A DNA stretch of 64,000 nucleotides from Deltaproteobacteria bacterium (GTDB lineage: Bacteria; Desulfobacterota; Binatia; Binatales; Binataceae). Within the stretch, counting starts at the first letter, position 1; every line of letters starts with the position of its first letter. Location: positions 1 through 64,000 of the forward strand of contig JAJXYF010000010.1 in the NCBI GenBank assembly GCA_021780755.1, given 5' to 3'. A model generated the notes under the pieces. The model worked only from the letters and a program-made list of their open reading frames with translations, was not told the origin of the DNA and searched no databases. This document shows, in pieces, positions 1 through 64,000 of the stretch. The translations under genes were made by a program, and so were the position numbers.

Positions 1-795
1 GGGCGACGGGGGCGCGCCGCGGCGCGCCGCCACTCCGCCGGCGGTCCCCGGTGCCGGCGTGGCGTCCGGCGTTTCCGATGAGCGCGGGACGGCTGCGTCC
101 GGCGGACGCGCCCGCTTGCGCTCATCGGAAATGATCACGCCGTCGCGAAACGTAACGATCCGATCAACATAAGCGGCGACCTCGGGATCGTGCGTGACGA
201 CCAGAACCGTGATGCCGTTTTCGCGATTGAGCCGGCGGATGATCTCCATAATCTCCGCCGAATTCTTCGAGTCCAGATTGCCGGTCGGCTCGTCGGCCAG
301 CAGGATCGTCGGCTGGTTGATCAGCGCCCGCGCGATCGCGACCCGCTGCTGCTGGCCGCCGGAAAGCTGGTTGGTATGGTTCTGCTCGCGACCCTTTAGC
401 CCGAGCATCTCGAGCAGTCTCGCCGCGCGATGGTCCTCGCCCGCATGCTCGACGCCCGAATAGAAAAGCGGCAGCTCGACGTTCTCGAGCGCGCTGGTCC
501 GCGAGAGCAGATTGAAGTTCTGGAAGATGAAGCCGATCTGGCGGCTGCGCACCAGGGCAAGTTGCGGCTCCGTGAGGGAGGCAACATCAACGCCCTGCAG
601 CAGATAGCGCCCACTGGTCGGCCGATCGAGGCATCCGATTACGTTCATCAGGGTGGATTTGCCCGACCCCGACGAACCCATCACCGCGACGAATTCGCCG
701 CGTTCGATCGTGAGGGTGACGCCGTTGAGTGCGCGTACTTCGACCTCGCCCAATTGATAAATCTTGAACAGGTCGATGATTTCGATAACTGGCAT
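1..795 (-). CDS. macB: MacB/LolD-type ABC transporter ATP-binding protein (C-terminus beyond window edge)
   Basis: ATP-hydrolysing subunit of a MacB/LolD-class exporter that would act at the inner membrane with the adaptor encoded just upstream. The frame stays open to base 1, so at least 265 residues are present and the end is unseen. Visible motifs are Walker A GSSGSGKST (about residues 41-49), signature LSGGQQQRVAIARAL (about 142), Walker B ILLADEPTGNLD (about 163) and a following LVVTHD switch. The last 35 or so residues are a Pro/Ala/Arg-rich tail, which could be a linker to a MacB permease domain or the end of a free-standing ATPase. The ATG at 795 gives MPVIEIIDLFKIYQLG, the usual family start, about 64 bp after the adaptor stop, so the two are probably one operon. 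The family is clear; whether the permease is fused is unknown. Confidence 0.9.
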   Translation of the reverse strand, partial: MPVIEIIDLFKIYQLGEVEVRALNGVTLTIERGEFVAVMGSSGSGKSTLMNVIGCLDRPTSGRYLLQGVDVASLTEPQLALVRSRQIGFIFQNFNLLSRTSALENVELPLFYSGVEHAGEDHRAARLLEMLGLKGREQNHTNQLSGGQQQRVAIARALINQPTILLADEPTGNLDSKNSAEIMEIIRRLNRENGITVLVVTHDPEVAAYVDRIVTFRDGVIISDERKRARPPDAAVPRSSETPDATPAPGTAGGVAARRGAPPSP

Positions 796-859
796 CGCGC
801 GGGACAAACCTCAGTCACAAACCGCAAAGATATGCCTTGATGACGGACCGGCCGCGCAA

Positions 860-2068
860 TCAGAAACGCGACATTCTAAGTGGCGAGCTTCCTCCCGCGT
901 CGGCGCTCCCCGTGCGCACCTGGTCGGTCACGACCAGGTCGCCGTCCTTGAGGTCGCCGGACACAAGCTCGACGTTGTTGCCATCGTCGAGACCGCGCGT
1001 GACGGTCATCGGCTTGAGCGTTCCGCCATCGTCAACCCATACGCGGGCCTGATCGGAGGGCTGCCGATGGGTCGGCGGCGCATCAGATGTCGTGGCGGCG
1101 GCGCGATGGTCCTTGGGCGAGAAGCGCAGCGCCTGCAGCGGCATGCGCAGCACGTTGTCGCGTGCGGCGGTGACGACGGTCACGTTGGCGGTCATCCCGG
1201 GCTTGAGCAGCAATTCGGGATTGGCGACCTCGACCACGACGTCGTAGGTGACCACGTTTTGCACGGTGATGGGCGCCTGGCGGACCTGGCCGACCACGGC
1301 CTTGAACTCGCGTCCGGGGAACGCGTCAACCGTGAAGGCGGCGGTCTGCCCCGAGCGGATATCGCCGATGTCGGACTCGCTGACGTTGGTATCGACCTGC
1401 ATCTTGGTCAGGTCTTTGGCGATCAGAAAGAGCGTCGGCGTCTGGAAGCTGGAGGCGACGGTCTGGCCGACGTCAACGTTGCGCGAGACGATCGTGCCGT
1501 CCACCGGCGAGATGATGTTGGTGTAGTTGAGTTGCACCTGGGCGTCGCGCAGGTTGGCCTGCTGCTGCTGGATGTTGGCGCGATCGACGCCGACCTGGGC
1601 GCGCGCCTGCAAATAGGCGCTGCGCGCGCTATCGACGGTGTCGTTGGAGACCGCGTCGGCCGCGAACAGGCGCTGGTTGCGCACGTAGGTGATCTGCTTA
1701 TAGGCCATGTCGGCCTGGTCCTTGCCGAGTAGCGCCTTGGCGTTGGCGAGGGCGGCGGCGCTTTCGTCAACCTTGACCTGGAACTGACGCGGATCGATCT
1801 TCGCAATCAGTTGCCCGGCTTTGACGGGAGCGTTGAAATCGGCGTAGATCGCGGAGATCGGACCGGAGACGTAGGAGCCGACCTGGACGGTGGTAACCGG
1901 ATTGACGGTGCCGGTCGCGATGACCGATCGCACGATCGCGCCGCGGGTGACGGGCGCCGTTACATACCTCGGGGCGGACGAGCCGTCGCGCGTGAAGTAA
2001 TAGAGCGGCAACGCGACGATCAGTACGAGCAGGAAGATGCGCCAGAAGCGTTTGCCGAGTATCGACAT
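860..2068 (-). CDS. macA: MacA-like periplasmic adaptor (HlyD family)
   Basis: Membrane-fusion adaptor linking an inner-membrane exporter to an outer-membrane channel. About 402 residues: a short cytoplasmic N-terminus, one membrane anchor (FWRIFLLVLIVALPLYYF), then the biotinyl-lipoyl half (GTVNPVTTVQVGSYVSG), a long alpha-hairpin region with QARAQVGVDRANIQQQQANL, the second lipoyl half (SPVDGTIVSRNVDVGQTV) and a beta-barrel. I chose ATG 2068 (MSILGKRFW) because the upstream in-frame stretch to 2146 is not signal-like. The gene is followed after 64 bp by a MacB-like ATPase gene on the same strand, the classical macAB order. No strong ribosome site is visible at either candidate start. The divergent gene begins at 2286, so the 2069-2285 spacer must hold promoters for both directions. 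Confidence 0.9.
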   Translation of the reverse strand: MSILGKRFWRIFLLVLIVALPLYYFTRDGSSAPRYVTAPVTRGAIVRSVIATGTVNPVTTVQVGSYVSGPISAIYADFNAPVKAGQLIAKIDPRQFQVKVDESAAALANAKALLGKDQADMAYKQITYVRNQRLFAADAVSNDTVDSARSAYLQARAQVGVDRANIQQQQANLRDAQVQLNYTNIISPVDGTIVSRNVDVGQTVASSFQTPTLFLIAKDLTKMQVDTNVSESDIGDIRSGQTAAFTVDAFPGREFKAVVGQVRQAPITVQNVVTYDVVVEVANPELLLKPGMTANVTVVTAARDNVLRMPLQALRFSPKDHRAAATTSDAPPTHRQPSDQARVWVDDGGTLKPMTVTRGLDDGNNVELVSGDLKDGDLVVTDQVRTGSADAGGSSPLRMSRF

Positions 2069-2285
2069 GATGGCGGGGGATCGATTGACTCCGGACGATG
2101 TAACTATAGATGGCGAAGGCGCGGCGATGCCAGTGGCGATTCGCATAGTCAGTTATATAGACGGGCACGGGCGCGCATCGTTTCATCGCCCGATGACCAA
2201 GACTGCGGACGCGCCGCCCCGGGAACAACGAACCTCTGGACCGTTAGCGTTAAAAGACCAGCAGCAATCGCAGGAGTAGCCAGTC

Positions 2286-3470
2286 ATGCCCGACAGTCCA
2301 CCGCTTGCAGGAATCAAGGTCGTCGATTTCACACGCTATCTCGCGGGGCCGTTTTGCACGCAGATCCTCGGCGATTACGGCGCCGAGATTCTCAAGGTCG
2401 AACCGGTCGCGGGCGCGCGCGGCGAGATGGGCGACGAGAGCGGCAAGGACACCTACTTCTTTCTGAGCACCAACCGCTCGAAGAAGAGCGTGCAGATTTC
2501 GACCAAGGCGCCGGAGGGGCGCGCGGCGCTGCAACGGCTGATCGACGGCGCCGACGTGGTGATCGACAACTTCCGGCCGGGCGTGATGGAAGCGATCGGG
2601 CTCGGCTACGAACAGATCGCGGCGCGCAACCCGCGGATTATCGCATGCAGCATTTCGGGCTTCGGCGCGAGCGGTCCGCTGCGCGACTATCCGGGCTTCG
2701 ATCAGATCGCGCAGGGCTTTTCCGGGCTGATGAGCGTGACCGGCACGGCGGCGAGCGGGCCGACGCGGGTGGGTATCGCGATCTGCGATCTGCTCGGCGG
2801 GATCTATGCGGCGCAGGGGATTTTGCTCGCGCTCGAAGCGCGCCATCGCACGGGCCGCGGCCAGCGGGTCGAGACTTCGTTGCTGGAGGCGATCGTCAGC
2901 ACGCTCAGTTGGTCGGCGGGAATCTACTTCGACACCGGCAAGACGCCGGGGCCCGCCGGCAACCATCATCCGCTGTCGTCGCCGCACGGCGTATTCGTGG
3001 CGGCGGACCGGCCGTTCAATATCGCGGTCGGGAACGAGGCGATGTGGCGGACGTTCGTTAAAGTGATCGGACGCGCGGAACTCGCCGAGGACGATCGCTT
3101 CAACAAGCTCGGGCGGCGGATCAAGAATCGTGACGCACTGACGGCGGAGATCAACGCGGCGCTGGGGGCGCATCCGGCGCAACATTGGATGGATCTGTTC
3201 AACGAGGCGGGGATTCCGTCGGGGCCGATCCTGACGATCGAGGAGATGTTTCAGCATCCGCAGGCGGCGGCGCGCGAGATGCTGGTGAAGATGGCGCATC
3301 CGGCGCTGGGCGAATTCAAGACGACCGGACTCGGAGTGAAACTGAGCGATACGCCGGGACGGATAACGCGGCCGCCGCTGGTCGGTGAGCATACGGAGGA
3401 CGTGCTGCTTGCGAACGGTTTCACTCAAGCCGAGATTGGGCATCTGCGCACGGTCAAGGCGATCAAGTAG
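2286..3470 (+). CDS. CaiB/BaiF family (family III) CoA-transferase
   Basis: Transfers CoA between a CoA thioester and a free carboxylic acid, soluble enzyme, substrate not predictable. At 394 residues it has the usual family length. The N-terminus (LAGIKVVDFTRYLAGPFCTQILGDYGAEILKVEP) and the body (YPGFDQIAQGFSGLMSVTG) are typical. The catalytic aspartate should be the Asp in AICDLLGGIYAA near residue 168, matching the position of the Asp169 nucleophile of formyl-CoA transferase. The start is supported by AGGAG at 2272-2276, nine bases before ATG. It stands alone, divergent from macA, so context gives no clue to the acid used. The family is certain; exact substrate (carnitine-, succinyl-, alkyl-succinate or bile-acid type) cannot be told. 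Confidence 0.93.
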   Translation: MPDSPPLAGIKVVDFTRYLAGPFCTQILGDYGAEILKVEPVAGARGEMGDESGKDTYFFLSTNRSKKSVQISTKAPEGRAALQRLIDGADVVIDNFRPGVMEAIGLGYEQIAARNPRIIACSISGFGASGPLRDYPGFDQIAQGFSGLMSVTGTAASGPTRVGIAICDLLGGIYAAQGILLALEARHRTGRGQRVETSLLEAIVSTLSWSAGIYFDTGKTPGPAGNHHPLSSPHGVFVAADRPFNIAVGNEAMWRTFVKVIGRAELAEDDRFNKLGRRIKNRDALTAEINAALGAHPAQHWMDLFNEAGIPSGPILTIEEMFQHPQAAAREMLVKMAHPALGEFKTTGLGVKLSDTPGRITRPPLVGEHTEDVLLANGFTQAEIGHLRTVKAIK

Positions 3471-3574
3471 GCGGTGCGGGGCGGTCGCGCGGGCTGGGCG
3501 TATCGGCGATACGGGGCCTGACTTCGCTTTTGCCAGGCGCGCAAAGGGTTTCGTCGAAAGTCAGTAGGAAATCT

Positions 3575-4075
3575 CTACACGAAGAAGAGGCGAAGATGTT
3601 TCACGTGAAACATCTTCGCCGGCTGTTTGCCGTCGTGCTTAATCTCGAGGTAGCGACAAACTATTTCGTCAACCGAGATATTCTGACGCCGATTAATCTT
3701 GTTGTAGTGCGTCCCTAAACGCCCCTTCAACGTTCCGGTCTCGCCTGATGTTTTACCAACGTAGACGAGATCAAACTTCAGCTTAGCGAGGATACTCTGA
3801 TCGAACGGATCTCTTCGCTCAGTTGGTTTCAGAATCTCGGCAAGCGGCCTTTCGTTTCTGTAGAGAGCGTATATGCCTGGAGATAAAGGAAAGGGGTATA
3901 TCTTCAAGCCAGCACGTTCGTCTGGTACCGCAAACGGGACATAGGGCGTCCGCGTGAATACCATGAGCAAATACGACCGCTTGTCGTCAGGGTCGAAATG
4001 GTGTGGCGGCGGCCGGAAGGGAATTCCCAATTTGCTTGACCGTTCGTTAGCCTGCCGTTGGCCGGTGGGAGACAA
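3575..4075 (-). CDS. GIY-YIG nuclease-like restriction enzyme, apparently 3'-truncated
   Basis: Candidate restriction partner of the upstream methyltransferase. The 166-residue product contains a GIY-YIG-like core: PGIYALYRN (about residues 67-75) and DLVYVGKTSG followed by GRLGTHYNKI, resembling the Eco29kI-type enzymes in which the two GIY/YIG elements are spread apart by an insert. In such enzymes a catalytic Glu and a terminal Asn motif follow the YIG strand and arginine helix. Here the frame instead enters the parS palindrome (encoding MFHVKH) and stops ten residues later, so that last part looks lost and the enzyme is probably inactive. It overlaps the methyltransferase end by 29 bp, so the pair was translated together. 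Family assignment is by motif only; truncation is inference. Confidence 0.6.
   Translation of the reverse strand: MSPTGQRQANERSSKLGIPFRPPPHHFDPDDKRSYLLMVFTRTPYVPFAVPDERAGLKIYPFPLSPGIYALYRNERPLAEILKPTERRDPFDQSILAKLKFDLVYVGKTSGETGTLKGRLGTHYNKINRRQNISVDEIVCRYLEIKHDGKQPAKMFHVKHLRLFFV
3589..3620. promoter_or_regulatory. parS: parS centromere-like site inside a 32-bp perfect palindrome
   Basis: Bases 3597-3612 read TGTTTCACGTGAAACA, identical to the consensus ParB-binding parS element, and the dyad extends without a mismatch to 3589-3620. parS sites nucleate ParB/Spo0J partition complexes and normally lie close to the replication origin. The site lies in the last codons of the truncated nuclease gene, where both strands encode MFHVKH. 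No parA/parB genes are in the window. The palindrome lacks a T-run, so a terminator role is less likely. Confidence 0.85.
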
Positions 4076-5735
4076 CCATTTCGAGGCGAGAATTTGCTAG
4101 CTTCGACTCGGCTACCTCAATCAACTTATACGCTCGCTCGGCAATAACCTGCGCAACCCTGACAGGGACGGCATTGCCAATTTGTCGCATGCATTCACCC
4201 CATGCTCCACTAATTATGTAATCATCGGGGAATGTCTGAATTCGCGCCGCCTCTCGAGCAGTGAAATACCTAACTCGCCCGTTCGGATACCGGAGCATGT
4301 TTTCGCCGCCAGGCACACCATGCACTCCTGCTTTCAATGTCTTTGCGGGCCAATCATAGGGACTGCCAGTGTGTCCTGGATATGCGCGTGCGCCGGGATT
4401 TCCAATGTGATTCGCGACTTGAAGACTAGCCTGGTAATTAGCCGGTGGCGGAAGTCCTCTAAGGGCGTCACGAACAGTTCGCCACCTCGGCGTGGTTGGT
4501 GGTAACGCATCCACCTCCATCGTGTGAATTAATTTCTTCAATCGCGCCGGAACCTCTGGTGCTTTCATCTGATGTTCGTGCCAGTAGGACCGGTCAACCC
4601 ATTGCGCATAGAGAAGCGCCGCCTCCGTGTGAGTCGGAACAAGCGGCTGCCATTCGACCGCGAGATCGCTCCGTACCGCAACCACGAATACACGCTCGCG
4701 CAGTTGCGGAACGCCAAAATTGGCGCAATTCACGAGTTGGAAATTGACCTCATATGAAAGGTCGGCAAACCGCCCAGTGCTCGATTCTCGCTCCAGTCTT
4801 GCCTTGTGCTCACGCCAAGATTCTTCCGGTTTAAGGCGAACTTCCGGTAACCGAAGTTGGAGCAAAACATAGTCGAAGTATTCTCGGAAACTTTGGCGGA
4901 GTAGGCCCTTCACGTTTTCGACGACAACAAGCTTTGGGCGTATCTCTCGAACTGCTCTAAGCAATTCGGGAAACATATTTCGGTTGTCGCGGTCACCCCG
5001 ATGCTTGCCACCCAGGCTGAAGGGTTGGCAAGGAACTCCGGCTGCCAACATCGTAATGCGGTCGGCATAGGGCTTAAAGTCAAAATCGCGTATGTCAGTT
5101 TCAAAGACGGGCCAAAGTGACACCAGTGGCATCCGGTCACGATTTGACCGGATCGTCGCGCAGGCATGTTTATCCCACTCGATTATGGCGAGGTGCTCGA
5201 ATCCGCCTCCCGCCATTCCCAAGGCCAGTCCGCCAACTCCGCTAAATGCTTCGATTGAGGTAAGGCGGTCGCGACGTTCCCCGGCGTGCGCGGTCGCCGC
5301 CTTTATCCGCCGCAAGCAGGCTCCGAGATCGGTCAGTACCTCGCTCTCCCACAGCCGGAGAGAACGCAAACCCAACGCGCCTAGCTCGGCGTCAACGTGT
5401 CGGTCCCGCGCGATATTATTTGTTATTTTTCTGGACCAGAATTCCGTGTTCCGGGCCGCCTGAAATTGGCTAGCGAGCGATTTGAATCCACGCGCGCGCC
5501 ACGAGTTGCCGTGCCAGAAGTCACCATCAACAAAGACCGCTAAACCTATCTTTGGAAAATAGATGTCGGGGCGACCGGGAAGATGATTGACGCAAACACG
5601 AAAACGGAGACCGGCAGCGTGCAGGGCCTTTCGCAAAGTCCTCTCAGGCTTTGTGTCACGAGAGCGGACCGCGGACATTATTCGCGAAGTTATAGCCGGG
5701 TCCCGCCTCTTATGCGCCACGTCCCATTCTCCCAA
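4047..5735 (-). CDS. Vsr endonuclease fused to C5-cytosine DNA methyltransferase
   Basis: A two-domain protein of 562 residues. Residues 1-145 or so are a Vsr very-short-patch mismatch endonuclease (SRIMSAVRSRDTKPERTLR, GRPDIYFPKIGLAVFVDGDFWHG, SLRLWESE), which nicks at T:G mismatches left by deamination of 5-methylcytosine. Residues 155-545 are a complete m5C methyltransferase: motif I FSGVGGLALGM, motif IV GVPCQPFSLGG with the catalytic Cys near 234, motif VI VVENVKGLL, motif VIII QLRERVFVV, motif X QIGNAVPVRVAQVI. Vsr and Dcm are usually separate genes, so the fusion is notable. ATG 5735 was chosen; a GTG five codons later is possible. The gene and its nuclease partner look visibly less GC-rich than neighbours, suggesting acquisition. 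Recognition sequence cannot be inferred. Confidence 0.93.
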   Translation of the reverse strand: MGEWDVAHKRRDPAITSRIMSAVRSRDTKPERTLRKALHAAGLRFRVCVNHLPGRPDIYFPKIGLAVFVDGDFWHGNSWRARGFKSLASQFQAARNTEFWSRKITNNIARDRHVDAELGALGLRSLRLWESEVLTDLGACLRRIKAATAHAGERRDRLTSIEAFSGVGGLALGMAGGGFEHLAIIEWDKHACATIRSNRDRMPLVSLWPVFETDIRDFDFKPYADRITMLAAGVPCQPFSLGGKHRGDRDNRNMFPELLRAVREIRPKLVVVENVKGLLRQSFREYFDYVLLQLRLPEVRLKPEESWREHKARLERESSTGRFADLSYEVNFQLVNCANFGVPQLRERVFVVAVRSDLAVEWQPLVPTHTEAALLYAQWVDRSYWHEHQMKAPEVPARLKKLIHTMEVDALPPTTPRWRTVRDALRGLPPPANYQASLQVANHIGNPGARAYPGHTGSPYDWPAKTLKAGVHGVPGGENMLRYPNGRVRYFTAREAARIQTFPDDYIISGAWGECMRQIGNAVPVRVAQVIAERAYKLIEVAESKLANSRLEMVVSHRPTAG

Positions 5736-5874
5736 CTAGTCCAACATTAGGAATCCGTTTCGCCTCGTGTCAACGCCAGCAGGGTGGGGCGGGGAAGCCG
5801 CACCTTGCCACGGCGAACAAGGTGACGTCGGGGCTGAGGCGGGGATCCCGCACTTAACCTTGTAATTCAGATAC

Positions 5875-5908
5875 AAAAAGGGGGGCGGATACGCATGTAT
5901 CTGCCCCC
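5875..5908 (-). terminator. Rho-independent terminator of rpoD
   Basis: Read on the minus strand, GGGGGC and GATAC pair with GTATC and GCCCCC around an ATGC loop with one mismatch, and the stem is followed by five T. It lies 26 bases after the rpoD stop codon, the expected position for its terminator. Confidence 0.88.
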
Positions 5909-5934
5909 ATCATAAATCAGGACACCGCACGCGG

Positions 5935-7710
5935 TTAGGTTTCGCCGCGTTCCATGAAGCCTTCGAGGTTGCGCGAGCGCCCGGTCTGGCGCAACTTGCG
6001 CAACGCCTTGGCCTCGATTTGCCGGATGCGCTCGCGGGTCACGGCGAACTGCTTGCCGACCTCTTCGAGCGTGTAGTCGGTCTTCTGGCCGATGCCGAAA
6101 CGCATTCGGAGAATTTGCTCCTCGCGCGGGGTCAGCGTGGCCAGCACCTTGCGGGTCTGCTCGCCCAAGTTGCCCTGGATGGCGGCCTCGACCGGCGACG
6201 GCGCCAACTCGTCCTCGACGAAATCGCCGAGCGAGCTCTCTTCCTCGTCGCCAATCGGAGTCTCGAGGGAAATCGGCTCCTTGACGATCTTGAGGACCTT
6301 CTGGACCTTGTCGAGCGGCATCTCCATCTGTTCGGCGATCTCTTCCGGGCCCGGTTCGCGCCCGAGGCGCTGGACCAGCAGCCGGGTGACGCGGAGCAGC
6401 TTGTTGATGGTCTCGACCATGTGGACCGGGATGCGGATGGTGCGGCCCTGGTCGGCGATCGCGCGCGACATCGATTGGCGGATCCACCAGGTGGCGTAGG
6501 TCGAGAACTTGTAGCCGCGCTGGTACTCGAACTTGTCCACCGCGCGCATCAGGCCGATGTTGCCCTCCTGGATGAGGTCGAGAAAGCCGAGGCCGCGATT
6601 GGTGTAGCGCTTGGCGAGGCTGACGACGAGGCGCAGGTTGGCCTCGGTCAGTTCCTTTTTGGCGCGGCGGCTCTTGTCCTGGCCCGACGCGATGGTTTCG
6701 ATCGAGCGGGCGAATTCGTCGGTCGGAACTTTGACCCGCCGTTCGACCTCGCGAATGATCTTTTGCGCTTCCTTGATGCGCGCGGCGATATCGACGAGGT
6801 TCTCACGGGTGCCGTTGACCTTGAGCACGTGGCGGCGATCGTCAACCTCGGCGGCCTCGCGGATGAGTTGCGTGCGGGTGCGGCCGGTGGCGTCCTCGTA
6901 GCGCTGAACGCGGCGCTGGGATTCGCGCGCTTCCCTGAGCAGCCGGCGCATCTCACCGATGACGGCTTCGTGGACGTGGCGCGAAAGGTCGAGGCCGGCG
7001 AGCTCTTCCTTGATACTGTCCTTGAGCTTGAGGAACTGCTTGTCGAGCTTGGCGCGGTTGGGGCCCTTGGGCTTTTCCCTGATCTTCTCTTCGGTTTCTT
7101 CGACCTTGTCGCGCAGCGCCTTGAGTTTCTTGACGGCGGTGAAGAGCTTTTTAAGCTGCTTCTCGTCGGCCTCGGGGCCGCGCTCTTCGTCGGGATCGTT
7201 GGAAGGCTCCTCGTTTTGCTCGAAGATGCCGCTCTCGCGCAGATCGGTCTCGCCGGCCTCGATGCGGTCACCGACCTCGATCAGGAAATCGAGGGTGACG
7301 GGGGAGCGCAGGACCTCGTCCTCGACCTCGAACTCGCCGGCCTCGATGCGCTTGGCGATCTCGACCTCCTGCTCGCGCGAGAGCAGTTGGAAGTTGCCCA
7401 TCTCTTTGAGGTAGAGGCGGACGGGGTCGGAGGACTCGCTGAGCGAATCGGCGACGACGGGAGTCTCGGCGGCCTCCTCGGGCTCTTCCTTGACCTCGGC
7501 GTCGCCGTCGTCGTCAGCGCCGGCGGTCGGGACCTCGTCGAGGACCTTGATGTCCATGTCCTCGAAGCTCTCGAGTGCGGCGCGAAGATCGGTGGGTGAG
7601 GCGACGTCCTGCGGCAGGAAATCGTTGACCTGGTCGAACGTGAGGTAGCCCTGTTCGCGACCGAGATCGACCAGCCCCTGCAAATCTTTACCTTCGTACT
7701 TTTGTTTCAT
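5935..7710 (-). CDS. rpoD: RNA polymerase primary sigma factor RpoD (sigma-70)
   Basis: Housekeeping sigma factor that directs RNA polymerase to -10/-35 promoters. The 591 residues hold the full class-1 layout: region 1.1 ([25 protein letters not shown]), region 1.2 ([21 protein letters not shown]), a charged non-conserved insert with a coiled, Lys/Glu-rich part, region 2 ([19 protein letters not shown], then [18 protein letters not shown]), region 3 ([15 protein letters not shown]) and region 4 ending in a helix-turn-helix ([20 protein letters not shown]). ATG 7710 matches the family N-terminus. No dnaG precedes it, unlike many proteobacteria; a candidate promoter lies at 7871-7899 and a clear terminator follows. 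Identification is secure. Confidence 0.98.
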
Positions 7711-7870
7711 GCTTTTAGGCGTCCGTCCTGGCCAGCCATTGCGGACCGATCCATGCGCGGTATGGCGCGGCGGCGACGAAAATGTGCCGCGGCGAATTGG
7801 CGAAACGGGATCGCATAGCGCGCCGATGCGAACCCATAGCAGAAGCGAGTGAAAAGTGCCAAAGCGCTTG

Positions 7871-7899
7871 AATATAATCAGCGTGGACGGCTATCGCAA
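7871..7899 (-). promoter_or_regulatory. Candidate sigma-70 promoter of rpoD
   Basis: On the minus strand TTGCGA (7899-7894) and TATATT (7876-7871) are separated by exactly 17 bases, giving a predicted start near 7864 and a leader of about 150 bases before rpoD. The -10 overlaps a plus-strand TATAAT at 7873-7878 with a poor -35, so a divergent promoter for the antiporter gene is possible but weaker. Confidence 0.5.
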
Positions 7900-8194
7900 G
7901 CCGGCCTCGCGCAAAATCGGGCGTTCACGTGCCCGGCAAGTGCAATATAACAACGAAATCGCGGTAGTGGGGGTTTCCTTTGCGGCGGGGGATATCGAGC
8001 GGCGCCGACAGCGATGATCATACGCCGAAAGAGTGCGTTGGTCGCCAGGGGAATTTGCGTTGGGGAGCGTCCGGCGAAGGGCTGGCGAAAAGTTCGCCTG
8101 CCGGATCGGGCGTTGGTGGGGTGGCGCGGGACGACAGTGGGTGAATTTCGCGCGGCGCTCGGGTGGTGTAGGCTGCGGAATTGGAACCTGAAAC
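7900..8194. other. Intergenic region between rpoD promoter and antiporter gene
   Basis: About 295 bases without a convincing gene on either strand. It should carry the 5' region of the plus-strand antiporter gene. I see no clear hairpin, riboswitch or repeat in it. Confidence 0.5.
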
Positions 8195-9214
8195 TTGTTA
8201 CCGCACATTCTTATACTGGCGCTCAGCTTCGCGATCATCCTGGCGGGCTCCGAGATGTTCACCAACGGGGTGGAGTGGGCGGGCCATCGGCTGAAGATTT
8301 CGGAGGCGGCGGTCGGCAGCCTGTTGGCGGCGGTCGGGACCGCGCTGCCCGAGACCTTTATACCGGCGGTGGCGCTGCTGACCGGCCGCGACGACCCGGC
8401 GGCGCATAGTGCGGTGGGGGTCGGCGCGATTGTTGGGGCGCCGATGATGCTGGGGACGCTGGCGCTGTTCGTGATGGGGGTGGCAGCGATCGCGTTTCGG
8501 CGGCGGCGGGTACGAATCGCGATGAGGATAGCGCCGGCGGACGTGCGGCGCGACCTCGGGTTGTTTCTGCCGGTCTTCGCGCTGCTGGTGGCGCTGGGGG
8601 TTTGCGATTTGGGCTTGTTCGCCCGCCGGGCGGGGGCGGTCGGCCTGCTCATTATATATGCGGCCTACAGTATCGTGATGCTGCGACTGCCGCGCGCCGA
8701 TGGCGTCGAGCTGGAGACCGGGCTTTACTTCGAGCGCATCTTTGGCGGCAAGCCACAGGCGCCGCGGTTTCGCGTTACCTCATTGCAAGTAGCGGCCGGG
8801 GTGATCGCGATCCTGATCGGCGCGAACGAGTTCGTCGATCAGATCGTGCTGTTTTCCCATCATGCGAAGCTGAACCCCGGCGTGCTTTCGTTGATCCTGA
8901 GTCCGCTCGCGACCGAGCTGCCGGAGAAGTACAACTCGGTGGTCTGGATCCGGCAGGGCAAGGACCATCTGGCGGTCGCCAATATCACGGGGGCGATGGT
9001 TTTTCAGGCGTGTATCCCGGTGGCGATTGGGCTCGCGTTTTCGTCGTGGCATCTGACGCCGGCGGAATTACTGGCGGGGGCGGTCGGGCTGGTTTCGAGT
9101 GCGATTCTGTTTGTGAACGTCCGCGACGGGGAACTCGGCACGCCGACGCTGATGATCGGCGGAATCGCGTACGCGAGCTTCCTCGCGGGACTCGGGCTGC
9201 TGGACCTGTTTTGA
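8195..9214 (+). CDS. Sodium/calcium exchanger family (CaCA, YrbG-like) membrane protein
   Basis: Inner-membrane cation antiporter of the CaCA superfamily, exchanging Ca2+ (or another cation) for Na+ or H+. The 339-residue product has about ten hydrophobic segments and the two inverted alpha-repeats: the first has GSEMFTNGVEWAGHRL followed by GTALPET (about residues 50-56), the second has LSPLATELPEKYNSVVWI and then ANITGAMVFQACIPV. The acidic residue after the LP pair in each repeat is the usual cation ligand. The best start is a TTG at 8195 that begins directly with a membrane segment; no strong ribosome site is visible, so an alternative start is possible. The downstream polymerase gene begins 53 bases later on the same strand but functional linkage is not evident. 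Confidence 0.85.
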   Translation: MLPHILILALSFAIILAGSEMFTNGVEWAGHRLKISEAAVGSLLAAVGTALPETFIPAVALLTGRDDPAAHSAVGVGAIVGAPMMLGTLALFVMGVAAIAFRRRRVRIAMRIAPADVRRDLGLFLPVFALLVALGVCDLGLFARRAGAVGLLIIYAAYSIVMLRLPRADGVELETGLYFERIFGGKPQAPRFRVTSLQVAAGVIAILIGANEFVDQIVLFSHHAKLNPGVLSLILSPLATELPEKYNSVVWIRQGKDHLAVANITGAMVFQACIPVAIGLAFSSWHLTPAELLAGAVGLVSSAILFVNVRDGELGTPTLMIGGIAYASFLAGLGLLDLF

Positions 9215-9267
9215 GGCGTGCGCGAGCGTGGAATCGAGATAGTCAGCGTTGAGGGAAATCCCCGGGG

Positions 9268-11589
9268 ATGAGTCGCTACCAGGAAATCTCGGCGCAGTTT
9301 TACGGCAACCGGCTGCTGTTCGGCGATCCGGCGGAGGCGGGGGTGGTCGCGGTCGAGGTCGCGTCGAAGGGCGAGGTGGAGATCTTCAAGCGGCGCGACG
9401 GAGCGATCGCACGTGAGCGGCGGCCGATAAAGCTGTTCGTGCTGATCGACGATCGGGCGCTAATGGCAGGATTTCGCGGCGCGCACGAGGTGGTCGAGCT
9501 GGCGGGTGACTTTCGCTTTCGGCACGCGGTGAGGTTCGACAACCTGGAGGTGCTGGAGGCGGCGCGGCGTCATCTACGCAGGGTCAGCGGGAAGGCCGGC
9601 GGAGCGCCCGACGCGCCGTGGTTCGCGCTGACCGATCCGATCGAGCAGCACCTGATGCTGAGCGGAACGACGTTTTTCATGGGGCTGCAATTCGGCGATT
9701 TGCGGCGCATGCAACTGGATATCGAGACCTACATCAGCGCGGGCTTCGAGTTTCCGACGGCGGCGCGGGAGGGCGACCGGGTGATCGCGATCGCGCTCAG
9801 CGACACCGACGGCTTCGAGCAGGTGCTGCGCGGCGACGCGATGGACGAGCGGGCGATGCTGGCGGAGATGGTGCGGGTGGTGCGCGAGCGCGACCCCGAC
9901 GTGATCGAGGGGCACAACCTGTTTCGCTTCGACCTGGAGTACCTGGAGGAGCGCGCGCGGCGCCATGGGATCAGGCTGGCGCTGGGACGCGACGGCAGCG
10001 GGTTGCGCGGCCGGGCGTCGCGGATGCAGATCGCGGAGCGGTCGATCGCGTTTCGGCGCTACGACATTTACGGGCGCAGCATTATCGACACGTGGATCCT
10101 CGCGCAGCATTACGATATCGCGAGCCGGGCGCTGGAGAGTTTCGGGCTGAAGGACCTCGCGGTGCATTTCGGGCTGGCGCGGGCGGGCCGGGTGTATCTG
10201 GACGCCGCGCGAGTGAGTGAGCATTTCGCGGAGCGACCCGGCGAACTTTTTGCGTACGCGCTCGATGACGTGCGTGAGGCGGGGGCGCTGTCGGCGGTGC
10301 TGGCGCCGAGCTATTTCGTGCAGGCGCAGATCTTTCCGTATTCGTTTCAGAACGCGGTGCTGCGCGGCAACGCGACGAAGATCGACGCGCTGCTGATGCG
10401 CGCGTATGTCGCGGCGGGTCATTCGATACCCGCGCCGGGGGCGCCGACCGAAGTGGCGGGCGGCTATACGGAAGTGCGGCGCTGCGGGGTCGCGCGCAAT
10501 GTGCTGCATTGCGACGTCACCTCGCTCTATCCGTCGCTGATGATCGAGGGGCCGCATCGGCCGGCGGCGGATCGGCTGGGGGTGTTTTTGAAGCTGCTGG
10601 AGGACCTCCGCAGTTTTCGGGTGCAGGCGAAGGCGGCGGTGCGCGAACTGACCGGGGCCGAGCGGCGCGACCTGGAGGCGTTGCAGCAGACCTTCAAGAT
10701 CCTGATCAATTCGTTCTACGGCTACCTGGGTTTTTCGCTCGGTCATTTCAACGATTTCGCGGCGGCCAACGTGGTGACGCGGCGCGGGCGCGAGCTGATC
10801 AAACGGGCGGTCGATGAACTGGAGGCGCGGGCGGCGCGGGTGATCGAGGTCGATACCGACGGCATCTACTTCGTGGCGTCGTTCGCGATCGCGGACGAGG
10901 CGGCGGCGCAGGCGCTGCTCGACGAGATCGGGGAGAGCCTGCCGGCGGGGATCCGGCTCGAGATCGACGGACGCTATCCGGCGATGTTCAGCTACAAAAT
11001 GAAGAATTATGTGCTGATCGACGATCGCGGCGAAATGACGATACGGGGGTCGGGGCTCAAGTCGCGGGGGCTGGAGCGCTTTCAGCGGCGCTTCATGGAG
11101 GAGTTGTTCCGGCTGCTGCTGGAGGATCGGCGCGAGGAAATTCCGCGGCTGTACGCGGACTGGCGCGGGCGTCTGGAGCGCCACGGGATTGGAATTCGGG
11201 AGCTGATGAAGACCGAGACGCTGCAGGACTCGCCGGAGTTGTATCGCGAAAAAATCGGGGGCGGGCGGCGCAACGTGTCGGCGGCCTATGAACTGGCGCT
11301 GAAGGCGGCGCGGCCGTATCTGAGCGGCGACCAGATTTCGTACTACGTGGGCGGGCGTGGCGCGAAGGTGAAGGTGAACGCCGCGGCCAAGATGGCGTCG
11401 GAGTACGACGCGGCGAATCCCGACGAGAACGTCGAATACTATTTGGCCAAGCTTGCGGACCTGTACGAAAAATTCAGGCCGTTCGTCGAACGTGCGGGGC
11501 TCTTTGCGCCCGACGAGATCGACGATGGGGGCCGGGCGGGCGGCGAACAGCAGGAGATGTTCGCGGCCCCGGCCAAATCGGACGAATAG
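9268..11589 (+). CDS. Family B DNA polymerase (Pol II-like) with 3'-5' exonuclease
   Basis: DNA-directed DNA polymerase with proofreading, 773 residues, a little shorter than E. coli Pol II (783). All key motifs are present: Exo I LDIETY (Asp/Glu near 150-152), Exo II GHNLFRFD (near 215), Exo III YALDD (near 329), Pol motif A DVTSLYPSLMI (near 414), motif B KILINSFYGYLG (near 476) and motif C VDTDGIYF (near 529). Exonuclease and polymerase are therefore both predicted active. An acidic, Gln-rich tail ending GEQQEMFAAPAKSDE may hold a sliding-clamp-binding peptide (QQEMF). Probable role is repair or translesion synthesis rather than replication. ATG 9268 follows a G-rich stretch that can serve as ribosome site. 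Confidence 0.93.
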   Translation: MSRYQEISAQFYGNRLLFGDPAEAGVVAVEVASKGEVEIFKRRDGAIARERRPIKLFVLIDDRALMAGFRGAHEVVELAGDFRFRHAVRFDNLEVLEAARRHLRRVSGKAGGAPDAPWFALTDPIEQHLMLSGTTFFMGLQFGDLRRMQLDIETYISAGFEFPTAAREGDRVIAIALSDTDGFEQVLRGDAMDERAMLAEMVRVVRERDPDVIEGHNLFRFDLEYLEERARRHGIRLALGRDGSGLRGRASRMQIAERSIAFRRYDIYGRSIIDTWILAQHYDIASRALESFGLKDLAVHFGLARAGRVYLDAARVSEHFAERPGELFAYALDDVREAGALSAVLAPSYFVQAQIFPYSFQNAVLRGNATKIDALLMRAYVAAGHSIPAPGAPTEVAGGYTEVRRCGVARNVLHCDVTSLYPSLMIEGPHRPAADRLGVFLKLLEDLRSFRVQAKAAVRELTGAERRDLEALQQTFKILINSFYGYLGFSLGHFNDFAAANVVTRRGRELIKRAVDELEARAARVIEVDTDGIYFVASFAIADEAAAQALLDEIGESLPAGIRLEIDGRYPAMFSYKMKNYVLIDDRGEMTIRGSGLKSRGLERFQRRFMEELFRLLLEDRREEIPRLYADWRGRLERHGIGIRELMKTETLQDSPELYREKIGGGRRNVSAAYELALKAARPYLSGDQISYYVGGRGAKVKVNAAAKMASEYDAANPDENVEYYLAKLADLYEKFRPFVERAGLFAPDEIDDGGRAGGEQQEMFAAPAKSDE

Positions 11590-12011
11590 AAAATCGGACA
11601 ATGCGAGAGCGCGACGACCGACGACAGGGCCGCGTTCGGCGCGTAGCACCGACCTTCACACGGCCGAAGCCGAGGCTCTCTTCCGCAGGCGAAGGTTGAC
11701 GAAAGACACCATCGCGTAAAAAGCGGCAGCGCGGCAGCGCCTGCGTTCATCGCCAGAAATCCAGTCGAACAGTGCGGGTCTCCGCTCCATCCGGCGAGCA
11801 GCGGAGTTCGGCACGGCCAGGGCGTCACGGTGAGCGCCGCGAGTCTGCTTCGCTATCGCTCAGGGTGACTGCTCGAACTTGCAAAGGTATCGTGAGATGC
11901 CACGCTCACCTTCTGTCTCATATTATCAGTATTATTTATGTTTAATAGCTAATATATAGCTATTAGATGTTAATACACTAAATAACATCTTTATCTTTAG
12001 TATATTATTAC
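11590..12011. other. Intergenic region with strongly AT-rich block and nested inverted repeats
   Basis: No gene is seen between the polymerase and the large secreted protein. The first 330 bases are ordinary GC-rich sequence; from about 11920 composition switches abruptly to nearly pure A/T for 135 bases, the most AT-rich stretch in the window. Inside it, 11943-11951 pairs perfectly with 11957-11965 (9-bp arms, 5-base loop) and 11965-11972 pairs with 11983-11990 (8-bp arms, 10-base loop). Such blocks commonly bind nucleoid silencers or regulators, or ease strand opening. Confidence 0.7.
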
Positions 12012-12040
12012 TTGACATAAATTTTTCCTATCTTTAATGT
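12012..12040 (+). promoter_or_regulatory. Candidate promoter of the large G8-type secreted protein
   Basis: A perfect TTGACA at 12012-12017 is followed after 17 bases by TAATGT (12035-12040), placing transcription start near 12047, 40 bases before the ATG. The -10 match is weak but the -35 and spacing are good and the surroundings are very AT-rich. Confidence 0.5.
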
Positions 12041-12086
12041 TTATACATTTCCAGACGCTGTTTGGGTGGAGGGGGAGGGTTTAACC

Positions 12087-15000
12087 ATGCATCGAAAACG
12101 AGACTGTTGCACGGCTAAAAAACTAGCAGGTGCCTGGAAGACTTTGCCTTTAATGGCGCTGATGCTTGGCCTGATGCTGTTGGCAATCTCCGGCACAGAG
12201 GCGGGAGCCGGAGAGAAGGGACATCCGACACCTCCGAGCTTGTGTTCGAATGCGTTCAACCCGCCGACGACGAACGCGGTCGCGCTTTCAAGTTGCCAAC
12301 GCGGTGCGAAACACGCACAAAACGTAACTATCGGTGCCGGCGGGTGCGGCCCCGACGTTTACGTCGATCAGTCGTTCATGGGCGCAAATGCCTTCCGCAA
12401 AATCACGATCAACACTGGCGGTCAACTGGTGTTTCCCTACGACCCGGGTTACGAGCTCGACGCCTCGGCGATCGTGATCAACAACGGCGGAACATTCCAG
12501 GTTGGCAACTCCCAATGCCCAATCGGCCTCACTAACAAAAGCGACGTGGCCGAAGTCAACTTCGTCGATCCGACGCCCGCGTTTAAACGGGTGGGTCTGA
12601 TTAAGGGAATTACGGTCAATCAGGGCGGCACGTTGCAGCTATACGGCGCGACCGGCGTCGCGGCGACAACCCCGGCGGTGGGCGCGAATCCGCAGGCGCC
12701 CAGTTGGACCTATCTTGCCGCTCCGGCAGGGCCGCCGGACCTCTATGGCACTGGAATGGGAGTCGGCAGCCCGGTCGGCGGCGACGGCGCATTGACCCTA
12801 CAAGTGGCGGATTACGTGGACTGGCAAACGGGCCAATGGATTGTGGTAGCGGGTACGGACTTTTCGCCCGACGGCGCCGAGTTCGTGCAGATTAACGGCG
12901 TAAGCTGCACCGGCCCGGCCACCGGACCCTGCACGATCACGCTTGATTCGACCACACCGCTGGTTAACTACCATTTCGGCGGCCCGGCGCCTGACGTGGG
13001 CGCCAATGCCTTCACTGATGGGTCCAGTCAGAACTACGGCGTTGACGAACGGGCCGAAGTTGGCCTGATCAGCCGCAACGTCAAGCTCACCTCCACGATC
13101 GCGCCCGGCAATCCTTTCAACGGTGGCGAAATCCGCATCATGAAGGGCTACAACGCGGTGCAGATCCAGGGCGTTGAACTCGAGAAATTCGGCAAGGCTC
13201 AGCTCGGCAGCTATCCGATTCATTTTCATAAGGCGGCCAACGCGGGCGCCAATACACTGGTTGACAGCAACAGCATCCATCACGGTTACAACCACTGCAT
13301 AACCCTGCACGACACCAACAATGTGACCATCAGCAATAACGTGTGCGCCCGGATCGTCGATCACCTCTTCTATACGGAGACCGGCAACGAAACCGGCAAC
13401 ACCTTCATCGACAACCTCGGCATCGGCGCGATGAGCAATGGGTTTAACATCACGGGCAACCCGGGTGCGCTAGCCGCCTTCTGGAGCGGCGATTACCTGG
13501 CGAGCGCAAACGGATACAACGGGTTCAACATTCCCTTCACCGACCAAACGAGCAGTGTTTTGGGCAGTTCGTACACCGCTTCCGGCTTCTGGATCACTAA
13601 TCCCGGAGGCAATAAATTCGTGGGCAACTCGATCGCGGGATGCCAGGATCAGGGCCGGGGATTCTGGATGCTACCCGCGAGCACCGCGATCGCCCAGGTG
13701 CCGCTGCCCAAGGGCAACTTCAAATCGAATCGGGCGCATGGATGCTATACGGGCTTCGATACGGCGGAAGACATCGGCGTGACCGGTGCTTATGGCTACA
13801 TCCCGCAGACGACCTGCCTCGGCGGAAACAATGTGGGTCAGAAGGGCGCGTGTGACGCGATCACCGAATTCGACGACCTTACCGCAACGCGCGATCGCAA
13901 TCGCGGAATCTGGGTCCGCGCAAGCTGGTACAACCTGGAGCGCGCCCATCTCGCCATGAATCGCGATGGGGTGTCGCTGGTCTCCAGCGGCGGCACCGAA
14001 GGCTCGCCCCCGGGCGAATGGAGCCGGCTCAACGACGCCATCGTGGTCGGCGTCAGCGCCAACAACCCGAATCGATTCGGACCGTGTCCTTACAACGGTC
14101 AGAACGGCGGATTCGGAGGCGTCGCCGGCTGCTACGAATCGATCGCGAACCAGGGCAACGGCTATCCCGATCCCAAGTGGAACATCGCCGGCGTGATGTT
14201 CTACGACGGCCCCGCGCGAATCGAGAAGACCAAATTCGTCAACTTCAAGGCCGACCCCAGTTCACTGCTTACGTTGTCCGATCAGACGTTTCTCAATTAC
14301 TACGAGTCGTCGTGGGCCGGCCAAAAGATGACCTGCGATCCGCAGGTGAATTTTCAGTATGAAGGCGACGCCGCGATGGGCTGGTTTCAGTCCAACGTCA
14401 ACAGCTACCCACCGACGCAGTACACGGAAAACCTGAGCTACGATAATGTCGATCTGCGCCATGAGATCTACACGCAAAGCGTGGAGAACACCTGCGCACC
14501 CAGCGGAGGCGCCAATTTCCGCGACGGCGACAAGTTCACCGTCATCCTCGATCACGACGCCAGCCTGAGCGGCCTCGAGATCTTGCCGCCCGGCGGCGGG
14601 AGCACACCGGTACCCGGCGTCTCACCTATTTCGCTCAACAACCTGCCCTTTCTGTCCGGACCCGGCACGGTTGACGAATGCCTGTCAACTGGCGCACAGG
14701 ACCTCGCACTGGAAGGGCGTCCGACCTCGCTAATCAGTCCATACGACTATGCGACACTGGAGTTCGAGGCCCTGACCAGCGGCGGCAACGACAACGTGAT
14801 GGTGTTTAACAAGGACCAGATCGATTATCCCGATAACACCGGCGCGGGACAGATCCAGTTCACCGATCAAACCATCACCAACGGCGGCGCAACCTACCCG
14901 ATTAATTGCGGGGGCAGCGCGGATGCGAAGTTAGCCGGTGTCCTCGGTCACGCCTGTGTGGCGCTGAGCGGCCGTAACGGACAGGGGATCTACGAGCCCA

Positions 15001-16190
15001 AGTTGGTCAACGGTCTGGGCTATACGGTGGGGGCGCAATACGGGATGCCGAACTTCGTCTCGCTGATGTACGGGGACGCGAGCCTGCCGGGCGGCATTTC
15101 GTCCGCCGAGCCGTTCCACGCGCGAATCGGTATTTGCTACAAGAACGAGGGCGCTAGCGCACCTCCGCCGGCCAGCGCCTTCACCGTTTACAAGGGTAGC
15201 AAATCCTTTGCCGGCCCCGACGCACTGATTAGCTCGCTGGAACCGTACTATACAGCACTGGCCTGCAACGCATTCACCAACCTCAAGTCGCTGTGTCCTT
15301 CCGCGCCCTATTATTATCTTTCAGAGGGCGCGCCAATCATCTCGAATACAAAGATGCCATTGGCGCCGGTCGCATCGATAAGTCAGCTCGATGACCAGTC
15401 AGTCTGCCCCAATGGGGATTGCTACTATTACGATGCTACTTCGGGCCTGCTCTTCATCGACATGGTTCAGGAGCAACCCAACGCCGGCGGTCCATATACC
15501 TCACCGCTGGGTAGTTGCAGCGGGAGCAAGGCGACCAGCGACCCGGCCTGCGCCAAGGAGAATTTTTACTCCTGTCCGGGCCCTGGATGTGAACTCTACA
15601 CCGTTCATGTGAAAAAGAAGTTGTATCAACCCGGGACCGCGTCCGACTGTACGCCCTATGGAGGAGCCGGCGGCGCTACGGACTACACCGAGGCTTACCC
15701 GGACGGCCTCAACGTGCTCGCCTACGCGTCCGACGACACCTCGGTGACGACCGCGCTCGAAGGGGCAACGCCGCTGCCCGCCGCGCCGTTCCCGCATCGG
15801 GCGGCGACCAACGCGCCGACGAATTTATGTCCGGTCAACGCACCGGACACGCCGGACTGGCCGCCACCCTCGTCAGTCCCGAGCCAGTTCTTTCAAATCA
15901 ACTCGCCGCCGGGCGTTACGGTAACCCTCTCGCCCAGCGTCGCGCCAATACCCAGTCTCACGCCACTCTATCCGCTAACTGAGGGGACGACTTACACCTT
16001 GTCTGCCGATGATCCCGGATGCGCGACCACCAATGGCTCCCCGTACTGCTCGTGCGAACAAACGTTCGTCGTCACCAGCGATGGATGGGCGAACCCTGTT
16101 TCACCCAACTCTAACTGTTGTCAACTTGGCGGGATCGGCTCAACTACCATCGCGCCAGCCGCGGGACCCTACGCGTGCGTAGGGCCGTAG
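12087..16190 (+). CDS. Very large secreted protein with G8/CEMIP-like and parallel beta-helix regions
   Basis: Predicted exported protein of 1367 residues. ATG 12087 is preferred over an in-frame GTG at 12066 because GGGAGG (12073-12078) lies eight bases upstream. A signal peptide (basic start, hydrophobic LPLMALMLGLMLLAIS, likely cut after EAGA) is followed by Gly-rich short repeats (KITINTGGQLVF, AIVINNGGTF, GITVNQGGTLQLYG) like a G8 domain, then DWQTGQWIVVAGTDF, EVGLISRNVKL, VQIQGVELEKFGKAQLGSYP and SYPIHFHKA (about 376-384), then beta-helix turns (SNSIHHGYNHCITLHDTNN). This order recalls vertebrate CEMIP/TMEM2 hyaluronan-degrading proteins and PKHD1. The C-terminal 500 residues are Cys- and Pro-rich and unrecognised. 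Polysaccharide binding or cleavage outside the cell is an inference. The downstream hairpin at 16216-16253 may end the transcript. Confidence 0.75.
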   Translation: MHRKRDCCTAKKLAGAWKTLPLMALMLGLMLLAISGTEAGAGEKGHPTPPSLCSNAFNPPTTNAVALSSCQRGAKHAQNVTIGAGGCGPDVYVDQSFMGANAFRKITINTGGQLVFPYDPGYELDASAIVINNGGTFQVGNSQCPIGLTNKSDVAEVNFVDPTPAFKRVGLIKGITVNQGGTLQLYGATGVAATTPAVGANPQAPSWTYLAAPAGPPDLYGTGMGVGSPVGGDGALTLQVADYVDWQTGQWIVVAGTDFSPDGAEFVQINGVSCTGPATGPCTITLDSTTPLVNYHFGGPAPDVGANAFTDGSSQNYGVDERAEVGLISRNVKLTSTIAPGNPFNGGEIRIMKGYNAVQIQGVELEKFGKAQLGSYPIHFHKAANAGANTLVDSNSIHHGYNHCITLHDTNNVTISNNVCARIVDHLFYTETGNETGNTFIDNLGIGAMSNGFNITGNPGALAAFWSGDYLASANGYNGFNIPFTDQTSSVLGSSYTASGFWITNPGGNKFVGNSIAGCQDQGRGFWMLPASTAIAQVPLPKGNFKSNRAHGCYTGFDTAEDIGVTGAYGYIPQTTCLGGNNVGQKGACDAITEFDDLTATRDRNRGIWVRASWYNLERAHLAMNRDGVSLVSSGGTEGSPPGEWSRLNDAIVVGVSANNPNRFGPCPYNGQNGGFGGVAGCYESIANQGNGYPDPKWNIAGVMFYDGPARIEKTKFVNFKADPSSLLTLSDQTFLNYYESSWAGQKMTCDPQVNFQYEGDAAMGWFQSNVNSYPPTQYTENLSYDNVDLRHEIYTQSVENTCAPSGGANFRDGDKFTVILDHDASLSGLEILPPGGGSTPVPGVSPISLNNLPFLSGPGTVDECLSTGAQDLALEGRPTSLISPYDYATLEFEALTSGGNDNVMVFNKDQIDYPDNTGAGQIQFTDQTITNGGATYPINCGGSADAKLAGVLGHACVALSGRNGQGIYEPKLVNGLGYTVGAQYGMPNFVSLMYGDASLPGGISSAEPFHARIGICYKNEGASAPPPASAFTVYKGSKSFAGPDALISSLEPYYTALACNAFTNLKSLCPSAPYYYLSEGAPIISNTKMPLAPVASISQLDDQSVCPNGDCYYYDATSGLLFIDMVQEQPNAGGPYTSPLGSCSGSKATSDPACAKENFYSCPGPGCELYTVHVKKKLYQPGTASDCTPYGGAGGATDYTEAYPDGLNVLAYASDDTSVTTALEGATPLPAAPFPHRAATNAPTNLCPVNAPDTPDWPPPSSVPSQFFQINSPPGVTVTLSPSVAPIPSLTPLYPLTEGTTYTLSADDPGCATTNGSPYCSCEQTFVVTSDGWANPVSPNSNCCQLGGIGSTTIAPAAGPYACVGP

Positions 16191-16215
16191 GATCAGGGTA
16201 GCCGCTCCAAGGGTT

Positions 16216-16253
16216 CCGGCAGTTCGCCACCTGGGCACGTGGCGGACTGCCGG
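16216..16253 (+). terminator. Hairpin downstream of the G8-type gene
   Basis: 15-bp arms (16216-16230 and 16239-16253, one G-T mismatch) around an 8-base loop, 26 bases after the stop codon. It is followed by a T-containing but not T-pure stretch (CGTTTGTTCTTC), so it is terminator-like rather than classical. Confidence 0.5.
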
Positions 16254-16479
16254 GGCGATCGTTTGTTCTTCGTCACCGGAACCAGCCTCGAACGAAGGGC
16301 AATTGCCGGTGAAATTGCTTTTCCGATTGCGGTCGTGGCCGCCCACGCTCCGCTTGCGAAAAAATCCGGGCACTATCGCGTCGGGGGAATCGCGGCGGCT
16401 GGAGAAATCTGGCGGTTGTCGCTAGAACAGGATTGCGGCCGGATCTTCGCGCACGCCGCGCACGGGAGAATATTTCGCC

Positions 16480-17553
16480 ATGGCTGAAGAACAGAAGACG
16501 GTTGACTGGAACAAGGTGAAGGCGTTTGCCGGCGTGATGACGAACGACCTGGGGGCGGCGATGCAGGGGGCGCTCACCTATATCGGCGACCGGCTGGGGA
16601 TTTTCAAGGCGCTGGCGGGGGCCGGGGCGGTGACGGTGGCCGAGCTGGCGCAGCGCACCGGGCTGAACGATCGCTACCTGCGCGAATGGCTCGGGGCGAT
16701 GACCGCCGCCAAGTACATCGAGTACGATCCTGCTACTATGCGTTATGCGATGTCACCGGAGCACGCGATGATCCTGGCCGAGGAGGACTCGCAGTTTTTC
16801 ATGGGCGGATTCATGCAGATGATCGTGCCGGAGGTCTCGATGGCGCCGAAGCTGATGGAGTCGTTTCGTACTGGCAAGGGGTTGCCGCAGAGCGAGTACC
16901 CGCCGGAGGTATTCGAGGCGATCGAGCGCGGGTCGGCGCCGATCTACCGGCATCAACTGGTGCGCAAATGGATACCGGCGATGCCCGCGGTCGAGGCGCG
17001 GCTGAAAGAGGGCGCGTTGGCGCTGGACGTTGGCTGTGGGAGCGGGCGCGGGGTGATCGCGCTAGCGACGGCGTTCCCGAAGTCGCGGTTCCACGGCTAC
17101 GACGCGCATCAGGGATCGGTCGAACGGGCGCGGGCCAACGCGCGCGCGGCAGGGGTCGCGGAGCGGGTCGAATTTGACGTGGTCGATTGCACCAAACTGC
17201 CGGCGGAAAAGTTCGACTTCATTTCGTGCTTCGACGTCATCCACGATTCGGTGGATCCGGTGGGACTGTTGAAGTCGATTCGCGGGGCGCTCAAGCCGGA
17301 CGGCGCATTTTTGATGGTCGAGATGAACGTGTCGGCGCGTCCCGAGGAGAACATCAATCCGATCGGGCGGATGATGTATGCGGCGAGTACGCTGTACTGC
17401 ATGACGGTGTCGCTGGCGCATGGGGGAGCGGGAATCGGCGCGCTGATGGGCGAGGAGAAGGCGCGCGAACTGGCGGCGGAGGCGGGATTCGGGCGATTCG
17501 TGCGGCTGCCGGTGAAGGACGCGTTTTCGGCGCTCTACGAATTGCGCAGGTGA
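16480..17553 (+). CDS. Class I SAM-dependent methyltransferase with N-terminal winged-helix/dimerisation domain
   Basis: Soluble methyltransferase of 357 residues. Residues 20-110 form a winged-helix-like domain (LGIFKALAGAGAVTVAELAQRTGL, then YLREWLGAMTAAKYIEY), as in O-methyltransferases and the rv2258-type family. The Rossmann part carries motif I LDVGCGSGRG (about 183-192), an acidic residue at the end of strand 2 (FHGYDAH) and the post-I motif FDFISCFDVIHD. The sequence resembles the small-molecule methyltransferases often annotated as transcriptional-regulator-like. The substrate cannot be inferred. It has its own spacer upstream (289 bases with a hairpin at 16216-16253) and is followed by tRNA-Thr. 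ATG 16480 is well placed in the conserved reading frame. Confidence 0.85.
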   Translation: MAEEQKTVDWNKVKAFAGVMTNDLGAAMQGALTYIGDRLGIFKALAGAGAVTVAELAQRTGLNDRYLREWLGAMTAAKYIEYDPATMRYAMSPEHAMILAEEDSQFFMGGFMQMIVPEVSMAPKLMESFRTGKGLPQSEYPPEVFEAIERGSAPIYRHQLVRKWIPAMPAVEARLKEGALALDVGCGSGRGVIALATAFPKSRFHGYDAHQGSVERARANARAAGVAERVEFDVVDCTKLPAEKFDFISCFDVIHDSVDPVGLLKSIRGALKPDGAFLMVEMNVSARPEENINPIGRMMYAASTLYCMTVSLAHGGAGIGALMGEEKARELAAEAGFGRFVRLPVKDAFSALYELRR

Positions 17554-17734
17554 GCGGCGCGCGCATCGAGGATACGGCGCGCTACGCGGGCAAGCGGTGG
17601 GTAGTGGCCCGCTGGTGGCGGCTGCGCTTGAGCGGTCAGAGGTGCCGCCGCCGCAAGCCAGTGCTCCCCGGGGGCTGGCTTTCGCGGGAATCTGGTTCGT
17701 GCTATCGAAAAGGGTTCACGAAAGCGCGCGGGAC

Positions 17735-17810
17735 GCCACCCTAGCTCAGTTGGTAGAGCAGCTGATTCGTAATCAGCAGGTCGTCGGTTCGAATCCGACG
17801 GGTGGCTCCA
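17735..17810 (+). tRNA. tRNA-Thr (anticodon CGT)
   Basis: Full cloverleaf: acceptor GCCACCC pairs with GGGTGGC, D arm has TAGCTCAGTTGGTAGAGCA, the anticodon stem GCTGA/TCAGC encloses loop TTCGTAA with CGT at 17768-17770, the T arm has GGTTCGAATCC, and the 3' CCA is encoded (17808-17810). CGT reads ACG, threonine. An IS3-family element sits 45 bases downstream. Confidence 0.97.
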
Positions 17811-17911
17811 AAAAATCCAGCAAAATCAATGGTTTTTCTGAGGCCAACACGGTAGTGGCCTGCACCCCGAAAACTCAGAGGTAGAGTCCGTCGACTGAAA
17901 AGGAGACGGCA

Positions 17912-18178
17912 ATGAAAGGGAGTCGGTTCAGCGAAGAACAAATCATCGGAATCCTGCGGGAACAGGAAGCGGGCGCGAAGACGCCAGATGTATGTCGGCG
18001 GCACGGGATCTCGGACGCAACCTTCTACAAGTGGAAGGCGAAGTACGGTGGGCTGGAGGTCTCGGAGGCGCGGCGACTGAAGTCGCTGGAGGATGAGAAC
18101 CGCCGGCTCAAGAAGCTGTTGGCCGAGGCGATGCTGGATAACGCAGCGCTGAAGGACATCCTGGGAAAAAACGGCTGA
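17912..18178 (+). CDS. IS3-family transposase OrfA
   Basis: DNA-binding subunit of the IS3-type transposase, 88 residues. It has the N-terminal helix-turn-helix ([42 protein letters not shown]) and a C-terminal leucine zipper ([33 protein letters not shown]) used for multimerisation, as in IS407/IS2-type elements. The gene is intact. AAAAGGAG about nine bases before ATG 17912 is a good ribosome site. Its last codons overlap the slippery run that would fuse it to OrfB. Confidence 0.93.
18166..18172 (+). promoter_or_regulatory. Programmed -1 frameshift site of the IS3 element
   Basis: The heptamer AAAAAAC sits with zero-frame codons AAA AAC just before the orfA stop (18176-18178), and the orfB frame is -1 relative to orfA. 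This is the standard slippery arrangement by which IS3 elements make the OrfAB transposase. Confidence 0.75.
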
Positions 18179-18186
18179 CGCCTGCG

Positions 18187-18999
18187 GTGCGGCGCTTAAC
18201 GGTTGGCCGGCTGATGGAAAGCCACGGACTGAGCCAACGGCGCGCCTGCAGGCTGGTGGGCATCGGCCATTCGACGCTGCGTTATCAGCGGCGGCGGGCC
18301 AACGATGAAGCGCTGGATTTTGTTTCCGACACCTTGGCCGACGGCCGCCGCTTCCGGGTGCTGTGCGTACTGGACGACTTCAGTCGCGAGTGTCTCGCGG
18401 CGGTGGTCGATACTTCCCTGGGCGGTGCGCGTGTGGCGCGGGAGTTGGAACAGGTGGTCAACCAGCGCGGCTGGCCCCAAACCATCGTCAGCGATAACGG
18501 CACCGAACTGACCAGCAACGCGGTGCTGCGCTGGGCCGCCGAGCGGGTCTCGTGGCACTACATCCAACCCGGCAAGCCGGTGCAGAATGCCTTCATCGAG
18601 AGCTTCAACAGCAAACTGCGCGACGAGTGCCTCAATGAACATTTTTTCTTCGGGCTCACCGAAGCCCGGCAACTGATCGAAGCCTGGCGCCGAGACTATA
18701 ACCAGCTCCGGCCACACAGCAGTCTGGGTGCTTTGGCCCCAGCCGAATACGACAGCCGGCGAGGGGACGGTCCGCCTGAGCAAGCTCAGGGCTCCGCGGC
18801 CCGCCCCCCTTGCTCCACCGCCCCGCCTGGGGCAAAACATCAACTCCGGACTCTACTCATAAACGCGCCTACATCGGGGGGCACGCCACGGCGTCTTCCG
18901 CGAAGAATACAAAGGCGACACGCTGCGCGACTACCGGTCAGCCCAATAGCATGGCGCCGCATCGCCATGCGGCTGCGAAGGTTTGCCGCGAGATTGTGA
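18187..18999 (+). pseudogene. IS3-family transposase OrfB with an in-frame internal deletion
   Basis: DDE integrase-fold transposase, defective. The start ([35 protein letters not shown]) jumps directly from ANDEAL to [25 protein letters not shown]. About 75 residues normally found between these, including the FGYRRLH DNA-binding segment and the Trp before the first catalytic Asp, are absent. The three acidic residues remain ([32 protein letters not shown]). The frame also runs past the right end of the element (18888) to 18999, so the natural stop has been lost. Most likely inactive. A 57-base copy of its 18481-18537 segment recurs at 45824-45880. Confidence 0.85.
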
Positions 19000-19012
19000 T
19001 CAGATGAGCGGT

Positions 19013-19049
19013 GCGAGCGCGCGGCGAATTGAATCGCCGGCGCGCTCGC
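19013..19049. terminator. Strong GC-rich hairpin between IS3 remnant and convergent gene
   Basis: 15-bp stem (19013-19027 with 19034-19049, one bulged G) and a 6-base loop ATTGAA, 13 bases beyond the stop of the large minus-strand gene. No T-run follows on that strand; it may act as a bidirectional transcription stop or RNA 3' protector. Confidence 0.5.
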
Positions 19050-19061
19050 GCCGAATTTAAC

Positions 19062-22000
19062 TCATGGCAGGGGGCATTGGGTAGACGTCGTCGGTTGCTT
19101 CGTATACGTGCATTGCTGCCCGGCGACCGAAGCGCTTTCGAGATTGAAGTTTACGTTCCAGTAAGGGTCGTTAGTAAAATTAAATTCCCCCGCCTCTGGT
19201 CGATGATTTTTATCGTCGGCGACGAAGCAACCCTCCGTCTGACCGTCGGTGCATGCGGGCGGAAACTTGATCTGAAAGGCCGGGCATCCCGCCGCCGGAC
19301 AGTCGAGATCCTTCACCGACCAGTCGCATACGGTCTGTTTGGCCGTATTCATTTGCGAACAAATGGAAGCGTAAGGACCGCTTGTATTGCACTGGCATTG
19401 GTTGGCGCCGCTGTTCCACGTGCACATCGTCGCAGGCTGGCAAACTTTTTTGCCCAGCGTCACAGGCGGTTTACTGTTCGGAACCGTGGCGCTTAAAGCA
19501 TACTGGGTGGCGATTTTCGACGCATCGAACTTCAGCGTAAGGTAGCCCGTGGACGGATCGTAATTGCTGCTCCACGCGCCGCTGCTACCGTCGGAGCCGG
19601 CGCCGGAGAACTGAAACGGCAGGGTCAGGCCCTCGTAGCCGGGGTTCACATTCCCTTGCTTGTCCCAATCCGCGGGCAATCCCTTTCCGATGAATAATAT
19701 ATAGGTCTGGAATGTGTCTCTTTTTGTGAAGAGAAAGAACAGGTCATACAGATTTCCGCCAGTGAGAGTATTGACGCTGAGGAACTGGTGGTCTTGCTGC
19801 GTCTTCTTCGAGATCGTGGTGTCGATATAATAGACGCCATGATTCGCGGTCAGGGCGCTGCGCTGGAAATTATCCTGACCCATCATTCGTTTCATTTGTT
19901 TGATGGGATCCTGCTTTTCTCCTGAAACAAGCAGTTGCCGATAGATCGGCACGCCCATACAACCATTGTCCGGCGGGGATGTGGTGCAGGAACTGCCCCA
20001 ATTTTTATCGGCACAAAATCTCAAACCTTTTACATCCGGCACGGTTTTGGCGCATTCCGGATAGACCACCGTACTGACATATTCGTAAGGGCTGGTCTTC
20101 GCCGTCGCAGGCAGGCACTTGGCATCGCCTTGCGCGTTGATCGGATAATCGGAAGCGCATTCCCAGGCCTCGGTCGGCGCGTTGAAGAAGGTTTCTTTGT
20201 TGACCGAGATGGTGTCATTTATCGATGGGGTGGGAACAGGGCTGGGCGCCGCGCTGATCGGGCTGCTCAGGCCGGTCAACGAACCATCGTCGTCGTTCAG
20301 CACGGTCTCGCGATCGATATCGGTAAAACCCTGGAACATGCCCGGGTCCCAGTTGCAGTATTCCTTCTTGGCCTCACCTTCGTCGGTCTTGAAGCTGAAG
20401 AGGTCGGGTTTAAACAGCGGTTCAGTGACAAAATGGCGGATGTCAACGCCGCTGAAGAAGAGGTTGTACGAATGAAAGGCGGGAGCATAATAGAATCCAT
20501 TAGGCTGTTTCCACCCAATCGCCGCGTTTGGCTCGAAACATAATTTCTTGTTGTTCAGGCGATAAGCGCGAATGCCGGTGACGCCGCCGCTGATGAAGCC
20601 TGCCCGATCGCAGGGTCTTCCGACGTCTGGATTCGCCTCACAGGGGCCGGACGGGGTTTTCAGGATTTCGCCATTGATCGTTCCGTCGGAGGTAAGGAAG
20701 GTGGGATGAATATTGAGATAGGCGTTGGTGTCCTGGAAAATCGGACCATCATATACGCTGAACAACCGCTGAAAGCCGCCGAAGTTGGAAACCTGAAAGC
20801 TCACTTGATCATTCTGCGACAAGCAATATGCGTTGTTAACCCCGGCGGAATTTGGATCGGCCGCGCATTTCAGGCCAGTAACATCTTTGGTTCCGATCTT
20901 CGCCGAAAACGGATTGAACGGCCCCGCGTTCGATGCGTAGGGATTATTCGCGAGACCGTCGGTGTATTTTGGATTCTTCCATTGCGAGCTGCCAATCAGC
21001 GCGGTCTGGCGCATCAATCCCCAATATCCTGGAAATACCGACGAAGTGTCGTAGCCGCCGCTGGTGACGAAATTGACTCCCGCATTCTGCGGATCGCTGA
21101 CGACGTTATCGACCGTCAGCGACCAAAGCGATCTCAGCCAGATCGCCGCAAAATTGGTTTGCGCCCAGTTGAACGAGGTCGTGAACTTGTCCAGCACCAC
21201 CACGTCGCAATTGGCTTCATTGCCGGCGGCGCAGGTCGGAACCGTGGAACATTCGGCATTGGCCGTGCCATTGTCGGCAGCGGAGCATCGCGTGGGGTAC
21301 CGCAGACCGGTGATTTGCGGGTAATAATTGGCGTCGCTTTGCGGCGGCGCGGACGGCGAGGGCAACATTACCAGCGTGGTGTTTTTGTTTTTTAACCGCG
21401 ACGTATCGTTCTGATTAACGCCGTTGCAGGCATTGATTGCGCCGACTTCCACGAAACTTTCCATGGCGGTGGTGCAAGTATTGCCGACGAAGGTTTCAAG
21501 TGGAGTGGTCCCCGCTCGTCCAAGCGACAATTGTTCGCCGGCGTAGCCATACCACTTTTCGTATTGCGAGGGGCCACTAATCGCGCCAGGCACGAACCAG
21601 TAGCATGCGCCGCAAGTGCCCGCGCCGGCGGCCATGTTGTACTCGAAATCGTTCATGCCGTTCATGATCCAGAAGACCGACGGATTATCCGAGTCCGAGT
21701 AGTGCGAAAGGTCGTTGTACCCGCTTGGACAGAATTGAACGTTATTTTTGCATTTATCATCCACAGGAGCCGTGGCCGTCAGGATGCCGGGCGCCATGCG
21801 CGGATTTTGCGGATTCGTATCCGCCGCGGTCCCGCCGGATGAATTGGCCACCGCGGCGCGCGCGAAAACGCCAAGATTGGCGTAAAGCTGATTGCCGGTT
21901 TCGGTGCCGTCCTCGAGGTAATAGCCGTGGCCGATCGATAAATAGCCAATGTTACGCGCGAGCATGACGCCCTGCGTCGCATGCAGGACGATCCAGCGCG

Positions 22001-23318
22001 TCATCGAATCCCAGACCGAGCTATCTTTTACGAAGGTTGGAGAATTCGTGGGCGTTGCCCGGACCATGTGGAAATGGACAGGGTAGTGCATGATGCTGCC
22101 GCCCTGGCCGAGCTGGTAGAATTCGACGCCCTGGACCTGCACGGACGTGAAGCCCTGGCGCACGATGGTATGGCCGCCGAAGTAGTTGTCGGGATTTCCC
22201 GGATTGACGGCAAAAGCCGACCCGGGCGTGTCGCCGTCAGAGATTATCCGTATGTTGCGCGACAACAGGCCGACGGCGGCGCGCATATCGCCCGACGTCG
22301 GAAAGTTCGTTAGCTTGTCAATTCCGGGAAATGATGTGCTCGACAGGTCGAATAACTGGCCGTTGTGCGGATTCTGAACCGCACTGACAAGGTTAATCGT
22401 CGTAGTATTTGCGCTCTCGTTGTAACTCGGCGCGCCGCTGATTTGCAGCAACTCCGAATGCGAAGGCAGATAGTCGGTCGTGGTGATGACGATCTGGTTT
22501 TGGTCCTGCCAATCCACCTGTCCATTGACGACGATTTTCATATCGCCAGGCAACGCATCTTGAGCCAGCCGAACCCAGCTTGTCCCCGTGCAAGATGCAG
22601 GTTTGTTTGCGGAATCGGCACATCCGGTAAGCGAAGCGTCGTTATAGGTCGCGCCGGTCTTGCCATAAAGCTGTAAAGTGCCGCCGTAGGACACGCTCAG
22701 GACCTTGTGGCCGAAATAGGCGGGCGCCGTTCCGTCCGCTTTATCGAGCGTCTCGTAGTTGTAGAAGCAGTCGGTCTGTCCAGTTGGAAAGGTAAATGGC
22801 TTGCAGGCGCCGGGATTCAAAGTGCTCGCGGTATTGTCGCCCCAAGGGGAACTCGGGATGCCGCAGTTGGTCGAGTTGCACAAGGCGCCGGGGTCGGAGG
22901 GCGCACCCCACAGATGGATCGTCACTTCGTTGCTGGTCGCGACCGTTCCAATCGGCGCGGCCGGCAGGCCTGCGAGTAATTTGCCTTGATTTTCGATCAA
23001 AATGTTTTCGGCGTAAAATTCGGTATTGGCGTCAGTAAATATCAAACTTCCACCATTGACGACATTTACGGTGTGAAAATAATACGTAGCTGGCGTATCA
23101 GTGTTTGAGCCTTGCACTGTGCACGTCCCCGAGACGACGAGGTCGGCGGGAGTCGTTCCTGGAGTGTAGGTGTTCGGCGATATGGTCCCGCCGGTGCAGG
23201 TCGCGGCTATCGCGGATCTGGGTAAAATAGCAAAACTTGATAGCAACAGACTTAAAATGACGACTAAGAATCCTTTAGACATCACCGGGGGAGTCTGAGC
23301 TTTCTCGACAATCGTCAT
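19062..23318 (-). CDS. Second very large secreted G8/CEMIP-like protein
   Basis: Predicted exported protein of 1418 residues. ATG 23318 has AAAGGA about ten bases upstream; ATG 23282 would shorten the signal peptide (MSKGFLVVILSLLLSSFAILPRSAIAA). The mature part begins with short Gly/Thr-rich strands, then GGTLQLYGKTG, a WVRLA...GDMKIVVNGQVDWQDQNQIVITTTDYLPSHSE segment, VGLLSRNIRII, GFTSVQVQGVEFYQLGQGG, MHYPVHFHM (near 409-417), DSMTRWIVLHATQGVMLARN and DGTETGNQLYANLGV. The block order is that of the CEMIP/TMEM2 (KIAA1199) family and parallels the 12087-16190 protein, though the two differ elsewhere. Cys-rich C-terminus (QCNTSGPYASICSQMN, PAAGCPAFQIKFPPACTD) is unrecognised. Divergent from the propeller lipoprotein with only 95 bases between starts, so co-regulation is likely. 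Confidence 0.75.
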   Translation of the reverse strand: MTIVEKAQTPPVMSKGFLVVILSLLLSSFAILPRSAIAATCTGGTISPNTYTPGTTPADLVVSGTCTVQGSNTDTPATYYFHTVNVVNGGSLIFTDANTEFYAENILIENQGKLLAGLPAAPIGTVATSNEVTIHLWGAPSDPGALCNSTNCGIPSSPWGDNTASTLNPGACKPFTFPTGQTDCFYNYETLDKADGTAPAYFGHKVLSVSYGGTLQLYGKTGATYNDASLTGCADSANKPASCTGTSWVRLAQDALPGDMKIVVNGQVDWQDQNQIVITTTDYLPSHSELLQISGAPSYNESANTTTINLVSAVQNPHNGQLFDLSSTSFPGIDKLTNFPTSGDMRAAVGLLSRNIRIISDGDTPGSAFAVNPGNPDNYFGGHTIVRQGFTSVQVQGVEFYQLGQGGSIMHYPVHFHMVRATPTNSPTFVKDSSVWDSMTRWIVLHATQGVMLARNIGYLSIGHGYYLEDGTETGNQLYANLGVFARAAVANSSGGTAADTNPQNPRMAPGILTATAPVDDKCKNNVQFCPSGYNDLSHYSDSDNPSVFWIMNGMNDFEYNMAAGAGTCGACYWFVPGAISGPSQYEKWYGYAGEQLSLGRAGTTPLETFVGNTCTTAMESFVEVGAINACNGVNQNDTSRLKNKNTTLVMLPSPSAPPQSDANYYPQITGLRYPTRCSAADNGTANAECSTVPTCAAGNEANCDVVVLDKFTTSFNWAQTNFAAIWLRSLWSLTVDNVVSDPQNAGVNFVTSGGYDTSSVFPGYWGLMRQTALIGSSQWKNPKYTDGLANNPYASNAGPFNPFSAKIGTKDVTGLKCAADPNSAGVNNAYCLSQNDQVSFQVSNFGGFQRLFSVYDGPIFQDTNAYLNIHPTFLTSDGTINGEILKTPSGPCEANPDVGRPCDRAGFISGGVTGIRAYRLNNKKLCFEPNAAIGWKQPNGFYYAPAFHSYNLFFSGVDIRHFVTEPLFKPDLFSFKTDEGEAKKEYCNWDPGMFQGFTDIDRETVLNDDDGSLTGLSSPISAAPSPVPTPSINDTISVNKETFFNAPTEAWECASDYPINAQGDAKCLPATAKTSPYEYVSTVVYPECAKTVPDVKGLRFCADKNWGSSCTTSPPDNGCMGVPIYRQLLVSGEKQDPIKQMKRMMGQDNFQRSALTANHGVYYIDTTISKKTQQDHQFLSVNTLTGGNLYDLFFLFTKRDTFQTYILFIGKGLPADWDKQGNVNPGYEGLTLPFQFSGAGSDGSSGAWSSNYDPSTGYLTLKFDASKIATQYALSATVPNSKPPVTLGKKVCQPATMCTWNSGANQCQCNTSGPYASICSQMNTAKQTVCDWSVKDLDCPAAGCPAFQIKFPPACTDGQTEGCFVADDKNHRPEAGEFNFTNDPYWNVNFNLESASVAGQQCTYTKQPTTSTQCPLP

Positions 23319-23413
23319 TTATAAAGATTCCTTTGAGTTGCGTTGGGTTGATGAAAATAATATTGAAGTCCGTCAGATTTCAAGAGATTCACCGCGCCAG
23401 AAGGACTTAGAGA
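23319..23413. promoter_or_regulatory. Short divergent promoter region
   Basis: Only 95 bases separate the starts of the minus-strand G8-type gene (23318) and the plus-strand propeller lipoprotein (23414). Both ribosome sites lie inside (AAAGGA for the minus gene, AAGGA at 23401-23405 for the plus gene). The stretch is locally AT-richer than its flanks; I could not fix a -35/-10 pair for either direction. Confidence 0.5.
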
Positions 23414-25399
23414 GTGAAAACCGCAATTGTCCTCCGCATCATCCGCAAAGCTAATGTCCAACTCTTTCTGACTTTCACACTGCTGTTGAGCTTCTGCGCG
23501 CTTTGCGGTTGCGGCGGCGACTCTAGTTCCGGGGGAGTCACGCCGACGCCGACTCCCACTCCGGGACCGGGAATTGCTGGTCACGTTTACGGTGGCTCCC
23601 TTACGGTGGGCGAACCGATCAGCGGCGCTCAAATCACGCTCTATCAAGCGGGTGCGACCGGTTACGGCGCGGGAGCGTTTCAGCTTGCGCAGACGACCTC
23701 TGACACTAAAGGCGCCTTCGATATTCCCGCCTTCACCTGCCAGAGCGGCGGATATTCGCAACAAATTTACCTGGTGGCGACAGGAGGCACGTCCAAGGGA
23801 CAAAGCGGCGCCAACGCCGCGATTGGATTGATTTCAGCGGTCGGGACTTGCGGCAGTTTCTTGCATGAGGCGATGGTTAACGAGGCGACCACGGTCGCGA
23901 CGGTTTGGACGCTCGATCAGTTCCTCGATTCATCCGGACAGACGGTCGGGACTTCTTCAACCAATCAAACGGGACTGAATAATGCGGCCGCGACAATCGC
24001 GGCGACGAATTTCGTGGACCCCGCGACGGGGCTGGCGCCGGTTTCCTTTCCGCCAGGAGTGATTTCGCCGACGCAGTCGCTGTATTCGCTGGCGAACATC
24101 CTTGCAAGTTGCGTGGATTCGTCTGGTGTCAATTCCACGGAATGCCAAAATCTGTTCACCGCGGCGACGCCGTCAGGCGGCACTGCGCCGACGACCACCC
24201 TGCAGGCGGCAGTTGATATCGCGCGCAACCCCGCGAACAATGTCGCCGACTTGTTCGCGCTGGAACCGGTTAGCGCTCCTTTCTCACCGGCGCTTGCGGT
24301 CGAACCGTCAAGTTGGTCGCTGGCTTTGAACTATGTGCCGGCGGCGGCGGCCTTCAATTCGCCTTACTCGATCGCGGTGGATGGAGCCGGCAATGTCTGG
24401 GTGGCGAATGCGGCCGGCAACAGCATGAGCGAATTGACCGGCGCCAGCGGTTATACGACGGGACTGAACTTCGCCCCAGCCGGCGCCCGCCTGAACTTCC
24501 CGACGTGGCTGGCGATCGACACGGCGGGCAACGTTTGGGTGGTGAATTCCAAAGGCAACAGCGTTAGTGAACTGACCAACGCCAGCGGGTACGCAAGCGG
24601 CTTGAATTTCGCTCCGGCCGGCGCCGCCTTCAACGGCCCCAGTTCAATCGAATTAGACTCCGCAGGCAATCTGTGGATTACGAATTTCTCCGGCGACAGC
24701 GTCAGCGAATTGCAGGCTGGATGCTCGAATGCAAGCTGTACGGGCGTCAACTTCACCAATTCCAACACCGGCACTCCGGGCGCGGGTTTCAGTGGGCCAT
24801 TTTCCGCAACGCCCGATGAACTCGGCAATTTGTGGGTGGCGAATTACAGTGGCGACAGCGTCAGCGAGCTGCTGGCCGGATGCTCCAACGCAAGCTGCAC
24901 GGGCGTCAACTTCAACAATTCCAACACCGGCAGTCCCGGCGCTGGATTCGGGAACCCGATCGAGATAGTGGTTAACGGCGCGGGTGATATCATGGCGGCC
25001 AATCTGAACAGCAACAGCGTGAGCGAATTACCCGCTGGATGCACGACGTCGAGTTGCGCCGGCGCCAACTTCAACAATGGGAATACTGGAAATCCGGGCG
25101 CGTTGTTCAGCAGTCCGAATTCGATCGCTGTCGATGCCGGCAGCAACGTCTGGGTCACCAACTCCGTCGATGATAGCGTAAGCGAGCTGACCGCGGCGAG
25201 TTCTTACGATTTGGGATTAAATCTCGGACCGTGGCCAACACGTCTCGGCGAATTCTCAATTGCCGTCGATGCTGGCGGCAATATCTGGATCGCAAACAAC
25301 TATCAGGACGGCGTGAATGAAATCGTTGGCGCCGCCACTCCGACGCTCACGCCGCTGGTAGCCTGCCTGCGGCAGGGGAAAGACGTTTGCATGCCGTGA
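23414..25399 (+). CDS. Seven-bladed NHL/Vgb-like beta-propeller lipoprotein
   Basis: Predicted surface or periplasmic lipoprotein of 661 residues starting with GTG 23414 (AAGGA eight bases upstream). The signal ends in FCALCGCGGDSSSGG, giving lipidation at a Cys, followed by a TPTPTPTPGPG spacer. A carboxypeptidase-regulatory-like segment (GHVYGGSLTVGEPISGAQITLY) comes next, then about 200 residues of unknown fold, then seven copies of a blade ending in the pattern IAVDxAGNVWVxNxxGNSVSEL (roughly residues 320-650). Seven copies fit a closed propeller. Several blades carry an insert AGCSNASCTGVNFxNxNTG with paired Cys. It may act with the divergent G8-type protein in binding extracellular carbohydrate or protein; that link is inference. 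Confidence 0.8.
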   Translation: MKTAIVLRIIRKANVQLFLTFTLLLSFCALCGCGGDSSSGGVTPTPTPTPGPGIAGHVYGGSLTVGEPISGAQITLYQAGATGYGAGAFQLAQTTSDTKGAFDIPAFTCQSGGYSQQIYLVATGGTSKGQSGANAAIGLISAVGTCGSFLHEAMVNEATTVATVWTLDQFLDSSGQTVGTSSTNQTGLNNAAATIAATNFVDPATGLAPVSFPPGVISPTQSLYSLANILASCVDSSGVNSTECQNLFTAATPSGGTAPTTTLQAAVDIARNPANNVADLFALEPVSAPFSPALAVEPSSWSLALNYVPAAAAFNSPYSIAVDGAGNVWVANAAGNSMSELTGASGYTTGLNFAPAGARLNFPTWLAIDTAGNVWVVNSKGNSVSELTNASGYASGLNFAPAGAAFNGPSSIELDSAGNLWITNFSGDSVSELQAGCSNASCTGVNFTNSNTGTPGAGFSGPFSATPDELGNLWVANYSGDSVSELLAGCSNASCTGVNFNNSNTGSPGAGFGNPIEIVVNGAGDIMAANLNSNSVSELPAGCTTSSCAGANFNNGNTGNPGALFSSPNSIAVDAGSNVWVTNSVDDSVSELTAASSYDLGLNLGPWPTRLGEFSIAVDAGGNIWIANNYQDGVNEIVGAATPTLTPLVACLRQGKDVCMP

Positions 25400-25605
25400 A
25401 GCGCCGCTTAAACCCGGTGTGCGGCGGCAACAATCGTGTGTGTGGCCGCCGGCGCATCGGGAGCCTGTAAATCCGGCGCATGCGGCGGGATTTGCGCTTC
25501 AACGACGAACCTTGCGGCTCTTTTTGATCGAAAGCTGAAAGATTTTCGTCTGCGCTGGTCAATTCTTCGCCAGCCTCGGAGCATCTTTCTTTGGGCGCTC
25601 AGTCG
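25400..25605. other. Spacer between lipoprotein gene and IS21 remnant
   Basis: About 205 bases with no convincing gene on either strand. GC-rich short repeats near 25405-25450 (GCCGC/GCGGC) could form a weak terminator for the lipoprotein gene. Confidence 0.4.
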
Positions 25606-25661
25606 TGTCAACGCCGGACTAAAACTACATCACCTGGCCGGAGTAAAAATACATCAGTGGG

Positions 25662-25701
25662 AAGCGTAATCAGGCCCCCGCGCGGGGGCCTGATTACGCT
25701 T
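25662..25701. repeat. 40-bp perfect palindrome
   Basis: Bases 25662-25681 are the exact reverse complement of 25682-25701, with no loop; the centre is CCCCCGCGCGGGGG. It lies between the IS21 terminal repeats and the istA fragment. As RNA it would be a very strong hairpin, but there is no T-run. Confidence 0.9.
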
Positions 25702-25741
25702 GGTCGTCAGGCTTCGGTGGTGTCGGCGGGCCGATACGTCG

Positions 25742-26380
25742 TCAGGGCGAAACACCTCCAGCAGGCGCAGGAACCTGGACGAGCTCGCGCTTGCCGGGCT
25801 TGCCCATGCGCGCATCGAGCAGCCGGCACAGCGTCGCGAACTCTTCGGGCAGCTCCCAGCCGGCCAGGGGCGCGGCCTGGTCCAGCGCGCCGATCTTGTC
25901 TTCCAGCAGCGCCAGGTAGTGCAACGGGTTGAAGACGAAGTCTTCCTTCTCGTAGGATCGCGGATGACGCGCGATCTCTGCGCCCCCGCAGGCGATCGCC
26001 ACCTCATGCACGTAACCGCGGACCAGCACTTCGCGGTGGCCATAGGCGGTCGGCACCGAGTAGTCGTTGCCGCGATAGCGCACCAGCGACAATGAGTTGA
26101 CTCGGGCGGCGATCTTCTCGCAGGCCTCGTAGGGCGCAGGTGGCAGCGGCAGCAAGGCGGTCCGGTCGCGCCCCAGCCGCTCGCCAATGGTCTCGGTGTG
26201 ACCACGCAGCCGGTCGTTGAACCGATGCCGGCAGCGCTCCAGCAAGTACTCATTGAACTCAGCAAAGCTGGCCGCATGCGGGACCGGCACCATAAAGTTA
26301 CGCCGCGCATAGCCGACCAGCCCTTCGACCTTGCCCTTGTCGTTACCCTTGCCCGGCCGCCCGAAGCGGTCGGCGAACAG
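25742..26380 (-). pseudogene. IstA transposase fragment (IS21 family), truncated and frameshifted
   Basis: C-terminal half of an IS21 transposase. Recognisable sequence begins at LFADRFGRPGKGNDKGKVEG (26380 downward) and runs through VGYARRNFMVP, DRLRGHTETIGERL, NDYSVPTAYGHREVLVRGYV, RHPRSYEKEDFVFNPLHYLA and AAPLAGWELPEEFATLCRLL. Near 25775 the frame is lost: the expected VQVLRLLEVF appears only in a neighbouring frame. The catalytic DDE core and N-terminal helix-turn-helix are absent, so it is dead. The fragment abuts the 5' side of an unknown plus-strand reading frame at 26386, marking the breakpoint. Confidence 0.85.
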
Positions 26381-26385
26381 ATTCG

Positions 26386-27039
26386 TTGGAACTGGCAGTT
26401 CGTGGCGCATACGCTCTGGTCGTCTCGGGGCGTCTGAATGCGGACCGCGGAAGCCGTAGCAATGAGCAACCCGACCGACGTACCCCTGGGGAAGTACTGG
26501 ATGCAATGCGGCGCAACGTTCAGGGCACGTACCAGCTCTCTCAAGCGCTTGACGATTTCGCCGCAGAACTGCCGCTTAGAGCGGTGGATGAAAATGGTCA
26601 GGTGAAGAAACAGGCCGACGGGATCGATCAGAAGATCAACGACGTATATCTGCGCGGCGAATTTCCTGCAGCGGGGAAGGCTCGCTCCCCTCGTCCGGGT
26701 AATACTCCATTGGAACTCCACCAAAACCGGTTGAGTGACTTCAGTCTAGCGATCGACCGACTGCAACAGGCATTCGAGGCTATCAGCGCAGTGATTGGAG
26801 ATGACGGTCGTCCTGTTGTCGAAACTCAAGGAGCTGATCCAAGTTCCGCCAGCGCTTGGCGCGAAACGCTCGATAAGATCGACGAAGAGTTGATCGTGTG
26901 GAGCCGAACTTTCAAGCGCCTGCACGGAGCCGCCCAGGACGTCGTCGTTGCCCACGACGCTGACGGACACGACGAGGGAATCTCACCTGAGCACGAAGAC
27001 CACTATCTCGACTCAGACGAGAGTTTGCAATCGAACTGA
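26386..27039 (+). CDS. Hypothetical protein, 5' end possibly cut by the IS21 remnant
   Basis: Unrecognised, 217 residues from the first possible start, which is a TTG and overlaps the IS21 breakpoint. A more natural start may be the ATG at 26506 (MRRNVQGTYQLSQALDDFAAEL) with GGGGAAG upstream. The body is mostly helical and acidic, with a heptad-like stretch (LSDFSLAIDRLQQAFEAISAVIGDDG) and a strongly acidic tail (DADGHDEGISPEHEDHYLDSDES). A hairpin follows 15 bases after the stop. Coding character looks real but the function is unknown; it is probably cargo of a former mobile element. Confidence 0.5.
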   Translation: MELAVRGAYALVVSGRLNADRGSRSNEQPDRRTPGEVLDAMRRNVQGTYQLSQALDDFAAELPLRAVDENGQVKKQADGIDQKINDVYLRGEFPAAGKARSPRPGNTPLELHQNRLSDFSLAIDRLQQAFEAISAVIGDDGRPVVETQGADPSSASAWRETLDKIDEELIVWSRTFKRLHGAAQDVVVAHDADGHDEGISPEHEDHYLDSDESLQSN

Positions 27040-27053
27040 AACTCCCAGGCAAA

Positions 27054-27086
27054 GACCCCGGCCCGCTTCACTGCGGGCCGGGGGTC
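27054..27086 (+). terminator. Hairpin after the hypothetical gene
   Basis: GACCCCGGCCCGC pairs with GCGGGCCGGGG-GTC around a TTCACT loop with one bulged G, 15 bases after the stop. Very stable but with no T-run. Confidence 0.55.
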
Positions 27087-27192
27087 GACGCCCGAACGCG
27101 GTTCGGCTGCCCGTCAAATGACCGGTTTGCTGCACGCTCCGCAATCACCGGACCGCCAAGGGGGGCAGAGAAGGCGCGTGCTGGGGGAAGAG

Positions 27193-27711
27193 ATGGAACC
27201 GTTCAGACTCAGGCGATGGAGACCCAAGTCCTCACGAGATGGCATTGCGCTTTTCACCTGCGCCAGACCCGGGAGATCTAAACTCGATCGAAAGGGTCGG
27301 CCCATTCCAGAAGTGCCAGATGCTCTTGTGCACAAATGGGTTCAAGGGCTTCCGGGCAAAAGGAAGACGGTCATAGTTTCTCTACTAGGGCGAAAACCGG
27401 GAGAGAATGGCAAAAGCGAATTTTCGTTCTACTCGTTCTACGGTGCTTGGGACGCGGCCGAAGAATGTCGGGAGCGTATCTCATTTCAGGAATGGCTAGA
27501 TCGCTGGCACTCGGATCGGTTCATTCGAGTTGTTGAACATCCGACATACGATCTATGTCCCGTACCTCCGGACACGTTGAATGCAGCAGCGTCTGACATA
27601 ACCCGCTTTTTGCTGGCGGGCCGAACGGTGGTTCTTATGGACTCAGGGGGCATAAGCCGCACCGAGCAAGTCTGCAGGCATAGTGGACTTGTCCACGACC
27701 CAAGCCCATGA
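27193..27711 (+). CDS. Hypothetical protein with tyrosine-phosphatase-like loop lacking Cys
   Basis: 172 residues from ATG 27193, which follows a GGGGGAAGAG ribosome site; an earlier in-frame ATG at 27118 is less likely. No family is recognised with confidence. Near the C-terminus RTVVLMDSGGISRTEQV resembles the cysteine-dependent phosphatase P-loop (HC-x5-RT) with Asp in place of Cys and Met in place of His, which would abolish classical catalysis. The preceding helix-strand order (PPDTLNAAASDITRFLLAGRTVVL) also fits that fold. The protein stops only about 15 residues after the loop, so it may be truncated. It sits between mobile elements, probably as cargo. Confidence 0.45.
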   Translation: MEPFRLRRWRPKSSRDGIALFTCARPGRSKLDRKGRPIPEVPDALVHKWVQGLPGKRKTVIVSLLGRKPGENGKSEFSFYSFYGAWDAAEECRERISFQEWLDRWHSDRFIRVVEHPTYDLCPVPPDTLNAAASDITRFLLAGRTVVLMDSGGISRTEQVCRHSGLVHDPSP

Positions 27712-27764
27712 CGGAATCTCGCTCTTGTAAGCATCGAGGAAGTCAAGCCCGTTGTTTTCCGGCG

Positions 27765-27814
27765 GGGGTAACATGACCTGCGTGCGCGACAGCGCACGCA
27801 GGTCATGTTACCCC
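27765..27814. repeat. Perfect 23-bp inverted repeat abutting the IS256 end
   Basis: 27765-27787 is the exact reverse complement of 27792-27814, loop GACA. The right arm ends directly at the first base of the IS256-type element (27815). Either a strong RNA hairpin ending the preceding gene or a preferred insertion target. Confidence 0.9.
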
Positions 27815-29193
27815 GGTAGTGTCGCGAAGTTGGTAGAAAAGTGAAAAGGCGTCAAGATCCGGCGAGTTGAGCCACAACTCGCGCCCGCTGGGAGGCGGGT
27901 GCCGGAGGATGACGCCATGGAAAGCGATAGCAGTAGTGGGTGGCAAGGGAAAGGCGCGCTCGAGGAGTTGCTGCGGGAGCGGATCCGCACCACCATCGAA
28001 GGGATCATCGAGGAGGAATTGGTGGCCGCGCTGGGTGCGGCCCGATCGCAGCGCAGCGGCCCGGTTCGGGTCGGGTATCGGCATGGCAAGCGCTCGCGAA
28101 CGCTAACCACCAGTCTTGGCCCCACCACCATCGCCATGCCGCGGGCGCGCCTTGAGGGTGAGGATGGTCGGCGCCGTGAGTGGCGCAGCCGAATCATTCC
28201 GCGCTATCAGCGGCGCACCGAGCGAGTCGATGAGGCGATCCTCGGAGTGTACCTCAGTGGCACCAACACGCGGCGACTGCGCGAAGCATTGGCCCCCTTG
28301 TTACGTGGTGCGCCGTTGTCAAAGGATGCCGTATCGCGTCTGGTCGGGCGCTTACGCGAGGACTTCGCGGCGTGGACACAACGGGATCTCGGCGAGCTGA
28401 AGATCCGCTATCTGTTTCTCGACGGCTGGTATCCGCGGATGAGGATCGGGAAAAAGCGTGTGCGCGTGCCGGTGCTGGTTACGTTGGGGGTTTGCGTCGA
28501 TGGCCGCCGAGAGGTGCTCGACCTGCGCCTGGCAGGGGTTGAGAGCGCGGAGGCATGGCTCGATGCGGTGCGCTTGCTGGGCGCGCGCAAGCTCGGTGCG
28601 CCGCTGCTGGCGGTGATCGATGGCAATCCAGGACTGGCCGCGGCGCTTAAAGTGCAATGGCCGCAGATCGCGATTCAACGCTGTACCAACCATAAGCTGT
28701 GGAACCTGCTCGCCAAGGCCCCGGCCCATCTGCGCGAGGAACTCGCAGAGGACTATCGGCGAATGATCTATGCCGAGAGTCGCGAGGCCGTCGAGCACGC
28801 GCGGGTTGGTTTTGCCCGCAAGTGGAAGCTGCGTTGCAAGACCGTCAGCGCCAGTTTCGAGGAAGCCGGCGACGATCTCTTCACCTTTACCGCGTTTCCG
28901 CCTTCGCAATGGAAGGCGCTGCGCACCACCAACGCGCTGGAGCGAATCAACGAGGAATTCCGCCGACGGACCAAGACTCAAGCTTCGCTCCCCAGCGAGG
29001 TGGCGGTGCTACTCTTGCTTTTCGGCCTCCTGCGCAGCGGCCAGGGTACTCTGCGCCGCCTTGTCGGCTGGCACGACTTAGCCATCATCAACGAACAACC
29101 GGAGGCGGCATAGTAACAACTTGATAGTTCAACTGCTCAATTCGACCGCATTACTGATGCTGAGCGCTTTTCCACCAGTTGACCGACACCACC
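27815..29193 (+). mobile_element. IS256-family insertion sequence
   Basis: Left end GGTAGTGTCGCGAAGTTGGT (27815 on) and the reverse complement of the right end (29193 back, GGTGGTGTCGGTCAACTGGT) match at about 21 of 29 positions, the level usual for this family. It encloses one intact transposase gene. No 8-9 bp duplication is visible at the flanks. The right end interrupts an integrase gene. Confidence 0.8.
27917..29113 (+). CDS. IS256-family (Mutator-type) transposase
   Basis: Cut-and-paste DDE transposase, about 398 residues, normal family length. ATG 27917 has GGAGG at 27904-27908. The N-terminal region (ALEELLRERIRTTIEGIIEEELVAALGA) and RYQRRTERVDEAILGVYLSGTNTRRL are typical. The acidic triad is in LFLDGWYPR, LAVIDGNPGL and TTNALERINEEFRRRTK, with the conserved RCTNHKLWNLLAK between. 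All parts are present, so it may be active. It belongs to the 27815-29193 element. Confidence 0.93.
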   Translation: MESDSSSGWQGKGALEELLRERIRTTIEGIIEEELVAALGAARSQRSGPVRVGYRHGKRSRTLTTSLGPTTIAMPRARLEGEDGRRREWRSRIIPRYQRRTERVDEAILGVYLSGTNTRRLREALAPLLRGAPLSKDAVSRLVGRLREDFAAWTQRDLGELKIRYLFLDGWYPRMRIGKKRVRVPVLVTLGVCVDGRREVLDLRLAGVESAEAWLDAVRLLGARKLGAPLLAVIDGNPGLAAALKVQWPQIAIQRCTNHKLWNLLAKAPAHLREELAEDYRRMIYAESREAVEHARVGFARKWKLRCKTVSASFEEAGDDLFTFTAFPPSQWKALRTTNALERINEEFRRRTKTQASLPSEVAVLLLLFGLLRSGQGTLRRLVGWHDLAIINEQPEAA

Positions 29194-29488
29194 CTAGGCC
29201 GAAGCGCGCCTTCAGGTGCTTAATCGAAAGTTTCAGCGAGCGGATCGACCGTAACTTGTTGATCTCGTAATCGGTCAGAAGTGCGTCGGCCATGTCCTCG
29301 AACGTAACTCTCTCCTCGTTCGGTCCGAGGAATTGACCCATACCGGCTTCGCCGATCCGTTTCTTAAGCAGCTTGCGCGCCTGGTTCTCGCTCTCCGACT
29401 GCGAGCTTTCTCGGTATTCCTTGTTCCGATAGCTGTACGCGATCCAATAGACGGAGCCGCGTTTGAAGATTCGGCCCATCCCTCTCAT
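29194..29488 (-). pseudogene. int: N-terminal fragment of a tyrosine recombinase (phage-type integrase)
   Basis: Site-specific integrase cut off by the IS256 element. About 98 residues remain: an arm-binding N-terminus (GRIFKRGSVYWIAYSYRNKEYRES) and the SAM-like core-binding helices (VTFEDMADALLTDYEINKLRS, KLSIKHLKARFG). The catalytic R-HxxR-H/W-Y domain is missing; after 29194 the frame reads into IS sequence (WCRSTGGK). The start may be ATG 29488 or 29479. It is preceded by an excisionase-like gene, so the pair is the recombination module of an integrated element whose other parts are gone. Confidence 0.8.
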
Positions 29489-29571
29489 GGCTTCGCTTTC
29501 TTGCTCTTCGAAAATGCTTCTGGACGCACGGCTTCCTTGGGCGACCGCCCGGTTGAGTCCAGCGATCGCGC

Positions 29572-29614
29572 CGACGCACGAGCGGCGCGACCGTTGCGCG
29601 CCGTTCGTGCGTCG
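29572..29614. repeat. 18-bp inverted repeat between xis-like and int genes
   Basis: 29572-29589 pairs with 29597-29614 (17 of 18) around a 7-base loop ACCGTTG. Located in the 187-base gap between the xis-like stop and the int start, it could attenuate int transcription or bind a recombination factor. Confidence 0.75.
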
Positions 29615-29675
29615 CTTTCACACTATAGATCAATGGTTTGATCAGCGCCGTGTCAACGACAGGGCGTTCGATCTT

Positions 29676-30077
29676 TTAACCGCTCCGTTTGCGGATGTAG
29701 TCTTCGATGCCGAGTTCCGAAAAGCGTAGTAGTTTGCCGTGCCGCACTCTGAAGGGAAGATTCGGGTGATGACGGTACAGCCAGTCGGGTTTGACGCCGA
29801 GCTTTTCTGCTGCCTGGATCACATCTAGCAGCCTGTCTCGACGCTGCTGCGTGTGAACAACGGTCTCGGCGCGCGCGGCATCGAGATCGCGGCTGTGGAG
29901 CAGGATGAGTGCAGTGATCGCCTGCGTCTTCAAAACCCGTGTCGTGTGCGCATCGAGCACCCCGAATTGCTCGGGGTCAGCCACCAACTCCTCCAGCCTC
30001 GGGACGCTGAACAGTCCCGCCACGCCCGACCCTCGCGGCCCACGGGGCAAACCACTATTGCCCGTCGGTTTCCGCAT
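29676..30077 (-). CDS. Excisionase-like helix-turn-helix protein
   Basis: 133 residues. The C-terminal half has the HTH_17/MerR-like excisionase pattern: LLDVIQAAEKLGVKPDWLYRHHPNLPFRVRHGKLLRFSELGIEDYIRKRSG, i.e. the helix-turn-helix, a wing with RHGKLLRF and a closing helix. Such proteins steer integrase direction or regulate element genes. The N-terminal 75 residues (PRLEELVADPEQFGVLDAHTTRVL) are not recognised but look coding. GAGGTGAAGT precedes ATG 30077. It lies upstream of the int fragment on the same strand and downstream of the broken cobQ, supporting an integrated element at that site. Confidence 0.7.
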   Translation of the reverse strand: MRKPTGNSGLPRGPRGSGVAGLFSVPRLEELVADPEQFGVLDAHTTRVLKTQAITALILLHSRDLDAARAETVVHTQQRRDRLLDVIQAAEKLGVKPDWLYRHHPNLPFRVRHGKLLRFSELGIEDYIRKRSG

Positions 30078-30131
30078 ACTTCACCTCTTCGGTCGGTATG
30101 GATTAGACGACATTCGCGGGCGAACGCACTC

Positions 30132-30153
30132 GATTCGCCCAATAGGGCGAATC
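30132..30153. repeat. 9-bp perfect inverted repeat near the cobQ breakpoint
   Basis: GATTCGCCC (30132-30140) and GGGCGAATC (30145-30153) around loop AATA, about 50 bases past the cobQ break. On the minus strand the surrounding bases can also be read as the end of another small frame ending at the TAA near 30105, possibly a gene remnant of the element. Confidence 0.6.
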
Positions 30154-30191
30154 CTTCATCGATTGGTGAAGTTCCTCGATATCCCGCCGCT

Positions 30192-30614
30192 TCAGATCCG
30201 CGACCCGCCGGCGCCTTCGATCACGATCAGATCGAAATTCTCCGCAAGCGCCTCGTAGCTCCTGACGATCTCGGGCCATGCCTCTGCTCGATAGCGCTCA
30301 TGCTCGCGCGCCTTCATGTGAAAGCGAGGCCGTCCACGGATCACGACCTGGCATCCCGACTCACTCTCGGGCTTCAACAGCACGGGATTCATCTCGACGC
30401 TCGGCTCCAGGCCACACGCCTCGGCCTGCACCGCCTGCGCACGGCCGATCTCACCGCCTCCCGGGCAGACCGCGGCATTGTTCGACATGTTCTGCGACTT
30501 GAAGGGCGCGACGCGGACACCGTTGCGCGCGAAGGCCCGGCACAGCGCGGTCACGACGACACTTTTGCCGACGTCCGACGCGGTTCCCATCACCATCAGG
30601 GTCTTGGCGCGCAT
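30192..30614 (-). pseudogene. cobQ: Cobyric acid synthase CobQ/CbiP, N-terminal third only
   Basis: Amidates side chains b, d, e and g of adenosylcobyrinate a,c-diamide. Family members are near 490 residues; only 140 are present. The N-terminal ATP-binding domain is recognisable (LMVMGTASDVGKSVVVTALC, FKSQNMSNNA, EIGRAQAVQAEA, NPVLLKPESESGCQVV, FDLIVIEGAG), but after IVIEGAG the frame ends at once in GSRI-stop instead of the usual SPAEINL. The glutaminase domain is absent from the window. The start overlaps the cobO stop by one base (TGATG), so it is the last gene of the cobalamin operon, broken by the element carrying the xis/int pair. The cell may have another copy or salvage cobinamide. 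Confidence 0.9.
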
Positions 30615-31147
30615 CAGAATTCGATTCCCTGCTGCGCCGACACGCCATCGCGGTACGGATGCTTGACCGCCTGCATCTCGGTGACCACATCCGCGATCGC
30701 GCTTAGTTCCGCAGGCGCGTCGCGCCCGGTGAGAATGACGTGAAGATCGGCGCGCCGGGCCTGCAATGCCGAGAGTACCTCGTCGAGCGGAACGAAGCCG
30801 TAGTTGATGACGTAGGTAATCTCATCCAGGATCACCAGGTCGTAACTGTCTTCCTGAAGCCAGGCGCTGGCGGTGCTCCACGCGGCTCGGGCGGCTGTCC
30901 GATCACGATCCAGGTCGAGGCTTTCCCAGGTGAATCCATGCCCCATCGTAAGCCACGTCAAATTCGGCGTCCGCTCTCCCAGTTTGCGTTCGCCGGTCTT
31001 CCACTTGCCCTTGATGAACTGGATCATGCCGACCCGCATGCCGTGGCCAAGCGCGCGAAAGGCAGTGCCAATCGCAGCGGTGGTTTTTCCTTTGCCATCG
31101 CCGGTGTTGATCAACAGCAGGCCTTTCGGGTGCTTGGAGGATCTCAC
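30614..31147 (-). CDS. cobO: Cob(I)yrinic acid a,c-diamide adenosyltransferase (CobO/BtuR type)
   Basis: Adds the 5'-deoxyadenosyl group of ATP to the cobalt of cob(I)yrinate diamide or other corrinoids in the cytoplasm. 177 residues, the normal size. P-loop GDGKGKTTAAIG near residue 16, then GMRVGMIQFIKGKWKTGE, a Walker-B-like DLVILDEITYVINYG and the substrate-side VILTGRDAP. Start overlaps the cbtA stop by four bases, and its own stop overlaps cobQ by one, so it is firmly inside the operon. Identification is secure. Confidence 0.96.
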   Translation of the reverse strand: MRSSKHPKGLLLINTGDGKGKTTAAIGTAFRALGHGMRVGMIQFIKGKWKTGERKLGERTPNLTWLTMGHGFTWESLDLDRDRTAARAAWSTASAWLQEDSYDLVILDEITYVINYGFVPLDEVLSALQARRADLHVILTGRDAPAELSAIADVVTEMQAVKHPYRDGVSAQQGIEF

Positions 31148-31836
31148 GTCAACCCCGCGTCGCTGTGAAAGTCCGCAGATTGTTCAAACAGCCGTCCTGA
31201 CAGCGCACCGAGAACCAGCCAGAACAGCAGAAAGTCTCCGAGTACGTACACGGTGAAAAGGCGCTCAAGTGCGTAAAGCGCAGGGGAAGGAATATCGTTT
31301 CCAGACACCGAAAACAGAAAGCGAAAAAACACGGTTGGTAGAAACAAAAGCAGGAGGCCACCCACCTTCGCGGCCTTCGGCCTAAACGCGAAAATAGCAA
31401 GCCCCAGACCGGTGCAGAAAGCGGCGATCAACCATGCAGCCTGTCGGATCGACAACGGAGCCAGTACCAGTGCGGGAATTGACGGCGGAACAACCAACGC
31501 CGGGCCTAAATGAAATGTTGCAAAGCCAGCCAGTCCCCATAGAAGCCCTGGCACCAGGCCGGACTTTCCACTGAGCGCATACATGGCGGCCAGCAGCATC
31601 GCAAAGCCAATCCCGACAAGTACATCACCCATGGTGGTGTACGCGGCACGAACAAGCTGACTGTCCGAAGGTTCGTTCGCATGCGAATGCGGATGCACAG
31701 GCGCTTGGGCTGTTTCGTATCTTTCAGCCTGATGTATCAGAGGCAGCGTCGTCCAACTTTGAAGTACGAATAGAAGGACACCCGCTACGGCCCCCGCGAC
31801 AAGCGCTGCGTAAAGCGTTCTGGACAACATGGTCAT
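31144..31836 (-). CDS. cbtA: Cobalt transporter subunit CbtA
   Basis: Inner-membrane protein of the CbtAB cobalt uptake system. About 230 residues with five to six membrane segments; LYAALVAGAVAGVLLFVLQ starts the chain, a His-rich loop (HPHSHANE) lies between the first two segments, then MGDVLVGIGFAMLLAAMYAL and FHLGPALVVPPSIPA. The start at 31836 is two bases after the cbtB stop (TGAGATG), and ATG 31830 is an alternative; the longer reading upstream overlaps cbtB. Presence in a riboswitch-led cobalamin operon supports cobalt rather than nickel. Confidence 0.88.
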   Translation of the reverse strand: MTMLSRTLYAALVAGAVAGVLLFVLQSWTTLPLIHQAERYETAQAPVHPHSHANEPSDSQLVRAAYTTMGDVLVGIGFAMLLAAMYALSGKSGLVPGLLWGLAGFATFHLGPALVVPPSIPALVLAPLSIRQAAWLIAAFCTGLGLAIFAFRPKAAKVGGLLLLFLPTVFFRFLFSVSGNDIPSPALYALERLFTVYVLGDFLLFWLVLGALSGRLFEQSADFHSDAGLT

Positions 31837-31837
31837 C

Positions 31838-32050
31838 TCAGTGGCAAGGGAAACCTGCCGAGTGGCGCACGTCATGGGCGGCTGCGTGGACGAAATCATT
31901 CGGCGCAAAACCGACCACGGAAAGGATGGTCATGCCAAGCGCAATCGCCACAACGGCGGAAATGATCCTTGCTGATACCAACCTGGTACCAACGACCTCG
32001 CGCGTCATGCTCCCATCAACAGTTAGGATCTCGGACTCAAAGTGTGCCAT
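31838..32050 (-). CDS. cbtB: Cobalt transporter subunit CbtB
   Basis: Small one-span membrane partner of CbtA, 70 residues. One hydrophobic segment (ARIISAVVAIALGMTILSVVGFA) is followed by the family's metal-binding end VHAAAHDVRHSAGFPCH with three His and a Cys. ATG 32050 is chosen because GGAGG (complement of 32059-32063) lies eight bases upstream; a longer reading to 32113 runs into cobB. Directly followed by cbtA. Confidence 0.9.
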   Translation of the reverse strand: MAHFESEILTVDGSMTREVVGTRLVSARIISAVVAIALGMTILSVVGFAPNDFVHAAAHDVRHSAGFPCH

Positions 32051-32109
32051 TTCAATTTCCTCCATTTGCAAACCGTTTGCTCTAAGACTCGATACATTTC
32101 CACGAATAG

Positions 32110-33516
32110 TCATTCATTCGCGCATTTCGCTGGTGTTCCGCGTCCGGCGACATACGCGTCGACCAACCTCTCTGCGATCGTTGGGTTCGACGCCCAATGA
32201 GCGTGGACGTATGACGCCAAAGTGTTTTTGACAGTGTAGCCTTCCGGCACGACCTGCCCGTCGCGACGACGAACCACCCGGTATGCACAGTCGATCCGAT
32301 CCTTCAGCGGCTGTAGTTCGGAATAGCGGAATTGATGGCCACGAAATCGAAGTCCTGCCGGGCCGAGCGCCGACGCCGCTTGCGTCTCGACCTCAACGTA
32401 TCCAAGCGCCTGCAGCCGCTCGTGCATCACCGCATGCGCTGGGATCACTCCAGCCATCGGATAGCGTTGTCCGTCCAGAGTTTCGATCGCGTCGCATAGG
32501 TACATCAGTCCGCCGCATTCGGCGTATATGGTTCCACCATCCGTGGCGAATGCACTAATCTGCTCGCGCATCGAAACATTCGCAGAGAGAGCTCGAGCGT
32601 GAATCTCAGGATAGCCACCGCCGATATAGAGACCGTTCACGTCTGGCAAGCCTGGATCGGAGATCGGCGAAAAGTACACGAGTTCCGCGCCCAGACTCTT
32701 GAGGAGGTGGAGATTGTATTCGTAGTAAAAGTGGAAGGCCTCGTCGAAGGCGACACCAATTCTACATCGCGATGATGATGACGCTGCTTCGGCTTTCGCA
32801 GACAGTTGACACGACACAGGGGGAGCAGCACGCGCGACAGTAAGAATTGCGTCTAGATCGCACCATTCCCCAGTTACTCTTCCCAACTCGGACAGGATTG
32901 AGTCGGGCACGGCCTGTTCGTCGGCGGTACGCAGTCCCAGGTGCCGCTCGGGAAGGGTCAATGCGGGTTCGTTGGGCAACCCTCCCAATACAGGTGGATC
33001 ACTCAAGGCTCTGCGCAAGATGTCGAGGTGGCCTCGGCTCCCCACCCGATTGCAGAAGATTCCCGCCAGCCGTAATTCGGGGTCGAACACGGCAACTCCG
33101 CGCGCAATCGCAGCCACCGTGCGCGCCATCCCCGAAACATCGATGACCAGCATCACCGGCGCATCAAGCCACTTTGCGATCTCCGCCGTGGAGCCCTCTT
33201 CCGTGGCAGGCGAGGCTCCATCGAAAAGGCCCATCACACCTTCGACGAGGGCGATGTCAGCTCCCTCGCACGCGCGGGCGAAAGTACCAATCACTGCGTC
33301 CCGGCCCATCATCCAGCCGTCGAGGTTATGACAAGTGCTGCCCGCAGCTCGCACATGATAGGTAGGATCGAGGTAGTCGGGGCCGCATTTGAAGACTGCG
33401 ACTTTGAGACCTCGCTCGCGCAATGCGCGAGTCAGACCGACCATCACACTGGTTTTGCCGATCCCGCTTGCGGTACCGGCTACAACCAGTCGTGGCATGG
33501 TGATGGAATTAGCCAT
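32110..33516 (-). CDS. cobB: Cobyrinate a,c-diamide synthase CobB/CbiA
   Basis: ATP- and glutamine-dependent amidation of side chains a and c of (cobalt-)cobyrinate. 468 residues with an N-terminal P-loop domain (VVAGTASGIGKTSVMVGL, FKCGPDYLDPTYH, GVMGLFDG) and a C-terminal class I glutaminase with the nucleophile Cys in YAECGGLMYL and His in GHQFRYSE. A non-conserved Ala/Ser-rich linker (AKAEAASSSSRC) joins the two. Follows bluB by 42 bases and precedes cbtB by 59. Since cobQ is broken, this is the only complete amidase of the operon. Confidence 0.96.
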   Translation of the reverse strand: MANSITMPRLVVAGTASGIGKTSVMVGLTRALRERGLKVAVFKCGPDYLDPTYHVRAAGSTCHNLDGWMMGRDAVIGTFARACEGADIALVEGVMGLFDGASPATEEGSTAEIAKWLDAPVMLVIDVSGMARTVAAIARGVAVFDPELRLAGIFCNRVGSRGHLDILRRALSDPPVLGGLPNEPALTLPERHLGLRTADEQAVPDSILSELGRVTGEWCDLDAILTVARAAPPVSCQLSAKAEAASSSSRCRIGVAFDEAFHFYYEYNLHLLKSLGAELVYFSPISDPGLPDVNGLYIGGGYPEIHARALSANVSMREQISAFATDGGTIYAECGGLMYLCDAIETLDGQRYPMAGVIPAHAVMHERLQALGYVEVETQAASALGPAGLRFRGHQFRYSELQPLKDRIDCAYRVVRRRDGQVVPEGYTVKNTLASYVHAHWASNPTIAERLVDAYVAGRGTPAKCANE

Positions 33517-33558
33517 CGGAGATTACGCCCTAGTCAGTTCCTTGCCTTCGGAGCGTGA

Positions 33559-34337
33559 TCATCGCTCGCGTCCCTGCGCTGGCCCCTTCAAAAGGGGCTC
33601 GCAGTTCAAAAGGGGCTCGCAGTTGCCACGCATCGCTTCGCCGTCGACAATGCCGAGAACTCTCGACAACTCCGGCGAAGGTGCCTCGTTCCAATGATTC
33701 CTAAAGACTAGTTCCGTCAGTGGAAGTCGCGGCAGCCACCCAGCAGTCTCGAGCATCGGCCGCTTCGGGAACTCCTCAGGGAACCCAAGGCATAGATACC
33801 CGACAACCACCACGTCAATCGGGATTCCAAGCATCTCCCGTAACGCGTCGGGTTGAAGAAGGCTCACCCAGCCCACGCCAAGCCCTTCCGCCCGCGCCCC
33901 GCAAGCCACAGGTTCTGTATTGCGGCGCACGTGCTGTAAAGGTCCGTGTCGCGCATCGTGTTGCGTCCCAGCACAGCCGGGCCAAAGCGCCTTCGGTCAC
34001 AGGTGACGCAAATGTTCAGGGGTGCGTCGAGAATGCCTTCCAGTTTGAACGAGAGGTATTGTTCGCGTCGTTCTCGATGGAAGGTCTGGGCAGCACGCAG
34101 CCGTTCCGCTTCGACATGAGCGCGAATCTTTTTCCGCAGCTCAAGATCGTCGATGACGATAAAGTTCCACGGTTGAGAGAAGCCAACGGAACCTGCCTGA
34201 TGTGCGGCGGACAAAATCCGCGCCAGCGTTTCCGGAGCAACCGGATCCGATCTGAACGATCGGACGTCCCGGCGGCGTGCTATCGCTTCATAGACGCCTC
34301 GTCGCCACGCGGACGGAAATACGTTCACCGGTTCCAT
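33559..34337 (-). pseudogene. bluB: 5,6-dimethylbenzimidazole synthase BluB, split by a frameshift
   Basis: Flavin enzyme of the nitroreductase fold that cleaves FMNH2 with O2 to make the lower ligand of B12. The N-terminal part (34337 down to about 33905) is clear: YEAIARRRDVRSFRSDPVAP, AGSVGFSQPWNFIVI, CVTCDRRRFGPAVLGRNTM, CAAIQNLWLA. The C-terminal part continues only in another frame: GARAEGLGVGWVSLLQPDAL, VGYLCLGFPEEFPKRP. The shift falls in a GCGGGGCGCGGG run near 33898-33908, so one lost G or two extra would explain it; a sequencing error is possible. The start overlaps cobA-hemD by 13 bases. An 18-bp tandem duplication lies in the last codons. Confidence 0.9.
33587..33622. repeat. 18-bp tandem duplication in the bluB tail
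   Basis: TTCAAAAGGGGCTCGCAG occurs twice head to tail (33587-33604 and 33605-33622), duplicating six codons (NCEPLL) near the bluB C-terminus. Confidence 0.9.
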
Positions 34338-35842
34338 GCAGGTATGCCGTCCTCACGTTGCAGTGTTTTGCGATCGGAAGGTTTGCGCCTGCCAAGCATC
34401 TCGATCGCGCTAGAGACCGCGGACTCGATGTTGTCCGTCGGGCATTGAGCCACATTGGTTGCGCGATGATCGCGAGCGGCGGCTTCTGTGGCAGGACCAA
34501 TCGCGAGCATCGGAATACCAATCAGTGACGTTTTCGCTTCCCCGGTCAGCACCAAACCCGCGGCGCTAGAACTGGGAAGTACAATCAATTCAGGCAAACA
34601 TTCGTTGAGCTGCGCGAATTCATACGCGTACCGATAGGCCGACACCGCTTCGACCGTCGCACCAAGCGCTTCGAGTTCAGCCTGCAGGTTGGGCCGGCCT
34701 TGGGCCGCAACAATTAGCAGCAAGTGCTTCCTCGTCAGGTCTGGCGCGCTCCCGGCCAGGGCGTCGTGACAAGCGCCATTGAGCCGCAGCGTCGGCGAGC
34801 GACCGGTTCTTTCCATCGTCTCAGTCGCTTCCTCACCAACCGCTATGACGGCAATCCCGGCTGGGCGATCCAATTTCAGATTCAGGAGGTTAAGCCGGCG
34901 TGCGACCGCATCGACGCCTGCGGCACAGCCGAACACAATTCCGTCAAAGCGGTCGAGTTGCACCAGCGCCAGATCGAGGGCGGAGTAATCATCCAATTCC
35001 TTGACCGAGACGCTCGGACTTTCCATTACCTGTGCGCCGAGTGCGCGTAGCTGCGAAGCGATCTTCGAGCGGCCGGGCCGTGCGCGACCGACGAGCACCC
35101 GCCGGCTCCTAAGCGGCATCCGCTCGAACCATTGGATCCGTTCGCGCAGCGCGACGACATCGCCAACGATGACCAACGCGGGATCCGATCGGTGGTCACT
35201 CGGGATCCGGGATGCAAGATCCGCAAGCGTCCCCGAAATCACGCGCTGTTCAGGAGTGGTTGCCGCCGCGACGTATGCCGCGGGCGTCGATGGCGCACGC
35301 CCTTGGGCGATTAGCTGCTGGAGATTCTCCGCAAGCCGATGAGCTGCCATGTAGAGAACCAGCGTCTCGCGCGAATTGCCCACCTCCCCTTCCGCACAGT
35401 GACCGGTCGCGAGCGTGACCTGTGACGCATAGCGGCGATCGGTGAGTGGAATCCCGGCGTATGCGGCGGCACCCAGAGCGGCCGACACACCCGGCACGAT
35501 TTCAAAGGGTATTCCCGCCTCCGCCAGTTCCTCGGCTTCTTCCGCGCCGCGTCCGAAGATCAATGGATCACCAGATTTGAGCCGCACCACGATCCGTCCG
35601 GCCCGCGCGCGCTCAAGAACCATTGGATGCAATCGATATCCCGTCTTGCCATGCCCGTGACGCCGTCCGACGGCGAGCAATTCGGCTTGTGCGGGAACCA
35701 TTGACAGTATTTGCGACGGCACCAGTTCGTCGTACGCGACCACTTCCGCCACGCGCATGAGTTCAAGCGCGCGGATCGTCAGCAGCTTCGGATCTCCCGG
35801 CCCCGCTCCAACCAGATATACGATGCCTTGTCCCGTCATCAT
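34325..35842 (-). CDS. cobA-hemD: Fused uroporphyrinogen-III C-methyltransferase and uroporphyrinogen-III synthase
   Basis: Bifunctional enzyme feeding the corrin pathway: the HemD part closes hydroxymethylbilane to uroporphyrinogen III and the CobA part methylates it twice to precorrin-2. 505 residues. Residues 1-245 are CobA (YLVGAGPGDPKLLTIRA, VRLKSGDPLIFGRG, PGVSAALGAAAYAGIPLTDR, GDVVALRERIQWFE). Residues 250-480 are HemD-like (LVGRARPGRSKIASQLRALGA, FDGIVFGCAAGVDAV, AIGPATEAAARD). Two Met codons open the gene; ATG 35842 overlaps cbiF by four bases. No precorrin-2 dehydrogenase domain is seen here. Confidence 0.95.
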   Translation of the reverse strand: MMTGQGIVYLVGAGPGDPKLLTIRALELMRVAEVVAYDELVPSQILSMVPAQAELLAVGRRHGHGKTGYRLHPMVLERARAGRIVVRLKSGDPLIFGRGAEEAEELAEAGIPFEIVPGVSAALGAAAYAGIPLTDRRYASQVTLATGHCAEGEVGNSRETLVLYMAAHRLAENLQQLIAQGRAPSTPAAYVAAATTPEQRVISGTLADLASRIPSDHRSDPALVIVGDVVALRERIQWFERMPLRSRRVLVGRARPGRSKIASQLRALGAQVMESPSVSVKELDDYSALDLALVQLDRFDGIVFGCAAGVDAVARRLNLLNLKLDRPAGIAVIAVGEEATETMERTGRSPTLRLNGACHDALAGSAPDLTRKHLLLIVAAQGRPNLQAELEALGATVEAVSAYRYAYEFAQLNECLPELIVLPSSSAAGLVLTGEAKTSLIGIPMLAIGPATEAAARDHRATNVAQCPTDNIESAVSSAIEMLGRRKPSDRKTLQREDGIPAWNR

Positions 35843-36621
35843 TCGCGTTCCGTCGATGGCGCCTTGACCTTCGCCCTGCGAAAGCGATGGCTGAAGTCAG
35901 GTGCGTACAACCGTGAGTTTGCGAAGTCGTTCGAAGTGAGCACACGGCCCACGATAATCATCGACTGACTTTTTATTCCGACCTCCCGAACCCGAGTATG
36001 AATATCGCCGAGCGTTCCGAGCACGATTTTCTGGTCCGGACAGGAGGCCTTGTGAACCACCGCGACCGGGCAGTCGGAGCCGTACTCAGGCATCAATGAA
36101 TCGGCGACTTCTCTAAGCAGAGTAATGCTGAGAAAGAGTGCGAGGGTAGCCCGATGCCGTGCGAGATCGCCAAGTTTCTCCCGATCCGGCATCGGCGTGC
36201 GTCCCTCGGCGCGCGTCAAAATCACCGTCTGGCTTAGCTCGGGAAGAGTTAGTTCTCGACCCAATGCCGCGGCAGCCGCGGTAAAGGATGAAACGCCCGG
36301 AATAATTTCGAATGGAATTCCGAGGTGATCGAGCCGGCGCATCTGTTCGGCGGTCGAACCGAATACCGACGGGTCGCCGGTATGCACCCGCGCAACATCT
36401 TGATTGGCATCCCGCGCGGCGACGATCACGTCGATAATCTCATCGAGCGTCATACCGGAGGAATCGAGAACTTTGGCGTCGGCCCGCGCCATCGCGATTG
36501 CTTCACGCGGAACCAGCGAGCCGGTGTAGAGCACCACCGGGCACGACGAAATCAACTCCGCCGCGCGCAACGTGAGCAGCTTGGGATCGCCGGGACCCGC
36601 TCCGATGATGTAAACCTTCAT
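35839..36621 (-). CDS. cbiF: (Cobalt-)precorrin-4 C11-methyltransferase CbiF/CobM
   Basis: SAM-dependent tetrapyrrole methylase for C11 of the corrin ring. 260 residues from ATG 36621, which has GAGGAG just upstream; a longer upstream reading is not family-like. Motifs: VYIIGAGPGDPKLLTLRAAE, YTGSLVP, VHTGDPSVFGSTAEQM, PGVSSFTAAAAALGRELTLPE, and VILTRAEGRTPMP typical of CbiF/CobM. Eight bases after the preceding unknown gene and overlapping cobA-hemD by four. Confidence 0.95.
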   Translation of the reverse strand: MKVYIIGAGPGDPKLLTLRAAELISSCPVVLYTGSLVPREAIAMARADAKVLDSSGMTLDEIIDVIVAARDANQDVARVHTGDPSVFGSTAEQMRRLDHLGIPFEIIPGVSSFTAAAAALGRELTLPELSQTVILTRAEGRTPMPDREKLGDLARHRATLALFLSITLLREVADSLMPEYGSDCPVAVVHKASCPDQKIVLGTLGDIHTRVREVGIKSQSMIIVGRVLTSNDFANSRLYAPDFSHRFRRAKVKAPSTERE

Positions 36622-36629
36622 CAGTCTCC

Positions 36630-37046
36630 TCACAGGCAGCGAAGCACGGTATCGCGAACGATCTCCCAGATGGGCGCGGGAATTTCGGCGAGCCAGCGCA
36701 CGTTCACCGCTTCGTCCTCGGAGAGTTCCTCTTGTCCGCTTGGATCGATCAGCAATCGCCACAGGCGGTCACTGACTGACGCGTTGCGTTCGATCAGCAG
36801 TCGCTCCGCGAGCAGCCTGGCAAGCGCTTCGCCCTCCAGATCGAGCCTCAAGTAAGGTGCGGCAAGCTCGACTGCGCGCCGCGGCGCGAGCCTGATGTAG
36901 CGGCGTTCGAGCGCGTCTATTTCACCCGGCGACTCGAAGCCCGCGGCCTCGAAGTCGCACGGCTCCTTCGTATTCCCGATCAGAAAAAACTCGTCCCCGG
37001 TCTCGGCCAGAAGCGCGCCCGCAAGCCGTCCCACGCGCGCCATCAT
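36630..37046 (-). CDS. Unknown protein inside the cobalamin operon
   Basis: 138 residues, not recognised. Mostly helical and acidic, no signal or membrane segment; it starts MMARVGRLAGALLAETGDEFFLIGNTKEPCDFE and ends with a helix IPAPIWEIVRDTVLRCL. A Cys occurs in KEPCDFE and one near the end. Start overlaps cbiH by four bases and the stop is eight bases from cbiF, so it is co-translated with two methylase genes. The position suggests a role in the middle of the corrin pathway or as a chaperone-like partner, but that is inference only. Confidence 0.75.
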   Translation of the reverse strand: MMARVGRLAGALLAETGDEFFLIGNTKEPCDFEAAGFESPGEIDALERRYIRLAPRRAVELAAPYLRLDLEGEALARLLAERLLIERNASVSDRLWRLLIDPSGQEELSEDEAVNVRWLAEIPAPIWEIVRDTVLRCL

Positions 37047-37888
37047 TCTCTCCCCGCCGGTTCCGGCGATCCGGCCAACACCAGCGAATAGCCCGGGCGT
37101 TGACCGGGAAGCACTTCGCCTTCGGTGGTGTACTTGTTGGTGTAGCCCCGGGGCGTGACCATGTAGCCCTCGAAGACGTAGGTGTTACTCGAACCGACCA
37201 GCACCGTGGTGAGCATCCCGATTTCGTAGTCGAGAAAGTGATCGACGTCAGTCAAAACCGCATGCTGCATTTTTCGGTAGGCACTCTTCACGAGCGCTAC
37301 CGGAGTTGCACCGTCGCGGTACTTCCTGATGATCGATTGCGCCTCAACGATCTGGCGCGTTCGCCTGCCGCTGGCCGGATTGTAAAGGCCGATCACGAAG
37401 TCAGCTTGTGCGGCGGCCTCGATTCGGCGCGTTATTACCGGCCACGGCGTCAGCAGGTCTGAAAGCGAAATCGCGCAGAAGTCATGAACCAGCGGAGCGC
37501 CCATCAGCGAGGCGCATGAACTAAGCGCGGTGACGCCGGGGATAATATGAAGCTTGGGCGAATTGCCGCGCTTCCATCCGAGGTCCCGGAGCACCTGGAA
37601 GACCAGTCCGGCCATTCCGTAGACGCCCGCGTCGCCAGACGAAATCAGTGCGACCTTGGCGCCGTCGCGCGCGCGTTCCACCGCGGTCCGCGCCCGTCCA
37701 ATCTCTTCGGTCATCCCGGTGCGGACGATTTCCTTGCCGCGAATCAGTTCGCTGACCAGCTTGATGTAGGTGGTGTAACCGACCACGAGCTCGGCATCCG
37801 CGATCGCGCGGGTCGCGGCCGGCGTTACGTGATCGTGCGCGCCGGGACCGATTCCCACGACGTAAAGAACGCCCTTCGCGTCAGACAT
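37043..37888 (-). CDS. cbiH: (Cobalt-)precorrin-3B C17-methyltransferase CbiH/CobJ
   Basis: Methylates C17 and drives ring contraction in the corrin pathway. 281 residues from ATG 37888 (GGAGGAGG nine to sixteen bases upstream). Motifs: LYVVGIGPGAHDHVTPAATRA, VGYTTYIKLV, ISSGDAGVYGMAGLV, PGVTALSSCASLMGAPLVHDFCAISLSD and LYNPASGRR, all typical of CobJ/CbiH. A longer upstream reading overlaps cbiG. There is no C-terminal Fe-S extension of the kind some CbiH60-type enzymes have. Confidence 0.95.
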   Translation of the reverse strand: MSDAKGVLYVVGIGPGAHDHVTPAATRAIADAELVVGYTTYIKLVSELIRGKEIVRTGMTEEIGRARTAVERARDGAKVALISSGDAGVYGMAGLVFQVLRDLGWKRGNSPKLHIIPGVTALSSCASLMGAPLVHDFCAISLSDLLTPWPVITRRIEAAAQADFVIGLYNPASGRRTRQIVEAQSIIRKYRDGATPVALVKSAYRKMQHAVLTDVDHFLDYEIGMLTTVLVGSSNTYVFEGYMVTPRGYTNKYTTEGEVLPGQRPGYSLVLAGSPEPAGRE

Positions 37889-39038
37889 CGGCGACCTCCT
37901 CCGCAACTCGTTTACTGAATGGCACCCGCGCAACCGCCAGCGTCATCGAACGTCCCGCACCGGGCTCGGTATAGGCCTGCTTGGGAACAAGTAGCCGCTT
38001 GGCGCCTGCGCACAGAAGTGCCGCAGGCTCAGCCACACCGCGCGTCCCGACGTAACGCTTCACCGTCTCCGACGGATTTTCGATTCCAGGTACCGGGTCC
38101 AGTTCTTCGGCGGTATAGATTTTGAGCGGCCATCCGAAGCGCTCCGCGAGCGCCAGGATTGCCGGCTCTCCCTTCTTCTTGTCGATCGTAGCGAGCGCCT
38201 TTACCGACTTGGGCGACAGATGATTGCGCGCGAGCACGCTCAGCATTCCCCGCTCGATCAGTTCCGATGAGGTTCCCTTATCACAGCCGATTCCGAGCAC
38301 GAGGCTCTTGGGCCGATAGATCACGGTGTTGGCCCAATGCTCCGGGTGCGATTCCTTGATCTCGCGATCCGTCGCGATCAGCAGAATCTCGAACGCGCGC
38401 GCATCGACTCCGTCGAGTGAAGTGGTGTAACGCACGCCCGGCGGCAATGGCTTGTCGAGCGGCCACCAGTTAGGCTCGCCCGCCTCCTGCACGAACAGAA
38501 CCGGCGCGGCATTCACAACCGCGGCGCATCCGCGCGTTACGTTGCGGTCCGGATCGTCGAGCTTCCAGCCGAATTCGCGACCGAGAATATCGACGGTGAG
38601 GGTGCCGATCGCGTCGGAGGCGGTGGTCACGACGGATTGCGATCCGAGAATCTTGGCAACGCGATCGGTAAAGAAGTTGCCGCGCCCAACGTGACCCGAG
38701 AGCACGCAGATCGCGAAGCGCGCGGCGTCATCGACGCAGACCACGGCCGGGTCGACCTTCTTGTCCTTGAGCAACGGGGCGATCATCCTCACCACCGCGC
38801 CGACACTGATAACGAAGACCTGACAGTCGTAAGCGGTGAAGGTCTCGCCTAGCACCGGCCCCATAGGCAATTTGAGCGTGAGCGCGCGTGACAGTTCCGG
38901 GATCGCCTGCGCCGCGCCGAGAAGTTTTTCCGAAACGTAGACGTCAGCATCGCCGAGCGTTCCTGCCAGGCGCGCGGCGATCCCGAGCCCATGCCGCGTG
39001 ATCGCATAGACTGCGAATGGTTTACGCTCGCCCATCAC
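37881..39038 (-). CDS. cbiG: Cobalt-precorrin-5A hydrolase CbiG
   Basis: Opens the delta-lactone and releases the C20-derived two-carbon unit as acetaldehyde, a step found only in the early-cobalt (anaerobic-type) pathway. 385 residues: N-terminal part with YAITRHGLGIAARLAG, central CbiG core (VGAVVRMIAPLLKDKKVDPAVVCVDD, VLSGHVGRGNFFTDRVA) and the C-terminal CbiG_C region (LVLGIGCDKGTSSELIERGM, ALATIDKKKGEPAILALAERFG). Overlaps cbiL by four bases and cbiH by eight. Its presence with CbiD and CbiX fixes the pathway type. Confidence 0.95.
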   Translation of the reverse strand: MMGERKPFAVYAITRHGLGIAARLAGTLGDADVYVSEKLLGAAQAIPELSRALTLKLPMGPVLGETFTAYDCQVFVISVGAVVRMIAPLLKDKKVDPAVVCVDDAARFAICVLSGHVGRGNFFTDRVAKILGSQSVVTTASDAIGTLTVDILGREFGWKLDDPDRNVTRGCAAVVNAAPVLFVQEAGEPNWWPLDKPLPPGVRYTTSLDGVDARAFEILLIATDREIKESHPEHWANTVIYRPKSLVLGIGCDKGTSSELIERGMLSVLARNHLSPKSVKALATIDKKKGEPAILALAERFGWPLKIYTAEELDPVPGIENPSETVKRYVGTRGVAEPAALLCAGAKRLLVPKQAYTEPGAGRSMTLAVARVPFSKRVAEEVADV

Positions 39039-39811
39039 GCCTCAACCTTCGCCAGCTCGGCCGCAGGCGAAACATAGCCCGCCAGGACGCCGCTGCGTTC
39101 TTTGCGCGTGACTACGACCATCGCGAAACAGTCACCACGCTCACTGCGCACTTCACGAACGTCTCTGACGATTCTCTGCTCGCGCATCGTTGCCTTGGCC
39201 ACGAACACGGCCTTTTCAATAAGTCCGGTCCGCTCCAGAGCGGCGACGACTTTCGGCATCTCGGAACCAATCTTCATCAAGATCGTGGTGTCGAAGGCGT
39301 TCAGAGTGGCGACGAGATCATCCACGCCGTAATTCGCGGGAATTATCGCGATTCGTTCGAGACCGTCGGCGAGCGGTGTGCCGGTGATCGCGGGCACCGC
39401 CATGATCGACGAGACTCCTGGCACTACTTCCACGCGAATTCCGGGCCAGCGCTGCGCTGCTTCCCGCTGGAGGTACCCGAACGTGCTGTAGAGGGACGGA
39501 TCGCCTTCCGTCGCGAAAGCAACCGAGCGACCGCGTTCGAGATGTTCCCCAATTTTCGAAAATGCGGCGTCCCACGCGCTGCGCAGACGCGATGGCTCCT
39601 TGCTCATCGGGAAGGTCAGGAACAGGCGCTCCTGTCCCGGCACCTTTCCGATGACGGGTTCGATTATCTTCCACGCCATTGAAGCGCCGTAGTCGGAACT
39701 TCTGGGGAGTGCCAGTACTTCAGCGCGCTTGAGCGTTTCGACCGCGCGCAGAGTCATCAGGTCCGGAGCGCCCGGGCCGACGCCGACTCCGTAGAGCGTT
39801 CCGTAATTCAT
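39035..39811 (-). CDS. cbiL: (Cobalt-)precorrin-2 C20-methyltransferase CbiL/CobI
   Basis: SAM-dependent methylation at C20, first methylation after cobalt insertion. 258 residues. Motifs: LYGVGVGPGAPDLMTLRAVE, the LALPRSSDYGASMAWKII segment special to CbiL/CobI, FATEGDPSLYSTFGYLQ, VVPGVSSIMAVPAITGTPLADG. Overlaps cbiET and cbiG by four bases on either side (ATGA-type coupling). Confidence 0.95.
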   Translation of the reverse strand: MNYGTLYGVGVGPGAPDLMTLRAVETLKRAEVLALPRSSDYGASMAWKIIEPVIGKVPGQERLFLTFPMSKEPSRLRSAWDAAFSKIGEHLERGRSVAFATEGDPSLYSTFGYLQREAAQRWPGIRVEVVPGVSSIMAVPAITGTPLADGLERIAIIPANYGVDDLVATLNAFDTTILMKIGSEMPKVVAALERTGLIEKAVFVAKATMREQRIVRDVREVRSERGDCFAMVVVTRKERSGVLAGYVSPAAELAKVEA

Positions 39812-41064
39812 TCGGCCTTACCTCCGGCGGCTGGTTTTTCGGCCGCGAAGATCTGGATTGGATTGAGTGCCTCGAAGCGCAGGTAGCGAGCGAGTGGTTC
39901 GGCGCGCGAAATCTGCAGCAGCGTGACATCGGGCACGATTCCGCGTCGGCGCAGAGCTCCGTAAACCTCGCTCGAGTTCTCCAGGGTGATCGCGTTGACT
40001 ACCAGCCGTCCACCCGGCCGCAGCCGTTCGAGCGCCACGTCAACGATCTCGTCCATGCTGCCCTTGCTGCCACCGACGAACACCGCGTCCGGCGTTTCGA
40101 GATCGGAAAGCGCCTCGGGGGCGCGGCCCGCGATCACGCGCACGTTGTCGATCGCGTGGGTGCGCAGATTCTCGTGGCAGATTTCGACGCCCTCGGGATC
40201 AACCTCGACCGCGTAAACGCGCCCGAGCGGCGCCAGCATCGCGGCTTCGATCGATATCGATCCGGATCCCGCGCCGATATCCCACACCACGCTATCCGGC
40301 CGGATACGCATCGATGCCAGCGAGAGCAGCCGCACTTCGCGTTTCGTGATCAAGCCCTTCTTCGGCATCCGCTTGGCAAATTCATCTTCATGGATGAACG
40401 GAATCGCCGGCGGCGCCTGCCAAGACTGATCCGTGCGCACCAGAATCATCACGTTGAGCGGTCCGATGTCCGCGCATGACGCCAGCTCCTGAATTGAAAA
40501 CGTTCGCACCCGTTCATCGGGTCCGGCCAGATTTTCGCAGACCCACGTCTTCCATTCGGTTTCGCCATGTTCGAGCATCAGCGCCGCCAGCCGTGCCGGC
40601 GAATTCTCGGGGTCAGTGAGAACACCCACTTTCCCGCAGATCCTGAGCCGCGTCAGAAAACCCTCGCGACTGCGACCATGCAGCGAGATGAACGCGGCGT
40701 CATCCCATTTGAGACCGGCGCGGGCGAACGCCCACTGGATCGAACTCGGATGCGGGACGACTTCCACGTGCTCCGCGCCCAGCCGCTTGATCACCAACGC
40801 GCCCACCCCAAAGAACATCGGATCGCCGGACGCAAGGATGCAGACGTTATGCTCGTCGGCGGCTTCGGCGATGCGCTCCAGTGCCTGCGCGAGGCCATCC
40901 TTGAACACGATCCGCGTGCCGCGAAACTGCGGAAAAAAAGCGAGATGACGTTCGCCGCCCGCGAGAACCTGCGCCGCCGCGACGGCGCTCACCGCGCGAC
41001 TGGAAAGTCCGCCGCAACCGTCGTCACCGATCCCGATGAGGGTTATCGCACGCGGACGGCTCAT
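39808..41064 (-). CDS. cobL: Fused (cobalt-)precorrin-6B/7 methyltransferase and decarboxylase CbiET/CobL
   Basis: Bifunctional enzyme methylating C5 and C15 and decarboxylating the C12 acetate. 418 residues: residues 1-210 are the CbiE tetrapyrrole methylase (LIGIGDDGCGGL, ILASGDPMFFGVGALVIKRL, PHPSSIQWAFARAGLKWDDA), residues 225-410 are CbiT, a Rossmann methyltransferase with WDIGAGSGSISIEAAML and DAVFVGGSKGSMDEIVD. Overlaps both cbiC and cbiL by four bases. Confidence 0.96.
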   Translation of the reverse strand: MSRPRAITLIGIGDDGCGGLSSRAVSAVAAAQVLAGGERHLAFFPQFRGTRIVFKDGLAQALERIAEAADEHNVCILASGDPMFFGVGALVIKRLGAEHVEVVPHPSSIQWAFARAGLKWDDAAFISLHGRSREGFLTRLRICGKVGVLTDPENSPARLAALMLEHGETEWKTWVCENLAGPDERVRTFSIQELASCADIGPLNVMILVRTDQSWQAPPAIPFIHEDEFAKRMPKKGLITKREVRLLSLASMRIRPDSVVWDIGAGSGSISIEAAMLAPLGRVYAVEVDPEGVEICHENLRTHAIDNVRVIAGRAPEALSDLETPDAVFVGGSKGSMDEIVDVALERLRPGGRLVVNAITLENSSEVYGALRRRGIVPDVTLLQISRAEPLARYLRFEALNPIQIFAAEKPAAGGKAE

Positions 41065-41711
41065 GCGGGCGTCTCGGTGGAAAGCAGCAGCAGTGCGTGA
41101 ATTATCGCGACCGCGATCGTGCTCCCGCCCTTCCGTCCGCGCGCCACGATGTACGGCGTTGGAATGCGCAGCGCCGCCTCCTTTGATTCGGCGGCCGAAA
41201 CGAACCCAACCGGCACGCCGATCACCAGCGCCGGGCGCGCACCTGTTTCTTCGACCAGGCGGACGGTTTCGAGCAGCGCAGTCGGTGCGTTGCCGATCGC
41301 GACAATTGCGCCGTCCAGAAGGCTGTTTCGATGCGCCTTTCGCATCGCTTCAATCGCGCGCGTGCTGTTTGCGGCTTTGGCGGCGGCGATCACATCGTCA
41401 TCGGAGATGAAGCAATGCGTCGAGCAACCGTAGGCCCTCAGCCGATCCTCGTTCAGTCCGGCGGTAATCATTTTGACATCCACCACGATCGGGCATCCGC
41501 GCCGCAACGCATCGATGCCCGTTCGCACGGCGTCCGGATGAAACCGCGTCAGCTCCTTGAATTCGAAATCCGCCGTTGCATGAATGACGCGGCGAACAAT
41601 CTGCCATTCAGCGGGGCTAAACTGATGCGGCCCGGCCTCACTATCGATAATTGCGAAGCTTCCGTCCTCGATACTGCGGCCTTTCGCCGTCATCTGGCGC
41701 ATGTCGCTCAT
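41061..41711 (-). CDS. cbiC: (Cobalt-)precorrin-8 methylmutase CbiC/CobH
   Basis: Moves the C11 methyl to C12, giving the (cobalt-)cobyrinate skeleton. 216 residues. The catalytic His is in VRRVIHATADFEF near residue 43; also VDVKMITAGLNEDRL, DGAIVAIGNAPTALLE and VPVGFVSAAESKE. Start touches the cbiD stop with a one-base overlap and the stop overlaps cbiET by four bases. Confidence 0.96.
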   Translation of the reverse strand: MSDMRQMTAKGRSIEDGSFAIIDSEAGPHQFSPAEWQIVRRVIHATADFEFKELTRFHPDAVRTGIDALRRGCPIVVDVKMITAGLNEDRLRAYGCSTHCFISDDDVIAAAKAANSTRAIEAMRKAHRNSLLDGAIVAIGNAPTALLETVRLVEETGARPALVIGVPVGFVSAAESKEAALRIPTPYIVARGRKGGSTIAVAIIHALLLLSTETPA

Positions 41712-42832
41712 CAGTTTTGCTCCGATTGAATCGCATGCGGCGGGTAATGGCCGAGCAGTCTGCCGTTGAAGTCAAGGAGGCAGGCGTGCACCGCCAGCTT
41801 TCCACCGGCATGCTGCGTCCCGTGTTCCACTACTCTGCGACAGACGAGTGATGCGATTCCTATATTCTCCGCCGAGCAGAGCTCCAGCACGTGGCGTGCG
41901 GTATTCGCCTGGCGAATCCGGGCACGCAACTCCTCACTGGCGCCCAGTTCCGCCGCGAGGCTTGCGAGTAGTTCCATGTTCACTTCAGAGCCGGCCGCGT
42001 GCGTCTGCATCCGACCATCCGCCATCTTCGAAAGTTTCCCGATCATGCCGACGATGACGGCGCACCGAATGTGACGACGCGCGCAATGCTTCAGCGCGGT
42101 TCCGACAAAATCGCCCATCTGGATGAACGCGTCTTCGGGCAGATGAGGCAAAAGCTTCATCGCGAAGGCTTCCGACTTTCCTCCGGTCGTCAGAACCAGC
42201 TCGCCAAGACCGCGCTCGCAGGCGACATCGATCGCCTGAATCACGCTCGCCTTGAACGCAGCGGTCGAGTAGGGCCGGACGATTCCGGTCGTGCCAAGGA
42301 TCGAGATACCACCGATCAGGCCGAGCCGTGCGTTGATCGTTTCCTTTGCCATCTCCTCGCCGCCCGGCACGCTGATAGTCACAATCGCTCCGCGATACTT
42401 GCTTCCCGCGAGTTCCTGCTCGACCATTTCCGTGATGTTGCGGCGCGGAACCGGATTCACCGCGGGCGCCCCGACCTCGAGGCCAAGTCCCGGCTTCGTC
42501 ACCGTCGCAACACCCTCACCGCCGCGGATCTCGACCGCCGGTTCGGAATGGAGCGTGACCTCGGCCACTAACTCCGCGCCATGAGTGCAGTCCGGATCAT
42601 CGCCCGCGTCCTTGATCACGCTGCAGATCGCCCCGGTCGGCGTCAGTTCGCAACGCTTGAGCGGAAACGTAACCGTCATTCGATTCGGCAGCGTGGTTTC
42701 GATTTCCGTGAGCACCGTATTCCTTACAAGACAACGCGCAGCCGCCTTGGCTGCCGCCGCGGCGCACGCGCCGGTGGTGAAGCCGGTGCGCAGCCCCTTG
42801 CGATTTCGCGGCGGTACATTGCCCTCTGCCAT
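41711..42832 (-). CDS. cbiD: Cobalt-precorrin-5B C1-methyltransferase CbiD
   Basis: C1 methylation in the early-cobalt pathway. 373 residues with the family opening LRTGFTTGACAAAAAKAA, then DAGDDPDCTHGAELVAEV, GVGVVTKPGL-like GEGVATVTKPGLGLEVG and AVNPVPRRNI, GGISILGTTGIVRPYS and LTTGGKSEAFA. Fifteen bases after the FNR-like gene. Identification is secure; a CbiD is not made by late-cobalt clusters, which use CobF. Confidence 0.96.
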   Translation of the reverse strand: MAEGNVPPRNRKGLRTGFTTGACAAAAAKAAARCLVRNTVLTEIETTLPNRMTVTFPLKRCELTPTGAICSVIKDAGDDPDCTHGAELVAEVTLHSEPAVEIRGGEGVATVTKPGLGLEVGAPAVNPVPRRNITEMVEQELAGSKYRGAIVTISVPGGEEMAKETINARLGLIGGISILGTTGIVRPYSTAAFKASVIQAIDVACERGLGELVLTTGGKSEAFAMKLLPHLPEDAFIQMGDFVGTALKHCARRHIRCAVIVGMIGKLSKMADGRMQTHAAGSEVNMELLASLAAELGASEELRARIRQANTARHVLELCSAENIGIASLVCRRVVEHGTQHAGGKLAVHACLLDFNGRLLGHYPPHAIQSEQN

Positions 42833-42847
42833 GATTCAGCCGTCATC

Positions 42848-43588
42848 TCAGGGCTGCACTTTGCGCTCCGGATTGTTGAAGAACGCCTCCAGGTGGATGT
42901 TCTCTTTTTGCATGCCCGCCGAGACGAGCCTGTCACGCAGCGGATAAATCACAGCACCGTCACCGGCGAGAAACGCAGTGGACGGCAGAATCGATTCGAG
43001 CGAACGCTCCAGCATCGCGAGCGCACTACCGACCCGCGTCGCGTCCCCTACCTCGCGAGCCGCAGCAACTCCGATGTTTTGGTAGCGCCCGCTGAGCACG
43101 CTCCGCACGAACGAAGGCGGCAGGAAATAGTCGTCTGACTCGACGCACCAGACTGCGTTTGTGGCATCCGCCAGCGGACGCGAGCCAAGGCCTTGAAGCA
43201 GACCGAGCGCCGCCGTGATGCCGGTGTCGGTTGCGAATACCAGCCGCGGGCCCGCCGATTCGCCGTTGGAGACGAACTTGCCCCACGGCCCGCTGAACGT
43301 CAGTTCCGCGCCGACTTCGATCCGATGCATGAAGTTCGAGCCTGGGCCTTCGCCGACGCGTCGAACCGCAATCTGAAACTCGCGCTGGTCGCCATCGCTG
43401 GAGAGAATGGAATACGCTCGCTTGGCGAGCTTGCCACCGGCAAGCTCGATCCCCGTATTAACGATGATGTACTGGCCGCCCGCGAAACCGATCTCGCCCT
43501 CCGCCAGCGTAAACGTCAGCAGTCTCGCCTCGGGCCCGAGACGTTCCGCCTTTATTAATCGTGCGACTCTAGGCTGCGCCATGTTCAA
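42848..43588 (-). CDS. FNR-like flavin oxidoreductase in the cobalamin operon
   Basis: 246 residues with a ferredoxin-NADP reductase fold: an FAD-binding barrel containing KRAYSILSS (the RxYS flavin motif, about 57-65) and GPWGKF, then a nucleotide-binding half with LVFATDTGITAALGLLQGL and a C-terminal FLAGDGAVIYPLRDRL resembling the C-G-P region. No Fe-S ligands are visible. It overlaps the DUF3209-like gene by four bases. Possible roles: reduction of Co(II) corrinoid before CobO, electron supply for CbiX Fe-S, or replacement of the missing precorrin-6A reductase. None can be proved from sequence. Confidence 0.8.
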   Translation of the reverse strand: MNMAQPRVARLIKAERLGPEARLLTFTLAEGEIGFAGGQYIIVNTGIELAGGKLAKRAYSILSSDGDQREFQIAVRRVGEGPGSNFMHRIEVGAELTFSGPWGKFVSNGESAGPRLVFATDTGITAALGLLQGLGSRPLADATNAVWCVESDDYFLPPSFVRSVLSGRYQNIGVAAAREVGDATRVGSALAMLERSLESILPSTAFLAGDGAVIYPLRDRLVSAGMQKENIHLEAFFNNPERKVQP

Positions 43589-43959
43589 TCCGCCGGATAA
43601 ATCTCGTGTACGAAGTCATGCATCTGTTCGAGGTCGCTGAAGAGTCGGGTCAAATTCTCGATCTGATTCGCAAGATCCAACTCGACCTTCTTCGTCAGGA
43701 TTACCAGGCTTCTCAAGTACGGCAGCTTCGTGTCCTCAGGCCGCGTCGCCGCCACGCGTTCCTCCAGCATCGAGACGGCGGCCTCATAAAAGCGCCTGAG
43801 GCTTTGCAGGTCCCGCGGATCGCACATCGACTGAATCGGCCCCGGTTCGCTGGCTCCGTCGCCTAACTCCGCAAGCTCATGCTGCCTCGCCGCTTCGTCT
43901 TTCAGACCGAGCACTCGCATCAGTCCCAGTCGCAGCGCCGCTATTTCGTGACAAGCCAT
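43585..43959 (-). CDS. DUF3209-like small protein of the cobalamin operon
   Basis: 124 residues starting MACHEIAALRLGLMRVLG, which I recall as the hallmark of the DUF3209 family found beside cbiX in some archaea and bacteria; confidence in the family name is moderate. The chain is helical (ARQHELAELG, DLQSLRRFYEAAVSMLEERVA, LRSLVILTKKVELDLANQIENLTRLFSDLEQM), with a conserved-looking Cys-His pair at residues 3-4 and one more Cys. Thirteen bases after cbiX. A cobalt chaperone or CbiX partner is plausible but unproved. Confidence 0.75.
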   Translation of the reverse strand: MACHEIAALRLGLMRVLGLKDEAARQHELAELGDGASEPGPIQSMCDPRDLQSLRRFYEAAVSMLEERVAATRPEDTKLPYLRSLVILTKKVELDLANQIENLTRLFSDLEQMHDFVHEIYPAD

Positions 43960-43972
43960 TTGATCCTCTCTC

Positions 43973-45157
43973 TCACTGCATGATCCCGTCGATCAGCCGA
44001 GCCACCAGCCGATCGCGCACCAGATGCTGATCGACCAGTTCGTTCGCGTCAGCCGGGTTCACGCCTCTGTACCAGACACCGTCCGGATACACGGTAACCG
44101 TGGGTCCTTCACCGCATCGACCCATGCAGGAAGTTTTCGTAATTTTGATTTCACGCTCGCGCCCGATTCGTTTGAGCGCTCTGCGCAGTCCGGCAATCAG
44201 CGCGATACTGCCGCGCGAGGCGCAATCAACGTTCCCGCACACCAGCACGTGCTTGCGCATCCCCTGATGCGCGTGCAGGTGCGGCATCGCTTGCGAATGC
44301 GTCTCCATGTGACGCGCACTCCACAGCAGAGCGCGCAGCCCGCCAACGTTTTCCGCGATCGCGCCTACCGGGACACGATACTGACAGTTGTCGCATGGGA
44401 GCGGAGCCTGCCCGCCCAGCGCTTCCTGAATCCGATCATCGATTACTTCGAACAGCTTTGGATGGACGCCAAGGTGCGCGGCTAGCCTTGTTTTGATCCA
44501 CGGATAGCGATTTCCAAACTCGCGGATTTGCTCCTCGAGCCGGGCAACCAGTCGTCCGCCAAATAGAAGGTAGGGAACGACCAGAATACGTTCCGGACGC
44601 GCGCGGGAAATCAGTTCGATCGTTTCCTCGAAAAGTGGCCTAGTAATCCCGATGAAACTGGGCACTACCCACCCGAAGCCGCGCCCTTCTCCGAACAGCC
44701 TCACCAGTTTGCAGAAATCGCCATTGGCATCGGGGTCGCTGGCGCCGCGCCCGACCACCACGACCGCCGTTCGCTTCGCATCATCTTCAGTGCCGCACGC
44801 CTCGGACGCGCGCCGGAATACCAGCTCCGCCATCGCAGGATGGACCCCAAGGACACGACCGGCTTCGAACCGCACTCTGGGGAACCTTGTTCGCGCAGTC
44901 GCGAGCGCGAGAGGAATGTCGTTCTTTACGTGGCCCGCAGTGAACAGAAAACACGGAATTACAACAACCCGATCGTTGCACCGCGCCATCGCGTCGAGCC
45001 CATCGGCAAGCGACGGCGCCGCAAGTTCGACATATGAATGCTGGACGTCAAATTCAGGCAGTTGTGCTCGAACTTGCGCGACGAGCTGCTCGAATTCCAG
45101 ATTCGAGGCCTGCTCGCGGCTTCCGTGGCCGACAATGAGGATCCCCGTGCGCGGCAT
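43973..45157 (-). CDS. cbiX: Sirohydrochlorin cobaltochelatase CbiX with C-terminal [2Fe-2S] ferredoxin domain
   Basis: Inserts Co2+ into sirohydrochlorin, committing it to B12. 394 residues from ATG 45157. The N-terminal half has the active-site His pair (LIVGHGSRE and PCFLFTAGHVKNDIP); the second repeat has lost it (VVVVGRGASD), as usual in CbiX-L. Then come PCDNCQYR (a CxxC) and a His-rich stretch (HMETHSQAMPHLHAHQG), as described for Bacillus megaterium CbiX. The last 85 residues are a thioredoxin-like ferredoxin with CGNVDC and SCMGRC. The longer frame to 45220 runs close to the terminator, so it is not used. First gene of the operon, 80 bases after the terminator hairpin. Confidence 0.95.
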   Translation of the reverse strand: MPRTGILIVGHGSREQASNLEFEQLVAQVRAQLPEFDVQHSYVELAAPSLADGLDAMARCNDRVVVIPCFLFTAGHVKNDIPLALATARTRFPRVRFEAGRVLGVHPAMAELVFRRASEACGTEDDAKRTAVVVVGRGASDPDANGDFCKLVRLFGEGRGFGWVVPSFIGITRPLFEETIELISRARPERILVVPYLLFGGRLVARLEEQIREFGNRYPWIKTRLAAHLGVHPKLFEVIDDRIQEALGGQAPLPCDNCQYRVPVGAIAENVGGLRALLWSARHMETHSQAMPHLHAHQGMRKHVLVCGNVDCASRGSIALIAGLRRALKRIGREREIKITKTSCMGRCGEGPTVTVYPDGVWYRGVNPADANELVDQHLVRDRLVARLIDGIMQ

Positions 45158-45237
45158 CGCGCTACGCTCGGAGACGTCCGCGTGAGGTTGCGTTCCGCGA
45201 CTCAACCTCGACGCCGTCAATTGAAAATGAAGGCATC

Positions 45238-45268
45238 AAAAAACCCTCGTTCCGAATGGAAAGAGGGT
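45238..45268 (-). terminator. Riboswitch-associated Rho-independent terminator
   Basis: On the minus strand ACCCTC(TTTCC) pairs with (GGAA)GAGGGT around an ATTC loop, followed by six T. It lies between the B12 riboswitch and cbiX, the right place for a cobalamin-dependent transcription stop. Confidence 0.85.
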
Positions 45269-45324
45269 CACGATGCGACGGACTCGAAGGCATCGGACTC
45301 TCCGTTTCCACGCGGAGTTATGCG

Positions 45325-45512
45325 TCCGATCACTTCGGGTAGGTCTCCTGGCTCGTGGTTTCCGAGGGTCTTCGAACCCTCATCGCCACCTTCCAACCTT
45401 CCCCAAGCTCAAATGAACTTGAGTGGCTCTAAAGAAAGGCGGCTTCCCACATACAGTGGCGGGACCGCGCCGGCTTCTAACCGGCTTCCCTTTTATGCCC
45501 CGATGGGCACCC
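45325..45512 (-). promoter_or_regulatory. Cobalamin (B12) riboswitch
   Basis: On the minus strand the B12 box AGCCAGGAGACCTACCC is complete (45353-45337) and the conserved GCCACTG is at 45460-45454 within CCCGCCACTGTATGTGGGAAG. The 5' part begins GGTGCCC with GGGAAGCCGGT following. Binding of adenosylcobalamin should favour the terminator at 45238-45268 and shut down the 15-kb operon. Edges are approximate. Confidence 0.93.
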
Positions 45513-45541
45513 AAAGCGATCAACAAATTTTTCCATCAGCA

Positions 45542-45570
45542 CATCTATCGCCGCCCACAACCAATGTCAA
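45542..45570 (-). promoter_or_regulatory. Candidate promoter of the cobalamin operon
   Basis: Perfect TTGACA (45570-45565 on the minus strand), 17-base spacer, TAGATG (45547-45542). Predicted start near 45535, about 20 bases before the riboswitch fold. Confidence 0.6.
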
Positions 45571-46081
45571 ACGAGGTCCAGTTGCGACAGCCAACATGAA
45601 CCGCAACCTCCGAGGGTTGTGTGCGATCCTAACGATAACCTGTTACGTCCAGCGGAACTGGATCCCTCCGTCTCTCCGTAACGCGAACTATCACCAACTC
45701 CGCCGCCCGAAGTCCGATTAGCCGGTCAATCACACCTGACGCGACGCTCCGCTGTGAGTCGCTCGCTCGGATGAGACGGCAGCGCTTTGCAGCGGCGAGG
45801 CTTCGATCCGGCTTTAAGCTTGCACCATCGTCAGCGATAACGGTACCGAGCTGACCAGCAACGCGGTGCTGCGCTGGGCCATAATTGTTGAGGACATGTT
45901 CGGCTACGTCGAAATCAAGATTGTCTCTTTCGCTGACCTACCCTTCCTTACTAAACCCGCGCTGTGCCCGAGCTGCCGTTCGGGTGCGCTGTTTCGGCGC
46001 TGCACGATCGCGCGCGTACTGAACCCGCAAACCCTTGTCGGGCGTGGCCATTACCGCGGCTATCGGAGCCTTCCGGCATTT
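45571..46081. other. Intergenic region between the cobalamin and efflux operons
   Basis: About 510 bases with no convincing gene on either strand. The only recognisable element is a 57-base orphan fragment of IS3 orfB (45824-45880). The 3' part next to the efflux operon has no clear terminator. Confidence 0.5.
45824..45880 (+). mobile_element. 57-base orphan fragment of IS3 orfB
   Basis: Matches 18481-18537 of the IS3 orfB at 55 of 57 positions, then similarity stops abruptly on both sides. It encodes the second catalytic Asp region. A relic of an earlier insertion or a recombination end point. Confidence 0.9.
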
Positions 46082-47434
46082 TCAGTTCCGGTAGCGTCGT
46101 AACCTGCCGTAGGTAACGTTCCCGGTGATGCAAATCGCCAGCCAGCAGCCGCCGAGGGCGAGGCCGCCGATAGTAGCGCTCAGAAGACGCCCGGCATAAA
46201 GCCCACCCAGCCCGACCAGCACAACGACGTACAGCGCAATTACTACCGCGAGCGTCTGCATCCGCCAACTCCGTGTATGTGCCGCCACTGCGTAGGCTGC
46301 GATCCCATATGCCGCCGTCACTGCGGTAAGGGTGATGCTCGGAAAGCCCTGGAAGCCATGAACCAAATTCGCCGGCGGCACGTGAGGCGAGAGCCCGGAT
46401 AAGAGCATTTGCAGGCCATAAGCTAATGCATACGCGCCAGCCAGAATCGCTCCGGCAGTGAGCGCGAGAGTCAAGTCGCCAATCAGTGCCGATGCAAGTG
46501 CGGCGCCCGCAACCACGAACATCAGCCACCACGAGTTGCCCAGAAAATCCGGCACAAACATAAAAGCGTCGAGATCGGCGGTGCGGTGATTTGCGATAAC
46601 CGAGGCGACCATCCGGTCGACGTGAACCAGCGGATCCTGCGCGAAAATATCCTGCGTGACGCCGCCCAACAGCCACGCCATCGCTCCGATCGCGAGCAGG
46701 CCGGCCGTGAAGTGGAGGCCGAGGTAACCGGTGGGCGAGAGGCGAGCGCGAACGAACTCCACCAACGGGCCGAGATCGATGCCGTAGCGCTGGGCGCGGC
46801 GCTGCCAGGCGGCGGCGAGTTGGTCCTGCCGCGCTATAGTCCATCGCCACAGCGCAACCATCGCGACGGTGAATGCAAACACGATGAGGATTCCGGCGCC
46901 GAGCGACCGCATCCATGTCTCGACGATTCGCCACTTCGAGCCCAGCAGAAATCCCAGACCGACGAGTACGCCGCCCCACAGCAGACCGGAAACTACTGCT
47001 ATCGGCATGAACCGGTGCGCAGGCATCTCGGACAAACCGGCGGCAAACGGAGCGAAGGCGCGGCCCACGGCGACGAAGCGGGCGGCGAGCACCGTAGCGC
47101 TGCCCCAGCGCTCGAAGTAGGACTCGATTCGCAGGCGATGCCGTTCATACTGGCGATGCGCGAACGACCACCGCGTCAGCACGGCTTGGCCGCGATAGCG
47201 TCCGAGGGCGTAGCCACCGAGATCTCCTGCGATTGCGGCACCGGCGACGCTCACGAATGCGAGCGACGGTGAAAATGTGCCGGTCGCGGACAGCGCGCCG
47301 GCAATCAACGCGGCCATCTCGCCTGGAAACAGAAGACCAAGGAAGGCTGAGGACTCCAGCATGATCACGAGGAAGATCGCCACCAACGCCCAAATCCCGG
47401 CGTGAGCGAGCAAGGCCTCAAGCGTGGCGATCAT
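46082..47434 (-). CDS. DedA-family membrane protein fused to a degenerate PAP2-like domain
   Basis: 450 residues from ATG 47434, which overlaps the czcA-like stop (ATGA). Residues 1-200 are a DedA/SNARE-associated domain (LFPGEMAALIAGALSA, GDLGGYALGRYRGQ, RFVAVGRAFAPFAAGLSEM). After a linker, residues 235-450 have five to six membrane segments in the order of a PAP2 phosphatase, but the catalytic motifs are altered: PSGH reads FPSIT and the last motif reads YAGRLLSATIGG without His or Asp. So phosphatase activity is not expected. DedA proteins affect lipid scrambling, proton gradient and drug tolerance. It is the last gene of the blaI-led efflux operon. Confidence 0.85.
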   Translation of the reverse strand: MIATLEALLAHAGIWALVAIFLVIMLESSAFLGLLFPGEMAALIAGALSATGTFSPSLAFVSVAGAAIAGDLGGYALGRYRGQAVLTRWSFAHRQYERHRLRIESYFERWGSATVLAARFVAVGRAFAPFAAGLSEMPAHRFMPIAVVSGLLWGGVLVGLGFLLGSKWRIVETWMRSLGAGILIVFAFTVAMVALWRWTIARQDQLAAAWQRRAQRYGIDLGPLVEFVRARLSPTGYLGLHFTAGLLAIGAMAWLLGGVTQDIFAQDPLVHVDRMVASVIANHRTADLDAFMFVPDFLGNSWWLMFVVAGAALASALIGDLTLALTAGAILAGAYALAYGLQMLLSGLSPHVPPANLVHGFQGFPSITLTAVTAAYGIAAYAVAAHTRSWRMQTLAVVIALYVVVLVGLGGLYAGRLLSATIGGLALGGCWLAICITGNVTYGRLRRYRN

Positions 47435-50400
47435 CGAGCCGGTCCGAAATTTCCGTAGCGCAATGCCAAGGTCGGAAGCACCAGCAGGTTGAGCATGGTC
47501 GAGGTGAAGAGCCCGCCCAGGATGATTATTGCCATCGGGCCTTCGATCTCGCGGCCCGGCGCGCCGGCGCCGAGCGCGAGTGGCAACAGTCCGAGCGCGG
47601 TGACGATCGCGGTCATCAGAATCGGAACCAGGCGCTCCGAGGCGCCGCGCAGCGCCGCCGCCGGACCCCACGTCACTCCCTCGACCGAGACCAGATGCTC
47701 GAAATGCGAGATCATCATGATCGAATTGCGCATCGTGATACCGAACAGCGTGACGAACCCGACCAGCGAGCCCAGCGACAGCCATCCCCCGGTGACGAGC
47801 GCGGCGAGCACGCCTCCGACGAACGCGAAGGGAACATTCACCAGCACCAGCATCAGATTCCTGACATTGCCAAACGCGATAAAGAGCAGACACACGATCA
47901 CGACGGCCGCGATCAGAGAGTTCACCAGAATCTCATGTTCGGATTGCGCGCGGGCCTCGGCCGCGCCGCTGAACTCGATATAGGTGCCACTCGCGAGCGT
48001 GAGCTGCCGGCGTATTTCGCGCTCGGCGGCTGCGACAAAAGATGTGAGATCGCCGCCTTGGACATTGCACGTCACCACCTGAACGCGGCGCGCGCCGTCG
48101 TGCAATATCGCATAGCGTCCCGGCGCGAGGGCCACGGAAGCCAATTCGCTAAGCGGCAGGAGTTGGCCTTCGGCGTTGCGCAGCATCAGATCTCGGACGC
48201 TCTCGGGCCGCCGCCGGTCTTTGGGGTCCAGTATCACGGCGACATCGAAGAACCGGTTGCCATCGTAAACCTGGGCAACGTCGGAACCCTGGTAGGCGGT
48301 CCGGAGCGCGTCAAGAACGTCCACCGCGCGGAACCCGAATTGCGTCAGCTTGGCAGGATCGAGCCGCACAACCATCTGCGGCATCCCGCCGGGCGACTGC
48401 ACGCTGACGCCGGTTGCACCTCGAATCCGCGAAAGCACCGCGGCGACCCGGCTCGCCTCGCGATCAAGCACATCGAGGTCGTTGCCGAAGATTTTCACGA
48501 CCACGTCCGCCTGCTCGCCCGAAAGAGTCTCCTGGATCCGTTCGGTGAGAAAGGAGTTCATCGAGAACTCATAGCCGGGGAAGCTTGCCAGTGTTTTCTT
48601 GAGATCGTTCTCGATGTTGCCGACGCTTTCGCCGGTGAGCGGCTTCAGTCTCACGTCGAACTCGCTCTCGTGCGGCCCGAGCGTATCCTCGCCAAGCTCG
48701 GCGCGGCCGATTCTCTGGGCGACGCTCTCCACGCGGGGATTTCGCAGCAACGCGCGCGTCACTTCCGTTCCCGCGCGCATCGACTCGCCAAGCGAAGTTC
48801 CCGGCACCGCGACCATGTGCAGCACGAAGCTGCGCTCCTGCAGCTCGGGCAGAAAACTCCCGCCGAAGAATGGCAACGCGCCGATCGCGAGCAGGCAGAG
48901 GATGGCCGCGCCGCCAATCACCAGATCGGGATTCTCGGACGCCCGCACGAGCATTCGCCGATGCGCCGCTTTCAGCCGGCGCACGAAGGCGGTCTCGGCC
49001 GCGGCTTTGGCGTTCGGCAGCATCGTCAGACACAGTGCCGGCGTGACGGTCAGCGCGACCGCGAGCGACGCCATGATCGCCAGGATGTACGCCCATCCGA
49101 GCGGTGCGAAGATGCGCCCCTGCACCCCCGACATCGTCAGCACGGGCAGGAAGACCAGCGCGACAATGAAGGTCGCATAGACCACGGCGCTGCGCACTTC
49201 GAGCGACGCTTGCAGAATGACTTCCAGTGCCCCTCGCGGACTTCCAAGCGAGCGATTTTCGTTGAGCCGGCGGAAGACATTTTCGACATCGATTATCGCG
49301 TCATCGACCACTTCGCCGATCGCAATCGCGAGTCCGCCGAGCGTCAGCGTGTTGAGCGTCACGCCGATGCGCTGCAGGACGATGATCGCGATCAGCAGCG
49401 AGAGCGGAATCGCGGTCAGGGAAATAAAGGCGGTCCGGAGATTGTACAGAAAGAGCGCGAGAACGATCGCCACCAGCAGGCCGCCGAGCATCAGTGAAAA
49501 GCGGACGTTGCTAATCGTGGTTTCGACGAAACTCGCCGCGCGGAACAGGGCAGGACTGACGGCGATACCCTCACTCTTGAAGACCGGCGCAAGGTCACTC
49601 AAGGCACGGTCAACGCCCTGCGTGACATCGAGCGCGTTCGCCCCGTATTGGATCGATACCTGAACGATCACGCCGGGCTTGCCCATGATCGATGCTCCGC
49701 CGATCGGCGGAGCAGGCGCCCATCGCACGCTCGCCACGTCGCTCAGCCGAACGCTTGCTCCATCCTGATACGCGATTACGGAGCCGCCCAATTGGTCCGG
49801 TGTGATCGACTGACCTTCGCTATGAATCACGATGCGCTGATTCGCGGTTTCGATGAAGCCGGAGCCGCGAACGCCGGTCGAAGCGCGGCCGGCGGCCAGA
49901 AGGTCGGTGATTCCCAGCCGGTATTCGAGCATTCGCGCCGGGTTGACCTGTATCTGGAGCTCGCGTTCGTCACCGCCGTATATCGAGATGTGGGCGACTC
50001 CCGGCACGGCGAGCAGGCTCGGCTGGAGCGTCCAGTCGGCGAAGGTACGAAGGTCCATCAGCGAGCGTGTTGGGGAAGTCAGGCCAATATCCATTATCAC
50101 GGCGGTCGCGGAGGTCAGCGGCGCCATCGTGGGCGCGGCCACACCCTGGGGCATCTGGCTCGTGATCTCCAGAAGGCGCTCACCCACCATCTGCCGCGCC
50201 CGGTAAATGTCGGTCCCGTCCCGGAAGATTACCGTCACCACCGAAAGGCCCTGGATCGACTGCGAACGGATCGATTGTAGGCCGACGGTGCCGACCAGCG
50301 CGTTTTCGATCCGCTGCGTGATTAGAGTTTCGACTTGCTCGGGCGAGAATCCCGGCGCCTCGGTCTGGACCGCCACTTGCGGAGGAGCGAACTCGGGAAA

Positions 50401-50514
50401 CACGCCGAGCTTGGCATGCTCGGTCACATAGAGGCCGTAGAGCACGATCACACAGGCGAGCGCGATCACGACGCCGCGCAAGCGCAACGAGAATTCGACG
50501 ATCGCCTTGAGCAT
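47431..50514 (-). CDS. CzcA/CusA-type RND efflux pump
   Basis: Inner-membrane proton-driven transporter of the heavy-metal RND class, 1027 residues from ATG 50514 (seven bases after the adaptor stop). Twelve membrane segments in two halves with large periplasmic loops. The N-terminus LKAIVEFSLRLRGVVIALACVIVLYGLY and FPEFAPPQVAVQTEAPG match CzcA. The fourth segment carries GGLAIAIGEVVDDAIIDVENVFRRL with the acidic proton-relay residues, a variant of the DFGxxxDGAxxxxEN pattern. Metal specificity cannot be told from sequence. Placed in a blaI-blaR1-outer membrane-adaptor-pump operon. Confidence 0.93.
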   Translation of the reverse strand: MLKAIVEFSLRLRGVVIALACVIVLYGLYVTEHAKLGVFPEFAPPQVAVQTEAPGFSPEQVETLITQRIENALVGTVGLQSIRSQSIQGLSVVTVIFRDGTDIYRARQMVGERLLEITSQMPQGVAAPTMAPLTSATAVIMDIGLTSPTRSLMDLRTFADWTLQPSLLAVPGVAHISIYGGDERELQIQVNPARMLEYRLGITDLLAAGRASTGVRGSGFIETANQRIVIHSEGQSITPDQLGGSVIAYQDGASVRLSDVASVRWAPAPPIGGASIMGKPGVIVQVSIQYGANALDVTQGVDRALSDLAPVFKSEGIAVSPALFRAASFVETTISNVRFSLMLGGLLVAIVLALFLYNLRTAFISLTAIPLSLLIAIIVLQRIGVTLNTLTLGGLAIAIGEVVDDAIIDVENVFRRLNENRSLGSPRGALEVILQASLEVRSAVVYATFIVALVFLPVLTMSGVQGRIFAPLGWAYILAIMASLAVALTVTPALCLTMLPNAKAAAETAFVRRLKAAHRRMLVRASENPDLVIGGAAILCLLAIGALPFFGGSFLPELQERSFVLHMVAVPGTSLGESMRAGTEVTRALLRNPRVESVAQRIGRAELGEDTLGPHESEFDVRLKPLTGESVGNIENDLKKTLASFPGYEFSMNSFLTERIQETLSGEQADVVVKIFGNDLDVLDREASRVAAVLSRIRGATGVSVQSPGGMPQMVVRLDPAKLTQFGFRAVDVLDALRTAYQGSDVAQVYDGNRFFDVAVILDPKDRRRPESVRDLMLRNAEGQLLPLSELASVALAPGRYAILHDGARRVQVVTCNVQGGDLTSFVAAAEREIRRQLTLASGTYIEFSGAAEARAQSEHEILVNSLIAAVVIVCLLFIAFGNVRNLMLVLVNVPFAFVGGVLAALVTGGWLSLGSLVGFVTLFGITMRNSIMMISHFEHLVSVEGVTWGPAAALRGASERLVPILMTAIVTALGLLPLALGAGAPGREIEGPMAIIILGGLFTSTMLNLLVLPTLALRYGNFGPAR

Positions 50515-50521
50515 CTCCGCG

Positions 50522-51538
50522 CTAGTCCTGCACCTGGATTTGAGACTTGAATTCTTCGGATAGCAGCGCCTGCGCACCGGTGACGACGACTCGATCTCCC
50601 GCGGCGAAACCGCCGCTTACAAACCATCCCTTCCCAACCGGAGCGCGGATCGGGATCGCACGCCGCTCGAACCTGGTCGGCGCGATTTGCACGTAGGCAA
50701 AAGCGGCGTCTCCCGTTCGGACCACCGCGGCGCTCGGCACCACGACGCCGCGCTCCGAGGCGGCGGAAGACTCCAGGCGCGCCGTAACTGCGGCGCCGGG
50801 ACGAAGCGGAAAACCCTGCGCCTCGACGCGCAGCATGAAGCCCTGGCCTTGAAGATTCGGGTCCACTGTAGGCGCGTACCAGATCGATTGCGCGGCCAGC
50901 GGACGGGAGTCACCCAATACCGTTGTCTCTCCTTGCGCCGGCAAATTCGCGAGTGACTCGCCTGCAGGAACCGCTACTCGAACTATCGCCGCCGCGCGCT
51001 TGATCAACGCGTTGACAAGTTCCGCGCGTGCCGCGGGCGCCATCGCCGCGACTGCGCCGCCCCATTCGTCCGCCAGACGCTGGCCAAGCAAATTGAACTG
51101 CGCCCAGTCGGATTGAAATCTGGCCTGCGCGGTCTGAAAGTCCTTGAGCGAGATATTCTGCTTCTCGGAATGAAGCAGCTTGGCGCGCGCGTATTCCGCC
51201 TGTGACGCGTCGAGCGTGGCTCGGGCCGCGACCAATTGCGCATCGAGCGCGGCGAGCGGAGCCGGATCGAGAATGACACCGTAGGCCGTCACTTCACGCA
51301 CGCGCGTTATGGGCGCGAGCACCTCAGTCTTTATACCGATATGCGCTTGCTGCTCGCGGCTGAGCGTGACGATCACGTCACCGTTTGCGCTGTGCGACAG
51401 ACTGGGCGTGGCCGCCGTGACCTGATCTTCCTCATCGCCTTCGTCGCGGTTGCCTGCACCGAACAACCACACCAGCACGACGATCACGGCGAGCGCCGCG
51501 ACCCCGAGCGCGATCAGTCGAGACCGATTAGTGTTCAC
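50522..51538 (-). CDS. RND efflux adaptor, CzcB type
   Basis: Periplasmic membrane-fusion subunit joining the pump to the outer-membrane channel. 338 residues with one N-terminal anchor (LIALGVAALAVIVVLVWLFG), an acidic linker (GNRDEGDEEDQ), a barrel-sandwich region (ITRVREVTAYGVILDP), a helical hairpin (ARATLDASQAEYARAKLLH) and beta-barrel segments (RPGAAVTARLE). It lacks the His-rich metal-binding N-terminus of some CzcB proteins. Overlaps the outer-membrane gene by 11 bases. Confidence 0.9.
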   Translation of the reverse strand: MNTNRSRLIALGVAALAVIVVLVWLFGAGNRDEGDEEDQVTAATPSLSHSANGDVIVTLSREQQAHIGIKTEVLAPITRVREVTAYGVILDPAPLAALDAQLVAARATLDASQAEYARAKLLHSEKQNISLKDFQTAQARFQSDWAQFNLLGQRLADEWGGAVAAMAPAARAELVNALIKRAAAIVRVAVPAGESLANLPAQGETTVLGDSRPLAAQSIWYAPTVDPNLQGQGFMLRVEAQGFPLRPGAAVTARLESSAASERGVVVPSAAVVRTGDAAFAYVQIAPTRFERRAIPIRAPVGKGWFVSGGFAAGDRVVVTGAQALLSEEFKSQIQVQD

Positions 51539-52967
51539 TCACTTTCACCTCAGTGTCGGCAGGTGGTGGAAACGTGAACGAGCTGGCGTCGCCGTGGTCG
51601 AGCGGCCGTTGCATGGAATTTTCCAGCGCGCCGAGCGCACTCTGCGCGCCGGTCAGGGTCTGAAGCAGCGTCTGTTGCGCCGCTAAATTCTGCAGCCGGG
51701 TAGCCGCCAGAGTGATAGCGTCGCTTTCACCGACCGCCGTCGCGCGCGATGCTTGCTCGTAGCGTTGCGCCTGATACTTCGCGGCGCTCCGTGCGGCGTC
51801 GAGCGCGGCCAGCGTCCCACGATAGTTGATGAGGGCGGTGCGCGCTTCGGCGATAATCCCGGCCTGCATCGCGAGGAATTGCGCGGCGACCTCCTTACGC
51901 CGCGCCTCCGCCCCCGCTATCGGCCCTTGGTTCTGATTGAAAATGGGCAGCGCCACCGAAGGTCCCAGCTCGAAAATATTCTCCCCGCCTTCCCACGAAT
52001 AACCGCCGGCCAGATGGAGGTCGGGATATTGCTTGGCGATTTCGAGCTTGAGCGCCTCGTCGGATGCGGCGTATTGGGCGAGCTTGCGCCGCAGATCGAT
52101 TCGGTCGAGCAACGCCAGGCGCTGAACCGTATCGGGCGCGAGGGATTGCTCGTCAGGCGGACGGTCAAGCGCGGTCCATGCGAGCTTCGCGCCATCGAGC
52201 GCCTCGACGGGCAGCCCGATCGCCGCCGCCAGTGCGTTGCGATCCGCAGGCACGCGCGCTTGCGCCTCGGCGGTCTTCAGCCGCGCATTCTGGAGACCGC
52301 TCAGCGCCAGGTCGAGTTCGGGCTGCGAGGCCTCGCCGGCTTTGACTCTCGCGGCGACGAACGCCGAAGTCAGCGCCAGCGCGTCCTGCTCTTGCGCCGC
52401 CAGATCGCTACGGCGCGTATCAAGCAGATACCGCAGCAGCGCCGCGCGAATCCGGCTTCGAACCGTCCACGCGGTTTCACCGGCGGCCAGCCGCGCCGCA
52501 TCGGCCAAGCGTTCCGCCTGAGCGATTCGGTAGCCGCGCTTTCCCGCGGTTTCGATCGGCAGATCGAGCGAGAAAGCTCCGATCGCCCACGGCGCGAAGC
52601 TCGGGCTGCTGCGTAGGTCATATTGGGGACCGAGTCCAACCACCGGATTCGGCCTTGCTCCCGCGGTCACGATCGCAGCCTCGGCGGTTCGAACTTGCGC
52701 CGCAGCCACCGCCATGTCGGGACTGAAGTAGAAGCCCGCAAGGGTAAGGGTTTCGAGATTCCAATCCGGCGGCGGGCAGGCGGACGGCTTCGCCGCGGCA
52801 TTGGTATCGAGGTAAGCGCACAGCCCCGGATTCGCGAGAGCACGGCGCTCGAACTGCCGCGCGATCTCGGCCGGGACGAGCGGCTCAGGCTGATACGTGG
52901 CGCATCCGCAGAATATGCCCGCCACCAGCGCGGTCGCGGCGAATCTCACTATTGTCTGTCGACGCAT
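51528..52967 (-). CDS. Outer-membrane efflux lipoprotein, TolC/CzcC family
   Basis: Forms the outer-membrane duct of the czc-like pump. 479 residues; signal ending in GIFCGCATYQPEP gives a lipid-attached Cys. Two TolC repeats: NPVVGLGPQYDL / AFSLDLPIETAGKRGYR and DLHLAGGYSWEGGENIFELGPSVALPIFNQNQG, each followed by long Ala-rich helices. The fixed family pattern LPIFNxNQG is exact. First structural gene after blaR1 (51-base gap). Confidence 0.92.
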   Translation of the reverse strand: MRRQTIVRFAATALVAGIFCGCATYQPEPLVPAEIARQFERRALANPGLCAYLDTNAAAKPSACPPPDWNLETLTLAGFYFSPDMAVAAAQVRTAEAAIVTAGARPNPVVGLGPQYDLRSSPSFAPWAIGAFSLDLPIETAGKRGYRIAQAERLADAARLAAGETAWTVRSRIRAALLRYLLDTRRSDLAAQEQDALALTSAFVAARVKAGEASQPELDLALSGLQNARLKTAEAQARVPADRNALAAAIGLPVEALDGAKLAWTALDRPPDEQSLAPDTVQRLALLDRIDLRRKLAQYAASDEALKLEIAKQYPDLHLAGGYSWEGGENIFELGPSVALPIFNQNQGPIAGAEARRKEVAAQFLAMQAGIIAEARTALINYRGTLAALDAARSAAKYQAQRYEQASRATAVGESDAITLAATRLQNLAAQQTLLQTLTGAQSALGALENSMQRPLDHGDASSFTFPPPADTEVKVSEH

Positions 52968-53018
52968 CGAACTCGCGCGCGCACGAAACCGCCCCGGGTG
53001 AATTGTCCGCGCCTCAAC

Positions 53019-53870
53019 TCACGCCGCGATCTGGAGCAGAGTCCGGACGACGATTTCTCCGAACGCCGAGCCAAGCATAACGGCCGTCAAGAGAACCGGC
53101 GCCAGAATCCAAGGCTGTGGCCACCGGGCTCGGATTTCCTCCGCCTGATCCTCGAGCGGGTTAAGCAGGCACGCGATCCGTTGCTTGAGGACCGACTCTT
53201 GCCCGATGAGCGCCGCAACCGGCGACACAATCGCGTGCTGGCGCAACCGCGCCGCGGCCAGAATCGCCGAGGCCAGGTCAGAACCATCAGCGCCCGCGGC
53301 CCGCGCCTCTTCATCGCGCGCCAGTTCCAAGGCGACAATCCATGCGCGAAATCGCTCCTGTGCCTGAGGCCATGGCCATTGCAGATCCGTCGCCAGTTGC
53401 GCCAGCCAGATACGCAACGGATCGCGATGCCGTGCGTGCGCGCGCTCGTGCTCAAGCGCGGCCTCGATCGCACGATCATCCAATGCTTTGGCCAGATGCG
53501 GGGAAAACACAATCCATGGTTTGAGCAGGCCAACCGTCGCTGTGCCCGGATCGCCATCATCCCGAAACAGCGACCATCCCGCCCGAATCGCGGCTCTCGT
53601 GAAGAGCAGCAGGAAAGGAACGCTCAATAGCAGAACCGCCGACGGCACCCGCTCAGGAACCGGGTCCGGCTCGACCAGCGCCCACCCGCATAGCCATGCC
53701 GCAACGATCAGCGCTGGCACGAACGTCCACCAAATCCGCCGCCACATGAGATGCTCCAGGCAGCGGGCGCTGCCTTGGCTGGTTTGTCCGGCGGGCCACC
53801 ATCCGCACGCGAGTAAAGCGATTCCACTCAGAAGTGCGATCAGGACGGTCAGAAAACATTCACGTTCCAT
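53019..53870 (-). CDS. M56-family (BlaR1/MecR1-like) membrane metalloprotease sensor
   Basis: 283 residues from ATG 53870. Four or so membrane segments and a cytoplasmic zinc-protease domain with HExxH in ALEHERAHARHRDPLRI (near residue 157). Family members cleave their BlaI-type repressor on signalling. There is no large extracellular penicillin-binding sensor domain, so the ligand is not a beta-lactam; the signal is unknown and could be metal or envelope stress. Overlaps the repressor gene by 11 bases. Confidence 0.9.
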   Translation of the reverse strand: MERECFLTVLIALLSGIALLACGWWPAGQTSQGSARCLEHLMWRRIWWTFVPALIVAAWLCGWALVEPDPVPERVPSAVLLLSVPFLLLFTRAAIRAGWSLFRDDGDPGTATVGLLKPWIVFSPHLAKALDDRAIEAALEHERAHARHRDPLRIWLAQLATDLQWPWPQAQERFRAWIVALELARDEEARAAGADGSDLASAILAAARLRQHAIVSPVAALIGQESVLKQRIACLLNPLEDQAEEIRARWPQPWILAPVLLTAVMLGSAFGEIVVRTLLQIAA

Positions 53871-54255
53871 GTTTCGACCTCCGGCGGGCGGCCACCGCCC
53901 GTTCGAGTTCGTCGAGTAGCCGGGGGTCGATCGATTCAACCGCTTCGACCAAAGCCGCTACGGCTGTATGCGGCCGCGCGCCAAGGAGCCGGCTCAGCGC
54001 CGTGCGCGCTCGTGCGTGATCGACGACCTTGCGCGCGATTCTGGCGCGGTAGCTGAAGGCCTTGCCCTTTCGCTCGCGGGTCACCAGGCCCTTCTCGTGC
54101 AGGCGATCCAGAACCTTGGCAGTAGTGGTATAGACCAGTCCCGCAGGCTCGCCAACCAGTGAGTGAATATCACGCGCAGTCGCCGTGCCCAGGTCCCAGA
54201 CCTTTTCCAGCACCGCATACTCTAAATCACCGCCTGGCAGACGCATGCGCTTCAT
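53860..54255 (-). CDS. BlaI/MecI/CopY-family transcriptional repressor
   Basis: 131 residues: N-terminal winged helix (GDLEYAVLEKVWDLGTATARDIHSLVGEPAGLVYTTTAKVLDRLHEKGLVTRERKG) and a C-terminal dimerisation helix region. Represses its own operon until cut by the M56 protease encoded next. A perfect 6-4-6 dyad operator lies ten bases upstream of the start. First gene of the operon that also contains the czc-like pump and the DedA protein. Confidence 0.94.
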   Translation of the reverse strand: MKRMRLPGGDLEYAVLEKVWDLGTATARDIHSLVGEPAGLVYTTTAKVLDRLHEKGLVTRERKGKAFSYRARIARKVVDHARARTALSRLLGARPHTAVAALVEAVESIDPRLLDELERAVAARRRSKHGT

Positions 54256-54265
54256 TCGACTAACT

Positions 54266-54281
54266 TACGACACGCGTCGTA
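54266..54281. promoter_or_regulatory. Probable BlaI-type operator
   Basis: TACGAC-ACGC-GTCGTA, a perfect 6-bp inverted repeat with a 4-base spacer, 10 bases before the repressor ATG. Spacing and TAC/GTA ends recall BlaI/CopY operators (TACAxxTGTA class). Confidence 0.75.
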
Positions 54282-54413
54282 GATGGTCAACGAACTCCCC
54301 GAACGCCTCTGAATGAGGTCCGAGATGGCCATTCTAAAGATGAAATGAACGCGGCATTGGTGGGGCGCCCGCCGATCGTCTCGACCGAGGAGATTGAAAA
54401 GTAGAGAAGTACT

Positions 54414-55547
54414 CTACGAGGGTTTAAAAATCGCGTGGACAGGGGTTCCATTCGTCAAGTCCGCTGATGGTCGTGCGACAACTTCATCTCCCACCTTGAG
54501 ATTGCCGAAGACCTGAACCAAATCGTCCATGCTTCGACCGGGGCTGACTGCGACCTGTTTAACTAGACCCTGTTCAACGATTTCCACGGAGACGCGCCCG
54601 CCGGTTTGAATGATTGTGCTTGGGGGGACGAACAGCGTTGGCGTAGTCTCGCGCACCGGCCAGAGAACCTCGACGAACATTCCAGGGTCCAGCACGTCCT
54701 GCTCTTGGTAGTAGTCCGCTTCGACCGGCATGGTGCGAGTGGCCGGGTCAACCGAATGCGAGATGCGGCTTATGGCGGCGGTGAAGGATCTTCCTGGCCA
54801 AGCGTTGACCTCGAATTGGACCTTTGCGCCCGCCGCTACGGCGTCGGCGTCAGCTTGAGGGACCGGAACGACTAGTCTGAGGTGCGAGATCTGCTTGAGC
54901 CGCAACAGCGGCACTGCAGCGGTGAGGGGCTCACTCGGCGGACCGACCAGAGCGCCCGGGTGAACGTTGCGCTCACTAATAATGCCGTCAAAAGACGCGG
55001 TAATCTCCAGGTATCCGGCTAGAGTCTTCAGTTGGCGCACGCGGTCGAGGTCGGCCTTGTACGCTTGCTTAGCGAGCTCGACCTCGTTCTCCGAGGTCGC
55101 CCCTGGAGTCTCCGACGCCTTGACCAATCTGCGGTAAGTGGCTTCATCCCCGGCCATGGTGGCTTCGGCTTGCGCCGTCTGCGCGAGCAGCTCAGGCGCG
55201 GACAATCGCACCAGAAGCTGCCCGCGACGCACCATTGAGCCGCGATCCACCTGTATCTCTTCCACGTATCCCTGCACCTTGGGATAGATGGCGACCTGTT
55301 CCCAAGGTGCCAGTTCCGCCGGCAGCCGATCGATAGCTGAGAGCTTACGCGATATCACCGCGACAACCTGAACTTGCGGAGCTGCCGTCGCCGTAGCGGG
55401 AGCTTTAGGACTGGAGGTTGGCGCGGAATCACACGCGGCAATGATCACGATCAGCACCAATGCGAGCCAAGCCACACTTGCTGAGCCGAATTCGCTCAGT
55501 GCATGCCGCTGAGCCCGACGCTGAATGTTGCGAATACGAATCCTCAT
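54414..55547 (-). CDS. RND efflux adaptor lipoprotein (AcrA/HlyD family)
   Basis: Periplasmic adaptor of the second efflux system, 377 residues. Signal ends in VLIVIIAACDSAPTSS with a lipobox Cys. Barrel-sandwich halves are VAIYPKVQGYVEEIQVDRGSMVRRG and ITASFDGIISERNVHPGALV with a helical hairpin between; then beta-barrel (SRISHSVDPATRTMPVEADY, LDPGMFVEVLWPV). Its start overlaps the pump stop by four bases. Gene order is tolC-pump-adaptor, with the adaptor last, an uncommon order. Confidence 0.93.
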   Translation of the reverse strand: MRIRIRNIQRRAQRHALSEFGSASVAWLALVLIVIIAACDSAPTSSPKAPATATAAPQVQVVAVISRKLSAIDRLPAELAPWEQVAIYPKVQGYVEEIQVDRGSMVRRGQLLVRLSAPELLAQTAQAEATMAGDEATYRRLVKASETPGATSENEVELAKQAYKADLDRVRQLKTLAGYLEITASFDGIISERNVHPGALVGPPSEPLTAAVPLLRLKQISHLRLVVPVPQADADAVAAGAKVQFEVNAWPGRSFTAAISRISHSVDPATRTMPVEADYYQEQDVLDPGMFVEVLWPVRETTPTLFVPPSTIIQTGGRVSVEIVEQGLVKQVAVSPGRSMDDLVQVFGNLKVGDEVVARPSADLTNGTPVHAIFKPS

Positions 55548-58500
55548 TGCTGTTCGAAGTGGACGCTTTCGCGATCGTAGGGGTCGAGAGAATTTGAGCG
55601 GGCTGGCCGGTCGGGGGTCAGCACATCGAACACCACCGGCAGAACCAAAAGAGTTGCAAACAGCGAGGCCAGCAGCCCGCCGATGACGGCCACTCCCAGC
55701 GGCGCGGTTTGGGTCGCGCCGCCCCCGATGCCGATGGCCATCGGAATCATGCCGGCGACCATCGCCAGCGTAGTCATCAGGATCGGACGGAGCCGGCGTT
55801 CCGCCGCTTCCGCGATGGCGGCCGCTGGGCGGTCTCCCGCCCGTCGCTGTTGCCAGGCGAACGTGACGAGCAAGACGGCATTCGCGACCGCTACGCCGAC
55901 TGCCATGATGGCACCCATGAAGGACTCGACGTTGAGCGTGTTGCGAGTGATCAGAAGGATCAGAACCACACCGGCGAGAACCGCGGGTACTGAAGAAAGT
56001 ACGACAATGGCGTCCCGTACCGATTCGAAGTTGGCCGCGAGAATGAGCACAACCACGACAATCGCGAGCAAGAGTCCGACTCTAAGGCCGCCGAGCGTGC
56101 TCGCCATCTGAACCAGCTGTCCGCGGCTTTCAACCGTGACCCCCTGCGGCGGCGCACCCAGCGAGCTGATGGCTTGATCGATGTCCTTTGCCGCCCGGCC
56201 ATAGTCGTCGCCGCTGATGTTCGCCACTATGTTAAGACTGCGCTGGTTGTTGAGATGATCGATTTGACCCATGGTCGTGCCGGGCGAGACCGTGGCAACG
56301 TCTGAGACCAGTGGGCGGGTCGCACCGATCGGCATCACTGGCAGATGACGCAGCGAGCCGGGGACCGCCAAGTCGTTGGCCGGAACGCGAACTTCTATCG
56401 GGTAAGGAATTCCGCTTTGGGGGTCAACCCAGTAATTGCGGCTAATCAGCACGCTGGTCGCGGTCGCGTCAACCACCGATCCGGCGACCTGACTCACCGT
56501 AACACCGAGTTGCCCGGCGAGGACACGATTGATGTCTACGTTAAGTGTCGGGTAATCGAGCGATTCGGCCAACTGCACGTCGCGCAGTTCGGGAACTCGT
56601 TCGAGTGCTGCGCGCAAGCGCGTCGCATATGGCAAGATCAGGTCGAAATTCTTGCCCCACACAGTAACTTCCACCGGCGTGGGAGAGCCGTAGTTGAGAA
56701 TCTGCGACACGATATCACCCGCCTCGAACGAGAAGCGTACATCGGGGAAGTCGTGGGCGAACTTCTTGCGCAGGCGTTCTTCCACATCCGGCAGCGGTGG
56801 GCGGCGAGCGTTGCTCAGGGCTACCTGCAAGACGGCGTCTTGCGGTCCGCTATTCCATAGGAAGATCAAATCGATGGGATACTGCCAGTTCGGGACTCCG
56901 ATCGTCGCAAGCGTCAAAGGAGCGTTGCCAGCTCCAACTTCCTCGCCGATTTCTTTTTCAACCGCGCGCACGATTTCCTGAGTATGGGCTAGATCGGTCC
57001 CTGCGGGAGCGTGGATACGAAGTTGAAACTGTCCGGTATCCAGGCGCGGAAAAAGCTGGGTCCCAAGGCTCTCGGCGGCGACCAGCAGCAGCCCGACCAC
57101 CACCACGTAAATTCCAAGGACTGGCCAGCGAAGTCCGAGCGTACGCTCAACCACGGAGCGATACCGGCTGCGAAACCGATCGAAGCACGACTCGCGAACC
57201 TGACCGCTATGAGGATCGCGATGCTCACTTTCAAGAAACCAGACGGAGAGAACCGGAAGCACCGTGTTTGAGACCAGGTACGAGGCAATCATTGAGAAAG
57301 CGACGGCAAGCGCAAGCGGGGGAAACAAAGCCCGGCCGATCCCGGCCATAAAGAACGAAGGTGTAAACACTGCGATTATGCACACCACCGCGATGAATCG
57401 CGGCTCGATGACTTCCGCCATGCCGTCGGCCACCGCGCGCGCAACACTCTTGCCATGCGCCAAATGGGTGTGAATGTTCTCGATCGCCACGGTCGCTTCA
57501 TCGACCAAAATACCCACCGCCAGCGCAAGCCCGCCCAAGGTCATGATATTGACCGTTTCGCCACCGACCCGAAGCGCGATGAATGCGCTCAGGATCGAAA
57601 GTGGGATCGTAATGATAACGATCCCAGCCGAGCGCCAGTCCGCCAGGAACAGCAGCACCATTAGACCGGTGAGGAGTGCGCCGATCGCGCCTTCGAGGAG
57701 CAGATCGCGGATCGCGCTCGTCACGTACACTGACTGGTCGAACTCAAAGTTGACCCTCATGCCGACGGGTAGCATGGCCTGCATCCGGGGCAGCGCGGCC
57801 TTGACCACGTTCACGACATTGAGCGTCGAGGCGTCCGCCCGTTTGATGACCGGCATGTAAACCGTCGGGTGGCCGTTGATCAGAGCGACCTGCGTTACAA
57901 TGTCACTGCCGTCGTAGACCTGTCCCAGGTCGCGAATGAAAACCGTGGGGCCCGCGCCCAGACGGAGTGCAACGTCGCCGAGCTGGCTGACCCGGTCGGC
58001 CATCGCGTTGGTGTGAACGATCGCGCTGAAATCGCCGACCTGAGCATTGCCGGACGGCAGAGTGAGATTGGAGTTGAGTACCGCCTGCACAACATCGAAA
58101 GGCGAGATGCCGTAGGAGCGCAGGCGGTCGGGATCGAGATCGACCACGATCGTCCGCACCTTGCCCCCAAAAGGGGGCGGCGCGGATACGCCCGGCAATG
58201 TGCCGAGCATCGGCCGGACCCGATAGAGCGCCGCGTCTTGGATTTCTGATTCGCTTTGAGTGTCGCTGGAGAAGACCAGTTGCCCAGCCGGGATGGAACC
58301 GGCATCGAATCTGAGTATGAACGCCGGAAGTGTGCCTGGCGGCATGAACGAGGTGGCGCGAAAAGTCATCGCCGTCACCTGCGCCACGGATTGCGCGATG
58401 TCGGTTCCCGGCTGGAAATAGAGCTTGAGCAGCGCAGCTCCCTGAATCGATTGCGACTCGATGTGGTCGAGTCCCGCGATATAAAGAAAATGATACTCGT

Positions 58501-58699
58501 AGTAGGTAACGAACTGGCTCTCCATCTGGCTCGGCGCCATCCCACCGTACGGTTGCACCACGTAAATCACCGGTATGCCGAGCGATGGAAAAATGTCGGC
58601 CGGCGCGCTGCGAATCGAGAGCCACGCGCCAAGCAGAACCGCAACAATGGCGATCATTACGCTGGTCGGCCGACGCAGTGCCAAACGTATTAACCACAT
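55544..58699 (-). CDS. AcrB/MexB-like RND transporter permease
   Basis: Inner-membrane proton-drug antiporter, 1051 residues, twelve membrane segments. N-terminus LIRLALRRPTSVMIAIVAVLLGAWL and PADIFPSLGIPVIYVVQPYGGM. Segment 4 has GGLALAVGILVDEATVAIENIHTHL; the AcrB Asp-Asp pair is Asp-Glu here. Second half includes GTQLFPRLDTGQFQLRIHAPAGTDL. The type is near uncharacterised acriflavin-resistance pumps common in soil bacteria. Two bases after the tolC stop. Confidence 0.93.
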   Translation of the reverse strand: MWLIRLALRRPTSVMIAIVAVLLGAWLSIRSAPADIFPSLGIPVIYVVQPYGGMAPSQMESQFVTYYEYHFLYIAGLDHIESQSIQGAALLKLYFQPGTDIAQSVAQVTAMTFRATSFMPPGTLPAFILRFDAGSIPAGQLVFSSDTQSESEIQDAALYRVRPMLGTLPGVSAPPPFGGKVRTIVVDLDPDRLRSYGISPFDVVQAVLNSNLTLPSGNAQVGDFSAIVHTNAMADRVSQLGDVALRLGAGPTVFIRDLGQVYDGSDIVTQVALINGHPTVYMPVIKRADASTLNVVNVVKAALPRMQAMLPVGMRVNFEFDQSVYVTSAIRDLLLEGAIGALLTGLMVLLFLADWRSAGIVIITIPLSILSAFIALRVGGETVNIMTLGGLALAVGILVDEATVAIENIHTHLAHGKSVARAVADGMAEVIEPRFIAVVCIIAVFTPSFFMAGIGRALFPPLALAVAFSMIASYLVSNTVLPVLSVWFLESEHRDPHSGQVRESCFDRFRSRYRSVVERTLGLRWPVLGIYVVVVGLLLVAAESLGTQLFPRLDTGQFQLRIHAPAGTDLAHTQEIVRAVEKEIGEEVGAGNAPLTLATIGVPNWQYPIDLIFLWNSGPQDAVLQVALSNARRPPLPDVEERLRKKFAHDFPDVRFSFEAGDIVSQILNYGSPTPVEVTVWGKNFDLILPYATRLRAALERVPELRDVQLAESLDYPTLNVDINRVLAGQLGVTVSQVAGSVVDATATSVLISRNYWVDPQSGIPYPIEVRVPANDLAVPGSLRHLPVMPIGATRPLVSDVATVSPGTTMGQIDHLNNQRSLNIVANISGDDYGRAAKDIDQAISSLGAPPQGVTVESRGQLVQMASTLGGLRVGLLLAIVVVVLILAANFESVRDAIVVLSSVPAVLAGVVLILLITRNTLNVESFMGAIMAVGVAVANAVLLVTFAWQQRRAGDRPAAAIAEAAERRLRPILMTTLAMVAGMIPMAIGIGGGATQTAPLGVAVIGGLLASLFATLLVLPVVFDVLTPDRPARSNSLDPYDRESVHFEQQ

Positions 58700-58701
58700 G
58701 A

Positions 58702-60123
58702 TCAGCGACTACCCTGCTCTGCATGCGTGTAGGCAGAGAAAAATGGATCGAGGTCGCCCGCGGCGCGCCACACCAGCAAGAATGCCCGCCAGACGTTGAC
58801 CTTTGCCACCGAGTTGTCGATTTCAGCCTGATTCAGCACCTGGTTGGCAGTGGCTACGTCCACTGCTGTGGCCAGCCCGGCGCGATAGCGCGCAATGTTC
58901 TGACGCTGGCTGGCGCCGGCAGCATCAAGCTCGACCACCGTGTTGGCGGCGATGCGCCCGGTGGTATCCAGAATGGCGCGCGCGCTGTCGAATTGAGTCT
59001 GAAGCTGAAGCGCGGTTTCCCGATACTGAGACTGAGCCAGCTTGAGGCTGGCCCGCGACGCGTCCATATCGGCTCGTGCGCCGAGGATCTGTTCGATTGG
59101 AATCGTCACAACCACGCCCGCCGCGAAGTTGTAGCTACTCGGCAGCGTCCCACTCCCAGGCGATACAGGCGAACCGCCATAATTGAAGCCGCTGCCACGT
59201 CCGAAAACCCCTGCTATGACATTGAACCGTGGCAGATACTCAAGCTTTGCCGCGCGCTCCAGATGCTCGGCCGAGCTGATTCCGGCGGACGACTCGCGCA
59301 GCAACGGGTCAGAGGGCGAGGGTCCAGATGGCCAGCGCTCCTGGGTGGTGGTTTCGAGCAGTTTGCCGGTTGAGAGCTCCACCTTCGGCATGTCGATTGC
59401 ACCCAAGGTCTGCGCCAGCGCCGCGTAAGTCACCTGCTGATTCTGTTCCGCCTGTAGCTCCAGATTTCGCGCCAGGGCGAGTTCAGCCTGAGCACGCGCC
59501 AGATCGGCTCCGGGTCTAAGTCCGCTGCCGACCACTCCCTTGACCGAGGTTACGAACACCTCATCACGCATTACCCCTGCGCGCGCCGCCTTAGCGGTTT
59601 GAATAGCCGAGATTTCGTTCAGAAAGGCCTGCGCCGCACCGAAGGCGACCAGCAGTCTCTGCTCGTCAGTCGCCGCACTTTGTTGCGCGCGCTGCGCGAG
59701 CGCGGAATCGACCACCGCCATTTGCCGGATCAGTGCGGCGATGTCTTCGGATACAAAAGCGCTGGTCCCACCGTTCCAAGCGCCGGGACCAAAGCTGCCA
59801 CTGGTGCGCGGCCCTTCGAACGCCGGGAAGCCCGGAAGCGGCAAGTACAGGCCCACCGGGTTGTGTGCGGCTTGCCCCCAATTCACCGATTCGGCCACGT
59901 CCATCTGCTGGACGTATCCGGCCCTAGCGCTTTCCACACCCGCAATTGCTTGTTCTTCGATCGCCTCCTGAGCGCTCAGACTGGGTTGATGCGCCAGCGC
60001 ATACTTGACCGCTTGGCTCAGGGTTAACGGCGATGCCAAAAGCATCCCGGTCTCCGCAGCCAAGCCGCGGCCAAAGCCCAGCAACGTGAGCCCGACCACG
60101 ACCAGGCAAGCTTTCATCTTCAT
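58702..60123 (-). CDS. TolC-family outer-membrane efflux protein
   Basis: Outer-membrane channel of the second pump. 473 residues from ATG 60123, which overlaps the padR stop (ATGA). Signal peptide KACLVVVGLTLLGFGRGLAA. Mature protein: SPLTLSQAVKYALAHQPSLSAQEA opening, then two helical-hairpin repeats, the second with YLPRFNVIAGVFGRGSGFNYGG and AAGVVVTIPIEQILGARADMDASRA. No lipobox, unlike the czcC-type gene. Earlier in-frame Met codons would be within padR and are rejected. Confidence 0.9.
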   Translation of the reverse strand: MKMKACLVVVGLTLLGFGRGLAAETGMLLASPLTLSQAVKYALAHQPSLSAQEAIEEQAIAGVESARAGYVQQMDVAESVNWGQAAHNPVGLYLPLPGFPAFEGPRTSGSFGPGAWNGGTSAFVSEDIAALIRQMAVVDSALAQRAQQSAATDEQRLLVAFGAAQAFLNEISAIQTAKAARAGVMRDEVFVTSVKGVVGSGLRPGADLARAQAELALARNLELQAEQNQQVTYAALAQTLGAIDMPKVELSTGKLLETTTQERWPSGPSPSDPLLRESSAGISSAEHLERAAKLEYLPRFNVIAGVFGRGSGFNYGGSPVSPGSGTLPSSYNFAAGVVVTIPIEQILGARADMDASRASLKLAQSQYRETALQLQTQFDSARAILDTTGRIAANTVVELDAAGASQRQNIARYRAGLATAVDVATANQVLNQAEIDNSVAKVNVWRAFLLVWRAAGDLDPFFSAYTHAEQGSR

Positions 60124-60482
60124 CGGCGCGCCTTGCTTCTGCCCGAACGCGTCTTTTTTTCGAAGAGTTCGGCAAAAAGCTCGCGAACCTTCTCTTTCGC
60201 CTCGCTCAGCACCTTTTTGCCCAAGGGCGTCGCCCGGTACACACGACGCGACCATCTGCCCTGACGCTCTTCCATGGAACCCAAGTAACCCTTGCGTTCC
60301 ATTGCATGAAGCATCGGATAGAGGCTGCCGCCGCTGAGCCTGTAGCCGTGCCGCCCCAGCTCCTCGATGATGCCGAGCCCGAAGATCGGCCCCTCCGCGG
60401 CGTGATGAAGCACATGCAGACGGATCAGCCCCGCGTACAGCTGCCGGTCTTCCTGTTCGGTGTTATCGTCGTTTATCGCCAT
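60120..60482 (-). CDS. PadR-family transcriptional regulator
   Basis: 120 residues from ATG 60482. Winged helix (HVLHHAAEGPIFGLGIIEELGRHGYRLSGGSLYPMLHAMERKGYLGS, RRVYRATPLGKKVLSEAKEKVRELFAEL) as in the PadR-s1 group. First gene of the tolC-pump-adaptor operon and translationally coupled to it, so it probably represses this operon until a drug or phenolic compound binds. A short dyad at 60494-60512 upstream is a possible operator. Confidence 0.93.
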   Translation of the reverse strand: MAINDDNTEQEDRQLYAGLIRLHVLHHAAEGPIFGLGIIEELGRHGYRLSGGSLYPMLHAMERKGYLGSMEERQGRWSRRVYRATPLGKKVLSEAKEKVRELFAELFEKKTRSGRSKARR

Positions 60483-60493
60483 CGAAGTTCGAT

Positions 60494-60512
60494 CTCGTAT
60501 CACGATAACGAG
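60494..60512. promoter_or_regulatory. Possible PadR operator
   Basis: CTCGT (60494-60498) and ACGAG (60508-60512) form a 5-bp dyad 12 bases before the padR start, and GTATC occurs twice 15 bases apart (60497 and 60512). Weak by itself. Confidence 0.35.
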
Positions 60513-60552
60513 TATCGCTCAAACAGTTGAGTCGGAGACATGAAACCGCTCA

Positions 60553-60671
60553 TCACGCTTTCCGCATATATGCCGCGTACAGATCGTCAAAGAGTGCCGC
60601 ACCGCGCGCCAGGCGCGACTCGTCGTCCTTGTAAGCCCGGCCAATCGCCCAGTCAGCGAGCGATCTGCTCT
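60553..60671 (-). pseudogene. C-terminal remnant of an unknown gene
   Basis: A short minus-strand frame reads SLADWAIGRAYKDDESRLARG then AALFDDLYAAYMRKA-stop, with codon use like real genes, but a stop (TGA) cuts it off upstream and no start exists. It looks like the 3' end of a decayed gene; no family recognised. Confidence 0.35.
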
Positions 60672-60840
60672 GTCACGGAGATCTTGCGCCGAAAGACTTC
60701 GGAACGCTGGCACCGGCGGTTCTGATCGACCGTCCTGGTCCGCGCCCGTCGGGCACCGGAGTTGCCCTCTGAGTCGCTTGGATAGGTGTGGCAGTGGGGC
60801 GTGGGCGGTCTCCTCATCACGTGAAGGAGGCATCACTCAA

Positions 60841-60985
60841 ATGCCCGAGATTCAGAGTTCAGAACCTCAAGAGTCTGATCGGCTTTCATCGATTCTCGCG
60901 GGATTCCTGACACCGAAGGAGCTGGCAGGCGCGTTCGGGCGTAACCGAATGAACGATCGCGCGCTGGCATCGACTTCATCACCAT
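60841..60985 (+). pseudogene. Decayed helix-turn-helix (excisionase-like) gene
   Basis: AAGGAGG (60824-60830) precedes ATG 60841, which opens MPEIQSSEPQESDRLSSILA then GFLTPKELAGAFGRN, the start of an HTH_17-type DNA-binding domain. The expected continuation TIARWHRL appears only in a neighbouring frame, followed by a stop, so a frameshift has inactivated the gene. Beyond about 60985 the frame is antisense to the BNR-propeller gene. Probably another mobile-element leftover. Confidence 0.4.
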
Positions 60986-61055
60986 TGACGCTCGCGATGC
61001 TGGGTAAGCGGCCAAGTCCGTCATCCCGAAGTATGCGGACAGGGTGCGTAAAGCG

Positions 61056-62075
61056 TCAGGGAATTATGGCGAAGTCGAAGGCGGGCGGGAGCTTTTCGGC
61101 GACGGTCTGGATGATGCCGGTGACGCGATCGCCGCGGATGACCGAGCCGTCGGTGAGGACGCCGAAGAATTCATCGTGGTTGGCGGGATTCGTCAGCAAG
61201 CGCATCGCCATGCCGCGCGAGGGATGGACGAGGCCGTCGGCATGGATCATTGGGGAGAAGCTGCGACCGTGGTCGGCGCTCTGGAAGAGCAGGGCGTCGG
61301 CACCGTCGGAGTTCATCGGCCACAGCGGGGGCGGCCCGGCGGCGGCGGCGATAAAGATGGCATTATCGGCGACGAGCAGGGGGACGGTGTACGAGCGGCT
61401 GAGTCCCTTCAAGTATTTCCATGAAGCGCCGGCGTCCGGGGAAGCATAGAAGCCGCGGCCGGTAGTGACGAAGAGGCGCCTGGAATCGGCGGGATCGGGG
61501 GCCACGCAATGAATATCGGAATAGACGCCACGGTTGAGCGGCTCGAAGCTGCGGCCGCGATCGGGCGAGCGATAGATGCCGCCCTCCTCGACGCCCACGT
61601 AGATGACGAGCGCGTTGGAGCGATCGAAGGCGATCGACCTGACGTGGGGGATGTGCGGCGGGGGCGGAAAGCCCCAGCGCTCGCGGCCGGGGATTTTGAG
61701 GAAGGCGGCGCATTCGTGGAATGAGTGGCCGTGGTCGAGACTGCGCAGGATGCGCGCGTGCGAAGTGCCGATGAAGACCTCGCCGGGGCCGTCGGAGGGC
61801 GCGGCGATCGACCAGATTTCCTCGTCGCGGACGGCGCCGGGGGTGATGTCGCGCCAATTACGGCCGCCGTCGTCGGAGCGGGCGAGTGAGCCGCGGCCCC
61901 GGGCGCTGCCGGCGTGCACATTATTAACGGAGCCGGCGTAGAGGACGCCGGGGTCGGCGGAATCCTGGGCGATACACCAGACCGAGGGCGGATCGGCGAG
62001 CGCCATCAAGGGCGGCCCGATGCGGTCCGGGTCGAGCATCACGATGCCCTTGGAGGTGCCGACGCAGAGGCGCAT
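61056..62075 (-). CDS. BNR/sortilin-like beta-propeller protein
   Basis: 339 residues without signal peptide or membrane segment. Contains repeated Asp-box blades: SLARSDDGGRNWRDI, RILRSLDHGHSFHEC, IYRSPDRGRSFEPL, FYASPDAGASWKYL, LFQSADHGRSFSPM, each in a strand context of about 45-50 residues, as in WD40/YVTN/BNR glycosidase-like and photosystem stability factor proteins. No sialidase active-site Arg triad is obvious, so enzymatic activity is uncertain. The stop of the following formyltransferase is 27 bases upstream, so the two are probably co-transcribed. Confidence 0.85.
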   Translation of the reverse strand: MRLCVGTSKGIVMLDPDRIGPPLMALADPPSVWCIAQDSADPGVLYAGSVNNVHAGSARGRGSLARSDDGGRNWRDITPGAVRDEEIWSIAAPSDGPGEVFIGTSHARILRSLDHGHSFHECAAFLKIPGRERWGFPPPPHIPHVRSIAFDRSNALVIYVGVEEGGIYRSPDRGRSFEPLNRGVYSDIHCVAPDPADSRRLFVTTGRGFYASPDAGASWKYLKGLSRSYTVPLLVADNAIFIAAAAGPPPLWPMNSDGADALLFQSADHGRSFSPMIHADGLVHPSRGMAMRLLTNPANHDEFFGVLTDGSVIRGDRVTGIIQTVAEKLPPAFDFAIIP

Positions 62076-62102
62076 CAGAGGATCCGAGCGGCGGGGCGCA
62101 AG

Positions 62103-63026
62103 CTATTCGAGCCGGGCGCCGACGGCGATTTCGCCGGCAGCGGCGAGGTCGGCGGGGGCGACTTTTTTCGGACTGGGATCGAAGCGGGCGCGGCGCACGA
62201 GGATCGAAGCGTCGTGGAGCGCGATGCGCATCCCGTCGCGATCGATGTTGACGACGGTGCCGGGAGCAGCGGTATCGCCGCCGCCGGCTTTGAGCATGGC
62301 GTCGTAGAGGCGGAGGCGGCGGCCGGCGAGGCTCGCGAAGGCGCCGGGCTGCGGATCGCATCCGCGGACGAGATCGTGGACGGCGCGCGCGGGCCGGTTG
62401 AAATCGATGGCGGCGTGCTCGTCGCGACAAGGGGCCTCGTAGGTGGCCAGCGCCTCGTCCTGCGGGGTAGCGGGAGCGTTGCCGGCGGCGATCAGGTCAA
62501 CGGCCTGGAGCATCGTTTCAATGCCGAGCGGAAAGAGCGAGTTGAAATAAAGCGAGCCGGTGGTATCGGCGGAACCGATCGGGACGCGGCGCTGGATCAG
62601 GATGGGGCCGGTGTCGATGCCGCGGTCGGGCCAAAACCAGGTGACGCCGGTCTCGGCGTCGCCCTCGATAATGGCCCAGTTGATCGCGCTGGCGCCGCGA
62701 TGGCGCGGGAGCAGCGACGGATGGAAGCAGATGGTCTTGAAGCGCGGGGCGTAAAGAATCCGCTCGGGCACGATGAGCGTGACGAAGGCCATGATGGCGA
62801 GGTCGGCGTCGAGCGCGCGGACCTGATCGAACTCGCGATCGCCGCGGAAGGAGGCGGGCTGGCTGAGCGGCAGGCCGAGTTCGAGGGCCTTGGTCTTGAG
62901 CGGATCGGGCCGGGCGCCGGGCACGTCGGCCGGGGCGAAGACGTGCGCGATCTGATGACCGCCGGCGTGGAGCGCTTCGAGGGCTTTCTCGGCAAAGGCC
63001 GCCTGTCCGATGAGAACGATACGCAC
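62103..63026 (-). CDS. Formyltransferase family protein, 10-formyl-THF hydrolase-like
   Basis: 307 residues with an N-terminal formyltransferase fold (MRIVLIGQAAFAEKALEALHAGGH) and the active-site block FHPSLLPRHRGASAINWAI, GVTWFWPDRGIDTGPIL with Asn, His and Asp of the 10-formyl-THF enzymes. The sequence around GASAINW and DTGPILIQRR, then LFPLGIETMLQAVDLIAAG, resembles the N-terminal hydrolase domain of eukaryotic 10-formyl-THF dehydrogenase more than methionyl-tRNA formyltransferase. The C-terminal domain (IDFNRPARAVHDLVRGCDPQPGAFASLAG) fits both. Likely adjusts one-carbon folate pools or formylates a small amine. True Fmt is probably elsewhere. Confidence 0.88.
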   Translation of the reverse strand: MRIVLIGQAAFAEKALEALHAGGHQIAHVFAPADVPGARPDPLKTKALELGLPLSQPASFRGDREFDQVRALDADLAIMAFVTLIVPERILYAPRFKTICFHPSLLPRHRGASAINWAIIEGDAETGVTWFWPDRGIDTGPILIQRRVPIGSADTTGSLYFNSLFPLGIETMLQAVDLIAAGNAPATPQDEALATYEAPCRDEHAAIDFNRPARAVHDLVRGCDPQPGAFASLAGRRLRLYDAMLKAGGGDTAAPGTVVNIDRDGMRIALHDASILVRRARFDPSPKKVAPADLAAAGEIAVGARLE

Positions 63027-63787
63027 CTACATCCACCTCCCACTGCGAGCACCAGCGGAAAGCTAACAAAAGAGTCGGGCGGGTGCACGCGGGTGGGCGG
63101 TGATTCGTCCACATGGCACGGCATAGCACAATACAGTTAGCAGATGGCGGAGGGGCGGGGACGGAAGGGTATTGAAATGGCGGGAAGCACAAGATTGCGG
63201 TTATGTGAAGGACATTTGATCTCGTGATTAATCTTTGCTACATAGGCTGACGCGCTTGCGCCCAAGCATGAAATCAACTGTCATGCGCAGGTTCGGGAGC
63301 GTAACCGTAAGGCGTGCGGGTCAGTCTGCGGACCGCGCGAGCACAGGTTGCGAGATGGAGTGGGGAAGTCGTTTGCGAGGTTAGGCGGAGGAGGTGCGGA
63401 GCGAAGTAGTTTCCGCGGCGCGGATTAGTTTGGCTGCAAGGTGCGATCAGGTTCTGTTCAAATCGTTCAGGTTCTGATCTTCAAGCAGAGAACGGCCGAC
63501 ATTATCAATTCAGACCAGCCCGCACGGCTGGAGGGGGTGGTCCGGCCGGACCAAGCGAATCCGAAGCGCAATCGGGAATCGACCCAGCAACCGTATTTCG
63601 ATCGCCTAAAAACGAACGACGCAGTCGGCTACACAAGGGTACAGTCGGAGTCCAATCGGTTCAGGGGGCTCGAATCATCAAACTGGGGACCGAGTGTCGC
63701 TCTCTCCAAGAGGTTCCAGTGTCAGTCAGGCAGGGAGGAATTTGGATGGAGACTGAAGTGCACGTGGGGTGTTCGTCCGGGGGAGTC
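63027..63787. other. Long intergenic region upstream of the right-edge gene
   Basis: About 760 bases. Frames on both strands are short and lack ribosome sites or family-like sequence. The part from 63180 to 63260 is locally AT-richer and may hold promoters. No RNA gene or riboswitch was recognised. Confidence 0.5.
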
Positions 63788-64000
63788 ATGAGAAAGATCG
63801 TGGCGCTGGGGTTGGCGCTGGCGATCGTCGGACTCTGCGCCGGGAAATCAATGGCCGGCGATCTGTCGGCGCAGCCGGGGGGCTTGAACGTAACCGGAGC
63901 GACCGCATCGGTACTGCCCGATGGGCCGGCAGGCGGCGCGGCGCCCGAGGAATCCTGGTTGAGCGGCTTACATGTGTCGGGATTCTTGAGCCAGACCTTC
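63788..64000 (+). CDS. Exported protein, N-terminus only (right edge)
   Basis: Frame open from ATG 63788 to the window end, 71 residues. GGGGGAG lies just before the start. Signal peptide KIVALGLALAIVGLCAGKSMA with a likely cut after SMA, then a Gly/Pro-rich start of the mature protein and WLSGLHVSGFLSQTF at the edge. The GFLSQTF stretch recalls the first strand of large outer-membrane proteins (DUF1302-like), but too little is visible to be sure. Confidence 0.65.
   Translation, partial: MRKIVALGLALAIVGLCAGKSMAGDLSAQPGGLNVTGATASVLPDGPAGGAAPEESWLSGLHVSGFLSQTF

Follow-up and report, generated by a model that had tools for sequence, protein, structure and literature searches.

The window, that is, the whole 64-kb stretch of DNA analysed here, carries an exact parS core within an extended palindrome, in the segment between a CoA-transferase gene and rpoD. 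The features of the locus are as follows:

2286-3470, plus strand: family III CoA-transferase, whose 3' end flanks parS on the left, a conserved arrangement in this genome (G000) and sister species G004
3564-3633, plus strand: asymmetric dispersed cassette with extended parS; its TACACGAAGGAGAGGCGAA arm occurs with at most 3 mismatches at nine places
3575-4075, minus strand: shortened GIY-YIG nuclease ORF (166 aa), the last 18 codons and stop of which are supplied by the cassette
3579-3583, plus strand: left outer outrigger ACGAA (TTCGT outward, positions 14-18, one helical turn out), from the site alignment
3589-3620, no strand: perfect 32-bp dyad with inverted-repeat arms 100% complementary
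3590-3594, plus strand: left inner outrigger GCGAA (TTCGC outward, positions 3-7), from the alignment of all genome sites
3597-3612, no strand: parS core TGTTTCACGTGAAACA, exact match; the genome has 19 exact copies in all
3615-3619, plus strand: right inner outrigger TTCGC (positions 3-7), from the alignment of all genome sites
3626-3630, plus strand: right outer outrigger TTTGC (positions 14-18), from the site alignment
4047-5735, minus strand: single ORF with Vsr mismatch endonuclease and C5 DNA methyltransferase domains (Pfam PF03852, PF00145), which are normally encoded by separate genes
5935-7710, minus strand: rpoD (sigma-70), which bounds the variable segment on the right

Elsewhere in the window, a run of cobalamin-biosynthesis-like genes occupies 32110-45529 on the minus strand, with a cobalamin riboswitch ahead at 45321-45529, and a tRNA-Thr gene and a transposase-like ORF are flanked by two very large proteins (12066-16190 and 19062-23318) that look secreted and are alike in style.

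The initial annotation of this DNA had described a consensus parS within a flawless 32-bp dyad, and both elements were confirmed. The core matches without a single mismatch, is the sole match in the window even when 3 mismatches are allowed, and has a chance expectation of ~0.0002 for the 16-mer in a 3.9-Mb genome of ~61% GC. The dyad arms (GGCGAAGATGTTTCAC and GTGAAACATCTTCGCC, 16 nt each) are fully complementary and are not separated by a spacer. Both a symmetric motif of ~52 bp and the longer dispersed cassette contain the dyad as their inner portion. Perfect dyads at the dispersed sites range from 18 to 36 bp in length; perfection at any given site depends on the free positions, and the flawless 32 bp in the window result from the same outrigger motif on both flanks together with chance agreement at those positions. 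The 30-bp form of the dyad found one match among 84,980 other species genomes, in an unrelated genome; the extended palindrome was therefore rejected as a general feature of parS and is particular to this lineage.

The alignment of the genome sites revealed the symmetric consensus parS-T-N-TTCGC-N6-TTYGY in 18 of the 19 exact sites, the sole exception being C16:106011. Read outward from the core, it consists on both sides of a T at position 1, a TTCGC-like outrigger at positions 3-7 and a TTYGY-like one at positions 14-18, the spacing of 11 bp corresponding to one helical turn. The motif is common to three sites of the origin cluster and to the dispersed sites. Nine sites outside the cassette family (six dispersed and three at the origin) were chosen to separate common descent from function, and 1T, 6G, 14T and 17G were present in 18 of their 18 half-flanks, a count which treats half-flanks as independent, though they are perhaps not fully so, and which was made on the same sites by whose inspection the motif had been discovered. 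In these half-flanks, the pairwise identity at spacer positions 9-13 (0.24-0.39) was at background. The TTTCGC-like outriggers seem, from their letters, to resemble degenerate half-parS (TTTCGC vs TTTCAC), and the exact half-parS heptamers GTTTCAC or GTTCCAC were not matched in them. That the outriggers contact ParB in this organism is a guess, and their phasing suggests that ParB loading can be influenced by sequence beyond the 16 bp of the core.

In the window, parS overlaps the 3' end of the minus-strand nuclease ORF. The GIY-YIG Pfam match of this ORF was weak (E=0.015, below the cut-off) and ended at position 57 of 78, and a complete domain including the C-terminal part, as in Eco29kI-like nucleases, was not found. 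Two homologues were detected in the class (G041 and G060), both with stop codons within the matched stretch, and none in plasmids, viruses or PDB. The window protein aligns with both up to CRYL, after which it ends in GKQPAKMFHVKHLRLFFV, encoded by the reverse strand of the cassette. The loss of the usual C-terminus, as claimed in the initial annotation, is supported by the G041 homologue (L100), which continues beyond this point with ...EFALMVHYEPEWN.... Both the catalytic Glu and the terminal Asn of GIY-YIG enzymes presumably fall within this tail, and since cassette residues have taken its place, the window protein is probably an inactive nuclease. The further proposal that recombination delivered parS and trimmed the nuclease holds in part: the tail has been replaced by the parS repeat, and copying of the cassette is plausible, but G004 already has a parS at the orthologous position. 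In that genome, parS lies ~50 bp after the CoA-transferase and is followed by other accessory ORFs (BrnT/BrnA-like, as read from the sequence, and one whose protein has a DpdB match), while in G000 the order from the CoA-transferase stop to rpoD is parS, the GIY-YIG ORF and the Vsr-methyltransferase ORF. Because parS stands at the same place beside different genes in G004, it probably, by parsimony, predates the restriction genes at this locus. The other genus members have, within reach of their contigs, neither parS nor rpoD at the orthologous place.

The genome (42 contigs) contains 19 exact parS, two with one mismatch and one with two, and the reversed-pattern control gave 0. Decayed copies are almost absent; of these only three near-parS, two belong to the origin cluster, and in the third the match overlaps the repeat's right arm at C14. 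The cluster, located on C16 at 106.0-109.4 kb, comprises four exact and both one-mismatch sites in the gene neighbourhood parB-parA-rsmG-gidA-mnmE-(rnpA)-yidC, in which all names except parB come from reading of the ORFs; we take the order parB-parA-rsmG-gidA-mnmE-yidC to be the classical oriC neighbourhood. The cluster sites form three pairs ~110 bp apart (C16:106011-109405), within a repeated module of ~150 bp that contains a GGACAACGTGAGCG-like sequence. ParB, encoded beside parA and gidA, is the single TIGR00180 match in the genome (E=1.8e-52), and established knowledge makes it highly likely that ParB would bind an exact parS in a genome with the cognate protein. The other 15 exact parS, including the window copy, occur as single copies on 12 further contigs. 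The proximity to the origin considered in the initial annotation is therefore not borne out, as the oriC-type cluster lies on another contig and the window site is one of 15 dispersed copies. The annotation had also held that many similar palindromes across the genome, or a lack of parB, would speak against its reading; the former are largely present, in the form of the dispersed exact parS, and a chromosomal parB was found.

Many of the dispersed copies are carried by a common cassette. The asymmetric unit TACACGAAGGAGAGGCGAARA-parS-TYTTCGCGGTCTGTTTGCCGTGAAA is shared by eight dispersed sites, its similarity continuing, more weakly, beyond the left end. The genome search with the left arm alone yielded nine places within 3 mismatches, all nine with intact parS; at one of them (C10) the match is limited to the inner part of the arm. 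The right arm alone occurs at 13 places: all seven within 2 mismatches adjoin parS, as do two of the six with 3 mismatches, and the remaining four look like chance (control 3). A short reading frame that opens within the repeat (MFHVKHLRGLFAVK, preceded by AAGGAG) was considered spurious, since at most sites its peptide diverges as soon as the repeat ends. A plasmid or phage origin of the cassette was rejected, as neither the cassette nor the extended palindrome matched any plasmid or viral contig. Small hairpins (TTCACCCAAAATGGGTGAA) are repeated to the right of some dispersed parS (L013-L016, L023).

Dispersal like that of this genome is absent in five of the six other genus members compared. 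G002, G003, G005 and G006 have 3-4 exact parS each, all on the parB contig and a few kb from parB, and the fragmented G001 has one, on a short contig other than that of parB. Sister species G004 has three exact parS in the cluster and five dispersed, the latter with other flanks that partly share the TTTGCSGTGAAATCC side; among the stretches compared, the window locus is the only dispersed site common to G000 and G004. Within the family, genomes carry between 0 and 29 copies of the central 14-mer (controls 0), and the counts are high in several genera (G012 24, G041 24, G039 29, G054 16). Since the flanks differ by genus, as in g15 with its parS-N13-parS pairs and TTYAGTTCAGGAGAACGAAACGCGAA, the expansion of parS probably occurred more than once, independently in other genera of the family, as far as the flanks tell. 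G039 (L080-L094) has 27 exact parS, often in close pairs separated by ~13 bp and with TTYAGTTCAGGAGAACGAAACGCGAA as a common flank on one side, and in G012 (L033-L042) CCACAGGAAATTT-like motifs that resemble DnaA boxes lie no more than ~50 bp after several of the dispersed parS.

Taken together, the window feature is probably an ectopic extended parS, a predicted ParB-loading site that was spread by a cassette and is kept by selection. The only chromosomal ParB of the genome would bind and load, as ParB-CTP, at the dispersed sites and may recruit SMC there, far from oriC; the outriggers may strengthen or orient ParB binding or be read by a partner. A short cassette would have carried the copies into gene-poor junctions, and the loss of ParB binding would have been selected against. 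The proposed role of the dispersed sites would then be secondary loading of ParB and SMC. Selection on ParB binding is suggested by the core, which is conserved amid diverging arms, and by the phased motif at otherwise unrelated flanks. The recurrence of dispersed extra copies with other flanks in several genera also speaks for the reading as a whole.

Two live rivals of a secondary-loading role have to be considered. The stronger, somewhat unlikely on the present evidence, is a selfish or passive small repeat (MITE- or REP-like), in which parS would be cargo or a by-product, ParB binding would be useless to the cell and the cores would be intact through recent spread. It agrees with an asymmetric cassette common to 8-9 sites in different surroundings, with the species-specific expansion and with the accessory genes that adjoin several copies: the restriction genes of the window, a DRT-type reverse transcriptase (L015) and an IS1595 transposase (L025). 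However, the nine cassette copies have a pairwise identity of ~0.80 in the arms vs 1.00 in the core, although recent spread or gene conversion could account for part of this invariance, and sites with unrelated flanks as well as origin sites obey the same phased motif. Moreover, the genome gave no match at E<=0.001 to the REP-associated Y1 transposase RAYT (PF01797), a search that was positive in 5 of 14 control genomes, and RAYT-type mobility was thus rejected. A role as a defence-island marker was likewise rejected, as defence genes (the restriction-modification genes of the window, the DRT at L015) adjoin some sites and housekeeping genes most. The reverse transcriptase at L015:5382-7118 (G000 C32) is of the DRT6/DRT4 type and lies beside both a dispersed parS and a recD2 helicase gene.

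The second rival, an ordinary large origin domain in which all copies surround oriC as in Streptomyces, Listeria or Myxococcus, appears unlikely. Species with ~20 parS near oriC are known (PMC7333895, PMC3899335), and a dif-like sequence, CTTCGCATAAGATATATTATGTAAACTAG, likely the dif site, lies on C42 (L079 about 9950-9978; G000 C42:21249-21270), a 181-kb contig without parS, which also means that the dispersed sites may possibly avoid the terminus. With a draft assembly of 42 contigs, distances from oriC can be given only as bounds, and placement of contigs by GC skew, uninformative without contig order, was dropped. Nevertheless, even in the tightest packing of the 12 contigs on both arms around the C16 cluster, with nothing in between, the sites take up no less than 1.50 Mb, which is 38.5% of the assembly and 36% of the genome size after correction for completeness, and the most remote site is 752 kb or more from the cluster. 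The parS set as a whole, at least 36% of the chromosome, thus exceeds the 20% given in reviews for the origin domain that holds the vast majority of parS (PMC7022226). In Caulobacter, extra parS clusters are tolerated mainly within ~500 kb around the native cluster, and in both Caulobacter and Pseudomonas extra parS are poorly tolerated beyond ~500-650 kb round the native cluster or origin (PMC5815017), which weighs against the reading as dispersed loading sites. The four genus members with exact parS only close to parB also argue against a large origin domain.

Local regulation, in which ParB at dispersed sites would silence or modulate neighbour genes and the sites would be kept for gene control, is very improbable: 14 of the 15 sites are intergenic (the exception is the window site, within the end of the shortened ORF) and many are at most 100 bp from a predicted gene, as called by a simple ORF and GC3 heuristic that disregarded small or low-scoring ORFs across sites, but the neighbours are functionally unrelated (aconitase, TruB, NAD kinase, PgpA, CoA-transferases), their orientation is mixed and divergent promoters are few.

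Beyond the predicted selected loading site in the window, it may tentatively be proposed that the lineage uses chromosome-wide ParB loading points instead of a single origin domain: phased extended parS, multiplied by a copyable cassette and arisen anew with different flanks in related genera, would recruit ParB, and perhaps SMC, at intervals over a large part of the chromosome. The dispersal is of interest since parS has been regarded as restricted to the neighbourhood of the origin. The reasons for this restriction, and the way in which centromere regions acquire additional copies, are named as open questions in the literature (PMC7333895, PMC5815017), and a family with repeated escape of parS from the origin cluster, in which sister species keep the cluster alone, offers a natural experiment for both.

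Compared with known systems, the dispersed sites resemble REP/BIME elements with RAYT in being short palindrome-bearing intergenic repeats present in many copies per genome, but here RAYT (PF01797) is lacking and the palindrome is a known, strongly conserved protein site. The outriggers resemble degenerate versions of the half-parS of Pseudomonas aeruginosa (TTTCGC vs GTTTCAC), half-sites of this kind being bound by some ParB proteins (PMC10419367), whereas here the putative half-sites are fixed at two positions on each side of a full parS. The high-copy sets of Streptomyces, Listeria and Myxococcus also comprise ~20 copies per genome; theirs lie near oriC according to the literature, while the sites described here cover at least 36% of the chromosome. 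With chromosomal parS of the ParABS (Spo0J/ParB) type, the system shares the 16-bp consensus, multiple copies and one ParB next to parA, rsmG and gidA, and it differs in the 15 copies outside the origin cluster on 12 contigs, in their cassette-borne flanks and in the symmetric extension to ~52 bp with 11-bp phasing.
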